This document shows, in pieces, positions 1 through 64,000 of a stretch of DNA of 64,000 nt. Under the pieces are notes generated by a model. The model was not told the origin of the DNA and did no database searches. It was given only the letters and a program-made list of their open reading frames with translations. The position numbers were made by a program, and so were the translations under genes. Position 1 is the stretch's first letter. Each line of letters opens with the position of its first letter. The DNA is from Brevibacterium renqingii (GTDB lineage: Bacteria; Actinomycetota; Actinomycetes; Actinomycetales; Brevibacteriaceae): NCBI RefSeq assembly GCF_017808105.1, contig NZ_JADBHF010000002.1:1-64000 (forward strand), read 5' to 3'.

Positions 1-1
1 G

Positions 2-58
2 TTCGCGATGGTCAAGACCGGGGCCTTCTACGAGGCGAAGACCCCAGCTGCTGCTTGA
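2..58 (+). CDS. C-terminal end of a gene that begins before the window (partial)
   Basis: An open frame enters from the left edge and stops at TGA 56-58. The visible end reads FAMVKTGAFYEAKTPAAA, which looks like a plausible protein tail. There is too little to name a family. It lies on the same strand as the transporter that follows, after a 165-base gap. Confidence 0.3.
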   Translation, partial: FAMVKTGAFYEAKTPAAA

Positions 59-223
59 CAATGAATGTAACGGGCGGACACAGCGCTCCTGCTCAGTGGT
101 AACGTGCCCAGCACACGCCGACCATGCGTCAGGCATGGTTTCGGGCCGAGGCGGTCCGACTCAGTTGAGCGACGCGGAGAGGGTGCGACAGCGCACCCGA
201 TGACAGTCGGGAGGTTGAGACAC

Positions 224-1666
224 ATGAGCGAGTTCTCGCACGACGAGAAGATCCCTACCCCGGACGGCATCGACATGAGCAAGATGCCGCCGGAGGACAA
301 ACGCACTCTCAAGCGGGCCATCGGAGGGTCCGCGCTGGGCAACGCCGTCGAATGGTTCGACTACGGCGTGTACTCATACGTATCGGTCTACATCGCCAAT
401 GCGTTCTTCCCCGGCGAATGGGGCATCGCTCTCACTTTCGCCTTCCTCGCCCTGTCCTTCGTCTTCCGGCCCCTGGGCGGATTCGTCCTCGGACCCCTGG
501 GCGACAAGATCGGACGCCAGCACGTCATGGTCCTCACGATCATCATGATGACGATCCCGACGACGCTGATCGGCGTCCTGCCCACCTATGCCACCCTCGG
601 CGCATTCGCCCCGATCCTGTTGCTCCTGTGCCGGATGGTCCAGGGCTTCTCCACGGGCGGGGAGTACGGCGGCGCGGCCGTGTACATGGCGGAATCGGCA
701 CCGGACAAGAGGCGCGGCTTCTGCGGCTCCTTCCTCGAACTCGGCACCGTCGCCGGGACCGCCTCGGCGGCCCTGGTCTGCACCATCCTCCTCGTGCTCG
801 TCGGCAGCGATGGGATGGACGCCGGCTGGTGGCGCCTGCCGTTCCTCCTCACCCTGCCGCTGGGCGCGATCGCACTGTGGCTGCGGCTGAAGCTCGACGA
901 ACCGGAGGCCTTCTCCGAAGCGACCTCACGGCAGAAGACGGCGAAGAAGCCGTTCCGGGAGCTGTTCCGCGGATACTCGAAGCAGATCGCCATGCTCATG
1001 GCCTTCGTCGTGCTGCTCAACATCGGCCAGTACATGGTGCTGACGTACATGCCGACCTATCTGGCCGAGACGCTGGGTCATTCGGAGATCGAGAGCAACT
1101 TCATGCTCATCGGCCTGCTCGCGGCGATGATGATCGTCATCACTCCGCTGGGACGACTGACGGACTCTATCGGCCGCAAGCCGGTGCTCTACACCTCGGC
1201 GATCGGATTCATCCTCCTCTCCGTGCCCGCGTTCATGCTCATGCACGCCGAGGCAGCCGGATGGCAGATCCTGGGCCTGGGCATCATCGCCCTGCTCCAG
1301 GTGATGCTCCAGTCCTGCGTCTCCGCGACCCTGCCGGCGATCTTCCCCACGCAGGTGCGCTTCTCCGGCTTCGCCATCGGCTACAACATCTCCACGGCGA
1401 TCTTCGGCGGCACGACCGCGGCGGTGAACACCTTCGTCATCAAACAGACGGGATTCGATCTCTTCCCGGCCTTCTATCTGGTCGCGGCCGGCATCATCGG
1501 CCTCATCGGCATCCACTTCTTCAATGAGACCGCCGGACGGCCGATCAACGGCGACACTCCCCCGGGCTCCGAAGACGAAGAACTCGCGGAGATGGGCTAC
1601 GAGCTCATCGGATTCAACGACAGCCCCGAGGAAGATGCAGCTGCCGGGAAGGACACAGCCTCCTGA
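224..1666 (+). CDS. MFS transporter, metabolite:H+ symporter (MHS/ProP-like) family
   Basis: Inner-membrane secondary transporter of 480 residues, the usual length for the MHS branch of the major facilitator superfamily, which imports organic acids, betaines or osmolytes with protons. Residues 39-50 (GNAVEWFDYGVY) are the MHS signature at the first membrane helix, and GPLGDKIGRQ at about 90-99 is the conserved loop 2-3 motif. About twelve hydrophobic segments follow, ending in a charged tail of about 40 residues. The ATG at 224 is chosen because GGGAGGTTGAG lies just upstream; the same frame stays open further upstream, but without a good ribosome site. The substrate cannot be read from sequence. 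It lies 131 bases before an aldehyde oxidoreductase operon on the same strand and might import that enzyme's substrate, but no shared transcript is proven. Confidence 0.85.
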   Translation: MSEFSHDEKIPTPDGIDMSKMPPEDKRTLKRAIGGSALGNAVEWFDYGVYSYVSVYIANAFFPGEWGIALTFAFLALSFVFRPLGGFVLGPLGDKIGRQHVMVLTIIMMTIPTTLIGVLPTYATLGAFAPILLLLCRMVQGFSTGGEYGGAAVYMAESAPDKRRGFCGSFLELGTVAGTASAALVCTILLVLVGSDGMDAGWWRLPFLLTLPLGAIALWLRLKLDEPEAFSEATSRQKTAKKPFRELFRGYSKQIAMLMAFVVLLNIGQYMVLTYMPTYLAETLGHSEIESNFMLIGLLAAMMIVITPLGRLTDSIGRKPVLYTSAIGFILLSVPAFMLMHAEAAGWQILGLGIIALLQVMLQSCVSATLPAIFPTQVRFSGFAIGYNISTAIFGGTTAAVNTFVIKQTGFDLFPAFYLVAAGIIGLIGIHFFNETAGRPINGDTPPGSEDEELAEMGYELIGFNDSPEEDAAAGKDTAS

Positions 1667-1797
1667 GAGCAGCGGCCACTCGCGGCGATTTGTCGCAGGC
1701 ACCGCTTCCCGTCGGATTTCCGCGACCGGGCCTTGTCCGCCTCCACCTGCGGGGTTAGATTTGACGGACGTCGACAACGCTGTCTGGAGGCTGCCCT

Positions 1798-2310
1798 ATG
1801 GCACACTCGCTGCACCTCACCGTCGACGGCCAGGAGCACAAACTGGCCGTGGATCCCCGAACCACTCTTCTCGATGCACTGCGGGACCGGCTGGGGGTGA
1901 TGTCCGCGAAGAAGGGCTGCGACCACGGCCAATGCGGCGCCTGCACCGTCCTCGTCGACGGTCGCCGGCTCAATTCCTGCCTGGCGCTGGCCCTGACCCA
2001 TGACGGCAGCGAGGTCACGACCTCCGATGGTCTGGCACCGGCCGGCGAGCTCTCCACCCTCCATCGGACGTTCCTCGCCCAGGATGCGTTCCAGTGCGGC
2101 TACTGCACACCCGGCCAAGTGTGCTCGGCCGCCGGCATGCTCCAGGAAGCGGCCGAAGACGCACCCAGCGTGGTCACCGAGGACCTCGAGGGGCCGATCG
2201 AGCTCTCCGATGCGGAGATCCGCGAGCGGATGAGCGGCAACCTGTGCCGGTGCGGAGCCTATGTCAACATCGTCGCAGCCGTGAGCCAAGCCGCCGAGGA
2301 GTCACGATGA
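1798..2310 (+). CDS. paoA: Aldehyde oxidoreductase, small 2x[2Fe-2S] subunit (PaoA-like)
   Basis: Electron-transfer subunit of a molybdenum hydroxylase of the xanthine oxidase family, 170 residues. The N-terminal plant-type ferredoxin domain has C41, C46, C49 and C61 (KKGCDHGQCGACT). The C-terminal helical domain has C100, C103, C150 and C152 (CGYC and CRC), so both [2Fe-2S] sites are complete. E. coli PaoA carries a Tat signal peptide; this protein starts directly with the ferredoxin fold, so the complex should be cytoplasmic. GGAGG lies about 7 bases before the ATG. The stop overlaps the next start (ATGA at 2307-2310), giving translational coupling with the FAD subunit. Confidence 0.9.
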   Translation: MAHSLHLTVDGQEHKLAVDPRTTLLDALRDRLGVMSAKKGCDHGQCGACTVLVDGRRLNSCLALALTHDGSEVTTSDGLAPAGELSTLHRTFLAQDAFQCGYCTPGQVCSAAGMLQEAAEDAPSVVTEDLEGPIELSDAEIRERMSGNLCRCGAYVNIVAAVSQAAEESR

Positions 2311-3335
2311 GACCCTTCGACTATGAACGCGCCACCGACACCGCCGGTGCCGTCGCCACCCTGACCGAACGACCGGATGCGGTGTTCCTCGCCGGCGGGA
2401 CCAACCTCGTCGACCATCTCAAGCTCGGCGTCGCCGAGCCGCGACTCGTCGTCGACATCAACCGACTCGACCTGACCGAGATCGACGAACTCGACGACGA
2501 GGGGCTGCGGATCGGAGCGATGGTGCGCAACAGCGACGCCGCCGCCGACCCGCGAATCCGGCGCCGCTATCCGATGCTCTCGCGAGCGCTGCTCTCCGGC
2601 GCCTCCGGCCAGCTGCGCAATGCCGCCACCATGGGCGGGAACCTGCTGCAGCGCACCAGGTGCGTGTACTTCCAGGACACCTCCACCCCGTGCAACAAGC
2701 GCGAACCCGACTCCGGCTGCTCGGCGATCGGCGGGTACACCCGCTATCACGCGATCCTCGGCGCCTCACCGGAGTGCGTGGCCACCCATCCCTCGGACAT
2801 GGCAGTGGCGCTGGCCGCCCTCGATGCCACGGTCGTCGTCCTCGGGGCAGCCGGTGAGCGGCGGATACCCGTCGCCGAGCTCCACCGACTGCCCGGCGAT
2901 CATCCCGAGCAGGACACGGTCCTCGACCACGGGGACCTCATCACCGCACTCGAACTGCCTCCGCCACGTCCCGGACGCTCGACGTACCGGAAGATCCGCG
3001 ACCGCGCCTCCTACGCCTTCGCCCTGGTCTCCGTCGCAGCCACCGTCGACGTCGACACCTCGGGACCGACACCTGTCATCCGCGAGGCCGCGATCGCCCT
3101 CGGCGGCATCGCCCACAAACCGTGGCGCGCCCGTGCCGCCGAGGCGGTCCTGCGCGGCGCGGAACCGAACGAGGAGACGTTCCTGGCCGCGGCCGACGCC
3201 GAGCTCGAGGCCGCCGAACCCCTGGAGGGCAATCGCTTCAAGGTGCCGATGACCCGCGGGGCGATCGCCACGGTCCTCAGCGAGCTCACCGGAACCGACG
3301 AGCCTGAGACGACCACGGAGGACACCCATGAGTGA
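2307..3335 (+). CDS. paoB: Aldehyde oxidoreductase, FAD-binding subunit (PaoB-like, probable extra [4Fe-4S])
   Basis: Middle subunit of the molybdenum hydroxylase, 342 residues, binding FAD and passing electrons from the iron-sulfur subunit to the acceptor. The FAD contacts are AGGTNL (29-34) and TMGGNLLQRTRC (108-119). Four cysteines at about 119, 129, 138 and 157 surround the insertion that in E. coli PaoB binds a [4Fe-4S] cluster. Ordinary xanthine dehydrogenase FAD subunits lack these, so the PaoB assignment is favoured. The ATG at 2307 overlaps the preceding stop, and the stop overlaps the large-subunit start by 8 bases, so the three subunits are tightly coupled. Confidence 0.88.
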   Translation: MRPFDYERATDTAGAVATLTERPDAVFLAGGTNLVDHLKLGVAEPRLVVDINRLDLTEIDELDDEGLRIGAMVRNSDAAADPRIRRRYPMLSRALLSGASGQLRNAATMGGNLLQRTRCVYFQDTSTPCNKREPDSGCSAIGGYTRYHAILGASPECVATHPSDMAVALAALDATVVVLGAAGERRIPVAELHRLPGDHPEQDTVLDHGDLITALELPPPRPGRSTYRKIRDRASYAFALVSVAATVDVDTSGPTPVIREAAIALGGIAHKPWRARAAEAVLRGAEPNEETFLAAADAELEAAEPLEGNRFKVPMTRGAIATVLSELTGTDEPETTTEDTHE

Positions 3336-5400
3336 CCTGCTGCCGACCACATCCATCGGCACCCACCAGGTGCGCCTCGACGGTCCGGACAAGGTGCGCG
3401 GCCGCGCCCCCTACGCCTACGAGCACCCCCTCGACGATCCCCTCTACCTCTATCCCCTGCAGGCGGAGATCGCACGCGGACGGGCAGCGCACATCGACAC
3501 CTCCGCCGCCGAGGCGGCCGACGGAGTCGTCCACGTGCTCACCCATACCAATGCTCCTGACCTGGAGGACACCGAGGACGGGGAACTGGCGATCCTGCGC
3601 TCGGCGGAGATCGGGTTCCGCGGACAGTACCTCGGCGCCGTCATCGCCACCACCCCGGAACAGGCCCGCTATGCCGCCGGCCTCGTCGACATCGGCTACG
3701 AGCAGGAGGAGCATGACGTCGAGCTGCGGGAGGACCATCCCGCCTCCCGCGAACCGGAGTCCGGCAGCGGGGACGTCTTCGCCGGCGATTTCGATGCCGC
3801 CTTCGCCGAGGCGGCCGTGAGCATCGACGAGCGCTACAGCACTCCGATGGAGCACAACAACCCCATGGAGCCGCACACGACCGTCGCCCGCTGGGACGGC
3901 AGCGAGCTGACCCTGTGGACCTCGACGCAAGGGGCACATCCGGCCCGATCGACACTGGCGCCGATCCTCGGCCTGGATCCCGACCGGATCCGCATCATCT
4001 CCCCGCACGTCGGCGGCGGCTTCGGATCCAAGGGCGTGCCCCACGCCGATATGATGCTCGCCGCACTCGCCGCGATCGCAGCGCCGGGACGTCCCGTGAA
4101 ATATGCCGTGTCGCGGCAGCAGATGTTCTCGATCACCGGCTACCGGGCACCGACTCTCCAGCACATCCGCCTCGGTGCACGAGCCGATGGCACGCTCACG
4201 GCGTTTGCCTATGATGCGGTGTCGCTGTCCTCGCAGACCAAGGAGTTCCCCGAGGAGGCGACGAAGCCCGGACGCATGATGTACGCCGGCGACAATCGTC
4301 GCCTCACCCAGCGAGTCGTGCCCCTCGATGTGCCGGTGCCGTCATGGATGCGCGCCCCCGGAGAGGCTCCCGGCATGGTCGGCCTCGAGATCGCCATGGA
4401 CGAACTCGCCGTCGCCGCCGGCCTCGACCCGATCGAGCTGCGGGTGCGCAATGAACCGGAGACCGACCCGGACACGGGGCTGCCGTTCAACCGGCGCCGC
4501 CTCGTCGACTGCTTGCGCGAGGGCGCGAAGCGTTTCGGTTGGGAGGAGAGGAACCCGCAGCCGCGCACTCGCCGGGAGAACGGGTGGCTCATCGGCATGG
4601 GGGTGGCCGCCTCGACGTATCCGGCAGGCCGTCAGCCGGGTTCCGTCGCGCGGATCCGCCGCATGCCTGCCGGCTATGAAGTCGCGATCGGCGCCGCGGA
4701 TCTCGGCACCGGCACATGGACTGCCCTGTCCCAGGTCGCTGCGGATGCGCTCGATGTCCCCATCGGGCAGGTGGAGCTGCGCATCGGCGACACCGCCCTG
4801 CCGAACGCGACCGTCGCCGGCGGCTCGACCGGTCTGGTCAGTTGGAGCGCGGCGGTGTTCGCCGCGACCGAAGCGTTCCGAGCCGAACACGGAACCGACC
4901 CGGCCGTCGGCGCCGAGGCGCAGGGTGAGGCCGAGGCGAATCCGGCGGCGGAGAAGTTCGCTCTGCACTCCTTCGGTGCGCACTTCGCCGAGGTCCGCAT
5001 CCATCCAGCCACGGGAGAGATCCGGCTCGGACGCATGTTCGGGATGTTCTCCGCAGGTCGGATCGTCAACCCGAGCACCGCGCGCTCACAGTTCATCGGC
5101 GGCATGACGATGGGCGTGGGAATGGCGCTGCATGAGAAGGGCGAGCTCGATCCGCGGTTCGGTCACGTCGTCAACCACGACCTCGCCGAATACCATGTGC
5201 CCGTCAACGCCGACATCGCCCGGATCGAAGCGGAATGGCTCGACGAGGAGGACCCGCATGCCGGCCCGCTCGGCGCTCGCGGCATCGGTGAGATCGGCAT
5301 CGTCGGGGCGGCTGCGGCGATCGCGAACGCCGCCTTCAACGCCACCGGAGTCCGAATCCGCGATCTGCCGATCTTCGGCGACGCGTTCCTGCCGACGTGA
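3328..5400 (+). CDS. paoC: Aldehyde oxidoreductase, molybdopterin-binding large subunit (PaoC-like)
   Basis: Catalytic subunit of 690 residues that binds the molybdenum cofactor and oxidises an aldehyde or aromatic aldehyde to the acid. HVGGGFGSKG in the middle is a cofactor-binding loop. GARGIGEIGIVG near the C-terminus carries the catalytic glutamate, at about residue 655. The length fits PaoC/YagR (about 730) better than the 780-1000 residue xanthine dehydrogenases. The stop overlaps the next gene (GTGA, 5397-5400), a nucleotidyltransferase that probably supplies its cytosine-dinucleotide cofactor. The true substrate is unknown. Confidence 0.9.
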   Translation: MSDLLPTTSIGTHQVRLDGPDKVRGRAPYAYEHPLDDPLYLYPLQAEIARGRAAHIDTSAAEAADGVVHVLTHTNAPDLEDTEDGELAILRSAEIGFRGQYLGAVIATTPEQARYAAGLVDIGYEQEEHDVELREDHPASREPESGSGDVFAGDFDAAFAEAAVSIDERYSTPMEHNNPMEPHTTVARWDGSELTLWTSTQGAHPARSTLAPILGLDPDRIRIISPHVGGGFGSKGVPHADMMLAALAAIAAPGRPVKYAVSRQQMFSITGYRAPTLQHIRLGARADGTLTAFAYDAVSLSSQTKEFPEEATKPGRMMYAGDNRRLTQRVVPLDVPVPSWMRAPGEAPGMVGLEIAMDELAVAAGLDPIELRVRNEPETDPDTGLPFNRRRLVDCLREGAKRFGWEERNPQPRTRRENGWLIGMGVAASTYPAGRQPGSVARIRRMPAGYEVAIGAADLGTGTWTALSQVAADALDVPIGQVELRIGDTALPNATVAGGSTGLVSWSAAVFAATEAFRAEHGTDPAVGAEAQGEAEANPAAEKFALHSFGAHFAEVRIHPATGEIRLGRMFGMFSAGRIVNPSTARSQFIGGMTMGVGMALHEKGELDPRFGHVVNHDLAEYHVPVNADIARIEAEWLDEEDPHAGPLGARGIGEIGIVGAAAAIANAAFNATGVRIRDLPIFGDAFLPT

Positions 5401-6056
5401 GCGACGAGACCTGGTCGACTCCTCCCGAACGACCCGTCCCCGGTCCCCCGAGAGGACTCGTCCTCGCCGCCGGAGCCGGACGACGCCTCGGCCGAGGGCC
5501 GAAGGCACTGCTGGTGCGGGAGGACGGGCTCACCCTGGTGGAGTCGTTGGTCCTCGCCCTGCTCGACGGTGGCTGCCGGGACGTCACAGTCATCACCGGA
5601 GCCTGCAGCGAGCAGGTCGCGAGCCTGCTGGCCGGGTGTGACCGCGTGTCCGTCGCGTTCAACCCTGACTGGTCTTCGGGTATGGGTTCCTCGCTGCGCC
5701 GCGGCCTGCAGGCGATCGGCCCCGGAATCGACGTCATGGTCACACCTGTGGACCGTCCCGGAATCTGTGCGGCGGAAGTCGCTCGTCTCATCGCCGCCCA
5801 TCGTCCCCGTGCGATCACCGCTGCGGGCCACTGTGATGCGAACGGGTCGCTGCACCGCGGTCACCCTGTGCTCTTCGACGAGAGCTGGACGAGCCAGGCG
5901 GCGGCCGCCGCGCACGGCGACGTCGGTGCCCGCGACCTGCTCGAGACGCACAGAGCTGTCGTCGACCTCGTCGACTGCTCCGACCTCGACGACGGGGCCG
6001 ATGTCGATGTGCCCAAGGACCTGCACAGGCTGACAGTCGTCAGTTCTCGCGATTAG
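5397..6056 (+). CDS. mocA: Molybdopterin nucleotidyltransferase, MocA-like
   Basis: 219-residue NTP transferase of the MobA/MocA group. LVLAAGAGRRLGRGPK (about 21-36) is the nucleotide-binding loop, and TPVDRPGI carries the metal-binding aspartate. In the family, MocA adds CMP to molybdopterin to form the cytosine dinucleotide used by xanthine-oxidase-type enzymes. The position directly after the large-subunit gene, coupled through GTGA with a GTG start at 5397, supports MocA over MobA. A more distant sugar-nucleotide transferase is possible but less likely here. The gene ends the operon and converges on a glycosyltransferase 63 bases away. Confidence 0.8.
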   Translation: MSDETWSTPPERPVPGPPRGLVLAAGAGRRLGRGPKALLVREDGLTLVESLVLALLDGGCRDVTVITGACSEQVASLLAGCDRVSVAFNPDWSSGMGSSLRRGLQAIGPGIDVMVTPVDRPGICAAEVARLIAAHRPRAITAAGHCDANGSLHRGHPVLFDESWTSQAAAAAHGDVGARDLLETHRAVVDLVDCSDLDDGADVDVPKDLHRLTVVSSRD

Positions 6057-6119
6057 CTCTGGGTTGTCGGGAACAACTCGGCCGGAGGCGCCCTGAAGTG
6101 CTGTGAGCAGAGTCGGGTC

Positions 6120-6830
6120 TCAAAGAAGGCTCTGCATAAAGCTGCTGAAGCCTCCCTCCGCGCGTCCCTCCAGACGGGCCGAGGTGAGAACCCGGCAGGT
6201 ATCGGTGCGTCTCACGTTTCCCCCGGCGGCGAGCACTGCAGCAACGGTTGCGGCATCTTCGCCGAGTGGCAGCTGAGGCATGCCGCCGATGATGTTGAGA
6301 TACGAGCCTCGAATGCCCAGGTTCGCGCCGAACACGTGGGGATGGTCCTCAAGTAACGTGTGGTGAGAGTGCCATTTCGCGATCAGCGCTGCCGACCTGG
6401 TATCAGGTCGAGGCGACACTGTGCCGACCAGGCAGTCGCTTCCGGCTTCCGCCATGGCAAGATGCGTCGTCAGCCAGTGGGTGGGAACTCTGCTGTCCGC
6501 ATCGGTGAACGCAATCCATGTCAGGTCGAAGTTGACATCACGATCAGCTTCAGCCATCTGCTTGAAGTGATTCCAGGCGAAATTCCGGGCACTGCCCACG
6601 TTCTTGAACGACGTCTCAAGTATCGTGACTTGTGGATGCTGTTCGGCGAAGTCTGCGACGCGACTCACCGTCTCATCGCTACAGGCGTCGGCCACGACGA
6701 GGATTCGAGTGGACGACGGCGCGAGCCCGTCAGGGACCTGAGCACACGCTTGAGCCACCGAGTCGAGACAGCCGAGGATCTCGTCTTGTTCATTGTGAGC
6801 CGGGATGACGATGCCCAAGTGCGTGATCAC
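6120..6830 (-). CDS. Glycosyltransferase family 2
   Basis: 236-residue GT-A fold glycosyltransferase. The N-terminus MITHLGIVIPAHNEQDE is the typical start of the nucleotide-binding fold, and FTDADSRVP holds the metal-binding DxD-type motif. PLGEDAATV near residue 200 resembles the acceptor/catalytic ED motif. No membrane segment is obvious, so it is probably cytoplasmic or peripheral. The start overlaps the end of the upstream PIG-L/methyltransferase gene (ATGA, 6827-6830). Together with the acyl-CoA-dehydrogenase-like gene this forms a three-gene minus-strand cassette. The sugar and acceptor are unknown. Base composition is visibly less G/C-rich than the preceding molybdoenzyme genes. Confidence 0.85.
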   Translation of the reverse strand: MITHLGIVIPAHNEQDEILGCLDSVAQACAQVPDGLAPSSTRILVVADACSDETVSRVADFAEQHPQVTILETSFKNVGSARNFAWNHFKQMAEADRDVNFDLTWIAFTDADSRVPTHWLTTHLAMAEAGSDCLVGTVSPRPDTRSAALIAKWHSHHTLLEDHPHVFGANLGIRGSYLNIIGGMPQLPLGEDAATVAAVLAAGGNVRRTDTCRVLTSARLEGRAEGGFSSFMQSLL

Positions 6831-8239
6831 TCAACAGCTTCCGCAGGGAGGAAATCGTCAGTTTTGTCCACCGTCACGATATCGAGACGATACTCGGCCT
6901 CGGAGCGAAAATCGGTCCGCAGTCGGGGCCAGTAGTCCAGGCACGCGTCATGGACTTCATCGGCGGTCAGAGGCCAATCTTCGATGTCGCCCTTCCAATG
7001 ACAGAGAACGAGCACAAAGCGCGATGGGGTTGATTCATCAATGCGCTCCAACGTTCGTTGCAGCTGTGCACGTGTCAGATAGAAGCCGGTCTCTGAGAGG
7101 ACGACGCAGTCGAAATGCCCTTCGGGCCATTCGTATGGGACAGTGGCGTGCAGGAAGGCTATTTCGGCTGCAGTGGTCGTCTGCAGACGTTTCGCTGTTT
7201 TCAGCGCCTCGCAGCTGGCATCGACAGCTGTCACTCTGACGCTGTAAGCGGCAAGCTCTCGAGTCAAAGCGCCGACTGAACAACCGATCTCGAGAATGTG
7301 GGAGAACGAGGTCGACGGGAGGTGGGACACAAGGGTCTCGCGTTTGGCGATTTCGTATTCGGACTCCCACACCGTCCACGGATCACTGCGTTCTCTGTGC
7401 ACATCATCGAACACCGCCGCCGCAGTGGACGCATCATTGATCGGTCTGCCTATTCCCTCCTGACCATAGCCGGCCGATGCCTCACCGGATCTGAAATCCG
7501 TGATCACGAAGGTATCGTGGCTCCGGATGAAGTGTTCCAAATGGGCGCTGGTGAGGATCGCTTCGTCCCCGTGCTGATCCGACAGCGCTTCGGTCTGCGA
7601 CGGGTAACACGCGAGCAGAGCATTTCGATCAAGACCTTGAGGGTCAGGTAAGACTGCCCAGGCCTGCCAGCGAGGGTCTGTGGGAACAGCCCAGTGCCAG
7701 AACCAGATGGGATATTCGAGCACTACGGCATGATGTGATCGCCCGATGTCCAGCGCCGCGGCACCCACCGCCTCGTGGTCACAGTGCCCATCCCGGCTGT
7801 AAGGCGCAACGAGTGTCACCGGCCCATGTGATCGTGCGATCTCCTGTCGGATCACGTCTCTGATCTGGTTTGAATATTCGGGCAGCTGACCGTCGGGCAG
7901 ATCGAGAAAACGACTGGAGTGCGCCTTGTCGAAGGTGCTCAGCGCACGATCGAACTCCTCCAGACGGATGCTTTTGAGCTGATCGCCGGTATACGTCGGC
8001 GACTCAGGGTGCGATTTCTCGCCTGCGCTGAAGAGTAGGACTTTCAGCTGGCAGCTCCACTCATCGGCACGTGCGAGCAGCGCAGCGGCTCCCAACGCTT
8101 CATCATCTGGGTGTGCGGCAAGGACGATGATGGTTCCGCCTTTGGCGATTGTGCTCTCTGGAACCGCCGGAAGATCAAGGGCACCCGCCTGCACCCAGGC
8201 AGCTTCTCTGGTGCTGCGGTCTTGGTGGCTAAACCTCAT
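6827..8239 (-). CDS. Bifunctional PIG-L deacetylase / SAM-dependent methyltransferase
   Basis: Fusion of two enzymes, about 470 residues. The N-terminal half is a PIG-L (LmbE) zinc deacetylase: AHPDDEALG at 42-50 and GHCDHEAVG at 151-159 supply the zinc ligands. This family removes acetyl groups from N-acetylglucosamine-type substrates. The C-terminal half, from about residue 290, is a class I methyltransferase with LEIGCSVGALTREL at 316-329 as the SAM-binding glycine loop. The whole resembles NodS-like enzymes fused to PIG-L. The ATG at 8239 (or 8245, MSMRF) is chosen because longer versions run deep into the upstream gene; either choice still overlaps it by 11-17 bases. It is ATGA-coupled to the GT2 downstream. 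The product is unknown; a deacetylated, methylated amino-sugar conjugate is an inference. Confidence 0.85.
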   Translation of the reverse strand: MRFSHQDRSTREAAWVQAGALDLPAVPESTIAKGGTIIVLAAHPDDEALGAAALLARADEWSCQLKVLLFSAGEKSHPESPTYTGDQLKSIRLEEFDRALSTFDKAHSSRFLDLPDGQLPEYSNQIRDVIRQEIARSHGPVTLVAPYSRDGHCDHEAVGAAALDIGRSHHAVVLEYPIWFWHWAVPTDPRWQAWAVLPDPQGLDRNALLACYPSQTEALSDQHGDEAILTSAHLEHFIRSHDTFVITDFRSGEASAGYGQEGIGRPINDASTAAAVFDDVHRERSDPWTVWESEYEIAKRETLVSHLPSTSFSHILEIGCSVGALTRELAAYSVRVTAVDASCEALKTAKRLQTTTAAEIAFLHATVPYEWPEGHFDCVVLSETGFYLTRAQLQRTLERIDESTPSRFVLVLCHWKGDIEDWPLTADEVHDACLDYWPRLRTDFRSEAEYRLDIVTVDKTDDFLPAEAVE

Positions 8240-9287
8240 CGACATCTGACTCTGCACAGATGTTCTCGCCCAAAGCAGCTTCGTCCCGAGGCCCGTGATG
8301 CTGACTGAGGTAAACGGTGAGATCAGCGTCAGCTTTGGCAAATGCCGCATCACTCGTCAGAACCGCGGGACCGGCCAGCTCCCGGCTCAGAAGCTGGATC
8401 CGTTGGGCACTGCGGTATATGTTGTTGCGAACTCTCAGAGCCAGTCTCCACGCGTGTTCTCGCGAGAACTTCTCATCCCCATCCGCTGCAGCAGCAGTTT
8501 GCGCCAACATGGTGCGGACCGCGAAGATCTCAGCATCAAGCTGCCCGAGCTGCATCTCTCCCATCGGCGAGCGCCCAGCCCTGTTCAGGTGGGTTTGGGC
8601 TGCACGCCGGGCCAGTCCCAATGCTCCACCGAACCAGCAGGCTGCCACGCGAATCCCACCCCAAGCGAAAGAGGGGCGGTCAAGGTACCAATTCGGGGGG
8701 CCGACACTCGTCGCGGGTGCTCGGTCGAAGACGACTGAGCCGCTCGGGATTTCTCTGAGACCCAGACTCGGCCAAGCACCTGTCTGCGGTCGTACACGAG
8801 GGTGCCGAAGATTCACCGCGTAGGCTCGGTTCCCGTCGCTGCCGCTGGCGATGACGATCGCGTCGGTGAGTTCCGCGGCCAAAGAGCACCACGCTTTCGT
8901 GCCGGTGAGGAGGTTCTCCGCACCGGCATCGACCACGTTCACGCGATGTGTGGGCAGGTCAGCCGCGTATACGCCCCAGGCCGAATCGGGGTCAGGTGTT
9001 TCGTGTCCGGCCTCGGCCAGGATGCCCAGAGCGTCGACGTGGGGTTCGAGCATACGAGCGACGCCGATGTCGATCGCAGCCAGTTGAAGCAGCCTTTCCC
9101 ATTGATCGATCTGAGGTGAACACCCTGTGAGCTGCAGAAGACGGGCAAGGGCGGTGATCTTGTCGACAGCGGACGCACTGCTCGTAACGACCTCGGAGAG
9201 ATCATCCGTGAAGTCTGGAGTTTCCCACCACGGTTCGAACGGTGTGGGGATGATCCGAGACGAGGTTGAGTCGAACAGGGTTTCCAT
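8229..9287 (-). CDS. Acyl-CoA dehydrogenase-like flavoprotein
   Basis: 352 residues, slightly shorter than typical acyl-CoA dehydrogenases (380-400). The fold is suggested by the helical N-terminal third, the central beta-rich segment (GTKAWCSLAAELTDAIVIA and the following strands) and the C-terminal four-helix region beginning near GGIRVAACWFGGALGLARR. The catalytic base cannot be placed confidently. The ATG at 9287 follows GAAGGACGTGAA, a good ribosome site. It is the first gene of the minus-strand cassette that continues into the PIG-L/methyltransferase and GT2 genes, so it probably oxidises a lipid or a carrier-bound intermediate of that pathway rather than acting in bulk beta-oxidation. 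Confidence 0.75.
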   Translation of the reverse strand: METLFDSTSSRIIPTPFEPWWETPDFTDDLSEVVTSSASAVDKITALARLLQLTGCSPQIDQWERLLQLAAIDIGVARMLEPHVDALGILAEAGHETPDPDSAWGVYAADLPTHRVNVVDAGAENLLTGTKAWCSLAAELTDAIVIASGSDGNRAYAVNLRHPRVRPQTGAWPSLGLREIPSGSVVFDRAPATSVGPPNWYLDRPSFAWGGIRVAACWFGGALGLARRAAQTHLNRAGRSPMGEMQLGQLDAEIFAVRTMLAQTAAAADGDEKFSREHAWRLALRVRNNIYRSAQRIQLLSRELAGPAVLTSDAAFAKADADLTVYLSQHHGPRDEAALGENICAESDVDEV

Positions 9288-9467
9288 TTCACGTCCTTCA
9301 AGCAGAACATCTTGTCGAAACTCGGTGTGTAGTGAACACGCAGGAGGCAGTCGGAGGTGATGGCTCTGAACACGCTTATATCTCAGGTGGGTGCAGATAC
9401 CCGATTTCAGCCGGCTCTTCCACATCACCCCAATGTGCAGACTAGCGGCATGCTTGGCAGATCTCAG

Positions 9468-10556
9468 TCAACTGCTCTCCACCGTGTCGTCGGCATCTGT
9501 GCTGTTGTCTGTATAGACTCGTTGCCGCATCCGCTGACCATGAGTCACTTTCTGCACGTCGGCATCAGTGTCGAAACTGGCACCGATGCCGCCGGCGACC
9601 ACACCCATGGCTGCGCTGAGCCATGCGATATCGAGGTAGTTGGTGAACGACGCCTCTTGCTGAATCTGTTGGGTCATAAATGCCGGATCGATAACGACGA
9701 GGCCGCCCAGGAGAATGAGGACGACCAATATCGCGTAGAGAGCGATCACAGTGATCAGCAGTGTGAGGACGGTGGAGAGGTTGTAGTACATGACCACCGT
9801 GGCCAGACGTTCGTTGACCGGTCGATCCCAGAGTTTGTGACTGGCGATCAACCAGGCGACCATCACCAGGACAGCGAGCGCGCCGATCGAGAGCAGCCGG
9901 AGGGTGGACAGGTAGGTCGACATCTGCCAGATCGAACTGTAGAAGATGCCGAAAGCTCCGGTTGCCGAGGCTGCCGCGAGGGCTCCTGAGAGCTTCGGAG
10001 CCGTGCGCCAGGGTTCGTTGGCAATCGTCATCCCCATAATCAGCCGTGGGCCTCCGGTGATGGTGTGGGCATGCAAGGACTGATGGCTGGAGTCTTCGTT
10101 GTTCGACCAGTTCGACCATCCGAGCAGAAATTTGCGCGTCGTGGCTTCGGGGTCCCACGGAACCAACTTGTTCACCGAGCTCATCATGACTTTGATGATG
10201 CGGCGCTTGGTGGCCAACGCGCCGAGTGTGGGGCATGAGACGACCGCAAGGTTGCGGTCCGAGTAGACTTCGGCGATCAGAGGGTCGCCCTGGGTGTGCC
10301 GGGGGATCTCTGTGAGGATGAGGATGATGTTGACGTCGGGGTAATCAGCGCGGAGATCTTCGACTGCGTCTAGAGCCAGCTCGCGCTCGGGCGTCAGATA
10401 GACCGTGTCGGTGCGAGTGTACAGCGTCGTTGTGACCCCATACGCCTCACGCAGATATCGCTCTAACGAGGAGTGGATGGAAGCCGCTCGCCTGCTGGGC
10501 AGACCTGGGTCGGCTACGACCAGCACTTGAAGAGCCTGGGATGAGGTGGTGGGCAT
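9468..10556 (-). CDS. Membrane protein of unknown function (copy 1 of a paralogous pair)
   Basis: 362 residues. The N-terminal half (about 1-175) is soluble, starting with beta-rich ALQVLVVADPG and containing ILTEIPRHTQGDP. The C-terminal half has about four membrane helices: GAFGIFYSSIW, then LLSIGALAVLVMVAWLIASH, a long hydrophobic run around LLITVIALYAILVVLILLGG, and a final segment ending GGIGASFDTD. The protein at 25502-26590 has exactly the same length and shares FYSSIW, a charged loop after LW, NY..AWL and G(A/S)xFD(T/S)D, so the two are clear paralogues. I recognise no characterised family. The charged tail after the last helix should be cytoplasmic. The gene lies upstream of the acyl-CoA-dehydrogenase cassette on the same strand, 180 bases away. 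Confidence 0.8.
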   Translation of the reverse strand: MPTTSSQALQVLVVADPGLPSRRAASIHSSLERYLREAYGVTTTLYTRTDTVYLTPERELALDAVEDLRADYPDVNIILILTEIPRHTQGDPLIAEVYSDRNLAVVSCPTLGALATKRRIIKVMMSSVNKLVPWDPEATTRKFLLGWSNWSNNEDSSHQSLHAHTITGGPRLIMGMTIANEPWRTAPKLSGALAAASATGAFGIFYSSIWQMSTYLSTLRLLSIGALAVLVMVAWLIASHKLWDRPVNERLATVVMYYNLSTVLTLLITVIALYAILVVLILLGGLVVIDPAFMTQQIQQEASFTNYLDIAWLSAAMGVVAGGIGASFDTDADVQKVTHGQRMRQRVYTDNSTDADDTVESS

Positions 10557-10614
10557 AAAGTCCTCCGCTACTCGACCAGCGAGTTGTATAGAAGATTGTT
10601 CTGGTTCCGAAGTC

Positions 10615-10632
10615 TAGTGAGCGTAATCACTA
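10615..10632. promoter_or_regulatory. Inverted repeat TAGTGA-N6-TCACTA in a divergent intergenic region
   Basis: Perfect 6-base arms at 10615-10620 and 10627-10632 between the membrane-protein gene (starts at 10556, minus) and the DUF3263 gene (plus). The size and spacing suit a dimeric regulator. No regulator is assigned, and short repeats of this length can occur by chance. Confidence 0.3.
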
Positions 10633-10791
10633 TGGGGTAGTCCTACACGTCGGCTTCGCTGTCTGAAGCTTTATCGCCAGCGCAGCCGCGGACAACTGCT
10701 TCGGACTGGTCGGCGAGCGGTCCCCCTGAATTGAGGTGACCAAGACAGAGTGAGCAGCGACATACGCGGTGTCGAATTCTGCTGTGTCACA

Positions 10792-11079
10792 ATGGTCTCC
10801 ATGGTCCCCGGCACTGTGCACGAACTGTCCGAGCATGATCGGTTGATCCTCGACTTCGAGAAGACTGCGTCTACTTCGGCGGGGCGACACGAGTTGTGCC
10901 AGCGAATCGAACTTCCAGCAGAGAGGTACGCCATCGTGCTCGAGGGGATCGTGGATACGGACGCCGCATACGGTTACGCCCCGGACGTTGTGGAGCGGGT
11001 GAGGCGGTTGCGGGCGGAACGGTTCGCATTCGAACGCCGGCAAGGCCGATGGAAGAATCACAGCAACTTCCCCCTATAG
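10792..11079 (+). CDS. DUF3263 family small protein
   Basis: About 95 residues. The conserved core HELSEHDRLILDFEK through VVERVRRLRAERFAFER matches the actinobacterial DUF3263 pattern: a short all-helical domain resembling a sigma-factor-like or helix-turn-helix module, with an Arg-rich end. Function is unknown in the family. The start is either ATG 10792 or ATG 10801, where the conserved part begins; a GTG at 10750 is less likely, and no strong ribosome site decides. It converges on the small acidic protein and MerR genes. Confidence 0.7.
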   Translation: MVSMVPGTVHELSEHDRLILDFEKTASTSAGRHELCQRIELPAERYAIVLEGIVDTDAAYGYAPDVVERVRRLRAERFAFERRQGRWKNHSNFPL

Positions 11080-11112
11080 CCCGAAATGCCGCCATCAGAT
11101 CAGCGCGGCTTC

Positions 11113-11310
11113 TCACCCGTCTTCATCATCAACCTCTACAACGATGGATTGATCGGCAACATCGCCCACATCTGCTTCGCGAATTGCGCCCATGCGAGGC
11201 TCAGTGTCTTCGTTACCGTCATCGTCGATATGCGCTGCAACGTCGATGAGCTGTTCGCTCCAGTCCGGCTCAGGAACCTCGACGCCGGGCTGCGCTTCAT
11301 TCGTCATCAT
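11113..11310 (-). CDS. Small acidic protein coupled to the MerR regulator
   Basis: 65 residues, strongly acidic, with no Cys, no membrane segment and no recognised domain. The ribosome site is excellent: GAGGAGG 5-6 bases before ATG 11310, and the start overlaps the MerR stop (ATGA), which argues that the gene is real and co-expressed with the regulator. It may modulate or bind the regulator or the heat-shock protein encoded divergently, but that is speculation. Confidence 0.6.
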   Translation of the reverse strand: MMTNEAQPGVEVPEPDWSEQLIDVAAHIDDDGNEDTEPRMGAIREADVGDVADQSIVVEVDDEDG

Positions 11311-11588
11311 TGCATCCTCCTCAATTCGTACCGAAGCGAGGTGTTCTCATCCTGCAGATCGAGAATGATTCCGATGCTAGCGAGATTCGCGCCAACGTCA
11401 ACCAGTTCGCGCACACGCCGCAGACGAGCAATATCCGCGCGACTGAACCGCCGCGTCCCACCCTCACTCCGAGCAGGAGTCACCAGCCCACGAGCCTCGT
11501 ATTGCCGCAACGACTGCACCCCGACACCGGTCAACTCCGCAACACGCGAAATCGAGAATAAGCGCCCACCAGACTCTGAAATCGCCAT
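11307..11588 (-). CDS. MerR family regulator, HspR-like
   Basis: 93 residues. An N-terminal winged helix-turn-helix (LFSISRVAELTGVGVQSLRQ, then YEARGLVTP and GTRRFSRADI) is followed by a coiled-coil-type helix ending DENTSLRYELRRMQ. There is no C-terminal ligand-binding domain, as in HspR-type repressors of chaperone genes. It is transcribed divergently from hsp20 across a 133-base region holding a promoter and a perfect inverted repeat, so it is the obvious candidate regulator of hsp20 and of itself. The start could also be TTG 11603, which has AGGAG five bases upstream and adds five residues; both are acceptable. Confidence 0.8.
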   Translation of the reverse strand: MAISESGGRLFSISRVAELTGVGVQSLRQYEARGLVTPARSEGGTRRFSRADIARLRRVRELVDVGANLASIGIILDLQDENTSLRYELRRMQ

Positions 11589-11622
11589 CTCCCCTTCTCT
11601 CAAAATTTCTCCTGACTGAGTG

Positions 11623-11651
11623 TTGACATTCTTATTCGGATCGACTAAATA
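11623..11651 (+). promoter_or_regulatory. Candidate hsp20 promoter (TTGACA-N17-TAAATA)
   Basis: TTGACA at 11623-11628 and TAAATA at 11646-11651 are spaced by 17 bases, close to the vegetative sigma consensus. They stand in an A/T-rich stretch that contrasts with the rest of the window. The inverted repeat at 11662-11686 lies where the transcript should begin, a typical repressor position. Confidence 0.55.
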
Positions 11652-11661
11652 ATATGTCCAT

Positions 11662-11686
11662 CAGATGATGTAGATCATATCATCTG
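11662..11686. promoter_or_regulatory. Operator candidate: perfect inverted repeat before hsp20
   Basis: CAGATGAT at 11662-11669 and ATCATCTG at 11679-11686 form perfect 8-base arms around a 9-base spacer that itself contains part of a second inverted repeat (ATGAT/ATCAT). It lies between the divergent MerR and hsp20 genes, just after the predicted -10 box. The sequence is unlike the classical HspR box (CTTGAGT-N7-ACTCAAG), so either this regulator recognises a different site or another protein binds here. Confidence 0.5.
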
Positions 11687-11721
11687 CACGAATCCACTAT
11701 CCAGCAAAGGAGGTTTCACCA

Positions 11722-12156
11722 ATGATCATGATGCGCACTGACCCATTCCGCGAAGTCGAACGCCTGAGCAGAGAAATCTTCGGAGCCACCGGCACAACTG
11801 CCCGCCCTGTGATGATGCCCATGGACGCCTGGCGCGACGGCGATACTTTCCGCGTCGAACTCGACCTGCCAGGAATCGATCCTGACGACATCGACCTCGA
11901 CGTCGAGAACAACGTCGTCACCGTCAAAGCTGAACGGCCCGCCCCCGACCACGGGGAGTCTTCAGTCGCGGCAGAGCGACCCCGCGGGACCTTCAGCCGA
12001 CAACTCGTCCTCGGCGACAACCTCGACACCAGCAACATCACGGCGAACTACGACGCCGGTGTGCTCACACTCAGCATCCCGGTAGCGGAATCAGCGAAAC
12101 CCCGCAAGATCGCCATCAACTCAGGCTCTGCTGAACCGGCAGCCATCAGCGCCTAA
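11722..12156 (+). CDS. hsp20: Hsp20 / alpha-crystallin small heat-shock protein
   Basis: 144 residues. The alpha-crystallin domain runs from about 30 to 130: [20 protein letters not shown], then [17 protein letters not shown], and the C-terminal GVLTLSIPV. An IxI-type tail motif is loosely present (RKIAINS). Small heat-shock proteins are ATP-independent holdases that form oligomers and keep unfolding proteins soluble. AAAGGAGG at 11706-11713 is a near-perfect ribosome site. Expression is probably controlled by the divergent MerR protein through the palindrome at 11662-11686. Confidence 0.95.
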
Positions 12157-12407
12157 CCACAACTGGTGGTGTGTTCCCATGCAGACGTGTGCACCAGACG
12201 TCCAGCTGGGTATCGATGCTGCGTTCTGGGCGATCGTTTTCAGCGACCGCGAACTGCGGGACCTCGACACGAGTCACCACACAGGTGATGGACCGCAGGC
12301 CGTGAGTCACTGCAGGTGCCGGGTCGTCAGGCACTCCGAATCGTGGCAGCTGTTCCGGTCGCCCGGCCTCTCAGCAACCCAGGTCATCGCCCACCGAATC
12401 CTCGCTT

Positions 12408-12442
12408 GTCAGCGCCCTCCTCCCCGGCTCAAAGGCGCTGAC
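12408..12442. other. Hairpin, 9-base perfect stem, 17-base loop
   Basis: GTCAGCGCC (12408-12416) pairs with GGCGCTGAC (12434-12442). The strong anti-SD match follows 10 bases later on the plus strand. It could be a regulatory stem in a leader transcript; no U-run follows, so a simple terminator is unlikely. Confidence 0.4.
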
Positions 12443-12603
12443 TTCATCGTTGAAAGGAGGTGAGACGTTTCCACACCCAGGTTGAGCTATGCAGCCGTGT
12501 GGTCGCGCCCGCAAGTCTTTCTACCAGTGTGCTCGACGCAAGATGCGCGGCAGTGACGTCACAATGACGATGAAATGATGCGGGCCCGCCCACGGCTTCC
12601 CCT

Positions 12604-12633
12604 TCTGGCCCCGGGGCATCCCCCGGGGCCAGA
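12604..12633. terminator. Very stable GC-rich hairpin (13-base stem, 4-base loop)
   Basis: TCTGGCCCCGGGG (12604-12616) and CCCCGGGGCCAGA (12621-12633) are perfect complements around CATC. The strength suits an intrinsic terminator or attenuator, but no clear U-tract follows on either strand, and a short ORF with a ribosome site starts 33 bases downstream. Confidence 0.5.
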
Positions 12634-12666
12634 CCATGTTCGGTTGAGATGAGAGATGAGGAGAAC

Positions 12667-12774
12667 ATGTTCGTCAGCTTCTTGGAGAAACTGTTGATTG
12701 TCTGGCCCTGGCACGCTCGAGCACTCGCTCGCGCACTTATCGGCAAGACTGCCACAGTCCGCCAACGCCCATGA
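12667..12774 (+). CDS. Candidate 35-residue small protein
   Basis: ATG 12667 to TGA 12772-12774, preceded by GATGAGGAGAAC, a good ribosome site. The N-terminal half is hydrophobic and aromatic (MFVSFLEKLLIVWPWHARAL) and the C-terminal part is basic (GKTATVRQRP), a pattern seen in small membrane-associated peptides. It lies just after the strong hairpin at 12604-12633. I recognise no family; it could be chance. Confidence 0.35.
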   Translation: MFVSFLEKLLIVWPWHARALARALIGKTATVRQRP

Positions 12775-12947
12775 CTGAGCGATCATCGCATGTGAATGCT
12801 TCCTAGCGCTCGTCATGAGTTGCAGTCCTGAAGGTGAGGTCGTATCGCACGCCAGGGGCAGGCACTACGAGGAACAACAGAATGCTATGACTGACATATC
12901 GAAGTCGAATGCGAAGATGCAGCCAGCGACTGGCGACTCCTTTCGCC

Positions 12948-14084
12948 TCAGCGAAGAGGCGAATCTTCCCGTTCGTCGCTGAGGGGAACGACCTGTCGGC
13001 GGCCACCGCGTACAGCGAGGATCTCTGCGAGGATCGACACAGCCACCTCGGCGGGGGTGAATGTCTCCAGATGGAGGCCGATCGGGGAATGCAACCGTGC
13101 CAGTGCCGGGCCCTCCACCCCCGCTTCGCGCAACGCGGAGCGGCGGTCGCGGTCACTGCGCCGCGAGCCCATCGCCCCGACGTAGGCCACGTCGAGGTCG
13201 AGTGCGACGGCCAGGGTGGGGATGTCGACCTTCGGGTCGTGGCTGAGGACGCAGATCATGCTCCGGGTGTCGAACTCACCGGTGGCGGCCGCTTCATTAA
13301 GGAATCGGTGCGGCCAGGCCCGGACCACCTCGGCGCCGGGAACCGATATCTGGTCGGCGAAGGACGGACGGGGGTCGCACACGGTAATGCGCAGTCCCAA
13401 GGGTCTGGCCGCTTCGACGAGGGCGAGACTGAAGGCGTTGGCTCCGACGACCAGCAGATGGGCCGGCTCGATGCGGGTCTCGACAAAGAGCTCGATCGGC
13501 TCGCTGCCGCCCTCCGGGGGCGCAAGGCGGATGCTGCCGGTGCGGCCGCCGCGGATAAAGGCCCCGACGCGCTGCGCGGCGGTCTCCACCACAGCTTCGG
13601 GCACCAGAGGATCGAGGCTGACAGCCAGAGCGTCGGTGCTCGGTCCGGAGACCTCGCCGCCAGCGGCACCGCAGACGGCTGCCGCTGGGGTATGGGCGTC
13701 GTCGGACGGCAGCCGCAGCATCACGGCGACCGGCTCGCTCTCCGCTCGCAGCCCGGAGCAGCCAGCGCGGAAGGGCTGGATGAGCACGTCGATACGACCA
13801 CCGCACATGAGCCCGACGGCAAAGGCATCCTCGTCGCTGTAGCCGAAACCCTGCACCGAGGCGTCGCCGGTGGCGAGGGCGTCCTGACACGCCTCGAGCA
13901 CGGCTCCTTCGACGCATCCGCCGGTGAGGGAGCCGACGATTCGGCCCGCGGCATCGACGAGCATCGAGGTGCCTGCCGGGAGCGGCACTGACCCTTCGGT
14001 TTCGATGATCGTCGCAACGGCGACGTCCTGCGGCTCCTCCGAGTCGAAGAGCCGTGACACGGCGATGGGAAGGATATCGAGCAT
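12948..14084 (-). CDS. xdhC: XdhC/CoxI family molybdenum-enzyme maturation factor
   Basis: 378 residues. The N-terminal XdhC_CoxI domain has ATIIETEGSVPLPAGTSMLV, the invariant GGCVEGAV and MCGGRIDV with conserved cysteines. The C-terminal Rossmann-type XdhC_C domain begins LLVVGANAFSLALVEAARPL and ends AYVGAMGSRRS. XdhC-type proteins bind the molybdenum cofactor, help its sulfuration and insert it into xanthine-oxidase-family enzymes; the E. coli homologue PaoD is encoded with paoABC. Here it stands 6.9 kb from the paoABC-mocA operon on the opposite strand, with an accessory block between. It most likely serves that enzyme. Confidence 0.88.
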   Translation of the reverse strand: MLDILPIAVSRLFDSEEPQDVAVATIIETEGSVPLPAGTSMLVDAAGRIVGSLTGGCVEGAVLEACQDALATGDASVQGFGYSDEDAFAVGLMCGGRIDVLIQPFRAGCSGLRAESEPVAVMLRLPSDDAHTPAAAVCGAAGGEVSGPSTDALAVSLDPLVPEAVVETAAQRVGAFIRGGRTGSIRLAPPEGGSEPIELFVETRIEPAHLLVVGANAFSLALVEAARPLGLRITVCDPRPSFADQISVPGAEVVRAWPHRFLNEAAATGEFDTRSMICVLSHDPKVDIPTLAVALDLDVAYVGAMGSRRSDRDRRSALREAGVEGPALARLHSPIGLHLETFTPAEVAVSILAEILAVRGGRRQVVPLSDEREDSPLR

Positions 14085-14093
14085 GGGCCGAGG

Positions 14094-14213
14094 CTATACC
14101 GTCAGGAACGTCCCCGACAGACCCTTGACGCGAACGGAGTCTTCGGGCAGTTCGCAGATCAGACAGACACGATGGGTGCCGTCGGCTTCGTGTCCTCTCT
14201 GCGGGTAGGCCAT
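14094..14213 (-). CDS. Candidate 39-residue protein upstream of xdhC
   Basis: ATG 14213 to TAG 14094, ending 9 bases before the xdhC start on the same strand. The peptide contains HRVCLICELPED with one CxxC pair. The ribosome site (GAAAGAG directly before ATG) is poorly spaced. It may be a small coupled gene or simply leader sequence. Confidence 0.25.
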   Translation of the reverse strand: MAYPQRGHEADGTHRVCLICELPEDSVRVKGLSGTFLTV

Positions 14214-14290
14214 CTCTTTCAGGCCGCCCTGAAAATGATCGCGATGGCAACGCGCATGAGGACAGGTGCCAAGAGTGCGGTAAGCCCGAT

Positions 14291-15547
14291 TCACAGCCAC
14301 GGGCGCATCGGCACCAGAGCACGCTCGGCGAGCTTGGTCAGCCGATGCCGGTTGAGCCATCCTGATCCGAGCTCGACGCAGTGCGAGGAGTCGCTTTCGA
14401 ACACCTTCTCCATCTCACCTGCGAACGACCGGTCGATGACCTCGACGTTGGTCTCATAGTTGTAGGACAGCGATAGGCGGTCGATGTTCGCCGTGCCCAC
14501 GGTCGACCATTCGCCGTCGACCGTGGCGACTTTCGAATGGATCATGCTCGCGGTGTAGAGCAGGACCGTGACCTTCGAATTGATCATCTCCTCGAAGAAT
14601 CCCCTGGAGAGCCAGTCCCCGAGGATGTGGTTCGACTCCTGCGGCACCATGACCCGCACGTCCACGCCGCGCTCGGCAGCTTCGATGAGGGAGCGCAGCA
14701 GCTGCTGGTCGGGGATGAAGTAAGGAGTCGTCAGCCAGATCCGCTTCCGCGCCCGTGCGAAGGCGTTGAGATACATATTGCGGATCGGATAGACGAGGTG
14801 GATCGGCAGATTCGCCGAGACCCGCAGCTGCGATTCCCAGGCCTCGGGAGGGACCCAGGAGATCTGCTCATCCGAGTCGTGGAACTCGTTCCACACCTGC
14901 GCGATGGTCTGTCGCAGCCCCCAGGCGCCGGGTCCGACCGAGCGCAGATGGGTGTCACGCCAGTGACTGGCGTAGAGGGAGCCGATGTTGAACCCGCCGA
15001 CGAAGGCCACATCATCGTCGATGACGAGGATCTTCGAATGGTTGAACCCGGAATGGCGCAGCGGCCCTCTCCAGAACCTGCGTGCGATGGTCGGCAGGCG
15101 CAGCACGTGGATCCGATCGGAGAGCTGATGGTAGAAGGAGATGGGCGTGGCCAGGTTGGCGAAGCCGTCGTAGATGAGGTGGATCTCCACGCCGCGGGCG
15201 GATGCCGCGTTGAAGGCGTCGATGAATCTCTGCCCCATCTCGTCGTTCTTCCAGATGAACGTCTCCATGAGGATCGACTCCTGCGCGGATCCGATCGCTT
15301 CGAGCATGTCCTCATAGAGGGTGGCGCCGTCGGTGTAGATATTGAGCTCTGACTGCTCGACCTTCGAGCTGAAGGTGCCCGGACGCGGCGCTGCCCGCGA
15401 CTTCCGCCCCCTCTGCTGGACCAGATCGATGGCCATCGAGGCGGCGATCGTCGCGGGCACTGCGCCGACGAGGCCGGCGGCCGCCCACGGCGCGATTCTG
15501 CCCAGGCGGCCGAAGCGGCGGAGGGCTGAGATTCTCAGAGCAGACAT
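14291..15547 (-). CDS. Phospholipase D-like protein, cardiolipin synthase type
   Basis: 418 residues with one N-terminal membrane helix (around AAGLVGAVPATIAASMAID) and two HKD motifs: HSGFNHSKILVIDDD with GGFNIG, and MIHSKVATVDGEWSTVGTAN. The two motifs form one active site for phosphatidyl transfer. This architecture suits bacterial cardiolipin synthase or a close membrane-anchored phospholipase D. It is monocistronic or loosely grouped with xdhC, 206 bases downstream on the same strand. The exact substrate is not decided by sequence. Confidence 0.85.
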   Translation of the reverse strand: MSALRISALRRFGRLGRIAPWAAAGLVGAVPATIAASMAIDLVQQRGRKSRAAPRPGTFSSKVEQSELNIYTDGATLYEDMLEAIGSAQESILMETFIWKNDEMGQRFIDAFNAASARGVEIHLIYDGFANLATPISFYHQLSDRIHVLRLPTIARRFWRGPLRHSGFNHSKILVIDDDVAFVGGFNIGSLYASHWRDTHLRSVGPGAWGLRQTIAQVWNEFHDSDEQISWVPPEAWESQLRVSANLPIHLVYPIRNMYLNAFARARKRIWLTTPYFIPDQQLLRSLIEAAERGVDVRVMVPQESNHILGDWLSRGFFEEMINSKVTVLLYTASMIHSKVATVDGEWSTVGTANIDRLSLSYNYETNVEVIDRSFAGEMEKVFESDSSHCVELGSGWLNRHRLTKLAERALVPMRPWL

Positions 15548-15583
15548 TCCCTCACTCTATCCGTCCCAGCCCGTCCGCCTTCA

Positions 15584-15727
15584 TCAGGTGAAGATGCTCA
15601 CTCCACCGGGGCCGACGAGGCAGCCGACGACGATGAGCACGATGCCCCAGAGGAGCTGCTTGCGGAAGATGGCGAAGATCCCTGAGATGACGAGGATCGC
15701 TGCGATGATCCAGAGAATGGCAGCCAT
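15584..15727 (-). CDS. 47-residue membrane protein with GPGG motif
   Basis: Small protein with two hydrophobic helices (IIAAILVISGIFAIF and GIVLIVVGCLVGPGG) separated by the basic turn RKQL. It ends VGPGGVSIFT, a motif I associate with a recurrent actinobacterial small-membrane-protein family. AAAGGAG lies 6 bases before ATG 15727, so translation is well supported despite the small size. It stands between the phospholipase D gene and a PepSY lipoprotein on the same strand; an envelope role is likely but unproven. Confidence 0.75.
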   Translation of the reverse strand: MAAILWIIAAILVISGIFAIFRKQLLWGIVLIVVGCLVGPGGVSIFT

Positions 15728-15793
15728 GGTGTCTCCTTTGTTCGGTGTTTCAGTGGTTGTCAGAACTGTGGTCCGGTCCTCATGGGAACCGGA

Positions 15794-16468
15794 TCAGTCG
15801 ACGGTGACTTTCTTGGATTCGACGTTGACGGTGACCTCGGTCTCCGATCCCTTGTCGTCGAAGTCGAACTGGTACTCGCGCTGACCGTCGTCGTATTCGA
15901 GCTTCCAGCCGGCCAGACGTCCCTCTCCCTTCTTCTTCGCGAGGTCGTACGCCTCGTCGTAGCTCATCGGGGAATTCAGGTCGATCGCCTTCTCCTTGTC
16001 ATCGCTGTCCTCGGACTCATCACGGATGACCTTGCCGGTTGCGGCGTCGATGACGACCTTGTGGTCGGTGCTGCCGTCCTTGATCTTGACGTCGTACTCC
16101 CACTTGCCGTCCTCGCTGTCGTAGTCGAGTTCGATGGCGTGGAGGGTGCCGTCCTTCGCCTTGACCTTGTCCTGTCCGATCTTCACGGCATCGGCCGCCG
16201 TCGTCTTCGGCATGGTCTTGCTCAGGTCCGCGTCCTCGGGAAGCTTCGCTTCGGAGTCCTCGGAGGACTCGGAGGACTCGGAGGAGGCTGAGGGCTCGGA
16301 TGATTCAGAGCCCTGGGATTCGCTCGGCGCAGATTCCTCTCCAGCCTGCGACTCCGTGGGTGACTGGGTCGCCGATCCCTCTTCCGTATCGCTGGAGCAA
16401 CCCGACAGCGCCAGCCCGAGACCGAGCGCGCTGCCGACTGCGATCTTCGTCATTCGGTTCGTCTTCAT
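15794..16468 (-). CDS. PepSY-domain lipoprotein
   Basis: 224 residues. A type II signal peptide ends in the lipobox LSGC with Cys24, so the protein should be lipid-anchored outside the membrane. A long low-complexity linker rich in Ser and Glu (about 28-75) is followed by two PepSY-like repeats, the first around AADAVKIGQDKVKAKDGTLH with KVVIDAATGKVI, the second around SYDEAYDLAKKKGEGRLAGW. PepSY domains are often inhibitory or ligand-binding modules of secreted proteins. It lies upstream of the GPGG small protein on the same strand. Confidence 0.85.
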   Translation of the reverse strand: MKTNRMTKIAVGSALGLGLALSGCSSDTEEGSATQSPTESQAGEESAPSESQGSESSEPSASSESSESSEDSEAKLPEDADLSKTMPKTTAADAVKIGQDKVKAKDGTLHAIELDYDSEDGKWEYDVKIKDGSTDHKVVIDAATGKVIRDESEDSDDKEKAIDLNSPMSYDEAYDLAKKKGEGRLAGWKLEYDDGQREYQFDFDDKGSETEVTVNVESKKVTVD

Positions 16469-16559
16469 TTCGCCAACCTAACACCGAAGCGCAGCCTTGG
16501 GAGGGGGTCGACGGTGACTCAGCTGATGGGACCGGGAGCCGCCGCCGAATGTTCCCGGT

Positions 16560-19112
16560 TCACACTCGCACATCCTCGGCGTCGATATCGGAGCGCAGCC
16601 CCCGCCACACCGGATGACGCAGGCGTCCGGCCTCAGTGAGGCCCGAGGAGCGGACTTCTCCGACGAGGCTGGGGCGCACCCAGTGCGCATCACGCGCTTC
16701 GGTGGCGGGCACCTTGAGCGGCGCGGTCTTGCGCGACAGGCGGTCGAGCTGGGAGCGCAGGCTGCGCAGCGCTTCGTCGTCGAAGCCCGTGCCGACCCGC
16801 CCCATGTAGACGAGCCCGTCGTCGTCATGGGCGGCCAGCAGCAGGGAGGCGAAGCTGCCGGCGCGTTCACCGCTTCCGGTCCGCCAGCCGACGATGATGA
16901 CATCGCGGGTCGAAGCGTGCTTGAGCTTCTCCCACGTGCGTGTGCGCTTGCCCGGCAGGTAGATGCTGTCGATGCGCTTCGCCATCACTCCTTCGAGCTG
17001 GAGCTCACGGCTGGATTCGAACGCCGCATCGACGCTTCCTTCGAAGGCCTCGGGCACATAGACGTGCTCGCCTTCGGTGACGAGTTCGAACAGGCGTTCG
17101 CGGCGTTCGGTGTAGGGGCTGCGCAGGAGCGACGAGCCGTCGGCGTGGAGGACGTCGAAGACCATGAGATACACGGGAGTGCGCTGACGCTCTCGTTCGA
17201 CGTCGCGCTCATGGGTGAGCCCCATCCTGCGTTGGAGCCGCCCGAAGTCCGGTCTGCTCCCCCGCCCCAGCGCGACGATCTCCCCGTCGAGCACGCAGTC
17301 AGCGTCGACACAGTCGGCGAGTTCGGCCAGTTCGGGGTAGGTGGCGGTCATATCGTGGCCGTTGCGGCTGGTCAGCGCGACGCTTCCCGGGTTGTCCCCG
17401 TCGGCGGCCTGCACAGCCGCCAGCGCGCGGATGCCGTCCCACTTCATCTCAAAGGCCCACTCCTCGGCCTCCCGACGGACCGAGGAGATGTCGCCGATGC
17501 TCGCGAGCATCGGCGACAGGTCCGTGGGCAGAGACTCCCGCTTCTTCGAGCCTCCGTCGGCGTCGGCTTCGCGTTCGGGCTTGCCCTTGCGGGGCTGCTT
17601 CTTCGCCTCGTTGGCCGATGCCCGCTTCGTCTTCTTCGTCTTCGCGGACTTCGGGGGTTCCTCCATGAGGTGGATCATCCAGTTCTTCTCGGGCTCCTTG
17701 TTCGGCCCGTGTCCACCGGTGTTGAACAGCGCGAATCGGCGCACCCCGCCGAGGCCGCCGTCCTCGCGTCCATGGAGGACGGCGATGATCCCCTTGCCCT
17801 CTCGCCACTTCTCGAGTTCGAAGGTTCCGGAGTCCCAGATCTCGACCTCACCGGCTCCGTACTCCCCCTTCGGGATCGTGCCTTCGAAGCTGCCGTATTC
17901 CAGCGGGTGGTCCTCGGTCTGGACGGCCAGGTGGTTCTTGCCCGGATCGGTCGGCGGCCCCTTCGGCAGGGCCCAGGAGACCAGCACACCATCGTGTTCG
18001 AGCCGGAAGTCCCAATGCAGCCGTCTGGCGTGGTGCTCCTGGATGACGAAGGACAGCTCGTCCCCGCTCGTTCCCTGCTGGGCCGGCACCGGTTCGCTCG
18101 TGCGCTTCGGGTCCCGTTTGGATCGGTAGACCTCCAGTCGGTCGCGCACGACCTCCTGCGATTCCTCGGACACCGGCGCCGAGGCGGTTCCTCCGGTCGC
18201 CTCGGCGAGGGGTTCGAGGAGGTCCCCGTCATCGTCGACGCGGTCGAGGACCTCCTCGAAGCGCAGATGGTCGACGGAGGCAGGGTCATCGAATTCGTCC
18301 CAGCTGCGCGGGGCCGCCACCGTCGGGGTGAAGCGTCCGCGCAGGGAATACGGAGCCACCGTGGTCTTGGCCGCAGAGTTCTGCGACCAGTCGATGAGCA
18401 CCTTGTTCTCCCGCAGAGTCTTCTTCATCGCCGAGACGATGAGGTCCTTGTGGTCCGATTCGAGGCTGCGAGCGAGCTCATGGGCGACATCGGAGATCTG
18501 CTGCGAACTCGTCGAACCATCGAGTGGGGCGTAGAGGTGGATGCCCTTGGATCCGCTGGTCACCGGATACACTTCGAGCTTCATGCCCTCGAGCAGCTCA
18601 CGCACCAGCTGAGCCACTTCGATGCAGTCGGCCAGCTCACGGCCCGGGCCGGGGTCGAGATCGAAGACCATCCGATCCGGATACCTGCTCTCGGAGTCGA
18701 TGGTGCCGGGATCCTTCGCCCCCGGGGCCTCGCTCCACTGCGGAACGTGGATCTCGAGGGAAGCCATCTGCATGAGATAGGTCAGCGTCGCCAGATCGTT
18801 GACCAGCGGATAGCGCTTCGATCCCGAGGAATGCTTGATCGAGCGTGAGGGGATCCATGACGGCGCGGAGTCGGGAAGGTTCTTCTCGAAGAACACCTGC
18901 CCCGGGTCATCGGGAGTGCCGACACCGTCGACCCAGCGTTTGCGCGTTGCGATCCGGTTCCGGGCATGCCTGATGAGTTGCGGCGCGATCCTGGCACAGT
19001 AGTCGAGGATCTCACCTTTGGTTGTGCCGGTCTCGGGATAGAACACCTTGTCGAGATTGCTCAGCGTCAGCCGGTGGCCGTCTACAGTGACCTTCTGCTC
19101 GTGGCGCGCCAC
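16560..19112 (-). CDS. ligD: LigD: multifunctional DNA ligase of end joining (POL-PE-LIG)
   Basis: 850 residues with mycobacterial domain order. The polymerase/primase domain (about 1-290) has the catalytic DLDPGPG (151-157) and SGSKGIH (186-192). The 3-prime phosphoesterase domain (about 375-520) includes EHHARRLHWDFRLEHDG. The ATP-dependent ligase domain starts near 550 with adenylated Lys557 in EMKWDGIR and LEGVMAKR downstream. The enzyme processes and seals double-strand breaks with Ku, encoded at 26.7 kb. The GTG at 19112 is chosen because AGGAGGAGG stands 6 bases before it and the domain starts at once; the frame is open upstream. The inter-domain linker (about 490-535) is basic and low-complexity. 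Confidence 0.93.
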   Translation of the reverse strand: MARHEQKVTVDGHRLTLSNLDKVFYPETGTTKGEILDYCARIAPQLIRHARNRIATRKRWVDGVGTPDDPGQVFFEKNLPDSAPSWIPSRSIKHSSGSKRYPLVNDLATLTYLMQMASLEIHVPQWSEAPGAKDPGTIDSESRYPDRMVFDLDPGPGRELADCIEVAQLVRELLEGMKLEVYPVTSGSKGIHLYAPLDGSTSSQQISDVAHELARSLESDHKDLIVSAMKKTLRENKVLIDWSQNSAAKTTVAPYSLRGRFTPTVAAPRSWDEFDDPASVDHLRFEEVLDRVDDDGDLLEPLAEATGGTASAPVSEESQEVVRDRLEVYRSKRDPKRTSEPVPAQQGTSGDELSFVIQEHHARRLHWDFRLEHDGVLVSWALPKGPPTDPGKNHLAVQTEDHPLEYGSFEGTIPKGEYGAGEVEIWDSGTFELEKWREGKGIIAVLHGREDGGLGGVRRFALFNTGGHGPNKEPEKNWMIHLMEEPPKSAKTKKTKRASANEAKKQPRKGKPEREADADGGSKKRESLPTDLSPMLASIGDISSVRREAEEWAFEMKWDGIRALAAVQAADGDNPGSVALTSRNGHDMTATYPELAELADCVDADCVLDGEIVALGRGSRPDFGRLQRRMGLTHERDVERERQRTPVYLMVFDVLHADGSSLLRSPYTERRERLFELVTEGEHVYVPEAFEGSVDAAFESSRELQLEGVMAKRIDSIYLPGKRTRTWEKLKHASTRDVIIVGWRTGSGERAGSFASLLLAAHDDDGLVYMGRVGTGFDDEALRSLRSQLDRLSRKTAPLKVPATEARDAHWVRPSLVGEVRSSGLTEAGRLRHPVWRGLRSDIDAEDVRV

Positions 19113-19415
19113 GGGCACCTCCTCCTGTGCGCGATGCGCACGGTCCCTCTGCCCACAGTGTCTGCTTTCACCGTACTCGGCAATGACTGCGCGCAACAGG
19201 GGTGATGGGAGCGCCCGGGCGGGCCGTATTCTCAACCCGCCCGGACTTCGTCATGGTGGGATCCCGGGCTTCCACCTGACGCCGTCTCCCACCGTCACGC
19301 ATCAATGGTCCTCGTGTCATATTCAGCGCTGAATAGCCCTCGCAATGCGGCCTACTCCTGCGTAGACTGTCCTGAACACCGTCAGAGGGAGACGAACGTC
19401 GCTCGGCGAGGAGGC
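19113..19415. other. Divergent ligD / AraC intergenic region with two palindromes
   Basis: 303 bases between two divergent genes. It contains a 9-base-stem hairpin (19215-19223 with 19236-19244, loop 12) and a 16-base perfect palindrome at 19320-19335. Promoters for both genes should lie here; I cannot place -35/-10 boxes with confidence. Confidence 0.45.
19320..19335. promoter_or_regulatory. 16-base perfect palindrome upstream of the AraC-type gene
   Basis: TATTCAGCGCTGAATA reads the same on both strands with no spacer. It lies 80 bases before the AraC-family start at 19416, a plausible operator position for that gene. Palindromes of this length are rarely chance. Confidence 0.45.
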
Positions 19416-20411
19416 ATGATGTCGGACTGCGCACAGGACGGATCACGTCCACAGACCGTACCGATTGTGCGCACGAAGTTCTCATCCGCCGACGAAGCCG
19501 AGATCACCGACTTCATCCGGCACATGTACGCCGACAGCCGTCTGGACTTCGGCTCCACCCGCGATCAGGCGCATTTCTCAGCGCTGACTCACGACACCGC
19601 TGTCATCGGAGCGGACCGGATCCGCACGTCGATCGACTACCGCGGTTCCTCGGCCCAGGGCTTCGACGACTACCTGTTCTTCACGGTGAATCAGGGCCGG
19701 GTCGAGGTGCGCAGTCGGGACACAGGCTCCTCCGGCGATGTCTCGTTCTATCCCCGAGGAGTGCCGATCGGCTTCGACACGAGCCACTTCGATGCGACAG
19801 TGCTGCGGCTGCCCGGCGCTCGCATCGAGCAGGTCTCCGAGAGCATAACGGGTCTGCCGGCCGACCAGCTCCGGTTCCATGACGTCAATCCCGTCTCAGC
19901 TTCGATGAAGCGCTATTGGAAGTCTCTGATGAACTTCGTCGCCTCCACGCTCATGCAGCCGGACTCGCCTCTGAACTCGCCCCTGCTCGCCGAGGACATG
20001 GCGCGCACCGTCGCCACCGCGGCGTTCCACACCTTCCCGAACACGGCGATGACGCGCCAGTACATCCAGGGGCCGGGTGCCATCGGTTCGGCCACCGTCC
20101 GGCGGGCCGCAGCCTATATCGAGACATATGCGCATCTGCCGCTGCAGCTGCACGAGATCGCGGCGGCCGCCGGCACCAGCGACCGTGCTCTTCAGGACGG
20201 TTTCCGGCGGCACCTCGACTCGACGCCTTTCGCCTATCTGCGACGGGTTCGGCTCGAACGTGCCCGACAGGAGCTGCAGCTTGCGGATCCCACCCGCGGC
20301 GACACCGTCTCCGCGGTCGCGAGACGGTGGGGCTTCGCCAACGCCGGCCGCTTCGCCCGCACCTACCGTGCCGCCTATGGGGTGAATCCTGCTCATACCC
20401 TGCGGGGCTAG
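19416..20411 (+). CDS. AraC family transcriptional regulator
   Basis: 331 residues. The N-terminal part resembles the AraC-binding-domain-like sensing region. The C-terminal AraC DNA-binding domain (about 235-331) begins RRAAAYIETYAHLPLQLHEI, has the first helix-turn-helix around AAAAGTSDRALQDGFRRHL, and ends VARRWGFANAGRFARTYRAA with the family ending YGVNP. The start ATG 19416 (ATG ATG) follows CGAGGAGGC. The inducer is unknown. The divergent neighbour is ligD, and the next gene downstream is a GAF-ANTAR regulator 70 bases away. Confidence 0.88.
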   Translation: MMSDCAQDGSRPQTVPIVRTKFSSADEAEITDFIRHMYADSRLDFGSTRDQAHFSALTHDTAVIGADRIRTSIDYRGSSAQGFDDYLFFTVNQGRVEVRSRDTGSSGDVSFYPRGVPIGFDTSHFDATVLRLPGARIEQVSESITGLPADQLRFHDVNPVSASMKRYWKSLMNFVASTLMQPDSPLNSPLLAEDMARTVATAAFHTFPNTAMTRQYIQGPGAIGSATVRRAAAYIETYAHLPLQLHEIAAAAGTSDRALQDGFRRHLDSTPFAYLRRVRLERARQELQLADPTRGDTVSAVARRWGFANAGRFARTYRAAYGVNPAHTLRG

Positions 20412-20481
20412 ACTTGATCACAGGTTCCCTGTTCGAACATTCCGACTCGACCATGCGCATCAGTTCCGGAGGAGACTTCCC

Positions 20482-21264
20482 ATGCACCGCCCCCACCTCT
20501 GCGCCGAAACCGTTGCCTCCTCTCCCGGGGTCGAGGGGCTCAGCAGCAGCGCCCGTCGCATCGCCTCGGCGGGGGCTCAGCACCACAAGCCTCCCGGTCG
20601 CCTGCTCACGGCCCTCGTCGACAAGGCAGTCGCCTTCGTCGAGGGAGCGGAGTTCGCCTCGCTCAGCGTCATCACGAAGCGGCGGATGATCGAATCGGTC
20701 GCCCCGACCGGTCCTCTGCCGCTGCTCATGGACTGGATGCAGGTTCGGCTCGGAGAAGGACCGAGCCTGGATGCGGTCCATGAGCAGCGGCTCGTGCGGG
20801 TCCCGGATCTCAGCGTCGAGGTCCGGTGGCCGGAATTCACCCGCCAAGCCCGACTGGCCGGAGTCGGCAGCATGCTCGTGATCGAACTCTTCGCCGACGA
20901 CGACGTGCTCGGCGCGCTCAGCCTCTACTCCTCGCAGACGAACGCGTTCACCGCCCGTTCGGAGCGCGTCGGTCTCGACATCAGAACTCAGGCGGAGTCG
21001 GACTGCTCCGAGGAGCGCACGAAGGACCAGCTCAAGGACGCGCTCCTGAGCCGAGACACGATCGGTCAGGCCAAAGGCATCCTCATGGAGCGCTTCAAGC
21101 TCACCGATGAGGAGGCCTTCCTGCTTCTGACGAAGTCGAGCTCGCTGACGAACCGCAAGCTCCGCGACATCGCGAACGACCTCACCCGCACCGGTGCCCT
21201 TCCGGGAATGAAGGAGGCACCGCTCATCCCTGACGAGCGAGGACCCGTCCGTTCTCGACCTTGA
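20482..21264 (+). CDS. GAF-ANTAR RNA-binding antiterminator
   Basis: 260 residues. A GAF sensor domain (about 40-175; conserved RLVRVPDLSVEVRWPEF and LGALSLYSS) is followed by an ANTAR domain (about 183-240) with SRDTIGQAKGILMERFKLT. ANTAR domains bind paired hairpins in mRNA and prevent termination; the GAF part senses a ligand or redox state. GGAGGAGAC precedes ATG 20482. Its 3-prime end overlaps the convergent Rieske gene by 41 bases. A very similar gene, broken by a frameshift, lies at 60727-61517, and a third ANTAR gene at 59584. Confidence 0.88.
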   Translation: MHRPHLCAETVASSPGVEGLSSSARRIASAGAQHHKPPGRLLTALVDKAVAFVEGAEFASLSVITKRRMIESVAPTGPLPLLMDWMQVRLGEGPSLDAVHEQRLVRVPDLSVEVRWPEFTRQARLAGVGSMLVIELFADDDVLGALSLYSSQTNAFTARSERVGLDIRTQAESDCSEERTKDQLKDALLSRDTIGQAKGILMERFKLTDEEAFLLLTKSSSLTNRKLRDIANDLTRTGALPGMKEAPLIPDERGPVRSRP

Positions 21265-22072
21265 CATCCCAGGTCGGCTGGTCGACCGAAGCGGGTCCGC
21301 GGACCACCGAGCCGTCGGTCAGGGAGAAGGTGCTTCCGTGCCAGGGGCAGCGGACACAGTGGTCCTCGATCTCGCCCTCGTCGAGCGGTCCGCCCGCATG
21401 AGTGCAGGTGGCCGAGAGGACGCAGATCGCTCCATCGTCCTTGACGACCATCACGGCCACACCGTCGGCATCCGCACGCAGCGCAGTGTCCTCCTCGACC
21501 TCGTCGACTGCGGCGATGTCGCACCACTGCTCATCCGGGCTCTCGAACGCCGTGTGGTTGACGCCGACTCCCTGGACATAGGACAGGTGCCCTCCGAGGT
21601 AGCCGCCGACTCCGACCGAGGAGAGTCCGGCGAAGGACAGGAGGACGCCCGTCTTCCGATGCCCCTTGGCCCTGGCGGCCCAGGAGGCCAGTTGGAGGGT
21701 GAGACCGATCGAATTCGCCGCCGCGTGGACGAGGCCGACCCGCTGCGGAGGGCCGTGCTCCTCGCTCCAATCGGAGGCTCCGGACAGCGCGGTCGGCACG
21801 GCCGCGAGCGCGCCGAGCCCGACAAGCCTCTTCGCAGCGGCGGCGCTGTCCTGCCCGCCGGTGAGGTCGAGCGCGGTGGCCATCGACCAGGCCCCGATGG
21901 GAATGTCGGTGAGCATCGGGTGCAGCTGATGGCCCAGCCACGAGCCCGACAGTGCGTTCTTCACCAGCCTCGGTTCGGTGAGGCTGCGCACGCCCTTGGC
22001 CAGCGGTTCGGAGAACTGGTCGAGGGCGCGCCCCGATTCGATCATCTCCATGATCGCGTTGAGAACCTTCAT
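21224..22072 (-). CDS. DUF2231 membrane domain fused to Rieske [2Fe-2S] domain
   Basis: 282 residues. The N-terminal DUF2231-type region (about 35-175) has GHQLHPMLTDIPIGAW and four hydrophobic helices with histidines that could bind heme. The C-terminal Rieske domain has CTHAGGPL (C223, H225) and CPWHGSTF (C242, H245), all four cluster ligands present. It is probably a membrane-bound redox carrier. The start overlaps the end of the zwf-like gene (ATGA, 22069-22072), so the two are translationally coupled. The electron donor and acceptor are unknown. Confidence 0.85.
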   Translation of the reverse strand: MKVLNAIMEMIESGRALDQFSEPLAKGVRSLTEPRLVKNALSGSWLGHQLHPMLTDIPIGAWSMATALDLTGGQDSAAAAKRLVGLGALAAVPTALSGASDWSEEHGPPQRVGLVHAAANSIGLTLQLASWAARAKGHRKTGVLLSFAGLSSVGVGGYLGGHLSYVQGVGVNHTAFESPDEQWCDIAAVDEVEEDTALRADADGVAVMVVKDDGAICVLSATCTHAGGPLDEGEIEDHCVRCPWHGSTFSLTDGSVVRGPASVDQPTWDVKVENGRVLARQG

Positions 22073-23481
22073 CGCCGTTTCCTCTCCGTCGTGTTCGCAG
22101 CATGGTGGTCGAGCGCCTCGTTCGCAGCTTCCGGGCCCGCGCTTCCCGCTTGGTAGTCACGCAGGGGGACGGATTCCGAATCGAAGGAGTCGAGGATCTC
22201 CTCGACGATGCGCCAGCCCTCCTCGGCGGCGTCTCCGCGCACGCTGAAGGTCGGGTCTCCGTCGAGGATGCCCCGCAGCACTCCCCCATAGGGTTCGAGC
22301 CCCGGCTCCTCCACTTCGGCGGTCGCCGTCTTCGTCGTCAGACCTCGCTGATCGGAGGGCCCGCCGAGGTTGACGTCGAGTCCGAATCGCTCATCGTCGA
22401 GGCTGATGCGCAGAACATTGGCCGCCAGCGCGTCCTGTCCGCCGAAACGGCTGTAGGAGTGGGGCGGGCGGCGGAACGTCACCGCGATCTCCTGCCGTGG
22501 GTGGCCGATCCCCTTTCCCGAACGCAGGGTGACCGGCACGCCGCTCCACCGCCATGTGTCGACTTCGACGGTCACCTGCGCGAAGGTCTCCGTTGCGTTG
22601 TCGGGATCGACGCCTTCCTCGTCCGTGTAGTCAGGGAGGCTGCGACCGTCGATGTCACCGGCCGTATAGCGTCCGCGGACGATCGCCGTGGCCGGGTCGT
22701 CGTTCCAGAGCTTCGTCGACCGCAGCACATGTGCCGTCAGCGCCGGCAGTTCGACGTGGTCGAAGGTCGATGGCGGATCCATCATCACCAGCCCCATCAC
22801 CTGGAGCAGATGGGATTGGATCATGTCCCGGAACGCCCCTGCCCGGTCGTAGTAGGCCGCGCGCCCTTCCAGACCCAGGCTCTCATCGAAGACGATCTCG
22901 ATGGATTCGACGTTGTCACGGTTGAGCAGCGGTTCGACGACCTGGTTGGCGAAGCGCAGTCCCATGAAGTCGAGGACGGCCGGCAGATTGAGGAAGTGGT
23001 CGACCCGGAAGGTCTGCTCCTCGGGCACGAGGCGTCCGACGGCGGCGTTGAGCTCCTTGGCGGAGGCGAGATCGTAGCCGATCGGCTTCTCCAGAGCCAG
23101 CAGCAGATCCTCGGGCAGGTCGACATCGGCCATCGCTTTCAGGGCCTTCATCGTGATCTGCGGAGGCAGGGCGAAGTACAGACAGGCCGGAGTGTCGATC
23201 TGCGAGAGCAGATCTGCCAGGGCATCTCCGTCGGTGACGTCGCACTGGACGTAGCTGGAGTTCTCACGGGCGTAATCGACTGCCGGACCGCTCGCTTCGA
23301 CCGAGTCGAAGGCATCGGCGACGATCTGTCGGAAGTCGACATCGGATGTCTGTGAGGAGCCGATGACGGAGATGCGTCTGTCGGGCGAAGCCGTCAGCAG
23401 CGATCCGAGGCCGGGCAGCAGGAGCCGAGAGGCGAGGTCACCCGAGGCTCCCAGGACTACGAGATTCTTCATGGCATCCAT
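22069..23481 (-). CDS. zwf: Glucose-6-phosphate dehydrogenase-like protein
   Basis: 470 residues. The N-terminal NAD(P) fold has GASGDLASR (11-19). EKPIG (131-135) matches the EKPFG motif, and RVDHFLN (159-165) matches the active-site RIDHYLGK, keeping the Asp-His pair but replacing the last GK. This suggests a divergent subgroup with perhaps another sugar phosphate or cofactor preference. It is coupled to the downstream Rieske protein and divergent from GH15 across 77 bases. In central metabolism the enzyme feeds NADPH to reductive stress defence, which fits the surroundings. The start may be MDAMKN or MKN. Confidence 0.82.
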   Translation of the reverse strand: MDAMKNLVVLGASGDLASRLLLPGLGSLLTASPDRRISVIGSSQTSDVDFRQIVADAFDSVEASGPAVDYARENSSYVQCDVTDGDALADLLSQIDTPACLYFALPPQITMKALKAMADVDLPEDLLLALEKPIGYDLASAKELNAAVGRLVPEEQTFRVDHFLNLPAVLDFMGLRFANQVVEPLLNRDNVESIEIVFDESLGLEGRAAYYDRAGAFRDMIQSHLLQVMGLVMMDPPSTFDHVELPALTAHVLRSTKLWNDDPATAIVRGRYTAGDIDGRSLPDYTDEEGVDPDNATETFAQVTVEVDTWRWSGVPVTLRSGKGIGHPRQEIAVTFRRPPHSYSRFGGQDALAANVLRISLDDERFGLDVNLGGPSDQRGLTTKTATAEVEEPGLEPYGGVLRGILDGDPTFSVRGDAAEEGWRIVEEILDSFDSESVPLRDYQAGSAGPEAANEALDHHAANTTERKRR

Positions 23482-23558
23482 GTCCGGGACACTACGCCCG
23501 AATCTCCGTTTCGGGGACCCCCCTTAAATTCCTCTCCGATATCTGTTTCACTGACGAG

Positions 23559-25490
23559 ATGGGTACTGATCGTCGCAATTCCAATCGGACGCCGCTCGAG
23601 GACTACGCATTGCTCTCGGACATGCGCACTGGTGCGCTCCTGTCCCGCGAGGGCAGCATCGATTGGCTGTGCTGCCCTCGGTTCGACTCCCCCTCGGTCT
23701 TCTCGGCCCTGCTCGGGGACGCTGACGACGGCCGCTGGCTGCTGACGGCCCGGAACGGGAAAGTCGTCGACCGCAGCTACCGGGATCGCAGCTTCATCGT
23801 CGAGACCATCTGGGAGACCGACTCCGGCAAGGTGCGGATCACCGACCTCCTCCCCTCGCAACTGGATACCCAGGTGATGGAGCGCGACGAGCGCACCCGC
23901 GTGATCAGACGCGCCGAATGCATCGAGGGCACCGTGACCATCGAGCACGATCTGCGCATCGTCTTCGACTATGGCCGGACCACACCGTGGACGAGGAAGG
24001 TCGGGGCCGAGAGAACCGGAGAGTCGGGACTGCTGTCGATCGCCGGTCCCGATGCGCTCTTCCTCACCGGCCCTCACCTCGACCCGGACAGCGATGCCCA
24101 GAGACGCCGGAACCGTGAACAGACGAACGGCACGCGGACCACAGGGCAGAGCCGGCCCGACGATACGCAGGGCGCGATCTCCTCGGCGCTGGTCGGTGAG
24201 TTCGAGATGAGCGAGGGCGACCGTCTCGAATGGATGCTCACCTGGCACCGGTCACATCTCGACGCCCCGGAACCGATCGACACGGAGAAAGCCGTCGAGG
24301 ACACGCTCGACGACTGGCAGGAGTGGGCATCCCATGTCAAGGTCCGCAACCGCCAGGAAGCGCTCGTCCTCCGTTCGCTCCTCGTCCTGCGGGCACTGAC
24401 GAACGGAGCCACCGGCGGCATCGTCGCCGCACCCACGACTTCGCTGCCCGAGGACTTCGGCGGGCAGCGCAACTGGGACTACCGCTTCACGTGGCTGCGT
24501 GATGCTTCGCTGACGATCGGCACCCTCGTCGATCACGACTTCACCGACGGTGCCCTGCACTGGCGGAACTGGCTGCTGCGTGCAGTGGCCGGGGATCCCG
24601 ATGATGTGCAGATCATGTACGGCATCGACGGCGAGCGCAACCTCGACGAGCAGGAGCTTCCGCACCTGAGCGGCTATGAGAACTCGCGGCCGGTGAGAGT
24701 CGGAAACGGAGCCTACTCCCAGTACCAGTCGGATGTCGTCGGCGAGGTGATGCTCTCCCTGGCCTCCCTGCGCGATACGGGGGTGGAGGAGGACGAGTTC
24801 TCCTGGGGGCTGCAGAAGAATCTGCTCAGCTTCGTCGAACGCAACTTCGACCGCAAGGGCCACGGGATCTGGGAGATGCGCGGCTCGGCCCAATACTTCA
24901 CCCACGGCAGGGCGATGATGTACGCCGCCTTCGACCAGGGTGTCCGAGCCGTCGAGGAGCACGGGCTGAAAGGGCCGGTGGGCCGATGGAGGTCACTGCG
25001 TGACCGCCTGTACGAGGAGATCATGGAGCACGGCTTCGACGAGGAGCTCGATTCATTCACTCAGACCTACTCCAACAACGAGGTCGACGCCTCCCTTCTG
25101 CAGCTGCCGACGACCGGACTCGTCGCTGCCGACGATCCGCGCATGCTCGGCACGGTGAAGAAGATCGAGGAGGACCTCCTCGACGAACAGAACATGGTCC
25201 GCCGCTATCGGACCGAGGCCGGGCTCGACGGACTGCCCGGCAATGAGTATTCGTTCCTCATGTGCTCCTTCTGGCTCGTCGAGCAGTACGCGAAGAGCGG
25301 TCGGGCCGAAGAGGGTGAGAAGCTCATGGACTCGCTGTGCGGATACGCAACGGATCTGGGCCTGTTCGCCGAGGAGTACGACTCGGAGTCCGGTCGCCTG
25401 GCCGGGAACTACCCGCAGGCATTCAGCCACCTCGGCTTCATCCGAGCTCTCGACGCCCTCGAGGACAATCTTCCCGAGTCCGGCGCCTGA
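23559..25490 (+). CDS. Glycoside hydrolase family 15 (glucoamylase/trehalase type)
   Basis: 643 residues, with an N-terminal beta-domain (LEDYALLSDMRTGALLSREG, then IDWLCCPRFDSPSVF) and a catalytic (alpha/alpha)6 barrel from about 270. GGQRNWDYRFTWLRDASLTI near residue 300 and PGNEYSFLMCSFWLVEQY near 560 are family hallmarks. Actinobacterial members include trehalases that split trehalose to two glucoses, and glucoamylases. No signal peptide is seen, so it acts inside the cell. It is divergent from the G6PDH-like gene, which would use the glucose once phosphorylated; shared control is plausible. Confidence 0.88.
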   Translation: MGTDRRNSNRTPLEDYALLSDMRTGALLSREGSIDWLCCPRFDSPSVFSALLGDADDGRWLLTARNGKVVDRSYRDRSFIVETIWETDSGKVRITDLLPSQLDTQVMERDERTRVIRRAECIEGTVTIEHDLRIVFDYGRTTPWTRKVGAERTGESGLLSIAGPDALFLTGPHLDPDSDAQRRRNREQTNGTRTTGQSRPDDTQGAISSALVGEFEMSEGDRLEWMLTWHRSHLDAPEPIDTEKAVEDTLDDWQEWASHVKVRNRQEALVLRSLLVLRALTNGATGGIVAAPTTSLPEDFGGQRNWDYRFTWLRDASLTIGTLVDHDFTDGALHWRNWLLRAVAGDPDDVQIMYGIDGERNLDEQELPHLSGYENSRPVRVGNGAYSQYQSDVVGEVMLSLASLRDTGVEEDEFSWGLQKNLLSFVERNFDRKGHGIWEMRGSAQYFTHGRAMMYAAFDQGVRAVEEHGLKGPVGRWRSLRDRLYEEIMEHGFDEELDSFTQTYSNNEVDASLLQLPTTGLVAADDPRMLGTVKKIEEDLLDEQNMVRRYRTEAGLDGLPGNEYSFLMCSFWLVEQYAKSGRAEEGEKLMDSLCGYATDLGLFAEEYDSESGRLAGNYPQAFSHLGFIRALDALEDNLPESGA

Positions 25491-25501
25491 GTCGGAGGAG
25501 C

Positions 25502-26590
25502 TCAGGTCTCTTCGTCGCTGCGGTCGTCGTGCTGCTGCCGGCGTTCGTTTTCTCGCTTGCTGTACGTTGCTCGCCGGATCTCATCGTCGCTGTCGAAGTT
25601 GGAGCCGAGGGCCCCGGCCAGGGTGCCCAGACAAGCCGCCAGCCACGCAAGCTTCGGATAATTGCCGAAGCTCGCGGGGTGCATGAGTTCGGTTGCGAGC
25701 AGGCCCGTGTCGACGACGACCAATCCGAGTGCGAACAGGAAGGCGAACAGGACCAGGAACATCAGGGCCACACTGGTGCCCACCATGATGATCGTGGTCG
25801 TGTTGTCCAATCCGCCCTGCCACGCATACACCGCGTCGCGTCGCTTGGTCCACAGGTGATTGCGGAAGATCAGCCAGAAGGTCAGCGCCGCGATGACGAG
25901 GAGACCGATCAGGAGGAGACGCGCCGGATTCAAGGAATCGGCCAATGTCCAGATCGAACTGTAGAAGACACCGAACGTGCCCACGGCCGCTGCCGCGGCA
26001 ACGGAGGTGGTCAGCGCGGGAAGCATCCGCCCGGGCCGATTGCTGCGCACCATTCCCGTCAGCAGCCGCAGCCGGTTGGACCATCCGGGCAGCACGATGT
26101 ACGCGGTGTCGTCTCGGCCCGTTCCTGTGTCCCCGCGCGCGCTTCTGAGCTTCGCAATCGTTCGGACGGAGTCCTCCAACGAGTTCTGCCCGGTTCCTTT
26201 CTGCGTCGCGGAGATGAGCGCCACCACCAGATTCCGTGTCTGTGCCACAAGACGATGGGCACCCAGGGCCGGCACTGAGACCAGCAGTGCCCGATTGACG
26301 GTGCTGACTTCGCACAGCAGCGGCTCCATGTCGTGGTGTCGGGGCAGCTCGGTCAGGTACACGATGTAGTCCCACTCATACTGACTTCTCAGGTCTTCGG
26401 CCTTGTGCATGAAGGGGATGTCACCCTCAGGGGTGAGTGAGAACGATTCCTTGCTGACCTCGACGTTCCACTCGGTGTCCTCGATATGATCGGTCAGTTC
26501 TCGTTCCAGAGACCCCGCAACCGACTGAGCGATCTTCTGCGGCACACCGGAATCGGCCATCAGCCCGACAACCTTCGCTTCTGATCCCAT
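25502..26590 (-). CDS. Membrane protein of unknown function (copy 2 of a paralogous pair)
   Basis: 362 residues when started at ATG 26590 (MGSEAKVV), the same length as the paralogue at 9468-10556. The soluble N-terminal half contains YLTELPRHHDMEPLLCE (compare ILTEIPRHTQGDPLIAE in copy 1), followed by membrane helices with GTFGVFYSSIW, a charged loop after LW, a long hydrophobic segment, NYPKLAWLAACLG and GSNFDSD. The tail is basic and rich in Arg/Glu. The frame continues upstream, but that extension has no ribosome site and does not resemble copy 1. It is divergent from ku, 142 bases away. Function is unknown. Confidence 0.8.
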   Translation of the reverse strand: MGSEAKVVGLMADSGVPQKIAQSVAGSLERELTDHIEDTEWNVEVSKESFSLTPEGDIPFMHKAEDLRSQYEWDYIVYLTELPRHHDMEPLLCEVSTVNRALLVSVPALGAHRLVAQTRNLVVALISATQKGTGQNSLEDSVRTIAKLRSARGDTGTGRDDTAYIVLPGWSNRLRLLTGMVRSNRPGRMLPALTTSVAAAAAVGTFGVFYSSIWTLADSLNPARLLLIGLLVIAALTFWLIFRNHLWTKRRDAVYAWQGGLDNTTTIIMVGTSVALMFLVLFAFLFALGLVVVDTGLLATELMHPASFGNYPKLAWLAACLGTLAGALGSNFDSDDEIRRATYSKRENERRQQHDDRSDEET

Positions 26591-26732
26591 TCTTTCATCC
26601 TGAATCAAGGGAGTCCTACCGTCTACCCCCTGCAGTGCCCTGGCTGCTGAGAAGCCGGCTGGTCCGTTTCCTCTTCCTCGCCGCATGCCGAGGGGGCTAG
26701 CCAGTGGTCGAAACCTGCGTTTCAATTGTGGA

Positions 26733-27647
26733 ATGAGAGCTATTTGGACTGGATCCATCGCGTTCGGCCTGGTGAATGTGCCGGTGAAGCTGTATTCGGC
26801 CACTGAGAACCACGACGTGTCCATGCACCAGGTCCACGCGAAGGACGGCGGACGGATTCGCAATCAGCATCGCTGTGAGGAATGCGGCAAGACCGTCGAC
26901 TACGGCGACATCGACAAGGCCTATGACGACGGGGAGCACCGCGTGATCCTCACGCACGAGGACTTCGAATCGCTTCCCGCGGAGGACAACGACGACATAG
27001 ACGTCCTCCAGTTCGTGCCCAGCGATGAGATCGATCCGATCATGCTCGAGAAGTCCTACTTCCTCGAACCGACGTCGAAGACTCCGAAGGCCTATCTTCT
27101 CCTGCGCCAGACGCTCGAGGACACGGAGCGCACGGCCATCGTGAAGATCACCCTGCGCACGCGCACGCGCCTGGCCATTCTGCGAGTGTGCGGGAAGGTG
27201 CTCATGATTCAGACGCTGCGCTGGGCCGATGAGATCCGCGAGGTCGACTTCAAAGGCGTGAACTCGCAGGCGAAGATCTCGGACAAGGAGCTCGAGATGT
27301 CGTCGAAGCTCGTCGAATCCTACTCCGAGGACTTCACCCCCGAGGAGTTCAGCGACGACTACCAGGTCGAGCTGCGCAGACTCATCGACGCCAAGATCGA
27401 ATCCGGCGAGAGCTTCGATGTCGAGAAGACCTTCGGCGAGGAGGAGTCCGAGGAGGATTCCGGCGGCGACGTCATCGACCTCATGGAGGCCCTGCGCAAG
27501 TCCGTGGACAGTTCCCGATCCTCGAAGAAGGGGACGAAGAAGTCCGGGGCCAAGAAGACCGGTGCCAAGAAGTCGGACACGAAGAAGTCAGGCACGAAGA
27601 AGTCGGAGGACGGGAAGACGGGAGCGAAGAGGAAACGCACCGGATGA
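26733..27647 (+). CDS. ku: Ku protein of bacterial non-homologous end joining
   Basis: 304 residues. The core MRAIWTGSIAFGLVNVPVKLY is the classic start of bacterial Ku, followed by HRCEECGKTVDYGDI and the beta-barrel that rings DNA ends. From about 265 the tail is Lys-rich with repeated units such as KKSGAKKTGAKK, as in mycobacterial and streptomycete Ku, where the tail binds DNA or tunes LigD recruitment. The homodimer threads onto broken ends and recruits LigD (16.6-19.1 kb, opposite strand). The leader before ATG 26733 is A/T-rich with only a weak ribosome site (TTGTGGA). A P450 gene follows 24 bases downstream, probably in the same transcript. Confidence 0.95.
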   Translation: MRAIWTGSIAFGLVNVPVKLYSATENHDVSMHQVHAKDGGRIRNQHRCEECGKTVDYGDIDKAYDDGEHRVILTHEDFESLPAEDNDDIDVLQFVPSDEIDPIMLEKSYFLEPTSKTPKAYLLLRQTLEDTERTAIVKITLRTRTRLAILRVCGKVLMIQTLRWADEIREVDFKGVNSQAKISDKELEMSSKLVESYSEDFTPEEFSDDYQVELRRLIDAKIESGESFDVEKTFGEEESEEDSGGDVIDLMEALRKSVDSSRSSKKGTKKSGAKKTGAKKSDTKKSGTKKSEDGKTGAKRKRTG

Positions 27648-27671
27648 GGTCCGAGGAGAGGAAGTCGCACG

Positions 27672-28919
27672 ATGAGACAGCCCATTGACAGCACTGCCGC
27701 CCTCATCAGGGACGGCTACGCCTTCGCCGCACGCCGCAGCGAGACCTGGGGCACGGACCTGTTCACCACACGGATCTTCCTGCAGCCGACCACCTTCATC
27801 CTCGGCGAGGAGGCCGCAGCGCTCTTCTACGACGGAGAGCATTTCACGCGGATGGCAGCGATGCCGCCGACCGTGCAGCACCTCCTCCAGGACAAGGGTT
27901 CCGTTCAGGCCCTCGACCCACCTGGCCACGGGCGCCGGAAGGAGGCGTTCCTCTCGCTCATGGGCGAGGAATCGATGGGCCGCCTCGGCGAGATCTTCGA
28001 CGAGGAATGGACTCGGACCCTCGACCGGCTGCCGGGCCCCCGGCGGATCGTCCTCCACGACTTCGCTCGCCAGGTGCTCACCGGCACCGCCTGCCGCTGG
28101 GCCGGCGTCGACGTCACCGACGCCGACCTCCGCCGCCTGACTCGCGAGTTCGGCATGATGATCGACAGAGCCGGTTCGATGGGTCCGATGAACTGGTACG
28201 CCCAATGGCGCCGCCGCAGCACCGAGGACTGGGCGATCGAGCAGATCGAGAAGACCCGCCGAGGCGAGACGGAACCGGGCCCGGGCACCGCCCTCTCCGT
28301 CTTCGCCGAGCACACGGACTCCGCAGGCGAGCTCCTCTCGGCAGAGACGGCGGCCGTCGAACTCATCAACATCCTCCGTCCCACCGTCGCCGTGGCCCGT
28401 TTCATCGTCTTCGCCGCGGTCGCCCTCACAGAGCATCCGCAGTGGCGGGAGACCTTCGCCGCCGGCGACGAATCCGACCTCGAGGCGTTCGTGCAGGAGG
28501 TGCGCCGCAGCTACCCCTTCTTCCCCGCAGTTCCGGCCAGGGTGCGCAGCCCGTTCGAATGGCGCGGGCACCGGTTCGCACCCGGCGATCGCGTCATCCT
28601 CGACCTCTACGCCACCTGCCACGACAGACGACTGTGGGAGGACCCGGCAGCGTTCGCGCCCGAACGCTTCCGTGGATTCAGCTGGGCCGAACAGCCCAAC
28701 ACCCTCATCGCCCAGGGGGCCGGCCGGCACGACAGCGATCATCGATGCCCGGGCGAGTGGAGCACAGTCGAACTCATGAAGAGAGCCGTGCGGCAGCTGT
28801 CCCGCACCGGTTCGGAGGTACCCACCCAGGACCTGTCGATACCGCTCAACCGCTTCCCCACCTTGCCGCGCAGCGGCTTCGTATTCCACTACCGGGGCAC
28901 ACCCGGCTCGGACATCTGA
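27672..28919 (+). CDS. Cytochrome P450 peroxygenase, CYP152-like fatty-acid hydroxylase
   Basis: 415 residues. The heme ligand is Cys359 in SDHRCPGEW. The I-helix reads INILRPTVAVARF with Arg236-Pro237, the hallmark of CYP152 peroxygenases (P450 BSbeta type), which replace the usual acid-alcohol pair with an Arg that holds the fatty-acid carboxylate and use hydrogen peroxide directly. The likely reaction is alpha/beta-hydroxylation, or decarboxylation, of fatty acids without a redox partner. The gene follows ku after 24 bases, an unusual pairing that fits a peroxide-related stress group with dps downstream. Confidence 0.88.
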   Translation: MRQPIDSTAALIRDGYAFAARRSETWGTDLFTTRIFLQPTTFILGEEAAALFYDGEHFTRMAAMPPTVQHLLQDKGSVQALDPPGHGRRKEAFLSLMGEESMGRLGEIFDEEWTRTLDRLPGPRRIVLHDFARQVLTGTACRWAGVDVTDADLRRLTREFGMMIDRAGSMGPMNWYAQWRRRSTEDWAIEQIEKTRRGETEPGPGTALSVFAEHTDSAGELLSAETAAVELINILRPTVAVARFIVFAAVALTEHPQWRETFAAGDESDLEAFVQEVRRSYPFFPAVPARVRSPFEWRGHRFAPGDRVILDLYATCHDRRLWEDPAAFAPERFRGFSWAEQPNTLIAQGAGRHDSDHRCPGEWSTVELMKRAVRQLSRTGSEVPTQDLSIPLNRFPTLPRSGFVFHYRGTPGSDI

Positions 28920-29024
28920 GCACCGCCGGGCGCATACTTCCGGTCCGGAACGCACCCCCTTACGCAGACCACTGACCTGGACTAGTCTGACCGCAACCGC
29001 GACACGATAAGGAGTTGATTCCAC

Positions 29025-29441
29025 ATGCCGAAGACGACGAAGTCAGGAAAGCCGAAGGAGTCCGAGCTGCCCTCGACGCTGGAGAAGTCGAGCAAGAAGG
29101 CGCAGCGGACCTTCGCGAAGGCCTACGACTCGGCCATCGACGAATACGGCGATGAGAAGCGAGCCCACCAGGTGGCCTATGCGGCCCTCAAGCACAGCTA
29201 TGAGAAGGTCGGCGACAAATGGGAGGAGAAGGACTCCTCCGGCCCCTCGGACAAGCAGAGCTCCGGCGGCAAGAACACGAACCGCAAGACCGCCGGCGGG
29301 GTCGATGCGAACGCTTCGAAGGACCATCTCTACGAACAGGCGAAGAAGCTCGACATCTCCGGCCGTTCGTCGATGACGAAGAAGGAGCTCGTCGATGCGC
29401 TCGAGAAGGAGAGCAAGCGGAAGACCAAGGAGAATTCCTGA
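29025..29441 (+). CDS. ChaB-domain protein with C-terminal Rho_N/SAP-like module
   Basis: 138 residues. The ChaB-type core (about 12-75) has STLEKSSKKAQRTFAKAYDS and AHQVAYAALKHSYEKVGDKW. A flexible Ser/Gly/Lys linker leads to a helix-extended-helix segment at about 100-135 (LYEQAKKLDISGRSSMTKKE), like Rho N-terminal or SAP modules that bind nucleic acid. Such proteins are common in high-GC stress regions; function is unclear. AAGGAG precedes the ATG. The upstream gap holds a 13-base near-palindrome, TTCCGGTCCGGAA (28938-28950). Confidence 0.8.
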   Translation: MPKTTKSGKPKESELPSTLEKSSKKAQRTFAKAYDSAIDEYGDEKRAHQVAYAALKHSYEKVGDKWEEKDSSGPSDKQSSGGKNTNRKTAGGVDANASKDHLYEQAKKLDISGRSSMTKKELVDALEKESKRKTKENS

Positions 29442-29564
29442 TCTGGCCGACGCGGGGAAACCCAAGCGGCAAGGCAAGGTCTTCCGGGGTTCGGGGCCCG
29501 AGGCTAACGTGAGGAATCCGGTCCGCCGCTGACGAACGGCACCAGTACGAAAGATTGGAGCACC

Positions 29565-30089
29565 ATGACAGACTCAGTCACCGTACCCGACCCGCACGGT
29601 TCGGAGAGGACGCAGAGGGAGAACGCCGAGAAGGGGTTCGTCGCCCCTGAGTCGCTGACGAAGAACCTGCAGAACGTGCTCGTCGACTTCATCGCGCTCA
29701 GCCTGGGCGCCAAGCAGGCCCATTGGAACATCGTGGGCACGAACTTCCGGGACCTCCACCGCAACCTCGACGAGGTGACCACCGTGGCCCGCAATGGCAG
29801 CGACGCCCTAGCCGAGCGGATGCGAGCGCTGCACGGTTCGCCCGACGGGCGTCCCGCGGTCATCGCCGCGCAGACCGACCTCGACACCCTGCCCAGCGGT
29901 GAGATGACCACCCACGATGCGATCGATCACATCGTGCGTGCGATCGAGACGACGGTCGCCAGCATGCGCGGGTGCCATGACGAAGTCGACTCCGCCGATC
30001 CGACGACTGCTGACCTGTTCCACGAGTACATCGCACAGCTCGAACAGCAGGCCTGGTTCATCAGCGCCGAGACCCGCACACCGAAATGA
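29565..30089 (+). CDS. dps: Dps family DNA-protecting ferritin
   Basis: 174 residues forming the four-helix Dps fold. The ferroxidase ligands are seen as H53 (KQAHWNIVG) and H65/D69 (FRDLHRNLDE). Dps dodecamers oxidise ferrous iron with peroxide, store it and coat DNA. The N-terminal 20 residues are charged and may contact DNA. The C-terminus EQQAWFISAETRTPK is typical of actinobacterial members. It lies between ChaB and a Cys-rich protein in a run of plus-strand stress genes. Confidence 0.92.
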   Translation: MTDSVTVPDPHGSERTQRENAEKGFVAPESLTKNLQNVLVDFIALSLGAKQAHWNIVGTNFRDLHRNLDEVTTVARNGSDALAERMRALHGSPDGRPAVIAAQTDLDTLPSGEMTTHDAIDHIVRAIETTVASMRGCHDEVDSADPTTADLFHEYIAQLEQQAWFISAETRTPK

Positions 30090-30221
30090 CGTCCGGGCCG
30101 GGCAGGCTGATGACCCACCGCATTCCGATGCGGCCCTGACCGCCCCCGGCATTCCCACGCGGCGCTGAACATGCACGACATGCGTTGCTGACAGCGCCCC
30201 ACCGACAAGGAGGAGAAGACG

Positions 30222-30467
30222 ATGACCGCCTGTGACACCTGCGGAAACGACTACGACCGGACATTCACCCTGACTCTGGAGGACCAGTCCTGGAACTTCG
30301 ACAGCTTCGAATGCGCGATCGCGAAGGCCGCGCCCACCTGCGAGCACTGCGGTTGCCGGATCCTCGGCCACGGAGTCCGCGCGGGAGATTCGACGTTCTG
30401 CTGCTCGCACTGCGCCCGTGAGTCAGGGTTCACCGACGCCACCGATGACAAAGGACAAGGACAATGA
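30222..30467 (+). CDS. Small Cys-rich protein, probable zinc-ribbon/metallothionein-like
   Basis: 81 residues with nine cysteines: C4/C7 (CDTC), C31, C40/C43/C45 (CEHCGC), C60/C61/C64 (CCSHC), plus H42, H50 and H63, enough for two metal sites. No signal peptide. The segment WNFDSFECAIAKAAPTCEHCG looks conserved and folded rather than random. Probably binds zinc or iron; a metal-storage or redox-sensing role is inferred from its place right after dps. AAGGAGGAG lies before ATG 30222. The stop overlaps the SDR start (ATGA). Confidence 0.75.
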   Translation: MTACDTCGNDYDRTFTLTLEDQSWNFDSFECAIAKAAPTCEHCGCRILGHGVRAGDSTFCCSHCARESGFTDATDDKGQGQ

Positions 30468-31357
30468 GTGACCAGCTGACGTTCCAGGATCCCGTCAACC
30501 GCTTCCCCGACATCTCACCGCCGAAGCAGGACCAGCCCGAACCCGGTCTCGACGCAGAGCTCATTCCGGGCACGGATCGCGGTGAGGACAGCTACACCGG
30601 CACCGGCAGACTCCGCGGCCGCAAGGCCCTGATCACCGGCTCGGACTCCGGAATCGGATCCGCCGTGGCGATCGCCTTCGCCCGTGAGGGTGCCGATGTC
30701 GCTCTGGCCTACCTGCCTGCCGAGGAGGAGGATGCGCAGCACGTCTGCGAGATCATCCGCCAGGCAGGGCGGAAGGCGGTGCCGCTTCCGGGAGATCTCG
30801 CCGATCGCGACTACTGTCGTGATGTGGTGCGGCAGGCAGCCGAAGGGCTCGGAGGGCTCGATGCCGTGGTCAACAATGCCGGGCGTCAGATCGCCGTCGA
30901 GGACATCGCAGATCTGACCGACGAGCAGTGGGAGAACACCTTCATGACGAACATCCATGCGATGTTCCGGGTCTCCCAGGCAGCCCTCGAATACCTCAAA
31001 CCCGGGTCGACGATCGTCAACACGACCTCGATCCAGGCGTATTCGCCCTCGGCCCATCTCATCGACTACGCCTCGACGAAGGCGGCGATCAACAACTTCA
31101 CGAAGGGCCTGGCCACACAGCTCGCGCCGAAGGGCATCCGAGTGAATTCCGTGGCGCCGGGACCGATCTGGACGCCTCTGCAGGTGTCCGACGGACAGCC
31201 GAAGGACGCTCTGCCCCACTTCGGCAAGAACACACCGCTGGGGCGGGCCGGGCAGCCGACGGAACTGGCACCCGCATATGTCTTCCTCACCTCGTCGGAG
31301 TCGAGCTATGTCCTCGGCGAGACTCTCAATGTCAACGGCGGGCAACCCAGCCCCTGA
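30464..31357 (+). CDS. Short-chain dehydrogenase/reductase, YghA/YhdF-like
   Basis: 297 residues. An N-terminal extension of about 48 residues (PEPGLDAELIPGTDRGED), typical of the YghA/general-stress-protein-39 group, precedes the Rossmann fold with ALITGSDSGIG. The catalytic Tyr-Lys pair is in YASTKAAINNFTKGLA, and the catalytic Ser in NTTSIQAY. It reduces or oxidises a carbonyl or alcohol with NAD(P); the group is often induced by stress. It is ATGA-coupled to the Cys-rich gene and followed by a DUF6480 gene. Confidence 0.88.
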   Translation: MSDQLTFQDPVNRFPDISPPKQDQPEPGLDAELIPGTDRGEDSYTGTGRLRGRKALITGSDSGIGSAVAIAFAREGADVALAYLPAEEEDAQHVCEIIRQAGRKAVPLPGDLADRDYCRDVVRQAAEGLGGLDAVVNNAGRQIAVEDIADLTDEQWENTFMTNIHAMFRVSQAALEYLKPGSTIVNTTSIQAYSPSAHLIDYASTKAAINNFTKGLATQLAPKGIRVNSVAPGPIWTPLQVSDGQPKDALPHFGKNTPLGRAGQPTELAPAYVFLTSSESSYVLGETLNVNGGQPSP

Positions 31358-31411
31358 TCGTCCGGCTGCGGACGACCGCGGCGGTTCGAGAGCCCCGAAG
31401 GAGTGAGAAAC

Positions 31412-31693
31412 TTGAGTTCGGACAACGACAAGCAGCCCAAGCCCAACACCGACAGGCACGGCACGGGCAATCCCAATATGGACCCGCAGCCCGCAGGGGA
31501 TCCGGACCTCGAGCCGGGCGGCAGCGTGCGGCCCGGTGCCACACCGCCGGAGTCGCAGTCGGCCTCTGCGACCCCGCCGCACCCGCCTGCCAAGCGCCCG
31601 CCGAAGACGAAGTGGACGATCGTTGCGATCAGCTGCGTGCTCGCGATCATCGTCCTCTTCTTCATCGCCTACATCATCGGCATCTTCGGCTGA
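31412..31693 (+). CDS. DUF6480-like single-span membrane protein
   Basis: 93 residues. The Pro-rich polar N-terminal part contains DPDLEPGGSVRPGATPPESQ, the hallmark of this actinobacterial family, and is followed by one membrane helix (about 70-90) ending YIIGIFG. The start is taken as TTG 31412, since AAGGAG at 31398-31403 is ideally spaced for it; a GTG at 31403 would sit inside the ribosome site. It is probably the last gene of the run beginning at 30222, ending before a strong hairpin. Confidence 0.75.
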   Translation: MSSDNDKQPKPNTDRHGTGNPNMDPQPAGDPDLEPGGSVRPGATPPESQSASATPPHPPAKRPPKTKWTIVAISCVLAIIVLFFIAYIIGIFG

Positions 31694-31755
31694 TCCGAGC
31701 GCCGCTCGCAGAGGCCGCTCTCAGAGCGCGGATTGACCCGGCCGCTGAGAACGAC

Positions 31756-31793
31756 AAGGGCCGGAAGATTCCATTCGGAGTCTTCCGGCCCTT
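31756..31793. terminator. Hairpin after the DUF6480 gene (13-base stem)
   Basis: AAGGGCCGGAAGA (31756-31768) pairs with TCTTCCGGCCCTT (31781-31793) around a 12-base loop, 63 bases after the DUF6480 stop. The position suits a terminator for the plus-strand operon. There is no long U-run, which is common in high-GC actinobacteria. Confidence 0.6.
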
Positions 31794-31825
31794 CCGCTCG
31801 AGGTTCCGAGGGAGAAGAGTGTTGG

Positions 31826-31883
31826 TTTCGCGGGAGACGATTGTCGAATTCTCGCGAAATTTCGACAATCGTCTCCCGCGAAA
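31826..31883. repeat. Long inverted repeat, 23-base perfect arms, 12-base loop
   Basis: Arms at 31826-31848 and 31861-31883 are perfect complements, and GG/CC pairs extend the stem beyond a one-base bulge. It lies 95 bases beyond the end of the pyruvate oxidase-like gene (minus strand) and after the plus-strand terminator. It may terminate transcription from the right, but the stem is far longer than needed and no U-tract follows, so a protein-binding or mobile-element remnant is also possible. Confidence 0.6.
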
Positions 31884-31977
31884 ACCCGATGGGGCGAACA
31901 ACCGTACAGCTCTCCTGGGCTTAGGCCGCACAGTCCGACTGCGGAGAGTCTCTGCTGCCGCAGCTGCCGACAGCTCG

Positions 31978-33780
31978 TCACTGGGACTTCGAATCCTTGT
32001 GCGGCAGGAACTCCTGCGCCTTGGTCTTGATGCCCTGCTTCATCACGCCCAGCAGGTTCGGATCGCCCTTGAGCATGGACTTCGCCGTGTCCTTGGCCTG
32101 CTGAAGCGTCGCGTGCGGAGGAATCGGCGGCATGTCCGGGTCGACATGGACATCGAGGACGGTGGGTCGGTCGGCCGACAGTGCCATGTCCCAGGCCGGA
32201 CCGATCTCCTCGGGGTCCTTGACCGTGATCGCGCCGAGACCGATGCTCTTCGCGAAATCGGCATAGGAGACCTCGGGGAGCTTCTGCGATTCGAGGAACG
32301 TCGGAGCACCCTCGGTCGCACGGATCTCCCACGTGACCTGATTCAGGTCGTTGTTGTGCAGCACGCACACGACAAGGCGCGGATCCGTCCACCGCTCCCA
32401 GTACCGGGTGATCGTGATGAGCTCGGCCATCCCATTCATCTGCATGGCCCCGTCACCGACCATCGCGATGGCCGGGCGCTCGGGATGACCGAATTTCGCC
32501 CCGATCGCATACGGCACGGCCGGACCCATCGTCGCCAGCGTTCCCGACAGCGACCCGCGGACGTCGGAGGTGAACACGAGCTGACGCGCGTACCAGTCGG
32601 CGGCCGTGCCCGAATCCGCGCTGACCATCGCATCGGCCGGCAGCCGCTTCGACAGCTCCGAGAACAGGCGCAACGGGTTGATGGGATCGGACTCGACCAT
32701 GGCCTCGGCCTCCATCACCTCCCACCAGTCGGTGACATTCGATTCGATCGTCTCGCGCCATTTCCGGTCGGTCTTGCGCTCGAGCAGCGGCAGGAGAGCC
32801 TGCAGGGTCGCCTTCGCATCGCCGACGAGGTTCTCCTCGTAGGGATAGCGCATGCCGACGAATCTCGCGTCGATGTCGATGTCGACGGCTCGCGCCTGAT
32901 CGTATTCGGGCAGGAACTGAGAATAGGGGAAGCTCGACCCGATGGTCAGCAGCGTGTCGCAGTCCCGCATCATCTCGTAGCTGGGACGGGTCCCCAGCAG
33001 CCCGATCGAACCGGTGACATAGGGCAGGTCGTCGCCGATGACGTCCTTGCCCAGGAGCGCCTTGGCGATGCCGGCCCCGAGGGTCTCGGCGACGGCCGCG
33101 AGCTCCTCCCGCGCGCCTCGGGCGCCGGCACCGGCGAGAATCGCCACCTTCTCCCCCTCGTTGAGGATCGCCGCGGCACGCTGGACGGCCTCCTCGTCGG
33201 CGACGACCTGAGGAAGGCTGACCCCGAGCGATGACGGCACCATCTTGAAGGCGTGCGTCGGCGCCGAGTACTCGGCCTCCTGCACATCGAGAGGAATGAT
33301 GATCGCCGTGGGAGCCCGTTCGCTCAGCGCCGTGCGCATCGCCCGGTCGAGCACATTGGGCAGCTGCTCCGGGGCCATCACGGTCTGGATGTACTCCCCG
33401 GCGACATCCTTGTAGAGAGTGTGCAGATCGACTTCCTGCTGATAGGAGCCGCCCATCGCCGTCCGGTTCGTCTGACCGACGATAGCCACGACCGGCTGAT
33501 GGTCGAGCTTCGCGTCGTAGAGGCCGTTGAGCAGGTGGACGGCCCCCGGTCCGGAGGTGCCCATGCAGACTCCGACCTTGCCCGTGAACTTCGCATAGCC
33601 CACCGCTTCGAAGGCGCTCATCTCCTCATGCCGCGACTGGATGAACTCCGGAGCCTCCGTGCCCTCCGACCAGGCCGAGACGATCCCGTTGATGCCGTCA
33701 CCCGGGTAGGCGAACACGCGCTCGACGTCCCATTGGCGCAATCGGTGAAGCAGAAACTGCGCAACGGTCTGTTCTGACAT
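31978..33780 (-). CDS. poxB: Thiamin-diphosphate enzyme, pyruvate oxidase/dehydrogenase (quinone) type
   Basis: 600 residues with the three-domain fold. The PYR domain begins QFLLHRLRQWDVERVFAYPG with the catalytic Glu in SRHEEMSAF. The central FAD-binding domain covers about 190-340. The PP domain binds Mg-ThDP through GDGAMQMNGMAEL. The overall pattern and length match PoxB/YdaP-type pyruvate oxidases, which decarboxylate pyruvate to acetate and carbon dioxide and pass electrons to quinone or oxygen. Acetolactate synthase is less likely because the context lacks ilv genes. It is transcribed alone, divergent from crtE over a 184-base gap. Confidence 0.88.
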   Translation of the reverse strand: MSEQTVAQFLLHRLRQWDVERVFAYPGDGINGIVSAWSEGTEAPEFIQSRHEEMSAFEAVGYAKFTGKVGVCMGTSGPGAVHLLNGLYDAKLDHQPVVAIVGQTNRTAMGGSYQQEVDLHTLYKDVAGEYIQTVMAPEQLPNVLDRAMRTALSERAPTAIIIPLDVQEAEYSAPTHAFKMVPSSLGVSLPQVVADEEAVQRAAAILNEGEKVAILAGAGARGAREELAAVAETLGAGIAKALLGKDVIGDDLPYVTGSIGLLGTRPSYEMMRDCDTLLTIGSSFPYSQFLPEYDQARAVDIDIDARFVGMRYPYEENLVGDAKATLQALLPLLERKTDRKWRETIESNVTDWWEVMEAEAMVESDPINPLRLFSELSKRLPADAMVSADSGTAADWYARQLVFTSDVRGSLSGTLATMGPAVPYAIGAKFGHPERPAIAMVGDGAMQMNGMAELITITRYWERWTDPRLVVCVLHNNDLNQVTWEIRATEGAPTFLESQKLPEVSYADFAKSIGLGAITVKDPEEIGPAWDMALSADRPTVLDVHVDPDMPPIPPHATLQQAKDTAKSMLKGDPNLLGVMKQGIKTKAQEFLPHKDSKSQ

Positions 33781-33964
33781 GACTCTGTCCCTTCACTTGC
33801 GAGGTGTGAAGACGGCTCGACCGACCAGGGGAAGAAGGCGGACGAACCCCCTACGGTGCGGTCACAGTAGCAAGCCCGCTGCGGCCCCGTAACCCCTGTC
33901 GTGCCGCAGGGATGTGGGGTAGGGTGCCGGCACCTGGCGAAAACGAGAGGAGGGGAGGATCGCA

Positions 33965-34993
33965 CTGAGCATCGAAACCCGTCTCGACGACATCCTCGCC
34001 GCGGCCCGGCAACGCTCCCGAATAAGCACACCGCAGAGCGAGCAGCTCTGGGCATCGCTGTCGCGGATGGCCGTGGGCGGGAAGATGATCCGGCCCCACC
34101 TGCTCATCGACGTCCATGAGAGCCTCGGAGGCACGGAGTCCGAGGCGGCCGTCGACGCCGCCTGCGCGATGCAGCTGCTGCACATCGGCTTGGTCATCCA
34201 CGACGACGTCATCGACAACGACACCGTGCGTCGCGGGCAGATGAACATCGCCGGGCAGTTCTCCTCCGAAGCGATGCTCCTCGGAGCCGCCGATGCCGCG
34301 GCCCAGACCTGGGGAATGGCATCATCTCTGCTCGCCGGCGACCTCATGCTCACCGAAGCCCACTCCCTCCTGGCGCGTCTCGACCTCGATTCCCCGCGCA
34401 GGTTCGAGATCCTCGACATCTTCGACGACACGATCGCCGAGAGCGTCACCGGGGAGCAGTCCGATGTGTGGCTGAGCCTCCACCTCGACGAGGCCCGCGC
34501 CGAGGACGTGCTCGCGATGATCGGGCAGAAGACCGCCGTCTATTCGTTCGAAGCGCCCCTGACGATCGCCGCGGTCCTCGCCGGCGGCGACGCCGGTCTG
34601 GTCGCCGGTCTGCGCAGCATCGGGCGGCACATCGGCGTCGTCTACCAGCTCCGGGACGACGTCCTCGGACTCTTCGGCGATGAGCAGGAGACCGGCAAAT
34701 CCGTGCTCAGCGATCTGCGTGAGGGGAAGGAGACTCTGCTCGTCAACACCGCGCGCACCCATCCCTCCTGGTCCGAGGTCGCCCATCTCTTCGGCGACCG
34801 AGGGCTCGACGCCGACGGCGGGCGCCGCCTGCAGCAGGTCATCGAGGACTCCGGGGCGAGGACATTCGTCGAATCCGTGATCGACGATCGCTGCGAGGCC
34901 ATCGCCGGGCTCATCGCCGAGGCGGACCTGCCGCAGGCTCTCGCCGGCAGGTTCGAGGATCTCACCTCCGCCTGCAGTGTGCGGTGCTCATGA
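33965..34993 (+). CDS. crtE: CrtE: geranylgeranyl diphosphate synthase
   Basis: Trans-prenyltransferase making C20-PP for carotenoids, about 342 residues. The first Asp-rich motif is HDDVIDNDTVRRG (about 79-91), the second QLRDDVLGLFGD. GGKMIRPHLL (about 38-47) is the conserved diphosphate-binding start of the fold. No ATG, GTG or TTG lies in frame between the upstream stop (TAG 33920) and ATG 34067, which would cut off the conserved N-terminal helix. CTG 33965 has GGGGAGG 6 bases upstream and gives the usual N-terminus (SIETRLDDILAAARQRS), so a rare CTG start is proposed. It opens the plus-strand carotenoid operon and overlaps the P450 gene (ATGA). Confidence 0.88.
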   Translation: MSIETRLDDILAAARQRSRISTPQSEQLWASLSRMAVGGKMIRPHLLIDVHESLGGTESEAAVDAACAMQLLHIGLVIHDDVIDNDTVRRGQMNIAGQFSSEAMLLGAADAAAQTWGMASSLLAGDLMLTEAHSLLARLDLDSPRRFEILDIFDDTIAESVTGEQSDVWLSLHLDEARAEDVLAMIGQKTAVYSFEAPLTIAAVLAGGDAGLVAGLRSIGRHIGVVYQLRDDVLGLFGDEQETGKSVLSDLREGKETLLVNTARTHPSWSEVAHLFGDRGLDADGGRRLQQVIEDSGARTFVESVIDDRCEAIAGLIAEADLPQALAGRFEDLTSACSVRCS

Positions 34994-36243
34994 GTCGGCA
35001 CGAGCGAGGCCCCATGAGCGGCCGCCGCGCGGTGCGCGAGGACGAGGCGACCGGTCCCCCGGTCGAGCACGTGCCGCTCGGCCACGGCCCCGACATCTGG
35101 CGCGTCCGCTCCTTCGATGCCGCTCGGCAGGTGCTGCGGGCCCGCCACCTGACGACCCAGGCCGGATTCACCGCGGAGAGGATCCCGCGCGGTGTCTTCC
35201 GCCGACACCCGATCCTCATCTCCGACGGCGAGGGGCATGACTCGCAGCGCCGTGAGCTCGCCCGCTTCTTCGCCCCTGCCGTGGTGGCCGACCGTTACGG
35301 CGAGCGCATCGACGAGCTCGCCCGGGACACGGTCGGCCGGGCGGCGGCGGCCGGTCGCTGCCGACTCGACGAGGTGGCTCTGCACTTCTCGGTGGCCGTG
35401 ACCTCCGAGGTGGTGGGGCTGACCGAATCGACCGTCGCCGGGATGTCCCGCCGGCTCGAGGGATTCTTCACCCAGCCTCCCGTCGACCTCAGCGCTCCCG
35501 GCTGGGGACGGACGCGGCGGCAATGGCTGCAGGCGGCGATCAACGGCCTCGTCCCGATCGCCCGGTTCCACCTCGCCGATGTCCGCCCGGCGATCAGAGC
35601 CCGGCGCCGCAGACACCGCGACGACGTGCTCTCCCACCTCATCGCGGCCGGCCACAGCACCTCGGACATCCTCGTCGAATGCGTCACCTACGGCACGGCC
35701 GGCATGGTCACGACCCGCGAATTCATCTCGATGGCCTGCTGGCATCTGCTCACCGACCGAGAGCTGGCCGCGGAGTACCTCGCGGCAGAGCAGCCTCGGC
35801 GGGTGGAGATCCTCGAGGAGATCATCCGCCTCGAACCGGTCGTCGGCCACCTCTTCAGGCGCGCGCAGGACGATATCGAGATCACGGCACCGGGAGGGAC
35901 AGTGACGGTTCCCGCCGGTGATCTCATCGACATCTGCGTCCGTGCGACGAACACCGATGAGCAGGCCGTGGGCCCCGATCCGGAGTCCCTGTGCCCGGTC
36001 CGCAGCACCGCCGAGTCCATTCCGGCCGTGGGCATGAGCTTCAGCGACGGCGCGCACAAGTGCCCCGGGCAGACGCTGGCGCTGTACGAGACCGATGCGC
36101 TCCTGCACCGTCTGCTCGACCGCTCCCCGCACCTGGTCGCAGAACCGACGATCGGCTGGGACAGCGTCATCGAGGGCTACCGGCTGCGCGGCCTCGAACT
36201 GGCCTTCGCGCAGGGACCGGCCCGGGAAGGGAGGCGATCATGA
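34990..36243 (+). CDS. Cytochrome P450 of the carotenoid operon, probable carotenoid ring hydroxylase
   Basis: 417 residues. The heme ligand is Cys358 in FSDGAHKCPGQ; the I-helix oxygen-activation motif is in YGTAGMVTTREF (about 234-245), and ExxR is E277-R280. It sits inside the crt operon, ATGA-overlapping both crtE and crtYc. Brevibacterium carotenoid clusters carry a P450, and the orange pigment there is 3,3-prime-dihydroxyisorenieratene, so ring hydroxylation of isorenieratene is the likely role. It needs a redox partner, which is not encoded in the window. It is not closely similar to the CYP152-like protein at 27.7 kb. Confidence 0.87.
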   Translation: MSRHERGPMSGRRAVREDEATGPPVEHVPLGHGPDIWRVRSFDAARQVLRARHLTTQAGFTAERIPRGVFRRHPILISDGEGHDSQRRELARFFAPAVVADRYGERIDELARDTVGRAAAAGRCRLDEVALHFSVAVTSEVVGLTESTVAGMSRRLEGFFTQPPVDLSAPGWGRTRRQWLQAAINGLVPIARFHLADVRPAIRARRRRHRDDVLSHLIAAGHSTSDILVECVTYGTAGMVTTREFISMACWHLLTDRELAAEYLAAEQPRRVEILEEIIRLEPVVGHLFRRAQDDIEITAPGGTVTVPAGDLIDICVRATNTDEQAVGPDPESLCPVRSTAESIPAVGMSFSDGAHKCPGQTLALYETDALLHRLLDRSPHLVAEPTIGWDSVIEGYRLRGLELAFAQGPAREGRRS

Positions 36244-36608
36244 GCGCATTCGAGTACCTGCTCCTCATGGGGGCCTGTGTGCTCATCACCCTGCCCCTGG
36301 AGCTCTTCTTCCAGGCGCGGGTGTACTGCCGTTGGGCAACCGCGCTGTGGGCACTCGTGCCCGTCATCCTCGTCTTCTCCCTGTGGGATGTCATCGCCAT
36401 CGCCCGCGACCATTGGACGTACAATCCTCGGTTCGTCACCGGCATCCGCCTCGGCGATCTGCCGCTCGAGGAGATCGTGTTCTTCATCGTCATCCCCCTG
36501 TGCGCCCTGCTCAGCTATGAGGCGGTCGGCACCGTGCTCAGGGGTGTGCGCCGACTGCGGTCGCGCAGTCCGATCGAGAAGGAGGCGGTCGAGGATGACG
36601 GTGCCTGA
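36240..36608 (+). CDS. crtYc: CrtYc: lycopene cyclase subunit
   Basis: 122-residue integral membrane protein with three helices, half of the heterodimeric lycopene beta-cyclase found in actinobacteria. The segments YLLLMGACVLITLPLEL, ALWALVPVILVFSLWD, then WTYNPRFVTGIRLGDLPLEE and FFIVIPLCALLSYE match the family; the PLEE motif is conserved. It works with CrtYd to close the ends of lycopene into beta rings. The start overlaps the P450 stop (ATGA, 36240-36243), and the end overlaps crtYd by 14 bases. Confidence 0.9.
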   Translation: MSAFEYLLLMGACVLITLPLELFFQARVYCRWATALWALVPVILVFSLWDVIAIARDHWTYNPRFVTGIRLGDLPLEEIVFFIVIPLCALLSYEAVGTVLRGVRRLRSRSPIEKEAVEDDGA

Positions 36609-36939
36609 GTACACGATCATGACCGTCATCGGCATGATCGTCGTCATCGGCCTCGAACTGCTCGCCTTCCGCTCGGGCATCTTCCGTCGGGCGAAGTACT
36701 GGGCGGCACTGGCCATCTGCCTGTTCTTCCAGTGCTTCGTCGACGGCTGGCTGACCAAGCTCTCGGATCCCATCGTCCTCTACAACCCGCAGGGACTCTC
36801 CGGCGTCCGATTCCCCTGGGACATCCCCATCGAGGACTTCGGCTTCGGGTTCGCCATGATCACCGCGGTCCTCATGCTCTGGCAGTGGCGACTCAACCGG
36901 CAGGCCGCCGCTGCATCCGGCGAACAGGAGAACGGATGA
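36595..36939 (+). CDS. crtYd: CrtYd: lycopene cyclase subunit
   Basis: 114 residues, three membrane helices, partner of CrtYc. MTVIGMIVVIGLELLAF, then NPQGLSGVRFPWDIPIEDFG and FAMITAVLMLWQW carry the expected PxE-type motif (PIED). With no crtEb-type lycopene elongase in the operon, this pair should act on C40 lycopene to give beta-carotene, the substrate of CrtU. The stop overlaps the crtU start (ATGA, 36936-36939). Confidence 0.9.
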   Translation: MTVPEYTIMTVIGMIVVIGLELLAFRSGIFRRAKYWAALAICLFFQCFVDGWLTKLSDPIVLYNPQGLSGVRFPWDIPIEDFGFGFAMITAVLMLWQWRLNRQAAAASGEQENG

Positions 36940-38534
36940 ACCGTCGTCCCACCCAGCCGAGCCCCCGCGATCGACACGCGGTGCTCACCCCTTCCCACCC
37001 GGGACGCCCGCGCCTGCTGCGGCCGAAGCGGGTGACCATCGTCGGCGGCGGCATCGCCGGGCTCGCGGCCGCGGCAGTGCTCGCCGAGCACGGAGCCGCG
37101 GTGCACCTGATCGAACGCGAGCACAGCCTCGGCGGGCGGGTCCGAGCGTGGGATCTCGACGGGGAGCGGACGATGAGCCGCGGATTCCATGCCTTCTTCC
37201 GCCAGTACTACAACCTGCGCAGCCTGCTCGCGCGCACCGACCCCGATCTGGAGCGTCTCGTGCCCGTGAGGGACTATCCGCTCGTGGGCCGCGACGGTCT
37301 GCGGGACTCCTTCGCCTCCATTCCCCGCACTCCCCCGCTGAGCCTCGCAGGATTCGTCCTCACCAGCCCGTCCTTCCCGCTGCGCAGCCTGGCCGATGTC
37401 GATCTCGACACGGCGTTCGAGCTCATCGACGTCGACTTCCCCGACTCCTATGTCCGGTATGACGGGGAGTCGGCCGAGGCGTTCCTCGACCGGCTGCGGT
37501 TCCCGGACGGGGCGAGGCATCTCGCGCTCGAGGTGTTCGCCCGCTCGTTCTTCGCCCATCCCGCGGACTTCTCCGCCGGCGAACTCGTGGCGATGTTCCA
37601 CACCTATTTCACGGGCTCGGCCGAGGGGCTGCTCTTCGACGTCCCCGACGACGACTACGACACCGCACTGTGGGCGCCCCTGGGCGAGCACCTCGCCGAG
37701 GCGGGGGTGAGGATCGAGACCGACACCGCCGTCACCGCGCTCCACCTGCCGGAACGATCCGATGCGCGCGCCGGCGGGTGGAGCGTCGAGACGACGAAGG
37801 GAACGATCACCTCCGATGCGCTCGTGCTCGCCGCCGATCCGCGCAGCGCTCGCGCCCTCCTCTCCGGGCTGGAGAGCACAGGGCACGAACAATGGCTGAG
37901 CGAAGTGACCTCGCAGAGGAACGCACCGCCGTTCGCGGTGCTGCGTCTGTGGCTGGGCGCCGAGGTGGATCCGAGCCGCCCGGCCTTCCTCGGCACGACC
38001 GGCTACGCGCTGCTTGATAACATCTCGGTCCTCGAACGCTTCGAAGCCGGGGCCGCCGAATGGCAGCGCAGGCACGGCGGCTCCGTCATCGAACTCCACG
38101 CCTATGCGCTCGGAACCGCTCATCGCGGCCGTGCTGCGACGCTCGCGCGTGAGCAGGCGGATCGGGATGCTGTGGCCGACCAGCTGCTCGCCGATCTGCA
38201 CGAGGCCTACCCGGAGACCGCCGACATCCCCATCACCGCCCGCGAGCTGCTCATCGCTGAGGACTGCGCATTGGCCGACACCCGGCCGTGGAACGAACGA
38301 CCCGGGGTCTCGGCCCCGCTTCCCGGACTGGTGCTGGCCGGCGATGCCATCCGCTGTGAGGCGCCGGTGGCGCTCATGGAGCGGGCGGCGACGACGGGGT
38401 TCATGGCTGCCAACGAGCTGCTCGCCGGCTGGCGGGTCGAGGGCACCCCGATCTGGTCGCCGCCTCGGCGCGGTCTGCTCCGCCGGGGTCTCCTCGGCGC
38501 TCTGCGAGGCCGTCGGTCCGCGCGCGATCGCTGA
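36936..38534 (+). CDS. crtU: CrtU: beta-carotene desaturase/methyltransferase (isorenieratene synthase)
   Basis: 532-residue flavoprotein of the CrtI-like family. The FAD-binding start is RVTIVGGGIAGLAAAAVLAE, and the C-terminal GLVLAGDAIRCEAPVALMER closes the dinucleotide site. GFHAFFRQYYNLRSLL is typical of CrtU. The enzyme converts both beta rings into aromatic phi rings by desaturation and methyl migration, giving isorenieratene. The N-terminal 30 residues are polar and variable. It is last in the plus-strand operon and converges on crtI, with 36 bases between the stops. Confidence 0.9.
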   Translation: MNRRPTQPSPRDRHAVLTPSHPGRPRLLRPKRVTIVGGGIAGLAAAAVLAEHGAAVHLIEREHSLGGRVRAWDLDGERTMSRGFHAFFRQYYNLRSLLARTDPDLERLVPVRDYPLVGRDGLRDSFASIPRTPPLSLAGFVLTSPSFPLRSLADVDLDTAFELIDVDFPDSYVRYDGESAEAFLDRLRFPDGARHLALEVFARSFFAHPADFSAGELVAMFHTYFTGSAEGLLFDVPDDDYDTALWAPLGEHLAEAGVRIETDTAVTALHLPERSDARAGGWSVETTKGTITSDALVLAADPRSARALLSGLESTGHEQWLSEVTSQRNAPPFAVLRLWLGAEVDPSRPAFLGTTGYALLDNISVLERFEAGAAEWQRRHGGSVIELHAYALGTAHRGRAATLAREQADRDAVADQLLADLHEAYPETADIPITARELLIAEDCALADTRPWNERPGVSAPLPGLVLAGDAIRCEAPVALMERAATTGFMAANELLAGWRVEGTPIWSPPRRGLLRRGLLGALRGRRSARDR

Positions 38535-38570
38535 GGACGCTGTCCTCGGCGAAGTCGCTCCGGTCGCGGT

Positions 38571-40223
38571 TCAGCCCTCGGACACGGGCAGCGGTCCGGG
38601 ACCGGAGTCCCCGCGGAGGCGCTTGAGGACGAGTTCGGCGCTGATGAGGCACATCGGCACACCGACGCCCGGTGCGGTCGTGGCACCGGCATAGAAGAGG
38701 CCGGCGACTCTCTTCGAGGCGTTCTGCCGGCGGAACATCGCACTCTGACGCAGCGTGTGCGCGGGACCGAGCATTCCGCCCAGCCAGGAATTGAATCCTT
38801 CCGCGAAGTCAGTCGGACCCTGTGTGCGGCGCACCCTGATCCTCTCGCGCAGCTCGGGGATGTCGGCCCACTGCGCGATCTGGTCGATTACGCGGTCGGC
38901 GACCGCCTCGATGCGCGGGTCCCCTGCACCGTCGTCTCCCCCGGCTCCGAGCCCCGCATCGGCGGGGACGGGGATGAGGAGGAAGAGGTTCTCGTGCCCG
39001 GGCGGAGCGACAGCGGGATCGGTGGCGCTGGGGCGGCACACATAGAGCGAGGCCGGTGAGGGGATCTTCTGATTCGGCCCGAAGATCGCGTCGAAGTCCG
39101 CGGTCCAGTCCTCGGTGAAGAACAGCGAATGATGCGGCAGCTGCTCGAGCCCGCCCTCGACGCCGAGGAAGACGAGCACCGCACCGGGGCCGCTGGTCAC
39201 CGATTGCCAGGAGCGTTCGGGGTAGGACCGGTCCGCGGGGTCGAGCAGCCGCGTCTCCGTGTGATGGAGGTCCACGGCGGAGACGATGACATCGGCGCTG
39301 TGGGTGTGCGCGCCTCCGGTGCCGTCGGTCCACCTCAGGCCAGTGACCCGGCGTCGGTCGCGGCGGCCCGGTGCGGCCTCGGTGTCGATGTGCACGACCG
39401 TGGTCTCGGTGTGCAGACGCACCCCGGCCTTTTCGGCCATCCGGGTGAGGGCGTCGATGATCGTGTGGAACCCACCGGCCGGGTAGAGCACACCGTCGTC
39501 GAGGTCGAGGGAGCTCATGAGGTGGTAGATCGCCGGTGCCCGCCGGGGATCGGTGCCGAGGAAGATGGCGGGATATTGGAGGATCTGCCGCAGCACGGGA
39601 TCGCGGAACGAGGCCGCGGCGAAGTCGGCCAAGGACGTCGTCATCTGCCGCAGCAGCGTCGGCAGCGAGCCGAGGATATCGCGATGGAGCAGGGACCTCA
39701 CCGAGGTGAAGGGGTTGTAGAGGAAGTGGGCGAGCGCGAGGTCCTTCGTACGATGGGCCGAGACGAGGTAGTCGTCGAGGAGGCGCCCTGCGCCGCGTTC
39801 GACGCCGTCGAAGGTCTCCAGCACTCGGGCCCGGCCCTGTGGGATCGTCAGTTCTCGCGTCTTCCCGCGTGCGGGTGTCCGCGATGCCGAATCGACCGGT
39901 CCCGGTGGACTGAACACGGTGTAGCCGGGATCGAGCGTGCGCAGATCGAGTTCGGCCGCGGCGCCGGTGCCGGCAAGAGCGAAGAAGTGTTCGAAGACCT
40001 CGGGCATGAGGTACCAGGAAGGGCCGGTGTCGAAGCGGAAGCCCTCGCGTTCGATCATTCCGATGCGCCCGCCGAGTTCGGGGTTCTTCTCGAACAGATC
40101 GACCGAGTGTCCTTCGCGGGCCAGGAGGATCGCCGTGGCCAATCCGGCCACTCCCCCGCCGATGATGCCCGTCCGGAGCCTGTCCTCGGCGCGGTCGCCG
40201 CCGGCCCTGGTGTGCCGGCTCAC
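38571..40223 (-). CDS. crtI: CrtI: phytoene desaturase
   Basis: 550 residues. The N-terminal FAD motif is GIIGGGVAGLATAILLAREG and the C-terminal signature is FYAGATTAPGVGVPMCLISA. The length exceeds the usual 490-510 because of charged insertions around 130 (PARGKTRELT) and 430 (AGLGAGGDDGAGDPR). It converts phytoene to lycopene through four desaturations. The start overlaps crtB (ATGA, 40220-40223), so crtB and crtI form a second, oppositely oriented operon that meets the crtE-crtU operon tail to tail. Confidence 0.92.
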   Translation of the reverse strand: MSRHTRAGGDRAEDRLRTGIIGGGVAGLATAILLAREGHSVDLFEKNPELGGRIGMIEREGFRFDTGPSWYLMPEVFEHFFALAGTGAAAELDLRTLDPGYTVFSPPGPVDSASRTPARGKTRELTIPQGRARVLETFDGVERGAGRLLDDYLVSAHRTKDLALAHFLYNPFTSVRSLLHRDILGSLPTLLRQMTTSLADFAAASFRDPVLRQILQYPAIFLGTDPRRAPAIYHLMSSLDLDDGVLYPAGGFHTIIDALTRMAEKAGVRLHTETTVVHIDTEAAPGRRDRRRVTGLRWTDGTGGAHTHSADVIVSAVDLHHTETRLLDPADRSYPERSWQSVTSGPGAVLVFLGVEGGLEQLPHHSLFFTEDWTADFDAIFGPNQKIPSPASLYVCRPSATDPAVAPPGHENLFLLIPVPADAGLGAGGDDGAGDPRIEAVADRVIDQIAQWADIPELRERIRVRRTQGPTDFAEGFNSWLGGMLGPAHTLRQSAMFRRQNASKRVAGLFYAGATTAPGVGVPMCLISAELVLKRLRGDSGPGPLPVSEG

Positions 40224-41185
40224 TCGCGTCCCTCGCGAGCCGTGGTCATGAGTGCCTGCGCGGCCAGCCGCGCCTTGACCGCGTTCGGAACCCGCACACG
40301 GTGCCGGTAGAGATCCTCGACCGGGGTGGCAGCGATCCTGTCGTTGAGGGCGGTGAAGAGCGCGCCGGCGCAGCGGACGGCCGTGCGCGCATCCTTCGGC
40401 AGCCCGGCGATGGCGTCATGCGAGGCGGCCAGCTGCTGCCGGATCGTTGCCACCCACGCAGCTTTCTCGGCCTCGGTGAGCCGGTCTCTGCTGGTGAGGT
40501 AGCTGCGGCCCAGGCGCTGGTGGTCGTCGGCGAGGTCGCGCAGGAAGTTCACGTTCTGGAACGCCGCCCCCAGCTGACGTGCCCCGTGCTCGAGTCGTTC
40601 GACCTCGGCGGGAGTGCGATCGCAGTCGATGAGGAAGACCTTGAGGCACATGAGTCCGACGACCTCGGCGGAGCCGTAGACGTAGTCGGCGTGGGCCTGC
40701 GCATCGAAGCCGCGCACATCCCGACGGCCGTCCTCCCCGCCTCCCCGATCGGGTCGAGAGCCGGCGTCCGGCTCGGCTCCCGGGCCGCTGACCGCAGGTT
40801 CGAGATCGGTGCGCATGGAAGCGAAGAACGGGTCGATGAGTTCGGCGCAGATGCCGGCGCTGCGAGCGGTGCGGGCGAAGGCGTGGATGATGAGATTGTC
40901 GCTGATGCCGCTGCGCAGCGCCGCGTGAGTGGCGGCGGCGAACTGCTCGAACATCTCGCGCTGTTCGACCTCTGCCAGCCCGGCTTCGGCCGCCAGTCCG
41001 TCGACGATCTCATCGGCGATGCGGACCAGGGCATAGATGTTGCGGATGTGCTGCCGGTGGCTGCAGCCGAGCAGTTTCGTCGCAAGACCGAAGGACGTCG
41101 AATAGCTCGTGATGACGGCTTCGGCCGCGCGCTCGGCCGTGCGGCGATAGAGCTCGGAGACTGGGTGGCGGGATTGCGGCGACAT
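40220..41185 (-). CDS. crtB: CrtB: phytoene synthase
   Basis: 321 residues. SYSTSFGLATKLLGCSHRQH opens the squalene/phytoene synthase fold. The first Asp-rich motif is ADEIVDG, with YALVRIADEIVD before it, and the second is NFLRDLADDHQRLGRSYL. Two geranylgeranyl-PP are condensed to phytoene. An insertion rich in Gly, Asp and Arg (about residues 150-185) is unusual. The start is ATG 41185 (MSPQSRHP); the frame stays open upstream, but that stretch looks non-coding. First gene of the minus-strand carotenoid operon. Confidence 0.92.
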   Translation of the reverse strand: MSPQSRHPVSELYRRTAERAAEAVITSYSTSFGLATKLLGCSHRQHIRNIYALVRIADEIVDGLAAEAGLAEVEQREMFEQFAAATHAALRSGISDNLIIHAFARTARSAGICAELIDPFFASMRTDLEPAVSGPGAEPDAGSRPDRGGGEDGRRDVRGFDAQAHADYVYGSAEVVGLMCLKVFLIDCDRTPAEVERLEHGARQLGAAFQNVNFLRDLADDHQRLGRSYLTSRDRLTEAEKAAWVATIRQQLAASHDAIAGLPKDARTAVRCAGALFTALNDRIAATPVEDLYRHRVRVPNAVKARLAAQALMTTAREGRE

Positions 41186-41249
41186 CGGCTCAGTGGGAGA
41201 GGTGCTCGAGGAGCGAATCGGGGACAGGGTGCGGACTGTGCACGGGGAC

Positions 41250-41663
41250 TCAGACAGCCGGGTACTGCTGGTGGGCCAGAAGGGAGCCGAGGTGCGCGGC
41301 ATTGGCCGCCAGAGTCTTCGTGGTCGTGACGACGGCTGTCGGGGTGACTTCGAGATCCTTGAAGTTCTGGGGGTTCATCGCCTCGGAATTCCAGTAGGTC
41401 GACCCCTGCGCCGGGATGGTGAAGCCGATGTCGTTGAGCGCCTGATGGGAATCGGCGATGATCTTGTGCGCGCCGTCCCCGTCGCCCATATCCGCCTCGA
41501 CCCCGGGCCGGATGTCGTGGTCGACGACCCTGATGGCCTCGCCCTCGACTCCGTGTCGGCCCAGTTCGTCGAGGACCTGAGCGGCGATGAGGTCGCTGCT
41601 GGAGTCGAAGGGCGAGGGTTTGAGCGTGCAGACGAGTGCCGTCGCCTTCAGTGCGGTGTCCAT
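41250..41663 (-). CDS. Flavodoxin/NADPH-dependent FMN reductase-like protein with apparent internal deletion
   Basis: 137 residues. The first part (ATALVCTLKPSPFDSSSD to GVEADMGDGD) and the last part (GAHKIIADSHQALNDIGF, TIPAQGSTYW) match an actinobacterial flavodoxin-family protein of about 200 residues. The middle of that family, containing the TPTWMG-type FMN-binding loop and the following helix and strand, is missing. The join runs ADMGDGD-GAHK, in frame, where similar short motifs (GDGD and xEDGAH) would lie at each deletion edge. Without the FMN loop it is probably not a working reductase. The gene has only a weak ribosome site and sits between crtB and the CocE hydrolase on the same strand. 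Confidence 0.7.
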   Translation of the reverse strand: MDTALKATALVCTLKPSPFDSSSDLIAAQVLDELGRHGVEGEAIRVVDHDIRPGVEADMGDGDGAHKIIADSHQALNDIGFTIPAQGSTYWNSEAMNPQNFKDLEVTPTAVVTTTKTLAANAAHLGSLLAHQQYPAV

Positions 41664-41730
41664 GTGCTCACGCTAGGACCGTCGTCCGCGCAGCGACAAG
41701 AGACCTCGGTGCCCAATGCAAACCTCCGCC

Positions 41731-43836
41731 TCACAGGTGATCGCGCGGTATCTCCTTGTTCCAGTTCTGCGAGTAGATCCGCTGGTAGCCGAGGTCGCCG
41801 TTGAGTTCGAAGGCGTCGAGTTCGGCCGCGATGTGGAAGTTCTCAACGGTCGAGGTCAGCACCGTCCGGGTCTGGACTTCGATGCCCCAGCTGCCGCGCT
41901 CCATGCGACGCAGGGTGCTCGTCTCGCCCTGCACCGAGTTCACCTCGTTCCAGCGGAACCTGTACCACTCGTCGGTTCGGCGGCGGATCGTCGTGCCGGT
42001 CTCGTCGAGGCGGAACGCGCCCTGGTCGTTGATGATCTCTAGCGTCGAGACATCGGTGGCGAGGTCGCGGATGACCCGCCACTGGTGGTCGCCGGTCTCG
42101 AGGTCGGTCGTCTCGAGCTCGGGGGCCGCCTCGGCGTCGCCGAAGTCCCGGAGCCGTTCGTCCTCTCGGCGCGGAGGGCGCACCGGCAGCTCGAGGGTGC
42201 ACTGTTCGGGGTGGAAGGTGACCGCGGCAGGCGCCGGTGAGGGCCACACCAGCGGCCAGTACGAGGTCGAGACGGACAGTCGCATCCGGTGTCCGGCGGG
42301 GAAGACCTGGGCGATGCCGTTGAGCGGGATCGTGATCCGATACTTCCTGCCGGGTTCCAAAGCTTCGGGCTCCTCGCTGCCGTCCCGGTGCGTGAGGTTG
42401 AGGATCCCATACGTCACGCGGGTCGCCTCGCCGTCGGGAAAGACATCGGACAGGCGCACGGCGAGCAGGGCATTGGGGCGGTCGGCGGAGACGAGGAACG
42501 AGCATTCGCCGCGACCGCAGATCTCGACGTCCTCCTCGAGGGGCTCGGTGTCGAAGACCAGAGCGCCGCCGTCCTCCTCGCGCTGGTCGAAGGGCAGATC
42601 CGGCGCGGCCGCATAAGACGCCCATTTGCCCGCGAACAGACCGACGCTCAGCGGCGACTGGAGTGTCAGTTCCGTCGAGAGCTCATCGGACGGATCCTCG
42701 TCCGCTGCACCGGCCGAGTCCCCCGCTTCGGGGGCCGCATCCATGGCGGACTCCGTCGATTCGGTGGGGCTGAGCCGGCCCTCGCTCAGCCGCAGCCGCC
42801 AGGGGCGCAGCCGGTCCGAAGGCCATTCGGGTTCCCCGACCCAGCGTCCCGGCCGCTCGGAGTAGGAGGAGCGGGGGGTGATGCTGTCCTGCATCCACAC
42901 TCTGAGCATCGGCTCGTCCATGATCCCGGTGTCCTGCCCCTTGAGCCAGTGGTCGAACCAGCGCACGACCTCTTGGAGGAAGCCGATCGTCGGGCCGGGC
43001 ACTCCCAGATGCGGGTACTTGTGCCCCCACGGCCCGATGAGTCCGCGGCGAGGCACATCGAGATGCTCCATGAGTCGGAAGATCGCGTTCGTGTAGCCGT
43101 CGGCCCACCCGCCGACGGCCATGACCGGGCAGTCGATGGCCGAATAGTCCTCGGAGACCGAGGCGTGCTGCCAGTACTCGTCGCGGCGCTGGTGGCCCAG
43201 CCAGTTCTCAAGCCACAGCCCGCTGCCGGACAGCCGGTCGAGCCACATGTCCCGCCAGCGATCGCCGACGATCTCGGGGTCCGGCGGGAGGCTGTTGAAC
43301 GCGAACATCACCGTCGCTTCGGAGAGGTTGTCCGACAGGAGCGCGCCCCCCATGTAGTGCATGTTGTCGACGTAGAGATCGTCCGTCGCCGAGGCGGAGA
43401 TGATCGCTCCCAGCGCCGGCGGGCGGCGCGCGGCCACCTGGAGACTGTTGAACCCGCCCCAGGAGATCCCCATCATGCCGACATTGCCGTCGCAGTAGGG
43501 CTGCTGGGCCAGCCAAGCGATGACGTCCTCCGCATCGTCCTGCTCCTGGGAGCAGTACTCGTCGAGCAGCAGCCCGTCGGAGTCCCCGCTTCCGCGCAGA
43601 TCGACGCGCACGCTGACATAGCCGTGGCCTGCGATATAGGGATGGTTGAGGCTGTCTCGGCCCCGGCTGTTGTCGCGTTTGCGATACGGGATGTATTCGA
43701 GCACCGCCGGCAGGGGCGTGCTCTCGGCCTCGACGGGGATCCACAGTCGGGCCGCCAGACGGGCGCCGTCGCGCATCGGGATGAAGACGTTCTCGATTGT
43801 GCGAACGTCATAGGGGAAGTCGTCGATGGTCCTCAC
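41731..43836 (-). CDS. CocE/NonD family hydrolase (X-Pro dipeptidyl-peptidase type)
   Basis: 701 residues. The alpha/beta-hydrolase domain has the nucleophile in MMGISWGGFNSL near residue 130, preceded by RVDLRGSGDSDG. A helical cap and the CocE-type C-terminal jelly roll follow (FPDGEATRVTYGILNLTHRD and MRLSVSTSYWPLVWPSP). Members hydrolyse esters or amides such as cocaine, cephalosporin esters or Pro-peptides. No signal peptide. GTG 43836 is chosen because GAGGAGG stands 7 bases upstream and the fold begins there. An acidic insertion at about residues 395-425 is low-complexity. It ends an operon with the ATP-grasp gene, 10 bases upstream. Confidence 0.85.
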   Translation of the reverse strand: MRTIDDFPYDVRTIENVFIPMRDGARLAARLWIPVEAESTPLPAVLEYIPYRKRDNSRGRDSLNHPYIAGHGYVSVRVDLRGSGDSDGLLLDEYCSQEQDDAEDVIAWLAQQPYCDGNVGMMGISWGGFNSLQVAARRPPALGAIISASATDDLYVDNMHYMGGALLSDNLSEATVMFAFNSLPPDPEIVGDRWRDMWLDRLSGSGLWLENWLGHQRRDEYWQHASVSEDYSAIDCPVMAVGGWADGYTNAIFRLMEHLDVPRRGLIGPWGHKYPHLGVPGPTIGFLQEVVRWFDHWLKGQDTGIMDEPMLRVWMQDSITPRSSYSERPGRWVGEPEWPSDRLRPWRLRLSEGRLSPTESTESAMDAAPEAGDSAGAADEDPSDELSTELTLQSPLSVGLFAGKWASYAAAPDLPFDQREEDGGALVFDTEPLEEDVEICGRGECSFLVSADRPNALLAVRLSDVFPDGEATRVTYGILNLTHRDGSEEPEALEPGRKYRITIPLNGIAQVFPAGHRMRLSVSTSYWPLVWPSPAPAAVTFHPEQCTLELPVRPPRREDERLRDFGDAEAAPELETTDLETGDHQWRVIRDLATDVSTLEIINDQGAFRLDETGTTIRRRTDEWYRFRWNEVNSVQGETSTLRRMERGSWGIEVQTRTVLTSTVENFHIAAELDAFELNGDLGYQRIYSQNWNKEIPRDHL

Positions 43837-43846
43837 TTCAACCTCC

Positions 43847-45127
43847 TCAGCTGAATTCGAAGTCCAGTTCGTCGAGTATGTTCTCGTACTTCTCGTCGAG
43901 CTCGTCAAGATCGGAAGCACCGAGGTAGAGCTTGCCGAGCACATACCGATAGCTGTCCTGCCCGGTCATCTCCGAGAGCCGCTCCCCCGGTCCGACGTCG
44001 ATCGTGGCGACGGTGCCGGGATAGCGGGAGCGCAGCCTCAGCAGCGAGTCCTCATCGGGCACCTTCGTCACCACAGCGTCCTCGTCGTGCAGGATCTTGA
44101 ATTGTCCGGCCACGGCGAACTCGCCCTCTCCCTTCGGCATGCGCGGTTCCATGTCGAGGGCGATGTCCACGGCCACCTGATGGTTGGAGACGCCGTCGAC
44201 CTTCGCGAAGAGGTCGCTGTGCGACTGGCTGATGCGGGTGTTGAACTCGATGAGCCACAGCTTGTCGCTGTCCTCGTCCCAGATGAATTCCGAATTGAAG
44301 CAGCCGTTGTCGAAGCCGATGTGCTCCATATAGCGGCGGGTGTACTCGATCGCACGCTCCCGGATCTCCTCGGGGGTGCTCTGCGCGGGATAGGTGAGCC
44401 GGTCGAAGCTCATGTTGTCTGCGTCCTTGCGCATGTCGAAGAGTCCGTGGACGGCGAATTCCCCTCGGTGGATGCTGCCTTCGGGGGCGATCTGACGGCC
44501 GACGACGAGCTCCTCGGCGATGCATGCATTGCCTCCGAACTCCTCGAGCTCCGGCGGCAGATCGACTCGCGAGAGCACGGCGTCGAAGGCGTCGCCGACG
44601 TTTCTGATCTCGTCCCTGATCTCGTGCAGAGCCTCGGTGAATGTCTCTGCGTCTCGGATCTCGAAGCCGAGCTGGGAGGAATGGGACTTCACAGGTTTGA
44701 CCCAGAACGGGAATTCGAGATCGATGGAGTCCAGCGCCGCGTCGTCGAAGGGGTCGAAGACCGCGAAGCCGGGAGTGCATTCGGGAACGCAGCGCCTCTG
44801 CTCGAGTCTGCTCCAGTATTTGTGCTCGCATTTGAGGATGCTCTCCAGGCTCGGTGCGGGCAGACCCAACTCCTCCGCCAGCACCGGGGAGATCACGCTC
44901 ACCGGGAAGTCCCAGTGCGGGATGATCGCGTCGACCTCGTCGGGGAAGGCGTTGAGCTCTTCGCGAGCCGCTGTCAGCAGGCTGCCGAAATCGATGGTGC
45001 CGACGTCGACGAGTGCGTCGTAGCTGAGCAGGCCGCGGAAGTTCATCTCCTCCGCTCCCCGGATGGTCTCGAGCTCCCGACGTTGGACGTCGGTCAGTCC
45101 CGGAACGAACACATTCTTCTTCCTCAT
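43847..45127 (-). CDS. ATP-grasp domain protein
   Basis: 426 residues. The N-terminal pre-ATP-grasp region includes VDAIIPHWDFPVSVI and LPAPSLESILKCEHKYWS, the typical lid before the grasp fold. PFWVKPVKSHSSQLGFE supplies the nucleotide-binding Lys, and LWLIEFNTRISQSHSDLF the metal-binding Glu-x-Asn. Such enzymes couple a carboxylate to an amine or thiol through an acyl phosphate. It pairs with the CocE-like hydrolase in one operon, a ligase/hydrolase combination that may make and release an amide. The substrate is unknown. The start ATG 45127 overlaps the stop of a small upstream ORF (ATGA). Confidence 0.85.
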   Translation of the reverse strand: MRKKNVFVPGLTDVQRRELETIRGAEEMNFRGLLSYDALVDVGTIDFGSLLTAAREELNAFPDEVDAIIPHWDFPVSVISPVLAEELGLPAPSLESILKCEHKYWSRLEQRRCVPECTPGFAVFDPFDDAALDSIDLEFPFWVKPVKSHSSQLGFEIRDAETFTEALHEIRDEIRNVGDAFDAVLSRVDLPPELEEFGGNACIAEELVVGRQIAPEGSIHRGEFAVHGLFDMRKDADNMSFDRLTYPAQSTPEEIRERAIEYTRRYMEHIGFDNGCFNSEFIWDEDSDKLWLIEFNTRISQSHSDLFAKVDGVSNHQVAVDIALDMEPRMPKGEGEFAVAGQFKILHDEDAVVTKVPDEDSLLRLRSRYPGTVATIDVGPGERLSEMTGQDSYRYVLGKLYLGASDLDELDEKYENILDELDFEFS

Positions 45128-45366
45128 ACCTGCATCCCAACTTCGGCGACGGTCTTCCCCAAGAAGCCAAACAAGCGCAGGCGACTGCGCGCAATGAGGG
45201 CCGAGGCCTCATATTCGATCCCCGCGGTCCCGGCCTTGCGCCAGCCTTCCCGGTGCCTCTCAGACATCACCGCCTCGAGGGGGTCGAAGAGCTGTTGCAC
45301 CGCTGTGTCCAGGAGCTTCGTCCGCCAAGAGGGCCGGCGACCATAAGCCGACTCAGCAGAATCCAC
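45124..45366 (-). CDS. Hypothetical small protein coupled to the ATP-grasp gene
   Basis: Up to 80 residues from GTG 45366; an internal ATG (MSERHREGWRKAG) gives about 47. The sequence is helical and amphipathic with no recognised domain (WRTKLLDTAVQQLFDPLEAV). The ATGA overlap with the ATP-grasp gene and the protein-like composition favour a real gene; the ribosome site AAGAGGGG is very close to the GTG, which is a weakness. Confidence 0.45.
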   Translation of the reverse strand: MDSAESAYGRRPSWRTKLLDTAVQQLFDPLEAVMSERHREGWRKAGTAGIEYEASALIARSRLRLFGFLGKTVAEVGMQV

Positions 45367-45537
45367 AACCCCTCTTGAGAAGCAGCAGGAGCGGCTTCAT
45401 GTTGGGTTCAGAAGCCGAGGTCAACGCGGTTGAACGTGGAATCTCTCCACGACTGTCGAAGCACGACTGCCGAGGCGGGCAGAACCCGTCGTCGACAGAG
45501 GAAAGAGGAAAGGAGCACGGAGATGATCCATCGCCTG

Positions 45538-46500
45538 TCACAGGCCGAGGGCGTCGAGGGCGTCGATCGCCTCTCGGGCCGTCACGGCCAGCAGCGCCGG
45601 GTCCGGGCTCGAGGCGAAAGGATCGCCTCGCCGCAGCTCCTCGTGAGTCAGCGCCATATGGGGACCTTCGGGCGGGCCCCAGTTGAGGACGCGAGCGGGA
45701 CCGAAGATCACCACCGAGGAGCGTCCGAAGGCATTCGCCAGGTGAGCCGCCCCGGTATCGGCGCTGACGACGACGTCCGCGGCGGCGATGCTCGCACAGA
45801 ACTCGGCGAACGTCTGAGCACCGGCCGCGACGCGAAGACGGGAACCGTCTCTGCACAGCGGCCTGGTCTCCGCGATGAGCTGGGCGGCCTGCTGAGCTCG
45901 CGGTCGTTCGGCGCCGGAGCCCGTGAGCACGACGTCATGGCCGCGCCTCAGCAGTTCGACTCCGACGTCGACGAATCGTTCGATCGGCCACAGTCGGCTC
46001 ACCTGGGAGGCGCCGACGTGGACGACGGCAGCCGGGGAGGGCAGTGCGACCGGAAGCGCCGCCGGATCGATGCGCAGATCCTCGGCATCGGCCTCCACAC
46101 CGAAATGCGCGAGCATCTGCGTCCAGCGACGGCGCTCGTGCACGTCCTCGGCCCATTCGGGACCGCACCAGCCGGGAGCAGCATGGCCCCACCGCAGCCT
46201 CGCATCGAAGGATTCGAGCCAGAGGTGGCTGCTCGGACCGCGGCCGTGCAGATTGACCACGCAGCCCACGTCGAACACATCCGTTCGCTGATCCGGCGGA
46301 GTGCCGATGTCCTCGGGAGCGACCGGCAGGATCTCGTCGACGCATCCGATCGCGGCGATGAGAGGACGCAGGTACTCGGGGCAGGCGAGCACGAGCTCGG
46401 AGTCCGGGAAAGCCGTTCGCAGACCTCGCAGGGCGGGCACCGCGACGAGCAGATCGCCGATCCCGAGAGCGCGCAGCGCCAACACGACGTTCCTGGTCAT
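45538..46500 (-). CDS. Glycosyltransferase family 9 (heptosyltransferase-like), copy 1
   Basis: 320 residues. The N-terminal ALRALGIGDLLVAVPALRGL is the acceptor-side start of GT9, and the C-terminal donor site has SADTGAAHLANAFGRSSVV and FGPARVLNWGPP. AAVVHVGASQVSRLWPIERF is the linker strand before the second Rossmann fold. In Gram-negatives GT9 enzymes transfer heptose from ADP-heptose. This copy is transcribed away from the rest of the cluster and starts opposite the HAD phosphatase, whose coding frame begins in the same few bases. Confidence 0.88.
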   Translation of the reverse strand: MTRNVVLALRALGIGDLLVAVPALRGLRTAFPDSELVLACPEYLRPLIAAIGCVDEILPVAPEDIGTPPDQRTDVFDVGCVVNLHGRGPSSHLWLESFDARLRWGHAAPGWCGPEWAEDVHERRRWTQMLAHFGVEADAEDLRIDPAALPVALPSPAAVVHVGASQVSRLWPIERFVDVGVELLRRGHDVVLTGSGAERPRAQQAAQLIAETRPLCRDGSRLRVAAGAQTFAEFCASIAAADVVVSADTGAAHLANAFGRSSVVIFGPARVLNWGPPEGPHMALTHEELRRGDPFASSPDPALLAVTAREAIDALDALGL

Positions 46501-47109
46501 GGCCTCCGCCTTCCGTCCGCGATCCTCTTCGATCGTGACGATACCCTCATCCGCGATGTGCCGTACAACGGCGATCCCGATCGAGTCGTCGCAGCCGACA
46601 CGGCTGCTGAGGCTGTGGCTCTCGCCCGCGCTGCCGGAGTCCCCATCGGGGTCATCAGCAATCAGTCCGGCATCGGCCGCGGGCTCATCTCCGCCGACCA
46701 GCTGCACGCCGTCAACCGCCGGGTCGATGAGCTGCTCGGTCCCTTCGACGTGTGGCGCCACTGTCCCCACCTGCCCGAGGACGGGTGCCGGTGCAGGAAG
46801 CCGGCAGCGGGAATGCTGCTCTCGGCCGCAGAGGAACTCGATGCGCCCATCGCCGAGGCAGTGATGATCGGCGATATCGGAGCCGATGTCCAGGCTGCCC
46901 GCGCCGCCGGGTGCCGGGGCATCCTCGTGCCGACGCAGCGCACACTGCCCCAGGAGGTCGCCGCCGCCGAGACGGTCGCCGGCACACTGCTCGAGGCCGT
47001 GTGCGCCGCCCTCGGCCGGAGCGCGGAATCTGCTGGAGCCGGCGCGTCGGCCCATTCGGGGCTCGACTCTGATGCCGACTGCGAGTTGGTGGGAGGCGCG
47101 CCATGGTGA
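46498..47109 (+). CDS. HAD-IIIA phosphatase, GmhB-like (heptose bisphosphate phosphatase)
   Basis: About 200 residues. AILFDRDDTLIRDVPYNGDP holds the catalytic Asp-x-Asp (DRDD in place of the usual DRDG). VISNQSGIGRGLIS is motif II, CPHLPEDGCRCRKPAAGML includes the Cys/His zinc site typical of GmhB, and MIGDIGADVQAARAAG is motif IV. GmhB removes the C7 phosphate of heptose-1,7-bisphosphate. No ATG, GTG, TTG or CTG exists in frame for over 200 bases before the domain; the nearby ATG 46499 is in another frame. A frameshift in the first codons or a non-canonical start must be assumed, so the 5-prime boundary is uncertain. The 3-prime end overlaps the next GT9 gene by 7 bases. Confidence 0.75.
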   Translation, partial: HGLRLPSAILFDRDDTLIRDVPYNGDPDRVVAADTAAEAVALARAAGVPIGVISNQSGIGRGLISADQLHAVNRRVDELLGPFDVWRHCPHLPEDGCRCRKPAAGMLLSAAEELDAPIAEAVMIGDIGADVQAARAAGCRGILVPTQRTLPQEVAAAETVAGTLLEAVCAALGRSAESAGAGASAHSGLDSDADCELVGGAPW

Positions 47110-48221
47110 ACAAGCACGTCCTCGCCGTCCGCCTCGACAGCATGGGCGATCTACTCGTGACGAGTCCGGCCCTGCGCGCCATCGCCGCTGCCGACGAGGT
47201 CGAGAAGCTCACCTTGCTGTGCAGCCCCGCCGCAGCTTCCACCGCGCGCCTGCTGCCCGGGGTCGACGAGATCGAGACCTGGTCCTGCCCCTGGATCATC
47301 TCTCCCCCTCCGGCGGTCGAGGCCGAGGAGCTCCAGCGGCTCATCGACGTCCTCACGGTCGCCGATATCGACGAGGCGGTCATCTTCACCTCCTTCCACC
47401 AGTCCGCGCTGCCGACGGCGACGGTCCTCAGGCTGGCCGGGATCTCCCGGATCACCGGGGTCTCCGTCGACTATCCCGGAAGCCTCCTCGACGAGCGGAT
47501 CCGACCCGGGTCCGAACTGCCCGAGGATCTGCCCGAGGTCGAACGCGGGCTGGCGATCGCCGCCCGCGCCGGCTTCGCACTGCCCGACGACGATGACGGA
47601 CGCCCCCGAGTCGTCGGCGTCCGGGGAGAAGCGGCGCGCCAGTGCCCCGAGGAGACCCGGATGCTCAGGGGCGAGCGCCTCGTCGTCGTCCATCCGGGCG
47701 CGAGCGTTCCGGCCCGGCGCTGGTCGCCCGAACACATGCGCGAGACCGTCACCGCCCTCGCCGGGCAGGGATGGACCCTCGCCGTCACGGGCACACCCGA
47801 TGAGAGCCGGCTCACGGACTTCGTCGCCGGGACCGAGGGCATCGACCTCGGCGGACGGCTCGACGTCGCCGGCCTTGCGGACCTGCTGGCCGGGTGCGAA
47901 GCGGTGGTCGTCGGCAACACCGGACCGGCACATCTCGCGGCCGCTGTCGGCACCCCCGTCGTCAGCCTCTTCTCCCCCGTGGTGCCGCCTGTCCGCTGGC
48001 TTCCCTACGGCGTCGACGTGGAGATGCTCGGTGACCAGAGCGCCGCCTGCCGCGGCACACGTGCCAGGGACTGCCCGGTGCCCGGGCACCCCTGCCTGAA
48101 TTCCGTCAGCGCCGAGGACGCGGTCACCGCCCTCGACCGGCTGCTGGCCCGCCGGCCGGCCCCTCCGGAAGACAAGGAATCTTTCCCTAGCTCAGCATAC
48201 GAAGTCAGGAGCAGCTCATGA
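47103..48221 (+). CDS. Glycosyltransferase family 9 (heptosyltransferase-like), copy 2
   Basis: 372 residues. VLAVRLDSMGDLLVTSPALR is the GT9 start with the acceptor-binding GD. VVVHPGASVPARRWSPEHM and VVVGNTGPAHLAAAVGTPVV form the nucleotide-sugar site. The C-terminal region has several cysteines (around AACRGTRARDCPVPGHPC). Cytoplasmic, probably acting on a growing lipid- or protein-bound glycan. Overlaps the HAD gene at its start, and the GT4 gene (ATGA, 48218-48221) at its end. Confidence 0.88.
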   Translation: MVNKHVLAVRLDSMGDLLVTSPALRAIAAADEVEKLTLLCSPAAASTARLLPGVDEIETWSCPWIISPPPAVEAEELQRLIDVLTVADIDEAVIFTSFHQSALPTATVLRLAGISRITGVSVDYPGSLLDERIRPGSELPEDLPEVERGLAIAARAGFALPDDDDGRPRVVGVRGEAARQCPEETRMLRGERLVVVHPGASVPARRWSPEHMRETVTALAGQGWTLAVTGTPDESRLTDFVAGTEGIDLGGRLDVAGLADLLAGCEAVVVGNTGPAHLAAAVGTPVVSLFSPVVPPVRWLPYGVDVEMLGDQSAACRGTRARDCPVPGHPCLNSVSAEDAVTALDRLLARRPAPPEDKESFPSSAYEVRSSS

Positions 48222-49261
48222 GAATTCTGCTGTGGCACGTCCACGGTTCGTGGACGGACGCCTTCGTCAGAGGAGACCACGACTACCTCCTCCCCACCGA
48301 TCAGGAGCGCTCCGCCTGGGGCTTGGGCCGCGGCGGCCGCGAATGGCCGAACGCCCGTGAGGTCGCCATCGACGCCCTGAGCGCCGAAGACTTCGACCTC
48401 GTCATCGCCCAGCGCCCGGAGGAACTCGACGAGATCCGCAATCGCTTCGGGATCACTCCCGGAGTCGATGTGCCCACGATCTTCGTCGAGCACAACACTC
48501 CCCGGGCGACGGTGCCCGACAGTCCGCACCCGCTGGCCGGTCAGCAGGACGTCCCCATCGCCCACGTCACCCACTTCAACGCCCTGATGTGGGACTGCGG
48601 GGACACGCCCGCGGCCGTCATCGAGCACGGCATCAACGATCCGGGGCCGCTCTACACGGGCCGGCTCCGACGCCTGGCGTTCGTCGGCAACGAACCGGTG
48701 CGGCGCCGCCGGGTGCTCGGCACGGACATCCTCGAGGAGGTCTCCTCCCATGTTCCCGTCGATGCCTTCGGCATCGGCACCGAGAAGCTGCTCGACTCCC
48801 AGCACGTGCCGAGCGGTCTCGGCAAGGTCGATGACAGTCCGATCACTCCGTACGGAGATCTGCCGCCGCAGGTCCTCCACCCGCTCGTCGCCGAGCGCCG
48901 CGCCTACCTCCACCCGGTGCGCTGGACCTCCTTGGGCCTGTCCCTGCTCGAGGCCATGCACATGGGCATGCCGGTGCTCGCCCTAGCGACGACCGAGGCG
49001 ATCCGGGCCGTTCCTCCGGAAGCGGGGATGCTCACCACCGAACCGCGCGAGCTCATCGACATGGCCGTCCAACTCATCGACGACCCCGAGCTCGCCGCCG
49101 ACATGGGCCGGCAGGCGCGAGCGCACGCTCTCGCCCACTACGGCCTCGACAGGTTCCTGCGCGACTGGGACGAGCTGCTCGAGGCGGTGGTCTCCCGCGG
49201 GCCCTCCGCCGCCCGGTCCTGCGCGCACCGCGACCCGACCCGCCACATCCAGACCGTCTGA
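48218..49261 (+). CDS. Glycosyltransferase, GT4-like (GT-B fold)
   Basis: 347 residues. It opens MRILLWHVHGSWTDAFVRGD. The donor-binding half has HPVRWTSLGLSLLEAMHMGM, equivalent to the EAMACG motif of GT4, and ends LAHYGLDRFLRDWDEL. The N-terminal half has HVTHFNALMWDCGDT. The donor is unknown; the location suggests a heptose-containing glycan. It is ATGA-coupled to the upstream GT9 gene and followed 13 bases later by the GT4-GmhA fusion. Confidence 0.82.
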   Translation: MRILLWHVHGSWTDAFVRGDHDYLLPTDQERSAWGLGRGGREWPNAREVAIDALSAEDFDLVIAQRPEELDEIRNRFGITPGVDVPTIFVEHNTPRATVPDSPHPLAGQQDVPIAHVTHFNALMWDCGDTPAAVIEHGINDPGPLYTGRLRRLAFVGNEPVRRRRVLGTDILEEVSSHVPVDAFGIGTEKLLDSQHVPSGLGKVDDSPITPYGDLPPQVLHPLVAERRAYLHPVRWTSLGLSLLEAMHMGMPVLALATTEAIRAVPPEAGMLTTEPRELIDMAVQLIDDPELAADMGRQARAHALAHYGLDRFLRDWDELLEAVVSRGPSAARSCAHRDPTRHIQTV

Positions 49262-49274
49262 CAAGGAGAGACCA

Positions 49275-51209
49275 ATGCGCATCTCGATGATCTCGGAACA
49301 TGCCAGCCCCCTGGCGCCGCTGGGCAGCGTCGATGCCGGCGGACAGAACGTCCACGTCGACAAGCTCGCCGCAGAGCTCACCGCCCGCGGTCACGACGTG
49401 ACGGTCTTCACCCGTCGCGACTCACCCGACCCCGCTGATGTCGTCGTCATGGACTCCGGCACCCGTGTCGTCCACATCTCCACCGGCGAGGACAGCCACG
49501 TTCCCAAGGACGAGCTCCTCGACCACATGCCGTCCCTCGGCCGGGGAATCGCCGAATACTGGCACAGCTATGCCGAGGCCCGACCCGATGTCGTCCATTC
49601 CCACTTCTGGATGTCGGCACTGGCCGGCCGGGCCGCCTTGGAGGCCGCTCACCTGCCGGACGTGCCGCTCGTGCACACCTATCATGCGCTGGGCACGGTC
49701 AAGCGCCGCTATCAGGGCAGTGCCGACACCAGCCCCGGCGGCCGCATCCGCCTCGAGCGCACGATCGGCGAGGACGCGGCGCGGATCATCTCCACCTGTG
49801 AGGACGAGAAGGGCGAACTGGCGAGGATGGGCATCGACACGAGCAAGGTCGATGTCGTCCCGTGCGGCGTCGACCTCGGCGAGTTCACGCCCGGCGACGG
49901 TCCCACCGACCCGCCGCGGATAGTGTGTCTCGGTCGCCTCGTGCCCCGCAAGGGCATCGACCTCGTCATCCGGGGACTTGCGAAGCTGCATCGCGCCGGC
50001 CGGACCGATGTCGTCCTCGACGTCATCGGCGGCAGCGCCGACGGCGGCGAATTCGCCGCCGATCCCGAAGTCAGGCGCCTGCGGGACCTCGCCGCCGAAC
50101 TCGGCGTCGAGGAGCACGTCCGCCTCCGCGGGCACATGGACCGCTCGGACATCCCAGCCGCGGTCCGCGGCGCCTCCATCGTCGCCTGCACCCCCTGGTA
50201 CGAGCCTTTCGGCATCGTCCCGCTCGAGGCGATGGCCTGTGGGGTTCCGGTCATCGCGGCCGCGGTGGGCGGACTGCAGAACACCGTGGTCGACGGCACC
50301 ACCGGACTGCTCATCCCGCCCGGCGATTCGGGGGCCTTCGCCGCGGCCGCCGAGCGCGTGCTCTCCTCCCCGGACTTCGCCCGCTCCCTCGGTGCGGCCG
50401 GCATCGAACGCGCGCGGCAGGGCTACACCTGGGCCCGCGTCGCCGAGGCGACCGAGGCCAGCTACGAACAGGCCCGCGGTGAGCAGGAGACGGGCGGCGA
50501 CGAACTCTTCGCCTCCCGCCGCCGCTCGACGGCGCCCGCCGGCAGCGACGTCCTCGAAGCGCAGCTGTCCGGAGTGGAATGCGCCGTGGACTCCCTGCGC
50601 GAACAGCTGCCGACGATGCGGCGGTGGAGCGAAGCGCTCGCGCAGACGCTGGCCGCCGGCGGGACCCTCTTCTGTGCCGGCAACGGCGGCTCCGCCGCCG
50701 AAGCGCAGCATCTCAGCGCCGAGCTCGTCGGCCGATTCTCCGGCGAGCGCCCGGCATACTCGTCCATCGCGCTGAGCACGGACTCCTCGGCGGTGACCGC
50801 GATCAGCAATGACTACGGATTCGACAGCGTGTTCTCACGCCAGATCGAAGCGCATGCCAAACCGGGCGACATCCTCATCCTGCTGAGCACGAGCGGTCGC
50901 AGCCCGAACCTCGTCCGTGCAGCCGAGGCGGCGAACCGCATCGGCGCGACGACCTGGGCGCTGACCGGCCCCGGGACGAGTCCGCTGACGCAGGTCTGCG
51001 ACTCCTCGGTGAGGATCGACGCAGCCGCACCCCATGTGCAGGAGGCCCACCTCATGGCCGTCCACTGCCTGTGCGCGGCATTCGACGACAACGTCGGCAG
51101 ACTCGCCGCGGCGCTGCCGGAGCCGGCGGCGGGCGTCACTCCCGCTCGGCCCGCGAGTCCACCGCTCACCGGCCTGCGCCCGACGGCCGCAGTCGGCGCC
51201 CGACTCTGA
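49275..51209 (+). CDS. Fusion of GT4 glycosyltransferase and GmhA-like phosphoheptose isomerase
   Basis: 644 residues. Residues 1-405 are a complete GT4 retaining glycosyltransferase: GSVDAGGQNVHVDKLAAEL at the start, VVHSHFWMSALAG, RIVCLGRLVPRKGIDLVIRG and PWYEPFGIVPLEAMACGVPV. After a linker (about 405-435), a SIS-domain isomerase has FCAGNGGSAAEAQHLSAELV (about 466-485), ALSTDSSAVTAISNDYGFDS and STSGRSPN, the pattern of GmhA, which isomerises sedoheptulose-7-phosphate to heptose-7-phosphate. Both halves look intact. A frame break was excluded by the continuous open frame. This links heptose entry and sugar transfer in one chain. AAGGAG precedes ATG 49275. Confidence 0.88.
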   Translation: MRISMISEHASPLAPLGSVDAGGQNVHVDKLAAELTARGHDVTVFTRRDSPDPADVVVMDSGTRVVHISTGEDSHVPKDELLDHMPSLGRGIAEYWHSYAEARPDVVHSHFWMSALAGRAALEAAHLPDVPLVHTYHALGTVKRRYQGSADTSPGGRIRLERTIGEDAARIISTCEDEKGELARMGIDTSKVDVVPCGVDLGEFTPGDGPTDPPRIVCLGRLVPRKGIDLVIRGLAKLHRAGRTDVVLDVIGGSADGGEFAADPEVRRLRDLAAELGVEEHVRLRGHMDRSDIPAAVRGASIVACTPWYEPFGIVPLEAMACGVPVIAAAVGGLQNTVVDGTTGLLIPPGDSGAFAAAAERVLSSPDFARSLGAAGIERARQGYTWARVAEATEASYEQARGEQETGGDELFASRRRSTAPAGSDVLEAQLSGVECAVDSLREQLPTMRRWSEALAQTLAAGGTLFCAGNGGSAAEAQHLSAELVGRFSGERPAYSSIALSTDSSAVTAISNDYGFDSVFSRQIEAHAKPGDILILLSTSGRSPNLVRAAEAANRIGATTWALTGPGTSPLTQVCDSSVRIDAAAPHVQEAHLMAVHCLCAAFDDNVGRLAAALPEPAAGVTPARPASPPLTGLRPTAAVGARL

Positions 51210-51222
51210 GAGAGGACGCACC

Positions 51223-52623
51223 ATGAAGATCACAGTTGTCGGGGACACCCTCCTCGACGCAGACGTCCACGGCAGCGCCCGACGGCTGCTGCCGGACAAT
51301 CCGGTCCCCGTCGTCGATGTCGACCACACCGATCATCGCCCCGGCGGGGCCGGCCTGGCGACCCTGCTGCTGGCCGCGGCCGGGCACGAGGTCACCCTCG
51401 TGACGGTGCTCGGCAACGACGAGAACGCCGAGCGCATCGAGGCCGCACTGCCCTCGGTCGACGTCGTCGCCGCCCGCCTCGACGCCCCGACTCCCGTCAA
51501 ACGACGGCTGTTGGCCGAAGGGCAGCTCGTCACCCGCATGGACGAGAACTGCTCTGAGGCCGGAGTCGAGGTCACCGAGGAGATGCTCGCGTGCGTCCGC
51601 AGCGCCGAGGCCGTGCTCGTGTCCGACTACGGTCGGCACCTGAGCGAGGACACCCGGCTCCGTGCCGCGCTCGAAGAGACGGCGGCGAAGGCTCCCGTCG
51701 TCTGGGATCCGCACCCGGCGGGCGGCCCGCCCGTTGCGGGTGCTGCGGCAGTGACCCCGAACTTCGCGGAGGCGCTGACGTTGACCGAGAATCCCAACGG
51801 ATCGGAGGCGAGCGTGCCCGAAGCTCACACTGCGGCCGAGACGCTCCTCGAGCGGTGGCAGTCACAGGCGGTCGTCGTCACCCTCGGCGCCAGAGGCGCG
51901 CTCACGCTCGAAGCCGGTGCCGGTGCGCGCTTCTCTCCCACGCTGGGCCCCACCACCGGCGACGCGTGCGGGGCCGGTGACTGCTTCGCAGGCTGTCTCA
52001 CAGCCGGGCTGGCGGCCGGCACCGATCTCATGGACGCCGTCGACCGCGCCATCGCGGAGACGGGTGAGTTCATCGTCCGCGGAGGCGTCGATGCACTCAC
52101 TCGAGCCCAGGAGTCCGAGGCCGTCCTGCTCGGGACTCACGAGGAGCCGGGCACCGCGAGCCCGGCCGTGCAGCGAGCGCGGGCCGTGCGGGCCCGCGGA
52201 GGCACCGTCGTCGCGACCGGCGGCTGCTTCGACCTCCTGCACGCCGGCCACGTCCGGGCGCTGAGTGCGGCGCGGAGGATGGGCGACACGCTCATCGTCC
52301 TGCTCAACTCCGATGAGTCCGTCCGCCGGCTCAAGGGCGCCGAGCGCCCGATCGTCGGCTCGGGCGAACGCGCCGAGCTGCTGCGCGCCCTCGACTGCGT
52401 CGACGACGTCCTCGTCTTCGAAGAGGACACCCCCGTGTCCGCCCTCGAGCAGATCCGGCCCGATATCTGGGTCAAGAGCGATGACTACCGGCATGCCGAC
52501 CTCGAAGAGGCGGAGGTCCTCACCCGCTGGGAGGGGCGCATCGTCACCGTGCCCTTCGTCCCCATGCATTCGACCTCCAACCTCGCCGGCGCGCTGCGCC
52601 GACTCGACTCTTCGGCGGTGTGA
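51223..52623 (+). CDS. hldE: HldE-like bifunctional heptose-7-P kinase / heptose-1-P nucleotidyltransferase
   Basis: 466 residues, matching E. coli HldE (477). The PfkB-type kinase domain (about 1-305) opens ITVVGDTLLDADVHGSARRL, has GGAGLATLLLAAAGHE, and the catalytic GACGAGDCFAG-type loop with GAGD at 250-253. The C-terminal nucleotidyltransferase (about 330-466) has GGCFDLLHAGHVRAL with an intact HxGH (340-343) and SDDYRHADL near the end. Together they phosphorylate heptose-7-phosphate at C1 and, after GmhB, add AMP to give ADP-D-heptose. GAGAGAGGA precedes the ATG, 13 bases after the GT4-GmhA stop. Confidence 0.87.
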   Translation: MKITVVGDTLLDADVHGSARRLLPDNPVPVVDVDHTDHRPGGAGLATLLLAAAGHEVTLVTVLGNDENAERIEAALPSVDVVAARLDAPTPVKRRLLAEGQLVTRMDENCSEAGVEVTEEMLACVRSAEAVLVSDYGRHLSEDTRLRAALEETAAKAPVVWDPHPAGGPPVAGAAAVTPNFAEALTLTENPNGSEASVPEAHTAAETLLERWQSQAVVVTLGARGALTLEAGAGARFSPTLGPTTGDACGAGDCFAGCLTAGLAAGTDLMDAVDRAIAETGEFIVRGGVDALTRAQESEAVLLGTHEEPGTASPAVQRARAVRARGGTVVATGGCFDLLHAGHVRALSAARRMGDTLIVLLNSDESVRRLKGAERPIVGSGERAELLRALDCVDDVLVFEEDTPVSALEQIRPDIWVKSDDYRHADLEEAEVLTRWEGRIVTVPFVPMHSTSNLAGALRRLDSSAV

Positions 52624-52682
52624 GCGCAGCTCCTCACCGTCGTCGCACGCTCGCAGACTCACTGCAGAAAGGAATCCCACCC

Positions 52683-53372
52683 ATGAATCTCGAGAACAGC
52701 AGGATCGTCGTCACCGGAGGCGGCTCCGGCCTGGGAGCCGCCTGCACCGAGGCCATCGCCGAGGCGGGGGGCGAGCCGATCGTCTTCGACCTCGCCCCCG
52801 TCGCAGGCAGCCACCGCAGCGTGAGCGTCGACGTCACCGACCGACAGTCGGTGGAGAGCGCCGTCGCCGAGGTGGCCGAAGCCGGCGGCGGGATCGACGG
52901 AGTCGTCACGGCCGCCGGGATCGACATTCCCGGTGACCTCGACGAAGTCGACCCGGACCAGTGGGAGAAGGTCATCGGCGTCAATCTGCTCGGAACCGTG
53001 TCGACGGTCCGTGCCCTGCTGCCCCACCTCGAGGCCAACCGCGGCCGCGTGGTCACGGTGTGCTCGACGCTGGGGCTGCGCGGAGCGGGCGGAGCGACCG
53101 CCTATGCCGCCTCGAAGTTCGGCGTCCGCGGCTTCAGCCAGGCTCTGGCCGCGGAGATGGTCGGCCGGGTCGGGGTCACGAACCTCATCCCCGGCGGAAT
53201 GAACACGAACTTCTTCGAGGGGCGGGACGAACGCTTCGCGCCCGGCGACCGGAGCCGTCTCAACGATCCCCGCGACGTCGCCCGCACCGTCGTCTTCGCA
53301 CTCACCCAGCCGCCGCGGGTCGAGATCCGCGAAGTCCTCGTCGCCCACGAGGGTGAGGACTCATGGCCGTGA
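52683..53372 (+). CDS. Short-chain dehydrogenase/reductase in the heptose locus
   Basis: 229 residues, classical SDR. RIVVTGGGSGLGAACTEAI is the cofactor loop, CSTLGLRGAGGATAYAASKF holds the Ser-Tyr-Lys triad, and NLIPGGMNTNFFEG the substrate loop. It is too short for the extended SDR epimerase HldD and lacks its pattern, so it should not be called the heptose epimerase. It may reduce or oxidise a sugar intermediate. AAAGGAATCC precedes the ATG. It converges on GT9 copy 3, with 8 bases between stops. Confidence 0.85.
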   Translation: MNLENSRIVVTGGGSGLGAACTEAIAEAGGEPIVFDLAPVAGSHRSVSVDVTDRQSVESAVAEVAEAGGGIDGVVTAAGIDIPGDLDEVDPDQWEKVIGVNLLGTVSTVRALLPHLEANRGRVVTVCSTLGLRGAGGATAYAASKFGVRGFSQALAAEMVGRVGVTNLIPGGMNTNFFEGRDERFAPGDRSRLNDPRDVARTVVFALTQPPRVEIREVLVAHEGEDSWP

Positions 53373-53380
53373 TCTCGTTC

Positions 53381-54454
53381 TCAGTGTCCTGCGGCGAGCG
53401 CACGGATCTCGTCGTACACGCTCTCCGGGGCCACCTCGGCGACAAGGGAGGGATCATGCGTGCAGCGTTCGGCCGTCCAGCCGACCTGGGTCACATCGAC
53501 CCCGCAGACCGTGCACCGGGTCACCCAGGACATGAGAACCCGGTGCCGGCGGCGGCTCAGCGGGGCGGCGTTGAGCGCGTTGCCCACCCAGTAGATGCCC
53601 ACGGTCTTGGCCCCGGCGGCCGCCGCCAGGTGCCGGGGACCGCTGTCGTTGCCGACGACCACCTCGGCGCAGGTGAAGGCTCCGAGCAGTTCGGCGAGGC
53701 TGAGGCGACCGGCATGCGAGTCCACCCTGTCGCCGAGTTCGGGGGCGAGCCCGGCGCGTGCGGCATCGACGATGACCTGGGCGTCCTCGACGTCCTCGAC
53801 AGCACCGACGAGAGCGACGCGCCAGCCGTCCTCCACGGCGGCGACGGTCAGCTGGGCGAAATGCTCGACCGGCCAGCGCCGGCGGGGATCGGTGGCGCCA
53901 GGGTGGACGATGAGGAGGGGCTGCGGTCCCGTCCCGATGATCCGCTCGGCGGCAGCGGTCTCCGCCGCCTCGACGGCGATGACGGGTTCGATCCGAGCAG
54001 TGCTCGCCCCGGCCAGGCCGACGACTTCGAGGGCCCGCAGCATCTCATGCTGGTAGTACACGTACGGCAGTGTGCGCTCGAGGTCGGGCGCATCGGGAGT
54101 CTTCGTCCCGATGGTGTGCTCCGCCCCGAGACGCAGGAGGAACGGGTTCGAGTTCTTGCCGCCGCCGTGCAGCTGCACGGCGAGGCCGAAGCCGCGTGCG
54201 CGCATCTGCGCGAAGAACGCCTCCTGTTCCTCGGACCCGTCGAGCAGCGGCTCGGCCACGCAGACCTCGGAGATCGGACCCGAACGACCGTCCAGCAGAC
54301 GGCGGTGGAGTTCGCTGCCGATGAGGGTGATCGAGGCATGCGGATAGGCGGCCTGCAGAGCCGTGAGCGCCGGGTAGGCGAACATCAGATCGCCGAGTCC
54401 CCCGCCGCGGACGACCGCGACCCGCTCGACATCCGGAAACACATCCTCGACCAT
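53381..54454 (-). CDS. Glycosyltransferase family 9 (heptosyltransferase-like), copy 3
   Basis: 357 residues from ATG 54454, preceded by GGAG 8 bases upstream; ATGs further up (54484, 54493) are alternatives. RVAVVRGGGLGDLMFAYPAL is the GT9 start. LLIVHPGATDPRRRWPVEHF and VVVGNDSGPRHLAAAAGAKT form the donor site. The C-terminal part has CTVCGVDV and other cysteines. It is transcribed against the surrounding genes. With copies 1 and 2 it makes three GT9 enzymes in 9 kb, enough for several heptose-like residues. Confidence 0.87.
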   Translation of the reverse strand: MVEDVFPDVERVAVVRGGGLGDLMFAYPALTALQAAYPHASITLIGSELHRRLLDGRSGPISEVCVAEPLLDGSEEQEAFFAQMRARGFGLAVQLHGGGKNSNPFLLRLGAEHTIGTKTPDAPDLERTLPYVYYQHEMLRALEVVGLAGASTARIEPVIAVEAAETAAAERIIGTGPQPLLIVHPGATDPRRRWPVEHFAQLTVAAVEDGWRVALVGAVEDVEDAQVIVDAARAGLAPELGDRVDSHAGRLSLAELLGAFTCAEVVVGNDSGPRHLAAAAGAKTVGIYWVGNALNAAPLSRRRHRVLMSWVTRCTVCGVDVTQVGWTAERCTHDPSLVAEVAPESVYDEIRALAAGH

Positions 54455-54516
54455 CGCCGCCACTCCGTTTCCATCACATTCCATTCGCACCACTCACACA
54501 GCGCTAGGAGGATCTC

Positions 54517-55917
54517 ATGCCTGACGTGACGACCATCGACACCGACATCGTCTCGACGATCACTATACAGAACCCCGCCGACGGTTCGACTGTCGGCGAG
54601 GTCGACTGCGATACGCCCAGCGCCGTCGAAGCAGCGGTCGCGGAAGCGGCCGCAGCCCAGGCGGACTGGGAGGCCCTCGGCGCCGAGGAGCGCGCCCGAC
54701 TGCTCTGCCTCATCGCCGACGCTCTCGCCGAGGCCGCGGACGAACTGGCCGAGCTCAACCGGCAGGAGACGGGCAAGACCCTCGAGGACTCCCACGGCGG
54801 CATCGAGGCGGCGATCGGCACCGTCCGCCAGTACGCCGAGCTCGGCCCGGTCCACCGCGGCCACAGTCTGCGCGGCGACCGCCTCGCGGCGGACTACACG
54901 CGGCACCGGGCCCACGGCGTCGCCGCGATCATCACCCCGTGGAACGACCCTGTGGCGATCGCGATGGGGCTCATCTCAGCGGCGCTGATCAGCGGGAACA
55001 CTGTGGTCCACAAGCCGAGCGAACGGTGTCCCCACCTCGGCCTGCGGCTCGGGCAGATCTGCGAGGAGGTGCTCCCGGACGGCGTGATGAGCACCGTCAG
55101 CGGCGGCCAGAGTGTCGGCCGCGTCCTCGTCGGAAACGAGGAGGTCTCCCTCTGCGCCCATGTCGGTTCGAGCAGCGCCGGCCTCGACATCCACCTGCGC
55201 GGCGCAGCCCATGGGGCACATGTCATCCGGGAGAACGGAGGCAACGATCCGCTCATCGTCGACTCCGGGGTCGACCCGCAGTGGGCGGCCCAGCAGGCGG
55301 CACTGGGGTCCTTCGCCAACGCCGGGCAGATCTGCACGTCCGTGGAGCGGATCTTCGTCCATCGCGACATCTCCGAGGACTTCGTCTCGGCCCTCGTCGC
55401 AGAAGCCGAACGGGTCAACGGCGAACATGCCCCGCAGCCCCTCGTCGACCGCAACCATCGCCGCACCGTCCACTCCCTCGTCAGCGAATCCGTCAACGCG
55501 GGAGCTCAAGCTCTCACCGGCGGACAGGTCCCGGACGGGCCGGGTGCCCACTACCCGGCGACGGTCCTCCTCGGATGCCGACCGGGCATGCCCGTGATCG
55601 ACCAGGAGGTGTTCGGACCGGTGGCCCCGGTGTGCATCGCCGAGGACTTCGAGGAGGCGCTCGGCCTCGCGCGCTCGGGCTCCTTCGGACTCGCAGCGAC
55701 CGTCCTCACCTCCGATATGGGGCACACACTCGACGCCGTCGATCGTCTGCGCGTGGGAACGGTGAAGATCAACGAGGTGTTCGGCGGCGCACCAGGCGGC
55801 TCGGCCGAACCGCGCGGGGAGAGCGGCTCCGGCTTCGGCTTCGGTCCCGAACTCCTCGACGAGATGTCCACGACCTCGGTCGTCCACATCGCTCCGGCAG
55901 GAGGGCAGCGACGATGA
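54517..55917 (+). CDS. Aldehyde dehydrogenase family protein
   Basis: 466 residues. The nucleophile is Cys in FANAGQICTSVERIF. The general-base region reads IRENGGNDPLIVD instead of the usual LELGGK; the Glu is kept. AAIITPWNDPVAIAMGLISA and NTVVHKPSERCPHLGL match the cofactor site, and VIDQEVFGPVAPV the C-terminal EIFGPV motif. It oxidises an aldehyde with NAD(P). Its location between heptose-locus genes, ATGA-coupled to the second HldE-like gene, suggests a sugar-derived aldehyde, but that is inference. AGGAGGA precedes ATG 54517. Confidence 0.87.
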   Translation: MPDVTTIDTDIVSTITIQNPADGSTVGEVDCDTPSAVEAAVAEAAAAQADWEALGAEERARLLCLIADALAEAADELAELNRQETGKTLEDSHGGIEAAIGTVRQYAELGPVHRGHSLRGDRLAADYTRHRAHGVAAIITPWNDPVAIAMGLISAALISGNTVVHKPSERCPHLGLRLGQICEEVLPDGVMSTVSGGQSVGRVLVGNEEVSLCAHVGSSSAGLDIHLRGAAHGAHVIRENGGNDPLIVDSGVDPQWAAQQAALGSFANAGQICTSVERIFVHRDISEDFVSALVAEAERVNGEHAPQPLVDRNHRRTVHSLVSESVNAGAQALTGGQVPDGPGAHYPATVLLGCRPGMPVIDQEVFGPVAPVCIAEDFEEALGLARSGSFGLAATVLTSDMGHTLDAVDRLRVGTVKINEVFGGAPGGSAEPRGESGSGFGFGPELLDEMSTTSVVHIAPAGGQRR

Positions 55918-57356
55918 GAAACGAACAGCCCCTGATCACTCCGGACGGCAGTCGAGCGCCCGAACCGGCACGGACGGATTCGGCGGCTCCGGGTCCGCCG
56001 GCACTCGGCCGCGAGGAGGTCCAGGCCATCGTCTCCGCCGCGCCGACGGTCACCGTCATCGGCGACATCATGCTCGACTGCTGGCTCCACGGACGCTCCT
56101 CGCGTCTGGCCCGCGAGGCTCCCGTCGCCGTCGTCGAACAGGGCAGCGAGGTCCTCTCCCCGGGCGGGGCGGCGAACACGGCGATGAATCTCGCCGCGCT
56201 GGGCGCCCGTGTCAGAATGGTCGGCGTCATCGGTGGCGACGAGTCCGGCAGGACCGTCAAGGACCTCCTCGTCGATGCCGATGTCGATGTCAGCGGAGTC
56301 CTCACCTCCGAGCAGGTCGCGACGACGAAGAAGACCCGCATCGTCGTCGACGATCACATCCTCCTCCGACTCGACTGCCTCGATGACAAAGACAGCGCCG
56401 AGGGCGTGAGCGAACCCTGGCTGGAGGAGCTGTGCTCGCGGGCTCGCCATGCCCTCGACGGAAGCGCGGCGCTCGTCATCGCCGACTACGGCGGGGCCAT
56501 CCACTCCGCGCAGCTGCCGGAGCGGCTGGCCCGCGAAGCGCGTCCTGCCCTCACCGTCGTCGATGCGCACGAACCCGAGCAGTGGAAGCTGTTGCGTCCG
56601 GACGTCGTCACGCCCAATGCTGACGAGGCCGAACGCCTCGTCGATGCGTCGTTCCGCGATGATCCCCGCCGGGTGGAGCTCGCCCAGCGCTTCGCCCCGG
56701 CGGTGCGCGAGGCAACGAACGCCGAGGCCGCGGTGATCACCCTCGACCGGGACGGCTCCGTGTCCGTCGACGGCACCGATGACGCGCACCTGACCACGGC
56801 GCATCCGGTGCCCGAACGCCAGGCCAGCGGGGCCGGGGACACCTTCGTGGCGGGCCTGACCATGGCGCTGGTCGCCGGTCTGCGACTGGCCCTGGCCGCC
56901 GAGTTCGCGCAGATGGCCGCCGATGTGGCCATCCGCGGGGAGGGCACCTCCCTGTGCACCGGCGACGACCTGCTGCAGCTCGTGGGCGGCCCTCGCCGCA
57001 CGGTGCTGGCCCTCGGTCATTTCGATCCGCTCAGCAGCGAGGATCGGACGTTCCTCACCTCGGCGCGCCGCCTCGGCGACTATCTCGTCGTCGCGGTCGA
57101 TCGGGACGCCGGGGAGGACGGTGCGGCGCTGCGCTCGAGGATGCAGCTGCTCAATGCCCATCCGAGCGTCGATCTCGTCGCCGAGTACGCGTTCTCCGCC
57201 TCCGAGGTCATCGAGTCGCTGCGCCCGGACGTCATCGCCTTCGACTCGAGTGGGACCGGCCCGCAGATCGCCCTGCCCCAGACCGGAGGCATCCCACTCG
57301 TCGACGTCTCAAGCACGAGGGGGCCGGACCCTCTGAGGACCGGGGAGCCCTCATGA
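55914..57356 (+). CDS. Second HldE-like protein: intact kinase, degenerate nucleotidyltransferase domain
   Basis: 480 residues. After a Pro-rich N-terminal extension (about 35 residues) the PfkB kinase domain has TVIGDIMLDCWLHGRSSRLA, LSPGGAANTAMNLAALGARV and GAGDTF with GAGD at 306-309, all expected for a heptose-phosphate-type kinase. The C-terminal domain keeps the fold (VLALGHFDPL near 368, RRLGDYLVVAVDRDAG), but the catalytic HxGH is replaced by SSED (374-377). The sister protein at 51223 has HAGH at the same place, so this domain cannot be a normal nucleotidyltransferase. It may be structural or regulatory. Coupled to the ALDH gene (ATGA, 55914-55917) and the GT2 gene (ATGA, 57353-57356). 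Confidence 0.82.
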   Translation: MRNEQPLITPDGSRAPEPARTDSAAPGPPALGREEVQAIVSAAPTVTVIGDIMLDCWLHGRSSRLAREAPVAVVEQGSEVLSPGGAANTAMNLAALGARVRMVGVIGGDESGRTVKDLLVDADVDVSGVLTSEQVATTKKTRIVVDDHILLRLDCLDDKDSAEGVSEPWLEELCSRARHALDGSAALVIADYGGAIHSAQLPERLAREARPALTVVDAHEPEQWKLLRPDVVTPNADEAERLVDASFRDDPRRVELAQRFAPAVREATNAEAAVITLDRDGSVSVDGTDDAHLTTAHPVPERQASGAGDTFVAGLTMALVAGLRLALAAEFAQMAADVAIRGEGTSLCTGDDLLQLVGGPRRTVLALGHFDPLSSEDRTFLTSARRLGDYLVVAVDRDAGEDGAALRSRMQLLNAHPSVDLVAEYAFSASEVIESLRPDVIAFDSSGTGPQIALPQTGGIPLVDVSSTRGPDPLRTGEPS

Positions 57357-58255
57357 CGGTCACTCTCCCTCGAGGTCCCGGTGCCGGCAGCGAGGCGATG
57401 AACGCGCAGGCTCGCCGCTGCGATGAATGGGGGCGGGTGCAGGATGAGCGGAGGTCGGCGGCACGGATCGATGTGCTCATCCCCACCTGCGACCGCCCCA
57501 CGGAACTCGCCGTCACCCTGTCAGGACTCGCGGCGCAGCTCGATGCGAGCTTCGACGTCGTCATCAGCGATCAGTCTCAGCAGCCGGTGGCCGACGAAAG
57601 GGGCGTGCGCGCCATGATCGACCTCCTGCACGCGCAGGGACGACACGTCGACGTCGACCGCAACCTGCCCAGGCGCGGCATGGCCCAGCAGCGTCATCAC
57701 CTGGTGATGCTCAGCAGCGCCGAGCACCTCCTGTGCCTCGATGACGACGTCTGGCTCGAGCCCGGGACATTGGCCCGCATGGATTCTGCGCTGACCTCCG
57801 CCGGATGCGGGTTCATCGGAGCCGCCGTCCAGGGACTGTCCTTCCTCGATGACCGCCGTCCGGAGGAATGGACAGGTTTCGAGGAGTGGGAGGAACGGGT
57901 GCGTCCGGAGACTCCGCGCAGCAGCGGGGAGTCCGGCAGATGGAAGCTGCACAACGCCGCCAACCTGTCCCATATCGCAGTCGAGAAGGGCTTCAGCATC
58001 GCCGACCCTCGTCTCTACCACGTCGACTGGGTCGGCGGCTGTGTGCTCTTCGACAGGGCCAAACTCCTCGATTCGGGCGGATTCGGCTTTTGGGACCAGC
58101 TCCCCGTCGACCATGTGGGAGAGGACGTCTACTGCCAGCGGCGCGTAATGTCCCGCTACGGCGGAGCCGGCCTCATCCCCAGCGGCGCCGTGCACCTCGA
58201 ATCTCCAACGACTCTGACCGAGAGGCGATGCGAGGTGAGCGAATACCTCGCATGA
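57353..58255 (+). CDS. Glycosyltransferase family 2
   Basis: 300 residues. AARIDVLIPTCDRPTELAV starts the GT-A fold, LLCLDDDVWLEPG carries the metal-binding DxD, and VDWVGGCVLFDR with FGFWDQLPVDHVGEDVY holds the acceptor/catalytic ED motif. The N-terminal 35 residues are charged and variable. It is the last gene of the plus-strand group of the heptose locus. The GT-A fold distinguishes it from the GT9 and GT4 enzymes nearby. Confidence 0.87.
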   Translation: MTVTLPRGPGAGSEAMNAQARRCDEWGRVQDERRSAARIDVLIPTCDRPTELAVTLSGLAAQLDASFDVVISDQSQQPVADERGVRAMIDLLHAQGRHVDVDRNLPRRGMAQQRHHLVMLSSAEHLLCLDDDVWLEPGTLARMDSALTSAGCGFIGAAVQGLSFLDDRRPEEWTGFEEWEERVRPETPRSSGESGRWKLHNAANLSHIAVEKGFSIADPRLYHVDWVGGCVLFDRAKLLDSGGFGFWDQLPVDHVGEDVYCQRRVMSRYGGAGLIPSGAVHLESPTTLTERRCEVSEYLA

Positions 58256-58398
58256 GCGCCTCGGCTCGGACGCACCACTAGACGAAGCGATCGACTTTGT
58301 AAAGGCCCTTTCAGGTCCGAATCACCCTCATTAGCGTCAATGGCATCACAGGCGCCCGTACCGGCTCCCTGAACTGCAAGCAATCGGAGGATGACACC

Positions 58399-59535
58399 AT
58401 GGCTACTCCCATTCAGCTGGCGCGCAGCTACGCCAGGTCGTATGAGACGTCGTCCCGCAAGGACAAGGGCACGATCCTCGACACACTCACCGCGGCGACC
58501 GGCTGGACGCGCGATCATGCGCGCCACCAGCTCCGCAGCCAGATCCACCAGATCAAGGCCGGAGTCGCCCTCGACGCGGTCGTCGATCGTCGCCGCCTCA
58601 AGCCGAAGAAGTTCTCCCCGCCCGCCCGACGGGCTCTCGAACTCGTCTGGAAGTGCTCCGGCCGCCCCTGCGGCAAGTACCTCGAGGCCGCGATGTCCGA
58701 CTGCATCGATTCGCTGGAACGGCACGGCCACCTCAAAGAAGGACGGCGCGGATACTCGTCCTCCGTGCGCGACGAGCTCCTCGACATCTCAGCGGCCACG
58801 ATAGATCGGTACCTGCGCTCCGCCAAGGCGGGAGACCACGATGAATCATGGCTGACCGGCACCGGAACGGGGATGCGTGCATCACTGCCGCGGCAGCGCA
58901 TGCGCTCGCTGCTCGAACCCGAACCCGGGTACTTCATCGTCGAACTGCTCATGGTCACGACACCGACCGGTGAAAACTGCGTCACCGTGACATTCACCGA
59001 TGTCGAGATCGGGTGGGTGCACACGAAGACCTTCACCCCGGGCATGCCCGTCGTCGACATGCTCACTGACATGGTGCGCGCAGTCCCCTATATCGTCACC
59101 GGAATCCTGTTGGCTCCGCCGCTGCCCGCCGGCGACCTCGAGACGTGGGCGAGTGAGAACCTCATCGAGTTCCACAGCATGAGCGACCTCAGGCAGGGCT
59201 CGCGTGTGCCCGACTGGACGTTCAGCGATCTCGACCTCCCTCTGCGCACGCCGAGCGACCTCGGCGCCGCGATCGACAGGGTCAACGAGCTGTGGGCGGC
59301 ACTGGGCGACCGTCTCAACTTCTTCATGCCCGTGAAGAACCCCGTGGGATGGCGTCTCACACCCGCCGGAGAGCGCCGGCGCGAATACGACCGCCCCGAC
59401 ACACCGGTCTCCCGACTCTTCAGCTCCGGAATCCTCTGCCCCGAGCAGACTCGGGAGATGCGCGAGAAGAGTCACGAGCTCGACATCGCCGCACTGACCG
59501 CGCGCATCGAAGAGCTGAAGACGACCCTGCGCTGA
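58399..59535 (+). CDS. Transposase-derived protein (ISNCY/integrase-like) with eroded catalytic core
   Basis: 378 residues. The N-terminus (SYARSYETSSRKDKGTILDT, LTAATGWTRDHARHQL) and LLDISAATIDRYLRSAK match the helix-turn-helix parts of ISNCY-type transposases, and the C-terminus (LGDRLNFFMPVKNPVGWRLT, YDRPDTPVSRLFSSG) matches their tail. In the integrase core the first catalytic Asp, expected in a VEIDTVxH-type strand, is replaced in FIVELLMVTT (179-188), and the DNGxEF motif is unrecognisable (ASENLIEFHS). TDVEIGW is kept. No terminal inverted repeats or target duplication were found. A good ribosome site (CGGAGGATGACACC) precedes the ATG, so it looks maintained, perhaps as a DNA-binding protein. 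Confidence 0.78.
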   Translation: MATPIQLARSYARSYETSSRKDKGTILDTLTAATGWTRDHARHQLRSQIHQIKAGVALDAVVDRRRLKPKKFSPPARRALELVWKCSGRPCGKYLEAAMSDCIDSLERHGHLKEGRRGYSSSVRDELLDISAATIDRYLRSAKAGDHDESWLTGTGTGMRASLPRQRMRSLLEPEPGYFIVELLMVTTPTGENCVTVTFTDVEIGWVHTKTFTPGMPVVDMLTDMVRAVPYIVTGILLAPPLPAGDLETWASENLIEFHSMSDLRQGSRVPDWTFSDLDLPLRTPSDLGAAIDRVNELWAALGDRLNFFMPVKNPVGWRLTPAGERRREYDRPDTPVSRLFSSGILCPEQTREMREKSHELDIAALTARIEELKTTLR

Positions 59536-59583
59536 GACGATTCTGTTCCGCCGGGAGGACGTGGCGGAGGGGAGGCGAGTGCA

Positions 59584-60300
59584 ATGGTCGACCTACCGCT
59601 GGACGAGCTGTCGACGTTGTTCGCACGGATGAACTCCATGCTCCTCGACGAAAGGACCGTCGACAACGCGGTCGTCCTCCTCTCGGAGGCGGCCCAGGCC
59701 GCGATACCGCGTGCGCTCGGAGCGGGTACGACGGTCCTCGACCCCGTCGGTCGTCCCGTGAGCACGGGCAGCACCGACGCAGTCGTCGCTGAAGCCGATG
59801 AGCAGCAGTACACGACGGGTGAGGGGCCGTGCCTGAGCGCCTGGGCGGAGCAGAAACCCATGCTCATCGACGATGCCGAGAGCGACGACCGGTGGCCGCG
59901 ATGGTCGAAGGCGGTCTCCCATCTGCCGATCAGGTCTGTGCTCAGCGTCCCCCTCATCCACGGTGAGGAGGCCATCGGCGCGATCAAGGTCTACTCGGCG
60001 TCCGCCGGTGCCTTCGGTGACGAGACGGTCCGTCTGCTCGGCCTCTTCGAAGGTCCGGCCTCGGCGCTGCTCGCCCACGTGCAGTCGACCGATCTGCCCG
60101 CGCGGCTGAGCGACTCCCTGCAGTCGGCTCTGACCAGCCGGGACACGATCAATATGGCCAAAGGAGTGCTCATGGCCGAGCACGCCCTCGATGCCGACAC
60201 CGCCATGACACGGCTCATCGGTCTCGCCCGTGAGGGACGGCAGAGCCTGCTGGCCTGCGCCCAGGGCATCGTCGCCTCGACGCAGCGAGGAGGTGACTGA
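59584..60300 (+). CDS. GAF-ANTAR regulator
   Basis: 238 residues. A GAF domain (about 20-165) has QQYTTGEGPCLSAWAEQKPM and RSVLSVPLIHGEEAIGAIKV. The ANTAR domain (about 175-232) has SRDTINMAKGVLMAEHALDA. It differs clearly from the other two ANTAR proteins of the window. It should bind mRNA leader hairpins when its GAF domain or a partner kinase signals. GAGGGGAGGCGAG precedes the ATG. A hypothetical gene follows 5 bases later, probably in the same operon. Confidence 0.88.
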   Translation: MVDLPLDELSTLFARMNSMLLDERTVDNAVVLLSEAAQAAIPRALGAGTTVLDPVGRPVSTGSTDAVVAEADEQQYTTGEGPCLSAWAEQKPMLIDDAESDDRWPRWSKAVSHLPIRSVLSVPLIHGEEAIGAIKVYSASAGAFGDETVRLLGLFEGPASALLAHVQSTDLPARLSDSLQSALTSRDTINMAKGVLMAEHALDADTAMTRLIGLAREGRQSLLACAQGIVASTQRGGD

Positions 60301-60305
60301 GTGAG

Positions 60306-60692
60306 ATGACAGGAACGTCTCCCGACAACCCTGCTTTCGGCGAACCCGAAGACCGGGGTCCCGATGACGACCTCCGACAGCAGCTGGCTAGTGCCGTCAG
60401 ATACTGGCGCATGCCTGTCAAGGACATCTGGTTGCGCTATTTCAGCCTCGGCGGAAGTGTGGGCGAGTGTGAGCTCGACGCCTACATCAACTCGTCCTAT
60501 ACGATCTCACCCCTGCAGCACGACATCCTCGCCCAGGCGATCAACGAGCTCATCGACGCCCGACCCGAACCGCCGCGCGCACCCTACAGCAGCGATGCAC
60601 TCGACCGCAGCGACGGCCCGAGCAAGGCGAGGAACGATCAGAGCCCGGGTACGGAGTCCGTTGACGATGATCCCCGCGCAGACGAATATTGA
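60306..60692 (+). CDS. Hypothetical actinobacterial protein next to ANTAR genes
   Basis: 128 residues. A helical core of about 65 residues (LRQQLASAVRYWRMPVKDIW, LRYFSLGGSVGECELDAYIN and LQHDILAQAINELIDARP) looks conserved and folded; the C-terminal 45 residues are charged and disordered. It recalls small proteins found beside GAF-ANTAR genes in other actinobacteria. Function is unknown. The ATG at 60306 lies 5 bases after the ANTAR stop, so translation is probably coupled. Confidence 0.65.
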   Translation: MTGTSPDNPAFGEPEDRGPDDDLRQQLASAVRYWRMPVKDIWLRYFSLGGSVGECELDAYINSSYTISPLQHDILAQAINELIDARPEPPRAPYSSDALDRSDGPSKARNDQSPGTESVDDDPRADEY

Positions 60693-60726
60693 AGGAACAG
60701 ATCACAGAGCCGGCACTTGAGACACG

Positions 60727-61517
60727 ATGGGAGTGGCAACTCTGATGAATGACATCTCAGCAGAATCGACTCGTGACGACCGCGAAGGACTCGACGAGGA
60801 GATCGCGATCCCGAATCCCGACTCGGACAGGCACCAGCTGACTGCGGAGATCGGCGAATGGGCACGCTCACTCATGCTCGAGCCCGATGACCTCATCCTC
60901 GGGGCCATGGTCGACGAGGCCCTGCGAGTCATCCCGGGAGCCGACTACGCGTCCCTCTCCATCGTCAGCCGGCAGGGCTGCATCCGGTCCCGCGCCCCCT
61001 CTCACCTGATTCCCGAGCGCTTGGACGCCCTGCAGTCCGAGCTGCAGGAGGGACCCTGCTTCGATTCCATTCGTGAGCAGCGCATCGTCCGGGTCCCCGA
61101 TCTCTCTCGGCCTCGACTCCCTGGCCGAGATTCGCCTCGAGTGCACTCGCCGAAGGCGTACGCAGCATGCTCGCATTCCAGCTCTTCGTCGAGGTCGACA
61201 GCCTCGGCGCCCTCAATCTGTACTCGACGAGCGCTGACGCCTTCGACCAGGAGGCCGAGAACATCGGGACGGGGGTCGCCGCCCACGCCTCCCTGGCCCT
61301 GGCCAACGCCCAGAAGCAGGGACAGCTCTACGAAGCAGTGGCCTCACGGGACCTCATCGGTCAGGCCAAAGGCATACTCATGGAGCGGCACAAGATCAAC
61401 GAGCACGATGCGTTCCTGCTGCTGACGAAGGTGAGTTCGAACACGAACAGGAAGCTGCGCGAGATCGCCGAGGAGTTCGTCCGGACCGGCTCGCTGCCCG
61501 GAACGATCACCGACTGA
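60727..61517 (+). pseudogene. GAF-ANTAR regulator interrupted by a frameshift in a TC repeat
   Basis: Two frames must be joined. The first (from ATG 60727 or 60745) reads through QRIVRVPDLS and then goes off family. The second continues with WPRFASSALAEGVRSMLAFQ, LGALNLYSTSA and the ANTAR core SRDLIGQAKGILMERHKINE to TGA 61515-61517. The switch lies at a (TC)4 tract, 61101-61108. Removing one TC gives VPDLSASTPWPRF, equal in length to VPDLSVEVRWPEF in the intact homologue at 20482. The joined product would be about 256-262 residues, like the homologue's 260. As written the gene makes a truncated GAF fragment; phase variation, true decay or a sequencing error are all possible. Confidence 0.82.
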
Positions 61518-61636
61518 TCCGTCGACCAAGTGACCCGTCCTCCCAGGAACGAATCACTTGTTTCTCCGAGCAGCAGTGGGCTAGACTCGAAGACGGTCAA
61601 GCAGATGGCCTCCTTCCTGACATCAAGGGGATCATT

Positions 61637-61957
61637 GTGTACACGCTGCTCAACAACAGTGAAGCATCGAAGTTCGACCTCTACCTTCCCGGCCAGCTCG
61701 TCGCCTCACTGCACTACACGATCACTCCGGACGAGATCATGTTCGTCTACTGTGAAGCCATCGAGCCCCTCGATTCGGAACGGCACTGTCGCGAGCTCCT
61801 GCGCCTGGCCCTCGAAGACTCCCTCAACCGGCGGATCCCGATCACCGTCTCATGTCCGATCGCGAGCAAGTACATCGACAGTGATCCGGTCATCGGTGCT
61901 CAGCTGCAGTCGCTGCCCAAGCACGTAGGACGCAAGCACCAGAGTTCCCTCGACTGA
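61637..61957 (+). CDS. Small GNAT-like N-acetyltransferase domain protein (YjdJ-like)
   Basis: 106 residues. The pattern SKFDLYLPGQLVASLHYTIT, then HCRELLRLALEDSLNRRIP and PITVSCPIASKYIDSDPVIG matches the short GCN5-related family with a GNAT fold of only about 100 residues; the usual acetyl-CoA loop (GxGLAS) is poorly preserved (ERHCREL). So acetyl transfer is uncertain. GTG 61637 is used with AAGGGG upstream. It converges on a PRC-barrel gene, with 16 bases between stops. Confidence 0.7.
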   Translation: MYTLLNNSEASKFDLYLPGQLVASLHYTITPDEIMFVYCEAIEPLDSERHCRELLRLALEDSLNRRIPITVSCPIASKYIDSDPVIGAQLQSLPKHVGRKHQSSLD

Positions 61958-61973
61958 ACCGTCGCACCGCTGC

Positions 61974-62312
61974 TCACCGGCGCTTCGCCCCCTTCACAGT
62001 GACCAGCGGCTCCGAAGCGAAGTCCTCCCGCAGCCGGACACTGTTCGCGTCGATGCGTTCGACTTCCTGCCAGGGGATGACGAGCGAACCCGCGTGCATC
62101 CGTCGGAATACGAACGCGAAGAGCTTCGGACGATCCATTCCCGTGCGCTCGTAGCCGAGGAAGGGCGTCCTCCGATGGGGACCGACGATGAGCGAATCGA
62201 GACTCATCCGGTCCCTTTCCTCGCTGCTGGTGAACCGCACGTCGAGCACCCAGCCGAGGGGCTCTCCCGCGGAGTCGCACACGCGTGAATCGAGCAGGTC
62301 ACTGAGGATCAT
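61974..62312 (-). CDS. PRC-barrel-like small protein, third gene of the NRAMP operon
   Basis: 112 residues. LLDSRVCDSAGEPLGWVLDV is the opening of a PRC-barrel, and LVIPWQEVERIDANSVRLRE the closing strands. PRC barrels occur in RNA-processing, photosynthetic and metal-transport contexts. The start overlaps the upstream gene by 14 bases, so it is coupled to a second small barrel-like protein and to the transporter. It probably binds or regulates the transporter. Confidence 0.75.
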   Translation of the reverse strand: MILSDLLDSRVCDSAGEPLGWVLDVRFTSSEERDRMSLDSLIVGPHRRTPFLGYERTGMDRPKLFAFVFRRMHAGSLVIPWQEVERIDANSVRLREDFASEPLVTVKGAKRR

Positions 62313-62715
62313 GACGGCCTCCGGGGATTCGGGCGATGATATGATCGCGCATCCACTGTTCGATCCACATCACGCTGAGCTCTTCGCCGTCGATGCCGAG
62401 CTCGACGGCCACGTCGATGTTCGCGACATCGTCCCAGGAGATGCGGTGCCAGCGGCTCTTGGGCGGGCGTCCGCCGAAGATCCGAGTGGCCAGCACCGGC
62501 CCGGTCAGCAGGTCGGTGATCTCCGGTGCCTGCGCGTCTGGGTCCAGAGGCTCCCCGAAGGGGACTTCACTGAGCTCGACGTCGTCGACGACCCCGATCG
62601 TGCGGTCGTTGACGTCACGCATCTGACGGTCCAGGAGATGGAGTCTCACATCCATCGTGCGCTCGTCATCGTCGGCACTCCGCTCGTCGGAGTCTCTGCG
62701 GTCGTCGTCATTCAT
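62299..62715 (-). CDS. PRC-barrel-like protein coupled to the NRAMP transporter
   Basis: 138 residues from ATG 62715. The acidic N-terminus (DDDRRDSDERSADDDERTM) precedes a barrel-type core (LHLLDRQMRDVNDRTIGVVD, DVELSEVPFG) and a C-terminal segment WHRISWDDVANIDVAVELGI that resembles a second barrel strand set. The start overlaps the transporter stop (ATGA, 62712-62715). The frame stays open far upstream, but only because it runs antisense-free through the transporter in another frame. Proposed to be a cytoplasmic partner of the transporter. Confidence 0.7.
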   Translation of the reverse strand: MNDDDRRDSDERSADDDERTMDVRLHLLDRQMRDVNDRTIGVVDDVELSEVPFGEPLDPDAQAPEITDLLTGPVLATRIFGGRPPKSRWHRISWDDVANIDVAVELGIDGEELSVMWIEQWMRDHIIARIPGGRHDPQ

Positions 62716-63941
62716 GAACCTGCTCCTGTGATGATCATCAGAGGGATGGCGGCGAGGGAGGCCAGCAGCACCAGCCCGAGATAGACCAGTGCGACCGCGT
62801 TGGTGACCCGGCCGTTGACGTGCTCGCCCATGTATTCGGGATCGTTGGCGACGATGAGGATCGGCAGATACGTCAACGGCAGGGCGATGGCGGAGAAGAC
62901 CACGGAGATCTCCGTGACCTGAACGGGATCGACTCCGGTCGCGAGCACCGCCACGCCGAGAACGAGGCAGACGATGATGGTCACGTGGAATCTCGCAGCC
63001 TCGGCGGGCTTGCGAGTCTTGCCCCAGGTCCAGCCGAAGAACTGCGCGATCGTATAGCCGGTCGACAGAGTCGTCTCCAACGCGGCGCCCGTGGTGGCGG
63101 CGACCATTCCGAGGATGACGAAGGCCAGCAGCAGCTTGCCTCCTGCCTCGGCGACGGGCAGCACCGTCTGCGTCAGCGAGCTGACGGCGATGCCCTGGGG
63201 GAAGAGCACGATGGTCGCACAGACTGCGATCGACAGCGCGATCAGCCCGCCGATGGGATAGCCGATGAGGATATTCATCCGCGAATCCGCGATCTTCTTC
63301 ACCGACCACTTCTCTTCGATCGCACTCGAAGAGTAGAAGAACACCTGGTAGGGGGTCATCGCCGACCCGAAGAGGGAGATCGCGAAGTACCAATACGTCG
63401 ACATGTGCTCGTCCCCGGGCACACTCGGCTTCGTGACCTGCGTCATCAGATCGTTCCAGTCGGGCCCGAGGAGGAAGACGGCCACGGCGAATCCGACGAG
63501 CGCGAGTCCGAAGAGAGGGACGATCTTCTCCATCTTCGAGAACTTCACCCGCCAGATGATCAGCCACACCGCCACAGCGGCCACAGGCACCCAGAGCAGA
63601 TAGTTCACACTGCTGGCCAGCTGCAGAGCCAGGGCGATGCCGCCGACTTCTGCCGTGAGAGTGAGCAGATTGATGAAGAAGGAGGCGCCGAGGTTCGCGA
63701 TGCCCATGCGAGGTCCGAGCCGTTCGCGGATGATGTCGAAGGTGGCCCGTTTGCTGACAGCGCTGACCCGTCCCGACATCTGCGTGAAGACGCAGACCCC
63801 GATCAGTCCGAGGACCACCACCCAGACCAGGGACAGACCGAAGCGAGAGCCGACCTCGGCCTCGACGACGAGGTCGCCGATATCGACGAACCCGCCGATC
63901 GCGGTGAGCAGTCCCAGCAGAACTCCGACGATCTTCTTCAT
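62712..63941 (-). CDS. NRAMP-family divalent metal transporter, variant (possibly magnesium)
   Basis: 409 residues, about eleven membrane helices. NRAMP manganese/iron transporters bind metal with DPGN in helix 1 and a Met-bearing MPH motif in helix 6. Here helix 1 reads GFVDIGDLVVEAEV (DIGD at 20-23), and helix 6 reads GSAMTPYQVFFYSSSA without the MPH triplet. These changes resemble the NRAMP-related magnesium transporter branch, so transport of Mg2+ rather than Mn2+ is possible. PRC-barrel partners in the same operon fit a transporter with cytosolic control. The promoter probably lies beyond the window edge; only 59 bases follow the start. Confidence 0.8.
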   Translation of the reverse strand: MKKIVGVLLGLLTAIGGFVDIGDLVVEAEVGSRFGLSLVWVVVLGLIGVCVFTQMSGRVSAVSKRATFDIIRERLGPRMGIANLGASFFINLLTLTAEVGGIALALQLASSVNYLLWVPVAAVAVWLIIWRVKFSKMEKIVPLFGLALVGFAVAVFLLGPDWNDLMTQVTKPSVPGDEHMSTYWYFAISLFGSAMTPYQVFFYSSSAIEEKWSVKKIADSRMNILIGYPIGGLIALSIAVCATIVLFPQGIAVSSLTQTVLPVAEAGGKLLLAFVILGMVAATTGAALETTLSTGYTIAQFFGWTWGKTRKPAEAARFHVTIIVCLVLGVAVLATGVDPVQVTEISVVFSAIALPLTYLPILIVANDPEYMGEHVNGRVTNAVALVYLGLVLLASLAAIPLMIITGAGS

Positions 63942-64000
63942 TGCGGCGGTTCCAGCGAATCCATTCGGGAGGCCAGACGGTCACGGCTGTCCCGGAGTGT

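Follow-up and report, generated by a model that had tools for sequence, protein, structure and literature searches.

A probable Brevibacterium variant of the cwg-type operon with a heptose-type gene set

The window, i.e., the whole 64,000-nucleotide stretch of the Brevibacterium renqingii contig NZ_JADBHF010000002.1 that was analysed, carries at 45.5-58.3 kb a heptose-type set of 11 genes, recognised by family profile matches and arranged almost without gaps. This locus is probably the Brevibacterium form of a cwg-type operon making an NDP-heptose glycan, with HldE2 serving as a kinase helper. The envelope-stress response of Streptomyces is known to act on the cwg operon, for whose product the comparison yields a precise hypothesis, namely an NDP-heptose glycan. 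The comparison also provides a map of two locus architectures, relatives in Brevibacterium celere, Arthrobacter and S. coelicolor, and HldE2 as a natural experiment in domain loss. Should heptose be made, such Gram-positive bacteria would also contain immune agonists of the ALPK1 type, an extension drawn from published work (PMC11573728).

Gene content of the locus

The 11 genes are listed below; cwg names are assigned by position in L223, the Streptomyces-like operon used for comparison.

45538..46500, minus strand: GT9a, heptosyltransferase-like GT9 (PF01075, 63.7 bits; 43% identity to the tenth gene of L223, cwgJ)
46522..47109, plus strand: GmhB-type HAD-IIIA phosphatase (PRK08942, 114 bits, cut-off 178; 60% to the fourth gene of L223, cwgD)
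47103..48221, plus strand: GT9b, heptosyltransferase-like GT9 (PF01075, 79.6 bits; 52% to the fifth gene of L223, cwgE)
48218..49261, plus strand: GTd, GT4/GT1-type glycosyltransferase (PF13692, 34.6 bits, and alignment; 51% to the sixth gene of L223, cwgF)
49275..51209, plus strand: MshA-like GT4 fused to a GmhA-type SIS isomerase domain (PF00534/PF13439 and SIS_2; TIGR00441, 153.5 of 209 bits), the counterpart of the seventh and eighth cwg-type genes, cwgG and cwgH
51223..52623, plus strand: HldE1, heptose-7-phosphate kinase/heptose-1-phosphate nucleotidyltransferase type (PRK11316, 272 bits; 44% to the ninth gene of L223, cwgI)
52683..53372, plus strand: short-chain dehydrogenase (SDR), not HldD (PF00106, 135 bits)
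53381..54493, minus strand: GT9c, third heptosyltransferase-like GT9, second module (PF01075, 87.8 bits)
54517..55917, plus strand: aldehyde dehydrogenase (ALDH), second module (PF00171, 358 bits)
55914..57356, plus strand: HldE2, intact PfkB heptokinase domain and a nucleotidyltransferase (NTase) domain without catalytic motifs (TIGR02198, 192 bits; TIGR02199, 27.8 bits)
57353..58255, plus strand: GT2 glycosyltransferase, second module (PF00535, 31.8 bits, scanned from 57395; the start at 57353 is that of the gene caller)

All activities that the first-pass annotation had named for 45538-58255 are encoded there, including the three GT9, GT4, GT2, SDR and ALDH, and its inventory required two amendments: the 505-residue minus-strand ORF at 45538-47055 is a GT9 only within 45538-46500, its upstream part being antisense to gmhB, and there are two HldE-like proteins rather than one. 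No ATG, GTG or TTG was found near the expected start of gmhB, as is also the case in loci L112 and L118, and we place the start codon with some uncertainty at an ATC at 46522.

With the NCBIfam heptose-enzyme models every score in the locus falls under its cut-off, i.e., 272 versus 521 bits for HldE1, 166 versus 181.5 for its NTase domain, 154 versus 209 for GmhA and 114 versus 178 for GmhB, with the heptosyltransferase models likewise below, and Pfam PF01075 is well above cut-off in all three GT9. Judged by these scores, the locus enzymes are divergent relatives of the curated heptose enzymes. The GT4 was rejected as a true MshA, since TIGR03449 gives about 256-257 of 462.5 bits, though this is the best match in the genome.

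Relationship to the cwg operon

In the available parts of the literature (PMC6767563, PMC5839063, citing Hong et al. 2002), the cwg operon of S. coelicolor (sco6179-6190) is described as 12 genes for a putative cell-wall glycan, partly sigma-E-dependent; vancomycin induces cwg and salt induces cwgA, and these parts name no structure for the product. Of the labels published there, phosphoheptose isomerase for SCO6186 and bifunctional synthase/transferase for SCO6187 agree with SIS and HldE1 at operon positions 8 and 9, whereas that of SCO6182/cwgD ('putative dehydratase') disagrees with our call of a GmhB-type phosphatase at position four.

The published sigma-E cwg promoter was found intact in one Streptomyces-like genome, G1038, before the 12-gene operon L223, whose genes 4-10 encode GmhB, GT9b, GTd, GT4, SIS, HldE1 and GT9a; their counterparts in the window are 43-60% identical. 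The ordered core GmhB-GT9-GTd-GT4-SIS-HldE-GT9 of L223 and of a second such operon, L225, is thus present in the window, with GT9a moved and reversed. The locus had been proposed as an undescribed system, a view that has to be given up, since it is a homologue of sco6179-6190 by its match to L223, which follows the exact cwg promoter. The epimerase/dehydratase and carbamoyltransferase genes that head cwg-type operons are absent from the window locus, and the whole genome has no PF02543 match that would place a carbamoyltransferase elsewhere. Because these head genes are missing, we file the locus as a cwg variant and not as the cwg operon proper. No gene called in L223 or L225 corresponds to the SDR.

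Heptose pathway enzymes and the two HldE proteins

The isomerase, kinase, phosphatase and nucleotidyltransferase of the NDP-D-glycero-manno-heptose pathway are all encoded with their motifs, as read from the HldE1 motifs and from alignments of SIS and GmhB to solved relatives, in which we judged the residues that we take to be catalytic. The nearest solved relative of the SIS domain is the phosphoheptose isomerase 2xbl, and for SIS, both HldE kinase domains and GmhB a heptose enzyme is the best or second-best solved relative. The best models for the kinase/nucleotidyltransferase are of HldE type, and the kinase scores nearer to HldE than to ribokinase or PfkB. The first-pass annotation's heptose-type pathway in a Gram-positive actinobacterium is therefore borne out by families and solved structures, and the phylogeny it had suggested agrees in part: the kinase groups with E. 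coli HldE and not with RbsK/PfkB (support 92/86, with long E. coli branches and a weak deep placement), while the SIS tree, in which the E. coli GmhA and DiaA rows group together, favours neither, and SIS is nearer to GmhA than to DiaA by score. Enzymes of NDP-heptose synthesis outside Gram-negatives are already in print (PMC11573728, PMC11461863). The best TIGR02197 (HldD) match in the genome reaches 123.6 bits against a cut-off of 274.6, and a lipopolysaccharide heptose system was ruled out because no HldD exceeds the cut-off in the genome.

In a tree of 42 chosen rows, the HldE1 proteins of both locus architectures described below form one clade (99/97), apart from HldE2. HldE1 has intact GAGD and FDLLHAGH motifs, and HldE2 has LGHFDPLSSEDR where NGCFDVLHRGHT is expected. 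A second HldE devoid of the examined NTase motifs occurs in three Brevibacterium genomes, including that of the window; identity in these motif-less proteins is 38-54% in the NTase versus 60-81% in the kinase domain, as against 68-87% and 57-74%, respectively, in five motif-bearing HldE2. The loss of the NTase motifs suggests that HldE2 is probably a kinase-only helper of HldE1. HldE1 itself is altered: 92 of 94 HldE1 proteins lack the GGAxN asparagine, which is present in HldE2 and in the solved heptokinase 4e84, and the NTase of the window HldE1 has changed residues, namely KSDDY and a His at the STTR5 position. At this position, which is linked to NTP promiscuity, 80 of the 94 proteins, a set that includes the window's with its His, carry Arg. 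The missing asparagine and the changed NTase residues indicate that the substrate or nucleotide of HldE1 may have shifted, and ADP is only presumed as the nucleotide.

Distribution and two architectures

Relatives of the locus are common, with at least 581 confirmed stretches in one scan and a wide spread across actinobacteria. In the genus, 8 of 57 Brevibacterium genomes carry the locus. Co-occurrence across Brevibacterium and other actinobacteria, proposed earlier as a check, is seen: among the 17 of these 57 genomes that were tested, GT9 is found in 8/8 with HldE1 versus 0/9 without it, and the gene order recurs across the phylum, which rules out chance clustering. The 80 loci named here are the best 80 of the 581 and thus an uneven sample, some being cut by contig ends; all maps come from an ad hoc gene caller, and GmhB and GT2 counts are lower bounds. 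With contig ends cutting some loci, GTd, GT4, SIS, HldE1 and GT9 occur jointly in 58/80, and SIS, HldE1 and GmhB do so in 46/80.

Two architectures can be distinguished, a carbamoyltransferase type, which carries a NodU-like carbamoyltransferase and an epimerase/dehydratase, and a twin-HldE type, to which the window belongs. A long HldE2 (counted above 300 aa) and a carbamoyltransferase were not found together in any of the 80 loci; the carbamoyltransferase loci L189 and L214 carry short ORFs labelled HldE2 (160 and 154 codons), which we take as split HldE1. The B. celere locus lacks GT9c, and two further GT9 lie on another contig. HldE and GT2 occur outside the core locus in L047, and in L052 they do so beside GT9b and GTd. 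Phage records matching HldE1 number 37, none covering over 80% of HldE1, and the 15 listed match the NTase end only.

Stress context and flanking genes

A sigma-B/F-family gene is present in 27/80 loci, in 26 of these 27 within two genes of GT9a, GmhB or GT9b, and the link is uneven, with 21/48 HldE2 loci versus 1/15 carbamoyltransferase loci. In 8/9 f2/f5-family genomes, which have two to three region-3 sigmas each, one lies at the locus or within about 2 kb of it; in three Brevibacterium genomes, that of the window among them, the only region-3 sigma lies far away from the locus. No SigB/F-like promoter pattern was found in the window at 41000-61000, and a stress role of this locus would be putative. 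Upstream of the epimerase, a sigma-E-like pattern was absent from L040 and gave one loose match each in L131, L044 and L046. In Frankia, a heptosyltransferase gene unique to salt-tolerant strains is upregulated under salt, according to the available part of that report (PMC5563000).

Three genes flank the locus.

41731..43944, minus strand: peptidase S15/CocE-type hydrolase, possibly associated, called by a homologue in L136 that matches PF02129
43847..45127, minus strand: ATP-grasp protein, possibly associated (PF13535)
59584..60300, plus strand: GAF-ANTAR regulator (PF13185 and PF03861)

The ATP-grasp gene is found in 7/8 HldE1-bearing versus 1/49 HldE1-lacking genomes of the genus. It adjoins the S15/CocE-type gene, whose family PF02129 occurs near the locus in 7/80 named loci, Amycolatopsis and Actinokineospora among them. 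The GAF-ANTAR family also flanks L114, L117, L123, L126 and the Streptomyces plasmid locus L131, and is present in only 1/80 named loci.

Proposed pathway and alternative explanations

In the pathway that we infer, including its activities, its sugar and the order of transfers, HldE1, aided by an HldE2 reduced to a kinase, would form the 1,7-bisphosphate, GmhB would take off the 7-phosphate and the HldE1 nucleotidyltransferase would yield NDP-D-glycero-heptose, which would stay in the D,D form as no HldD exceeds the cut-off. GT9a, GT9b and GT9c could then move heptoses onto a primer started by GT4, GTd and GT2, and SDR and ALDH might oxidise the sugar or a side product. The chain would be assembled in the cytoplasm and used in the envelope or in general stress, and a surface glycan is our favoured guess for the product. 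Neither the window genes nor the 12 genes of L223 include an exporter, flippase, polymerase or priming enzyme, a gap that fits poorly with a wall polymer.

The product could instead be soluble, an oligosaccharide or small glycoside that stays in the cytoplasm or is secreted, such as a stress protectant or antibiotic-like compound, begun on a small acceptor by the MshA-like GT4. All 11 genes match enzyme families that are usually soluble, MshA is the best named model for the GT4, albeit below cut-off, and the NodU-like carbamoyltransferase and epimerase/dehydratase of the carbamoyltransferase type are a pair that recalls natural-product tailoring; moreover, the antibiotic septacidin carries a heptose from the same pathway (PMC11461863). 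We nevertheless regard a soluble product as somewhat unlikely, given that the partial sigma-E dependence and vancomycin induction reported for cwg, in the parts available, point to the envelope and that the wide actinobacterial spread is unlike that of most antibiotic clusters. In addition, hydropathy over 19 residues peaks at 1.76-1.95 in five proteins (usual mark 1.6), so that membrane contact is possible. Improbable is the view that another sugar is made, the divergent HldE-like proteins taking a hexose or pentose phosphate as substrate, as GT9- and RfaE-like genes of bleomycin clusters are used for hexoses; the below-cut-off heptose scores and the altered GGAGL and KSDDY motifs would fit it, but the heptose enzymes among the closest solved relatives of SIS, GmhB and both kinase domains, the joint presence of SIS, HldE1 and GmhB in 46/80 loci and the grouping of the kinase with E. 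coli HldE rather than RbsK/PfkB, long branches notwithstanding, speak for heptose. Protein heptosylation, in which the glycosyltransferases would modify a surface protein, has a precedent in a dedicated heptosyltransferase of E. coli (PMC11461863), but no glycosyltransferase of the locus matched a protein-glycosylation model among the matches listed and we consider it very improbable.

The two HldE proteins could also have once fed two NDP-sugars, the window sub-group having lost the second and kept HldE2 as a leftover or regulatory kinase. The separate clades of HldE1 and HldE2, the company of HldE2 with its own ALDH, GT2 and often GT9c, the HldE and GT2 outside the core in L047 and L052, and the B. 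celere locus without GT9c are all consistent with such an origin. Against the loss, comparison of the window with its nearest relatives shows continued conservation of ALDH (69-70%), GT2 (67-69%, 2/3 loci), the kinase half (60-61%) and GT9c (64-65%, 2/3), which suggests that the sugar of the second module is still made, and we find this explanation unlikely. A broader proposal is put forward tentatively: a stress-controlled system for heptose oligosaccharides, unrelated to lipopolysaccharide, might be ancient and common to Actinobacteria and Burkholderiales, with twin-HldE loci as a distinct chemotype in which carbamoylation gives way to a second HldE, GT9 and ALDH and, in the window sub-group, HldE2 is a kinase feeding the HldE1 NTase.

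Comparison with known systems

With the Gram-negative lipopolysaccharide ADP-heptose pathway (GmhA, HldE, GmhB, HldD, WaaC/F/Q) the window has the isomerase, kinase/nucleotidyltransferase, phosphatase and GT9 families in common, but its scores are below the cut-offs, those of GT9 under the WaaC/F/Q cut-offs included, and it has no HldD above cut-off. Plasmid loci of Burkholderia and Paraburkholderia with the order HAD-GT9-carbamoyltransferase-GT-GT9-GTd have glycosyltransferases and a HAD phosphatase homologous to those of the window; SIS or HldE is not annotated in their 29-kb stretches, and their carbamoyltransferase is shared with the carbamoyltransferase-type actinobacterial loci. The twin-HldE loci of Arthrobacter, Sinomonas, Curtobacterium and Microbacterium mostly match the window in both modules and in their arrangement, but unlike it they keep the HldE2 NTase motif (62/67 long HldE2, repeats counted) and often have a sigma-B/F gene adjacent (21/48 HldE2 loci). 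Compared with the cwg operon, the window is without the epimerase/dehydratase, carbamoyltransferase, GT2x and GT2y, has GT4 fused to SIS, GT9a reversed at the other end and the HldE2 NTase motifs lost, and adds the SDR and the second module GT9c-ALDH-HldE2-GT2, while GmhB, GT9b, GTd, GT4, SIS and HldE1 follow in the same order in both.

Gene content of the locus

In the window, from contig C22 in a genome of 3.64 Mb, eleven genes occupy 45.5-58.3 kb almost without gaps, neighbouring genes being spaced by -7 to 59 bases with starts set by script. The heptose-type gene set that the first-pass annotation had read from the sequence was recovered in full with Pfam and NCBIfam: three GT9 enzymes, a HAD-IIIA/GmhB-type phosphatase, two HldE-type proteins (kinase plus nucleotidyltransferase, NTase), an SDR, an ALDH, a GT2, and two GT4/GT1-type enzymes, one carrying a fused GmhA-type isomerase (SIS) domain. 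The three GT9 matches are the only ones in the whole genome, and the G+C content of the locus is 70.3%, with 65.2% to its left and 64.0% to its right in the window. Every curated heptose-enzyme model scores under its cut-off. Among solved chains, phosphoheptose isomerase 2xbl is nearest to SIS, a heptose 7-phosphate kinase (4e84) to the kinase domains of both HldE1 and HldE2, and the putative cytidylyltransferase 5x9q, presumably Burkholderia HldC, to the NTase domain of HldE1; for the phosphatase, the putative hydrolase 3l8h ranks top and heptose bisphosphate phosphatase 4pnh is a close second.

Around the expected start of gmhB (46498-46530), ATG, GTG and TTG are all absent; ATC is found in the window and in loci L112 and L118, and L114 and L116 have GTG at the position of the window ATC. 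Six of the ten loci examined were matched, the sixth, L120, having a normal ATG. The divergent GT9a start lies 21 bases from gmhB. Genes for an ATP-grasp protein (43847-45127) and an S15 peptidase (41731-43944) accompany the locus; the former occurs in 7 of 8 genus genomes with HldE1 versus 1 of 49 others (Fisher p 2e-7, uncorrected for kinship), and in genome G449 it lies ~200 kb from the heptose locus. A 378-aa protein (58399-59535), without match in Pfam or NCBIfam, adjoins the locus also in B. celere and the metagenome bin RM44; our impression is that its N-terminal start recalls transposases.

Relation to the Streptomyces cwg operon

The name cwg reportedly goes back to Hong et al. 2002. 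The operon sco6179-6190 of S. coelicolor is named cwg (cell wall glycan), with SCO6186 labelled phosphoheptose isomerase, SCO6187 bifunctional synthase/transferase and SCO6182 dehydratase (PMC5839063), and the promoter sequence is printed, 147 bp upstream of the start codon, in PMC6767563. Among 295 genomes of a single genus, probably Streptomyces, the 29-base promoter was found with at most one mismatch in four, one of them exact, while the reversed promoter used as a control gave no match in the same genomes. Stretches around three of the four matches were examined, and in L223 (exact) and L225 (one mismatch) the promoter precedes twelve genes:

Gene order in L223 and L225: epimerase/dehydratase, carbamoyltransferase, GT2, GmhB, GT9b, GTd, GT4, SIS, HldE1, GT9a, GT2, GT2

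The number and order of these genes agree with the published cwg, SIS and HldE1 at positions 8 and 9 fit the published names, and 147 bases separate the promoter from the first called start in L225; position 4, however, disagrees, being GmhB here and labelled a dehydratase in the published operon. In the third stretch, L224 (one mismatch), from a Streptomyces-like genome, the operon is mostly gone, with only one of its GT2 genes (GT2x), a short GmhB and GT4 remaining. Seven window units match genes 4-10 of L223 at 43-60% identity, and since this operon fits cwg, the window locus is of the cwg type. The suggestion of an undescribed system thus falls: these seven units have their counterparts behind the cwg promoter. 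The available literature on the cwg genes, mostly outside subscription journals, names no product structure for the Streptomyces operon, and among the publications listed by a search of similar coverage none was recognisable as dealing with heptose in Brevibacterium.

Distribution and two architectures

The HldE nucleotidyltransferase scored above cut-off in 46 of 396 phylum genomes, and relatives of the window HldE1 (E <= 1e-40) were present in 63 of 396 order genomes. Within the genus, full-length HldE1 (54-100% identity) occurs in 8 of 57 genomes, including that of the window. The co-occurrence that the first-pass annotation proposed to check was borne out for GT9, which accompanies HldE1 in 8/8 of these genomes versus 0/9 tested of the 49 without it (Fisher p 4e-5, uncorrected for kinship). 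A scan with the GTd alignment gave at least 592 stretches, at least 581 of them confirmed; the best 80 of these are all actinobacterial by record title, the nearest named species by identity being Brevibacterium celere and B. album. The heptose gene set is therefore neither a chance clustering nor rare.

These best 80 of at least 581 loci fall into 48 with HldE2 longer than 300 aa, 15 with carbamoyltransferase, 17 with neither and none with both (Fisher p 9e-8, uncorrected for kinship), a short ORF labelled HldE2 in two carbamoyltransferase loci not being counted. The carbamoyltransferase type is hosted by Streptomyces (L131), Amycolatopsis, Planobispora, mycobacteria-like genomes and others, and the twin-HldE type (GT9c-ALDH-HldE2-GT2) by Micrococcaceae, Microbacteriaceae, Brevibacterium and some Pseudonocardiaceae; no carbamoyltransferase was found in the window genome. 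A tree of 42 chosen rows places HldE1 from both architectures in a single clade (99/97), and the HldE2 clade (99/96) also includes L047, labelled HldE1.

Possible link to stress

A sigma-B/F-family gene is present in 27 of the best 80 of at least 581 loci, 26 times no more than two genes away from GT9a, GmhB or GT9b, and by type in 21/48 HldE2 loci versus 1/15 carbamoyltransferase loci. Eight of nine f2/f5-family genomes, each with 2-3 region-3 sigmas, have one at the examined locus or within ~2 kb of it; three Brevibacterium genomes have a single region-3 sigma, away from the locus. GAF-ANTAR genes adjoin the window locus, four more loci of our genome set and the Streptomyces plasmid locus L131, and just 1 of the best 80 of at least 581. 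In L045, L046 and L055, from genomes which we take to be mycobacteria-like by their neighbouring genes, a sigma-F-like gene is separated by a few genes from a carbamoyltransferase-type locus. In Streptomyces, cwg is induced by vancomycin, partly via sigE (PMC6767563), and cwgA but not sigE by salt (PMC13011467).

Proposed pathway and divergence of HldE2

SIS would convert sedoheptulose-7-P to heptose-7-P, the HldE1 or HldE2 kinase would form the 1,7-bisphosphate, GmhB the 1-phosphate and HldE1 the NDP-heptose, which the three GT9 enzymes may transfer to a chain started by GT4, GTd and GT2. The epimerase HldD was not found above cut-off in the window genome. Hydropathy peaks reach 1.95 in locus enzymes of typically soluble families. 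Neither the window genes nor the twelve L223 genes include an exporter, a flippase or a polymerase, and the product could be either a surface glycan or a soluble oligosaccharide.

The motif FDxxHxGH is present in 62 of 67 HldE2 longer than 400 aa, repeats included; the other five come from the window, B. celere (two) and the Brevibacterium bin RM44 (two), and HldE2 of a fourth close relative, G446, is truncated at the contig end and uninformative. With identical copies removed, the kinase motifs GGAANTA and GAGDTF of the window HldE2 are intact, while in the NTase domain the motifs NGCFDVLHRGHT and KGGDY have given way to other residues, which differ between window, B. celere and RM44. Identity among these three is 38-54% for the NTase versus 60-81% for the kinase, and among four motif-bearing Brevibacterium relatives and L120 it is 68-87% versus 57-74%. 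Judged by sequence, HldE2 of the three Brevibacterium is probably becoming kinase-only, and the simplest reading is that HldE1 and HldE2 serve one path in which the second nucleotidyltransferase became unnecessary. The window HldE1 retains FDLLHAGH and GAGD; it shares KSDDY instead of KGGDY with its three nearest relatives, and has His where 80 of 94 sequences, including these three relatives, have Arg, a position linked to NTP promiscuity (PMC11573728, PMC11461863).

Comparison with known systems

On plasmids of Burkholderia and Paraburkholderia there are homologues of the HAD, GT9, carbamoyltransferase and GTd genes, but SIS and HldE are not annotated within the 29 kb examined. The closest parallel is cwg of S. 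coelicolor, from which the window locus differs in being without the head and tail genes and in having an SDR and the second module in addition.
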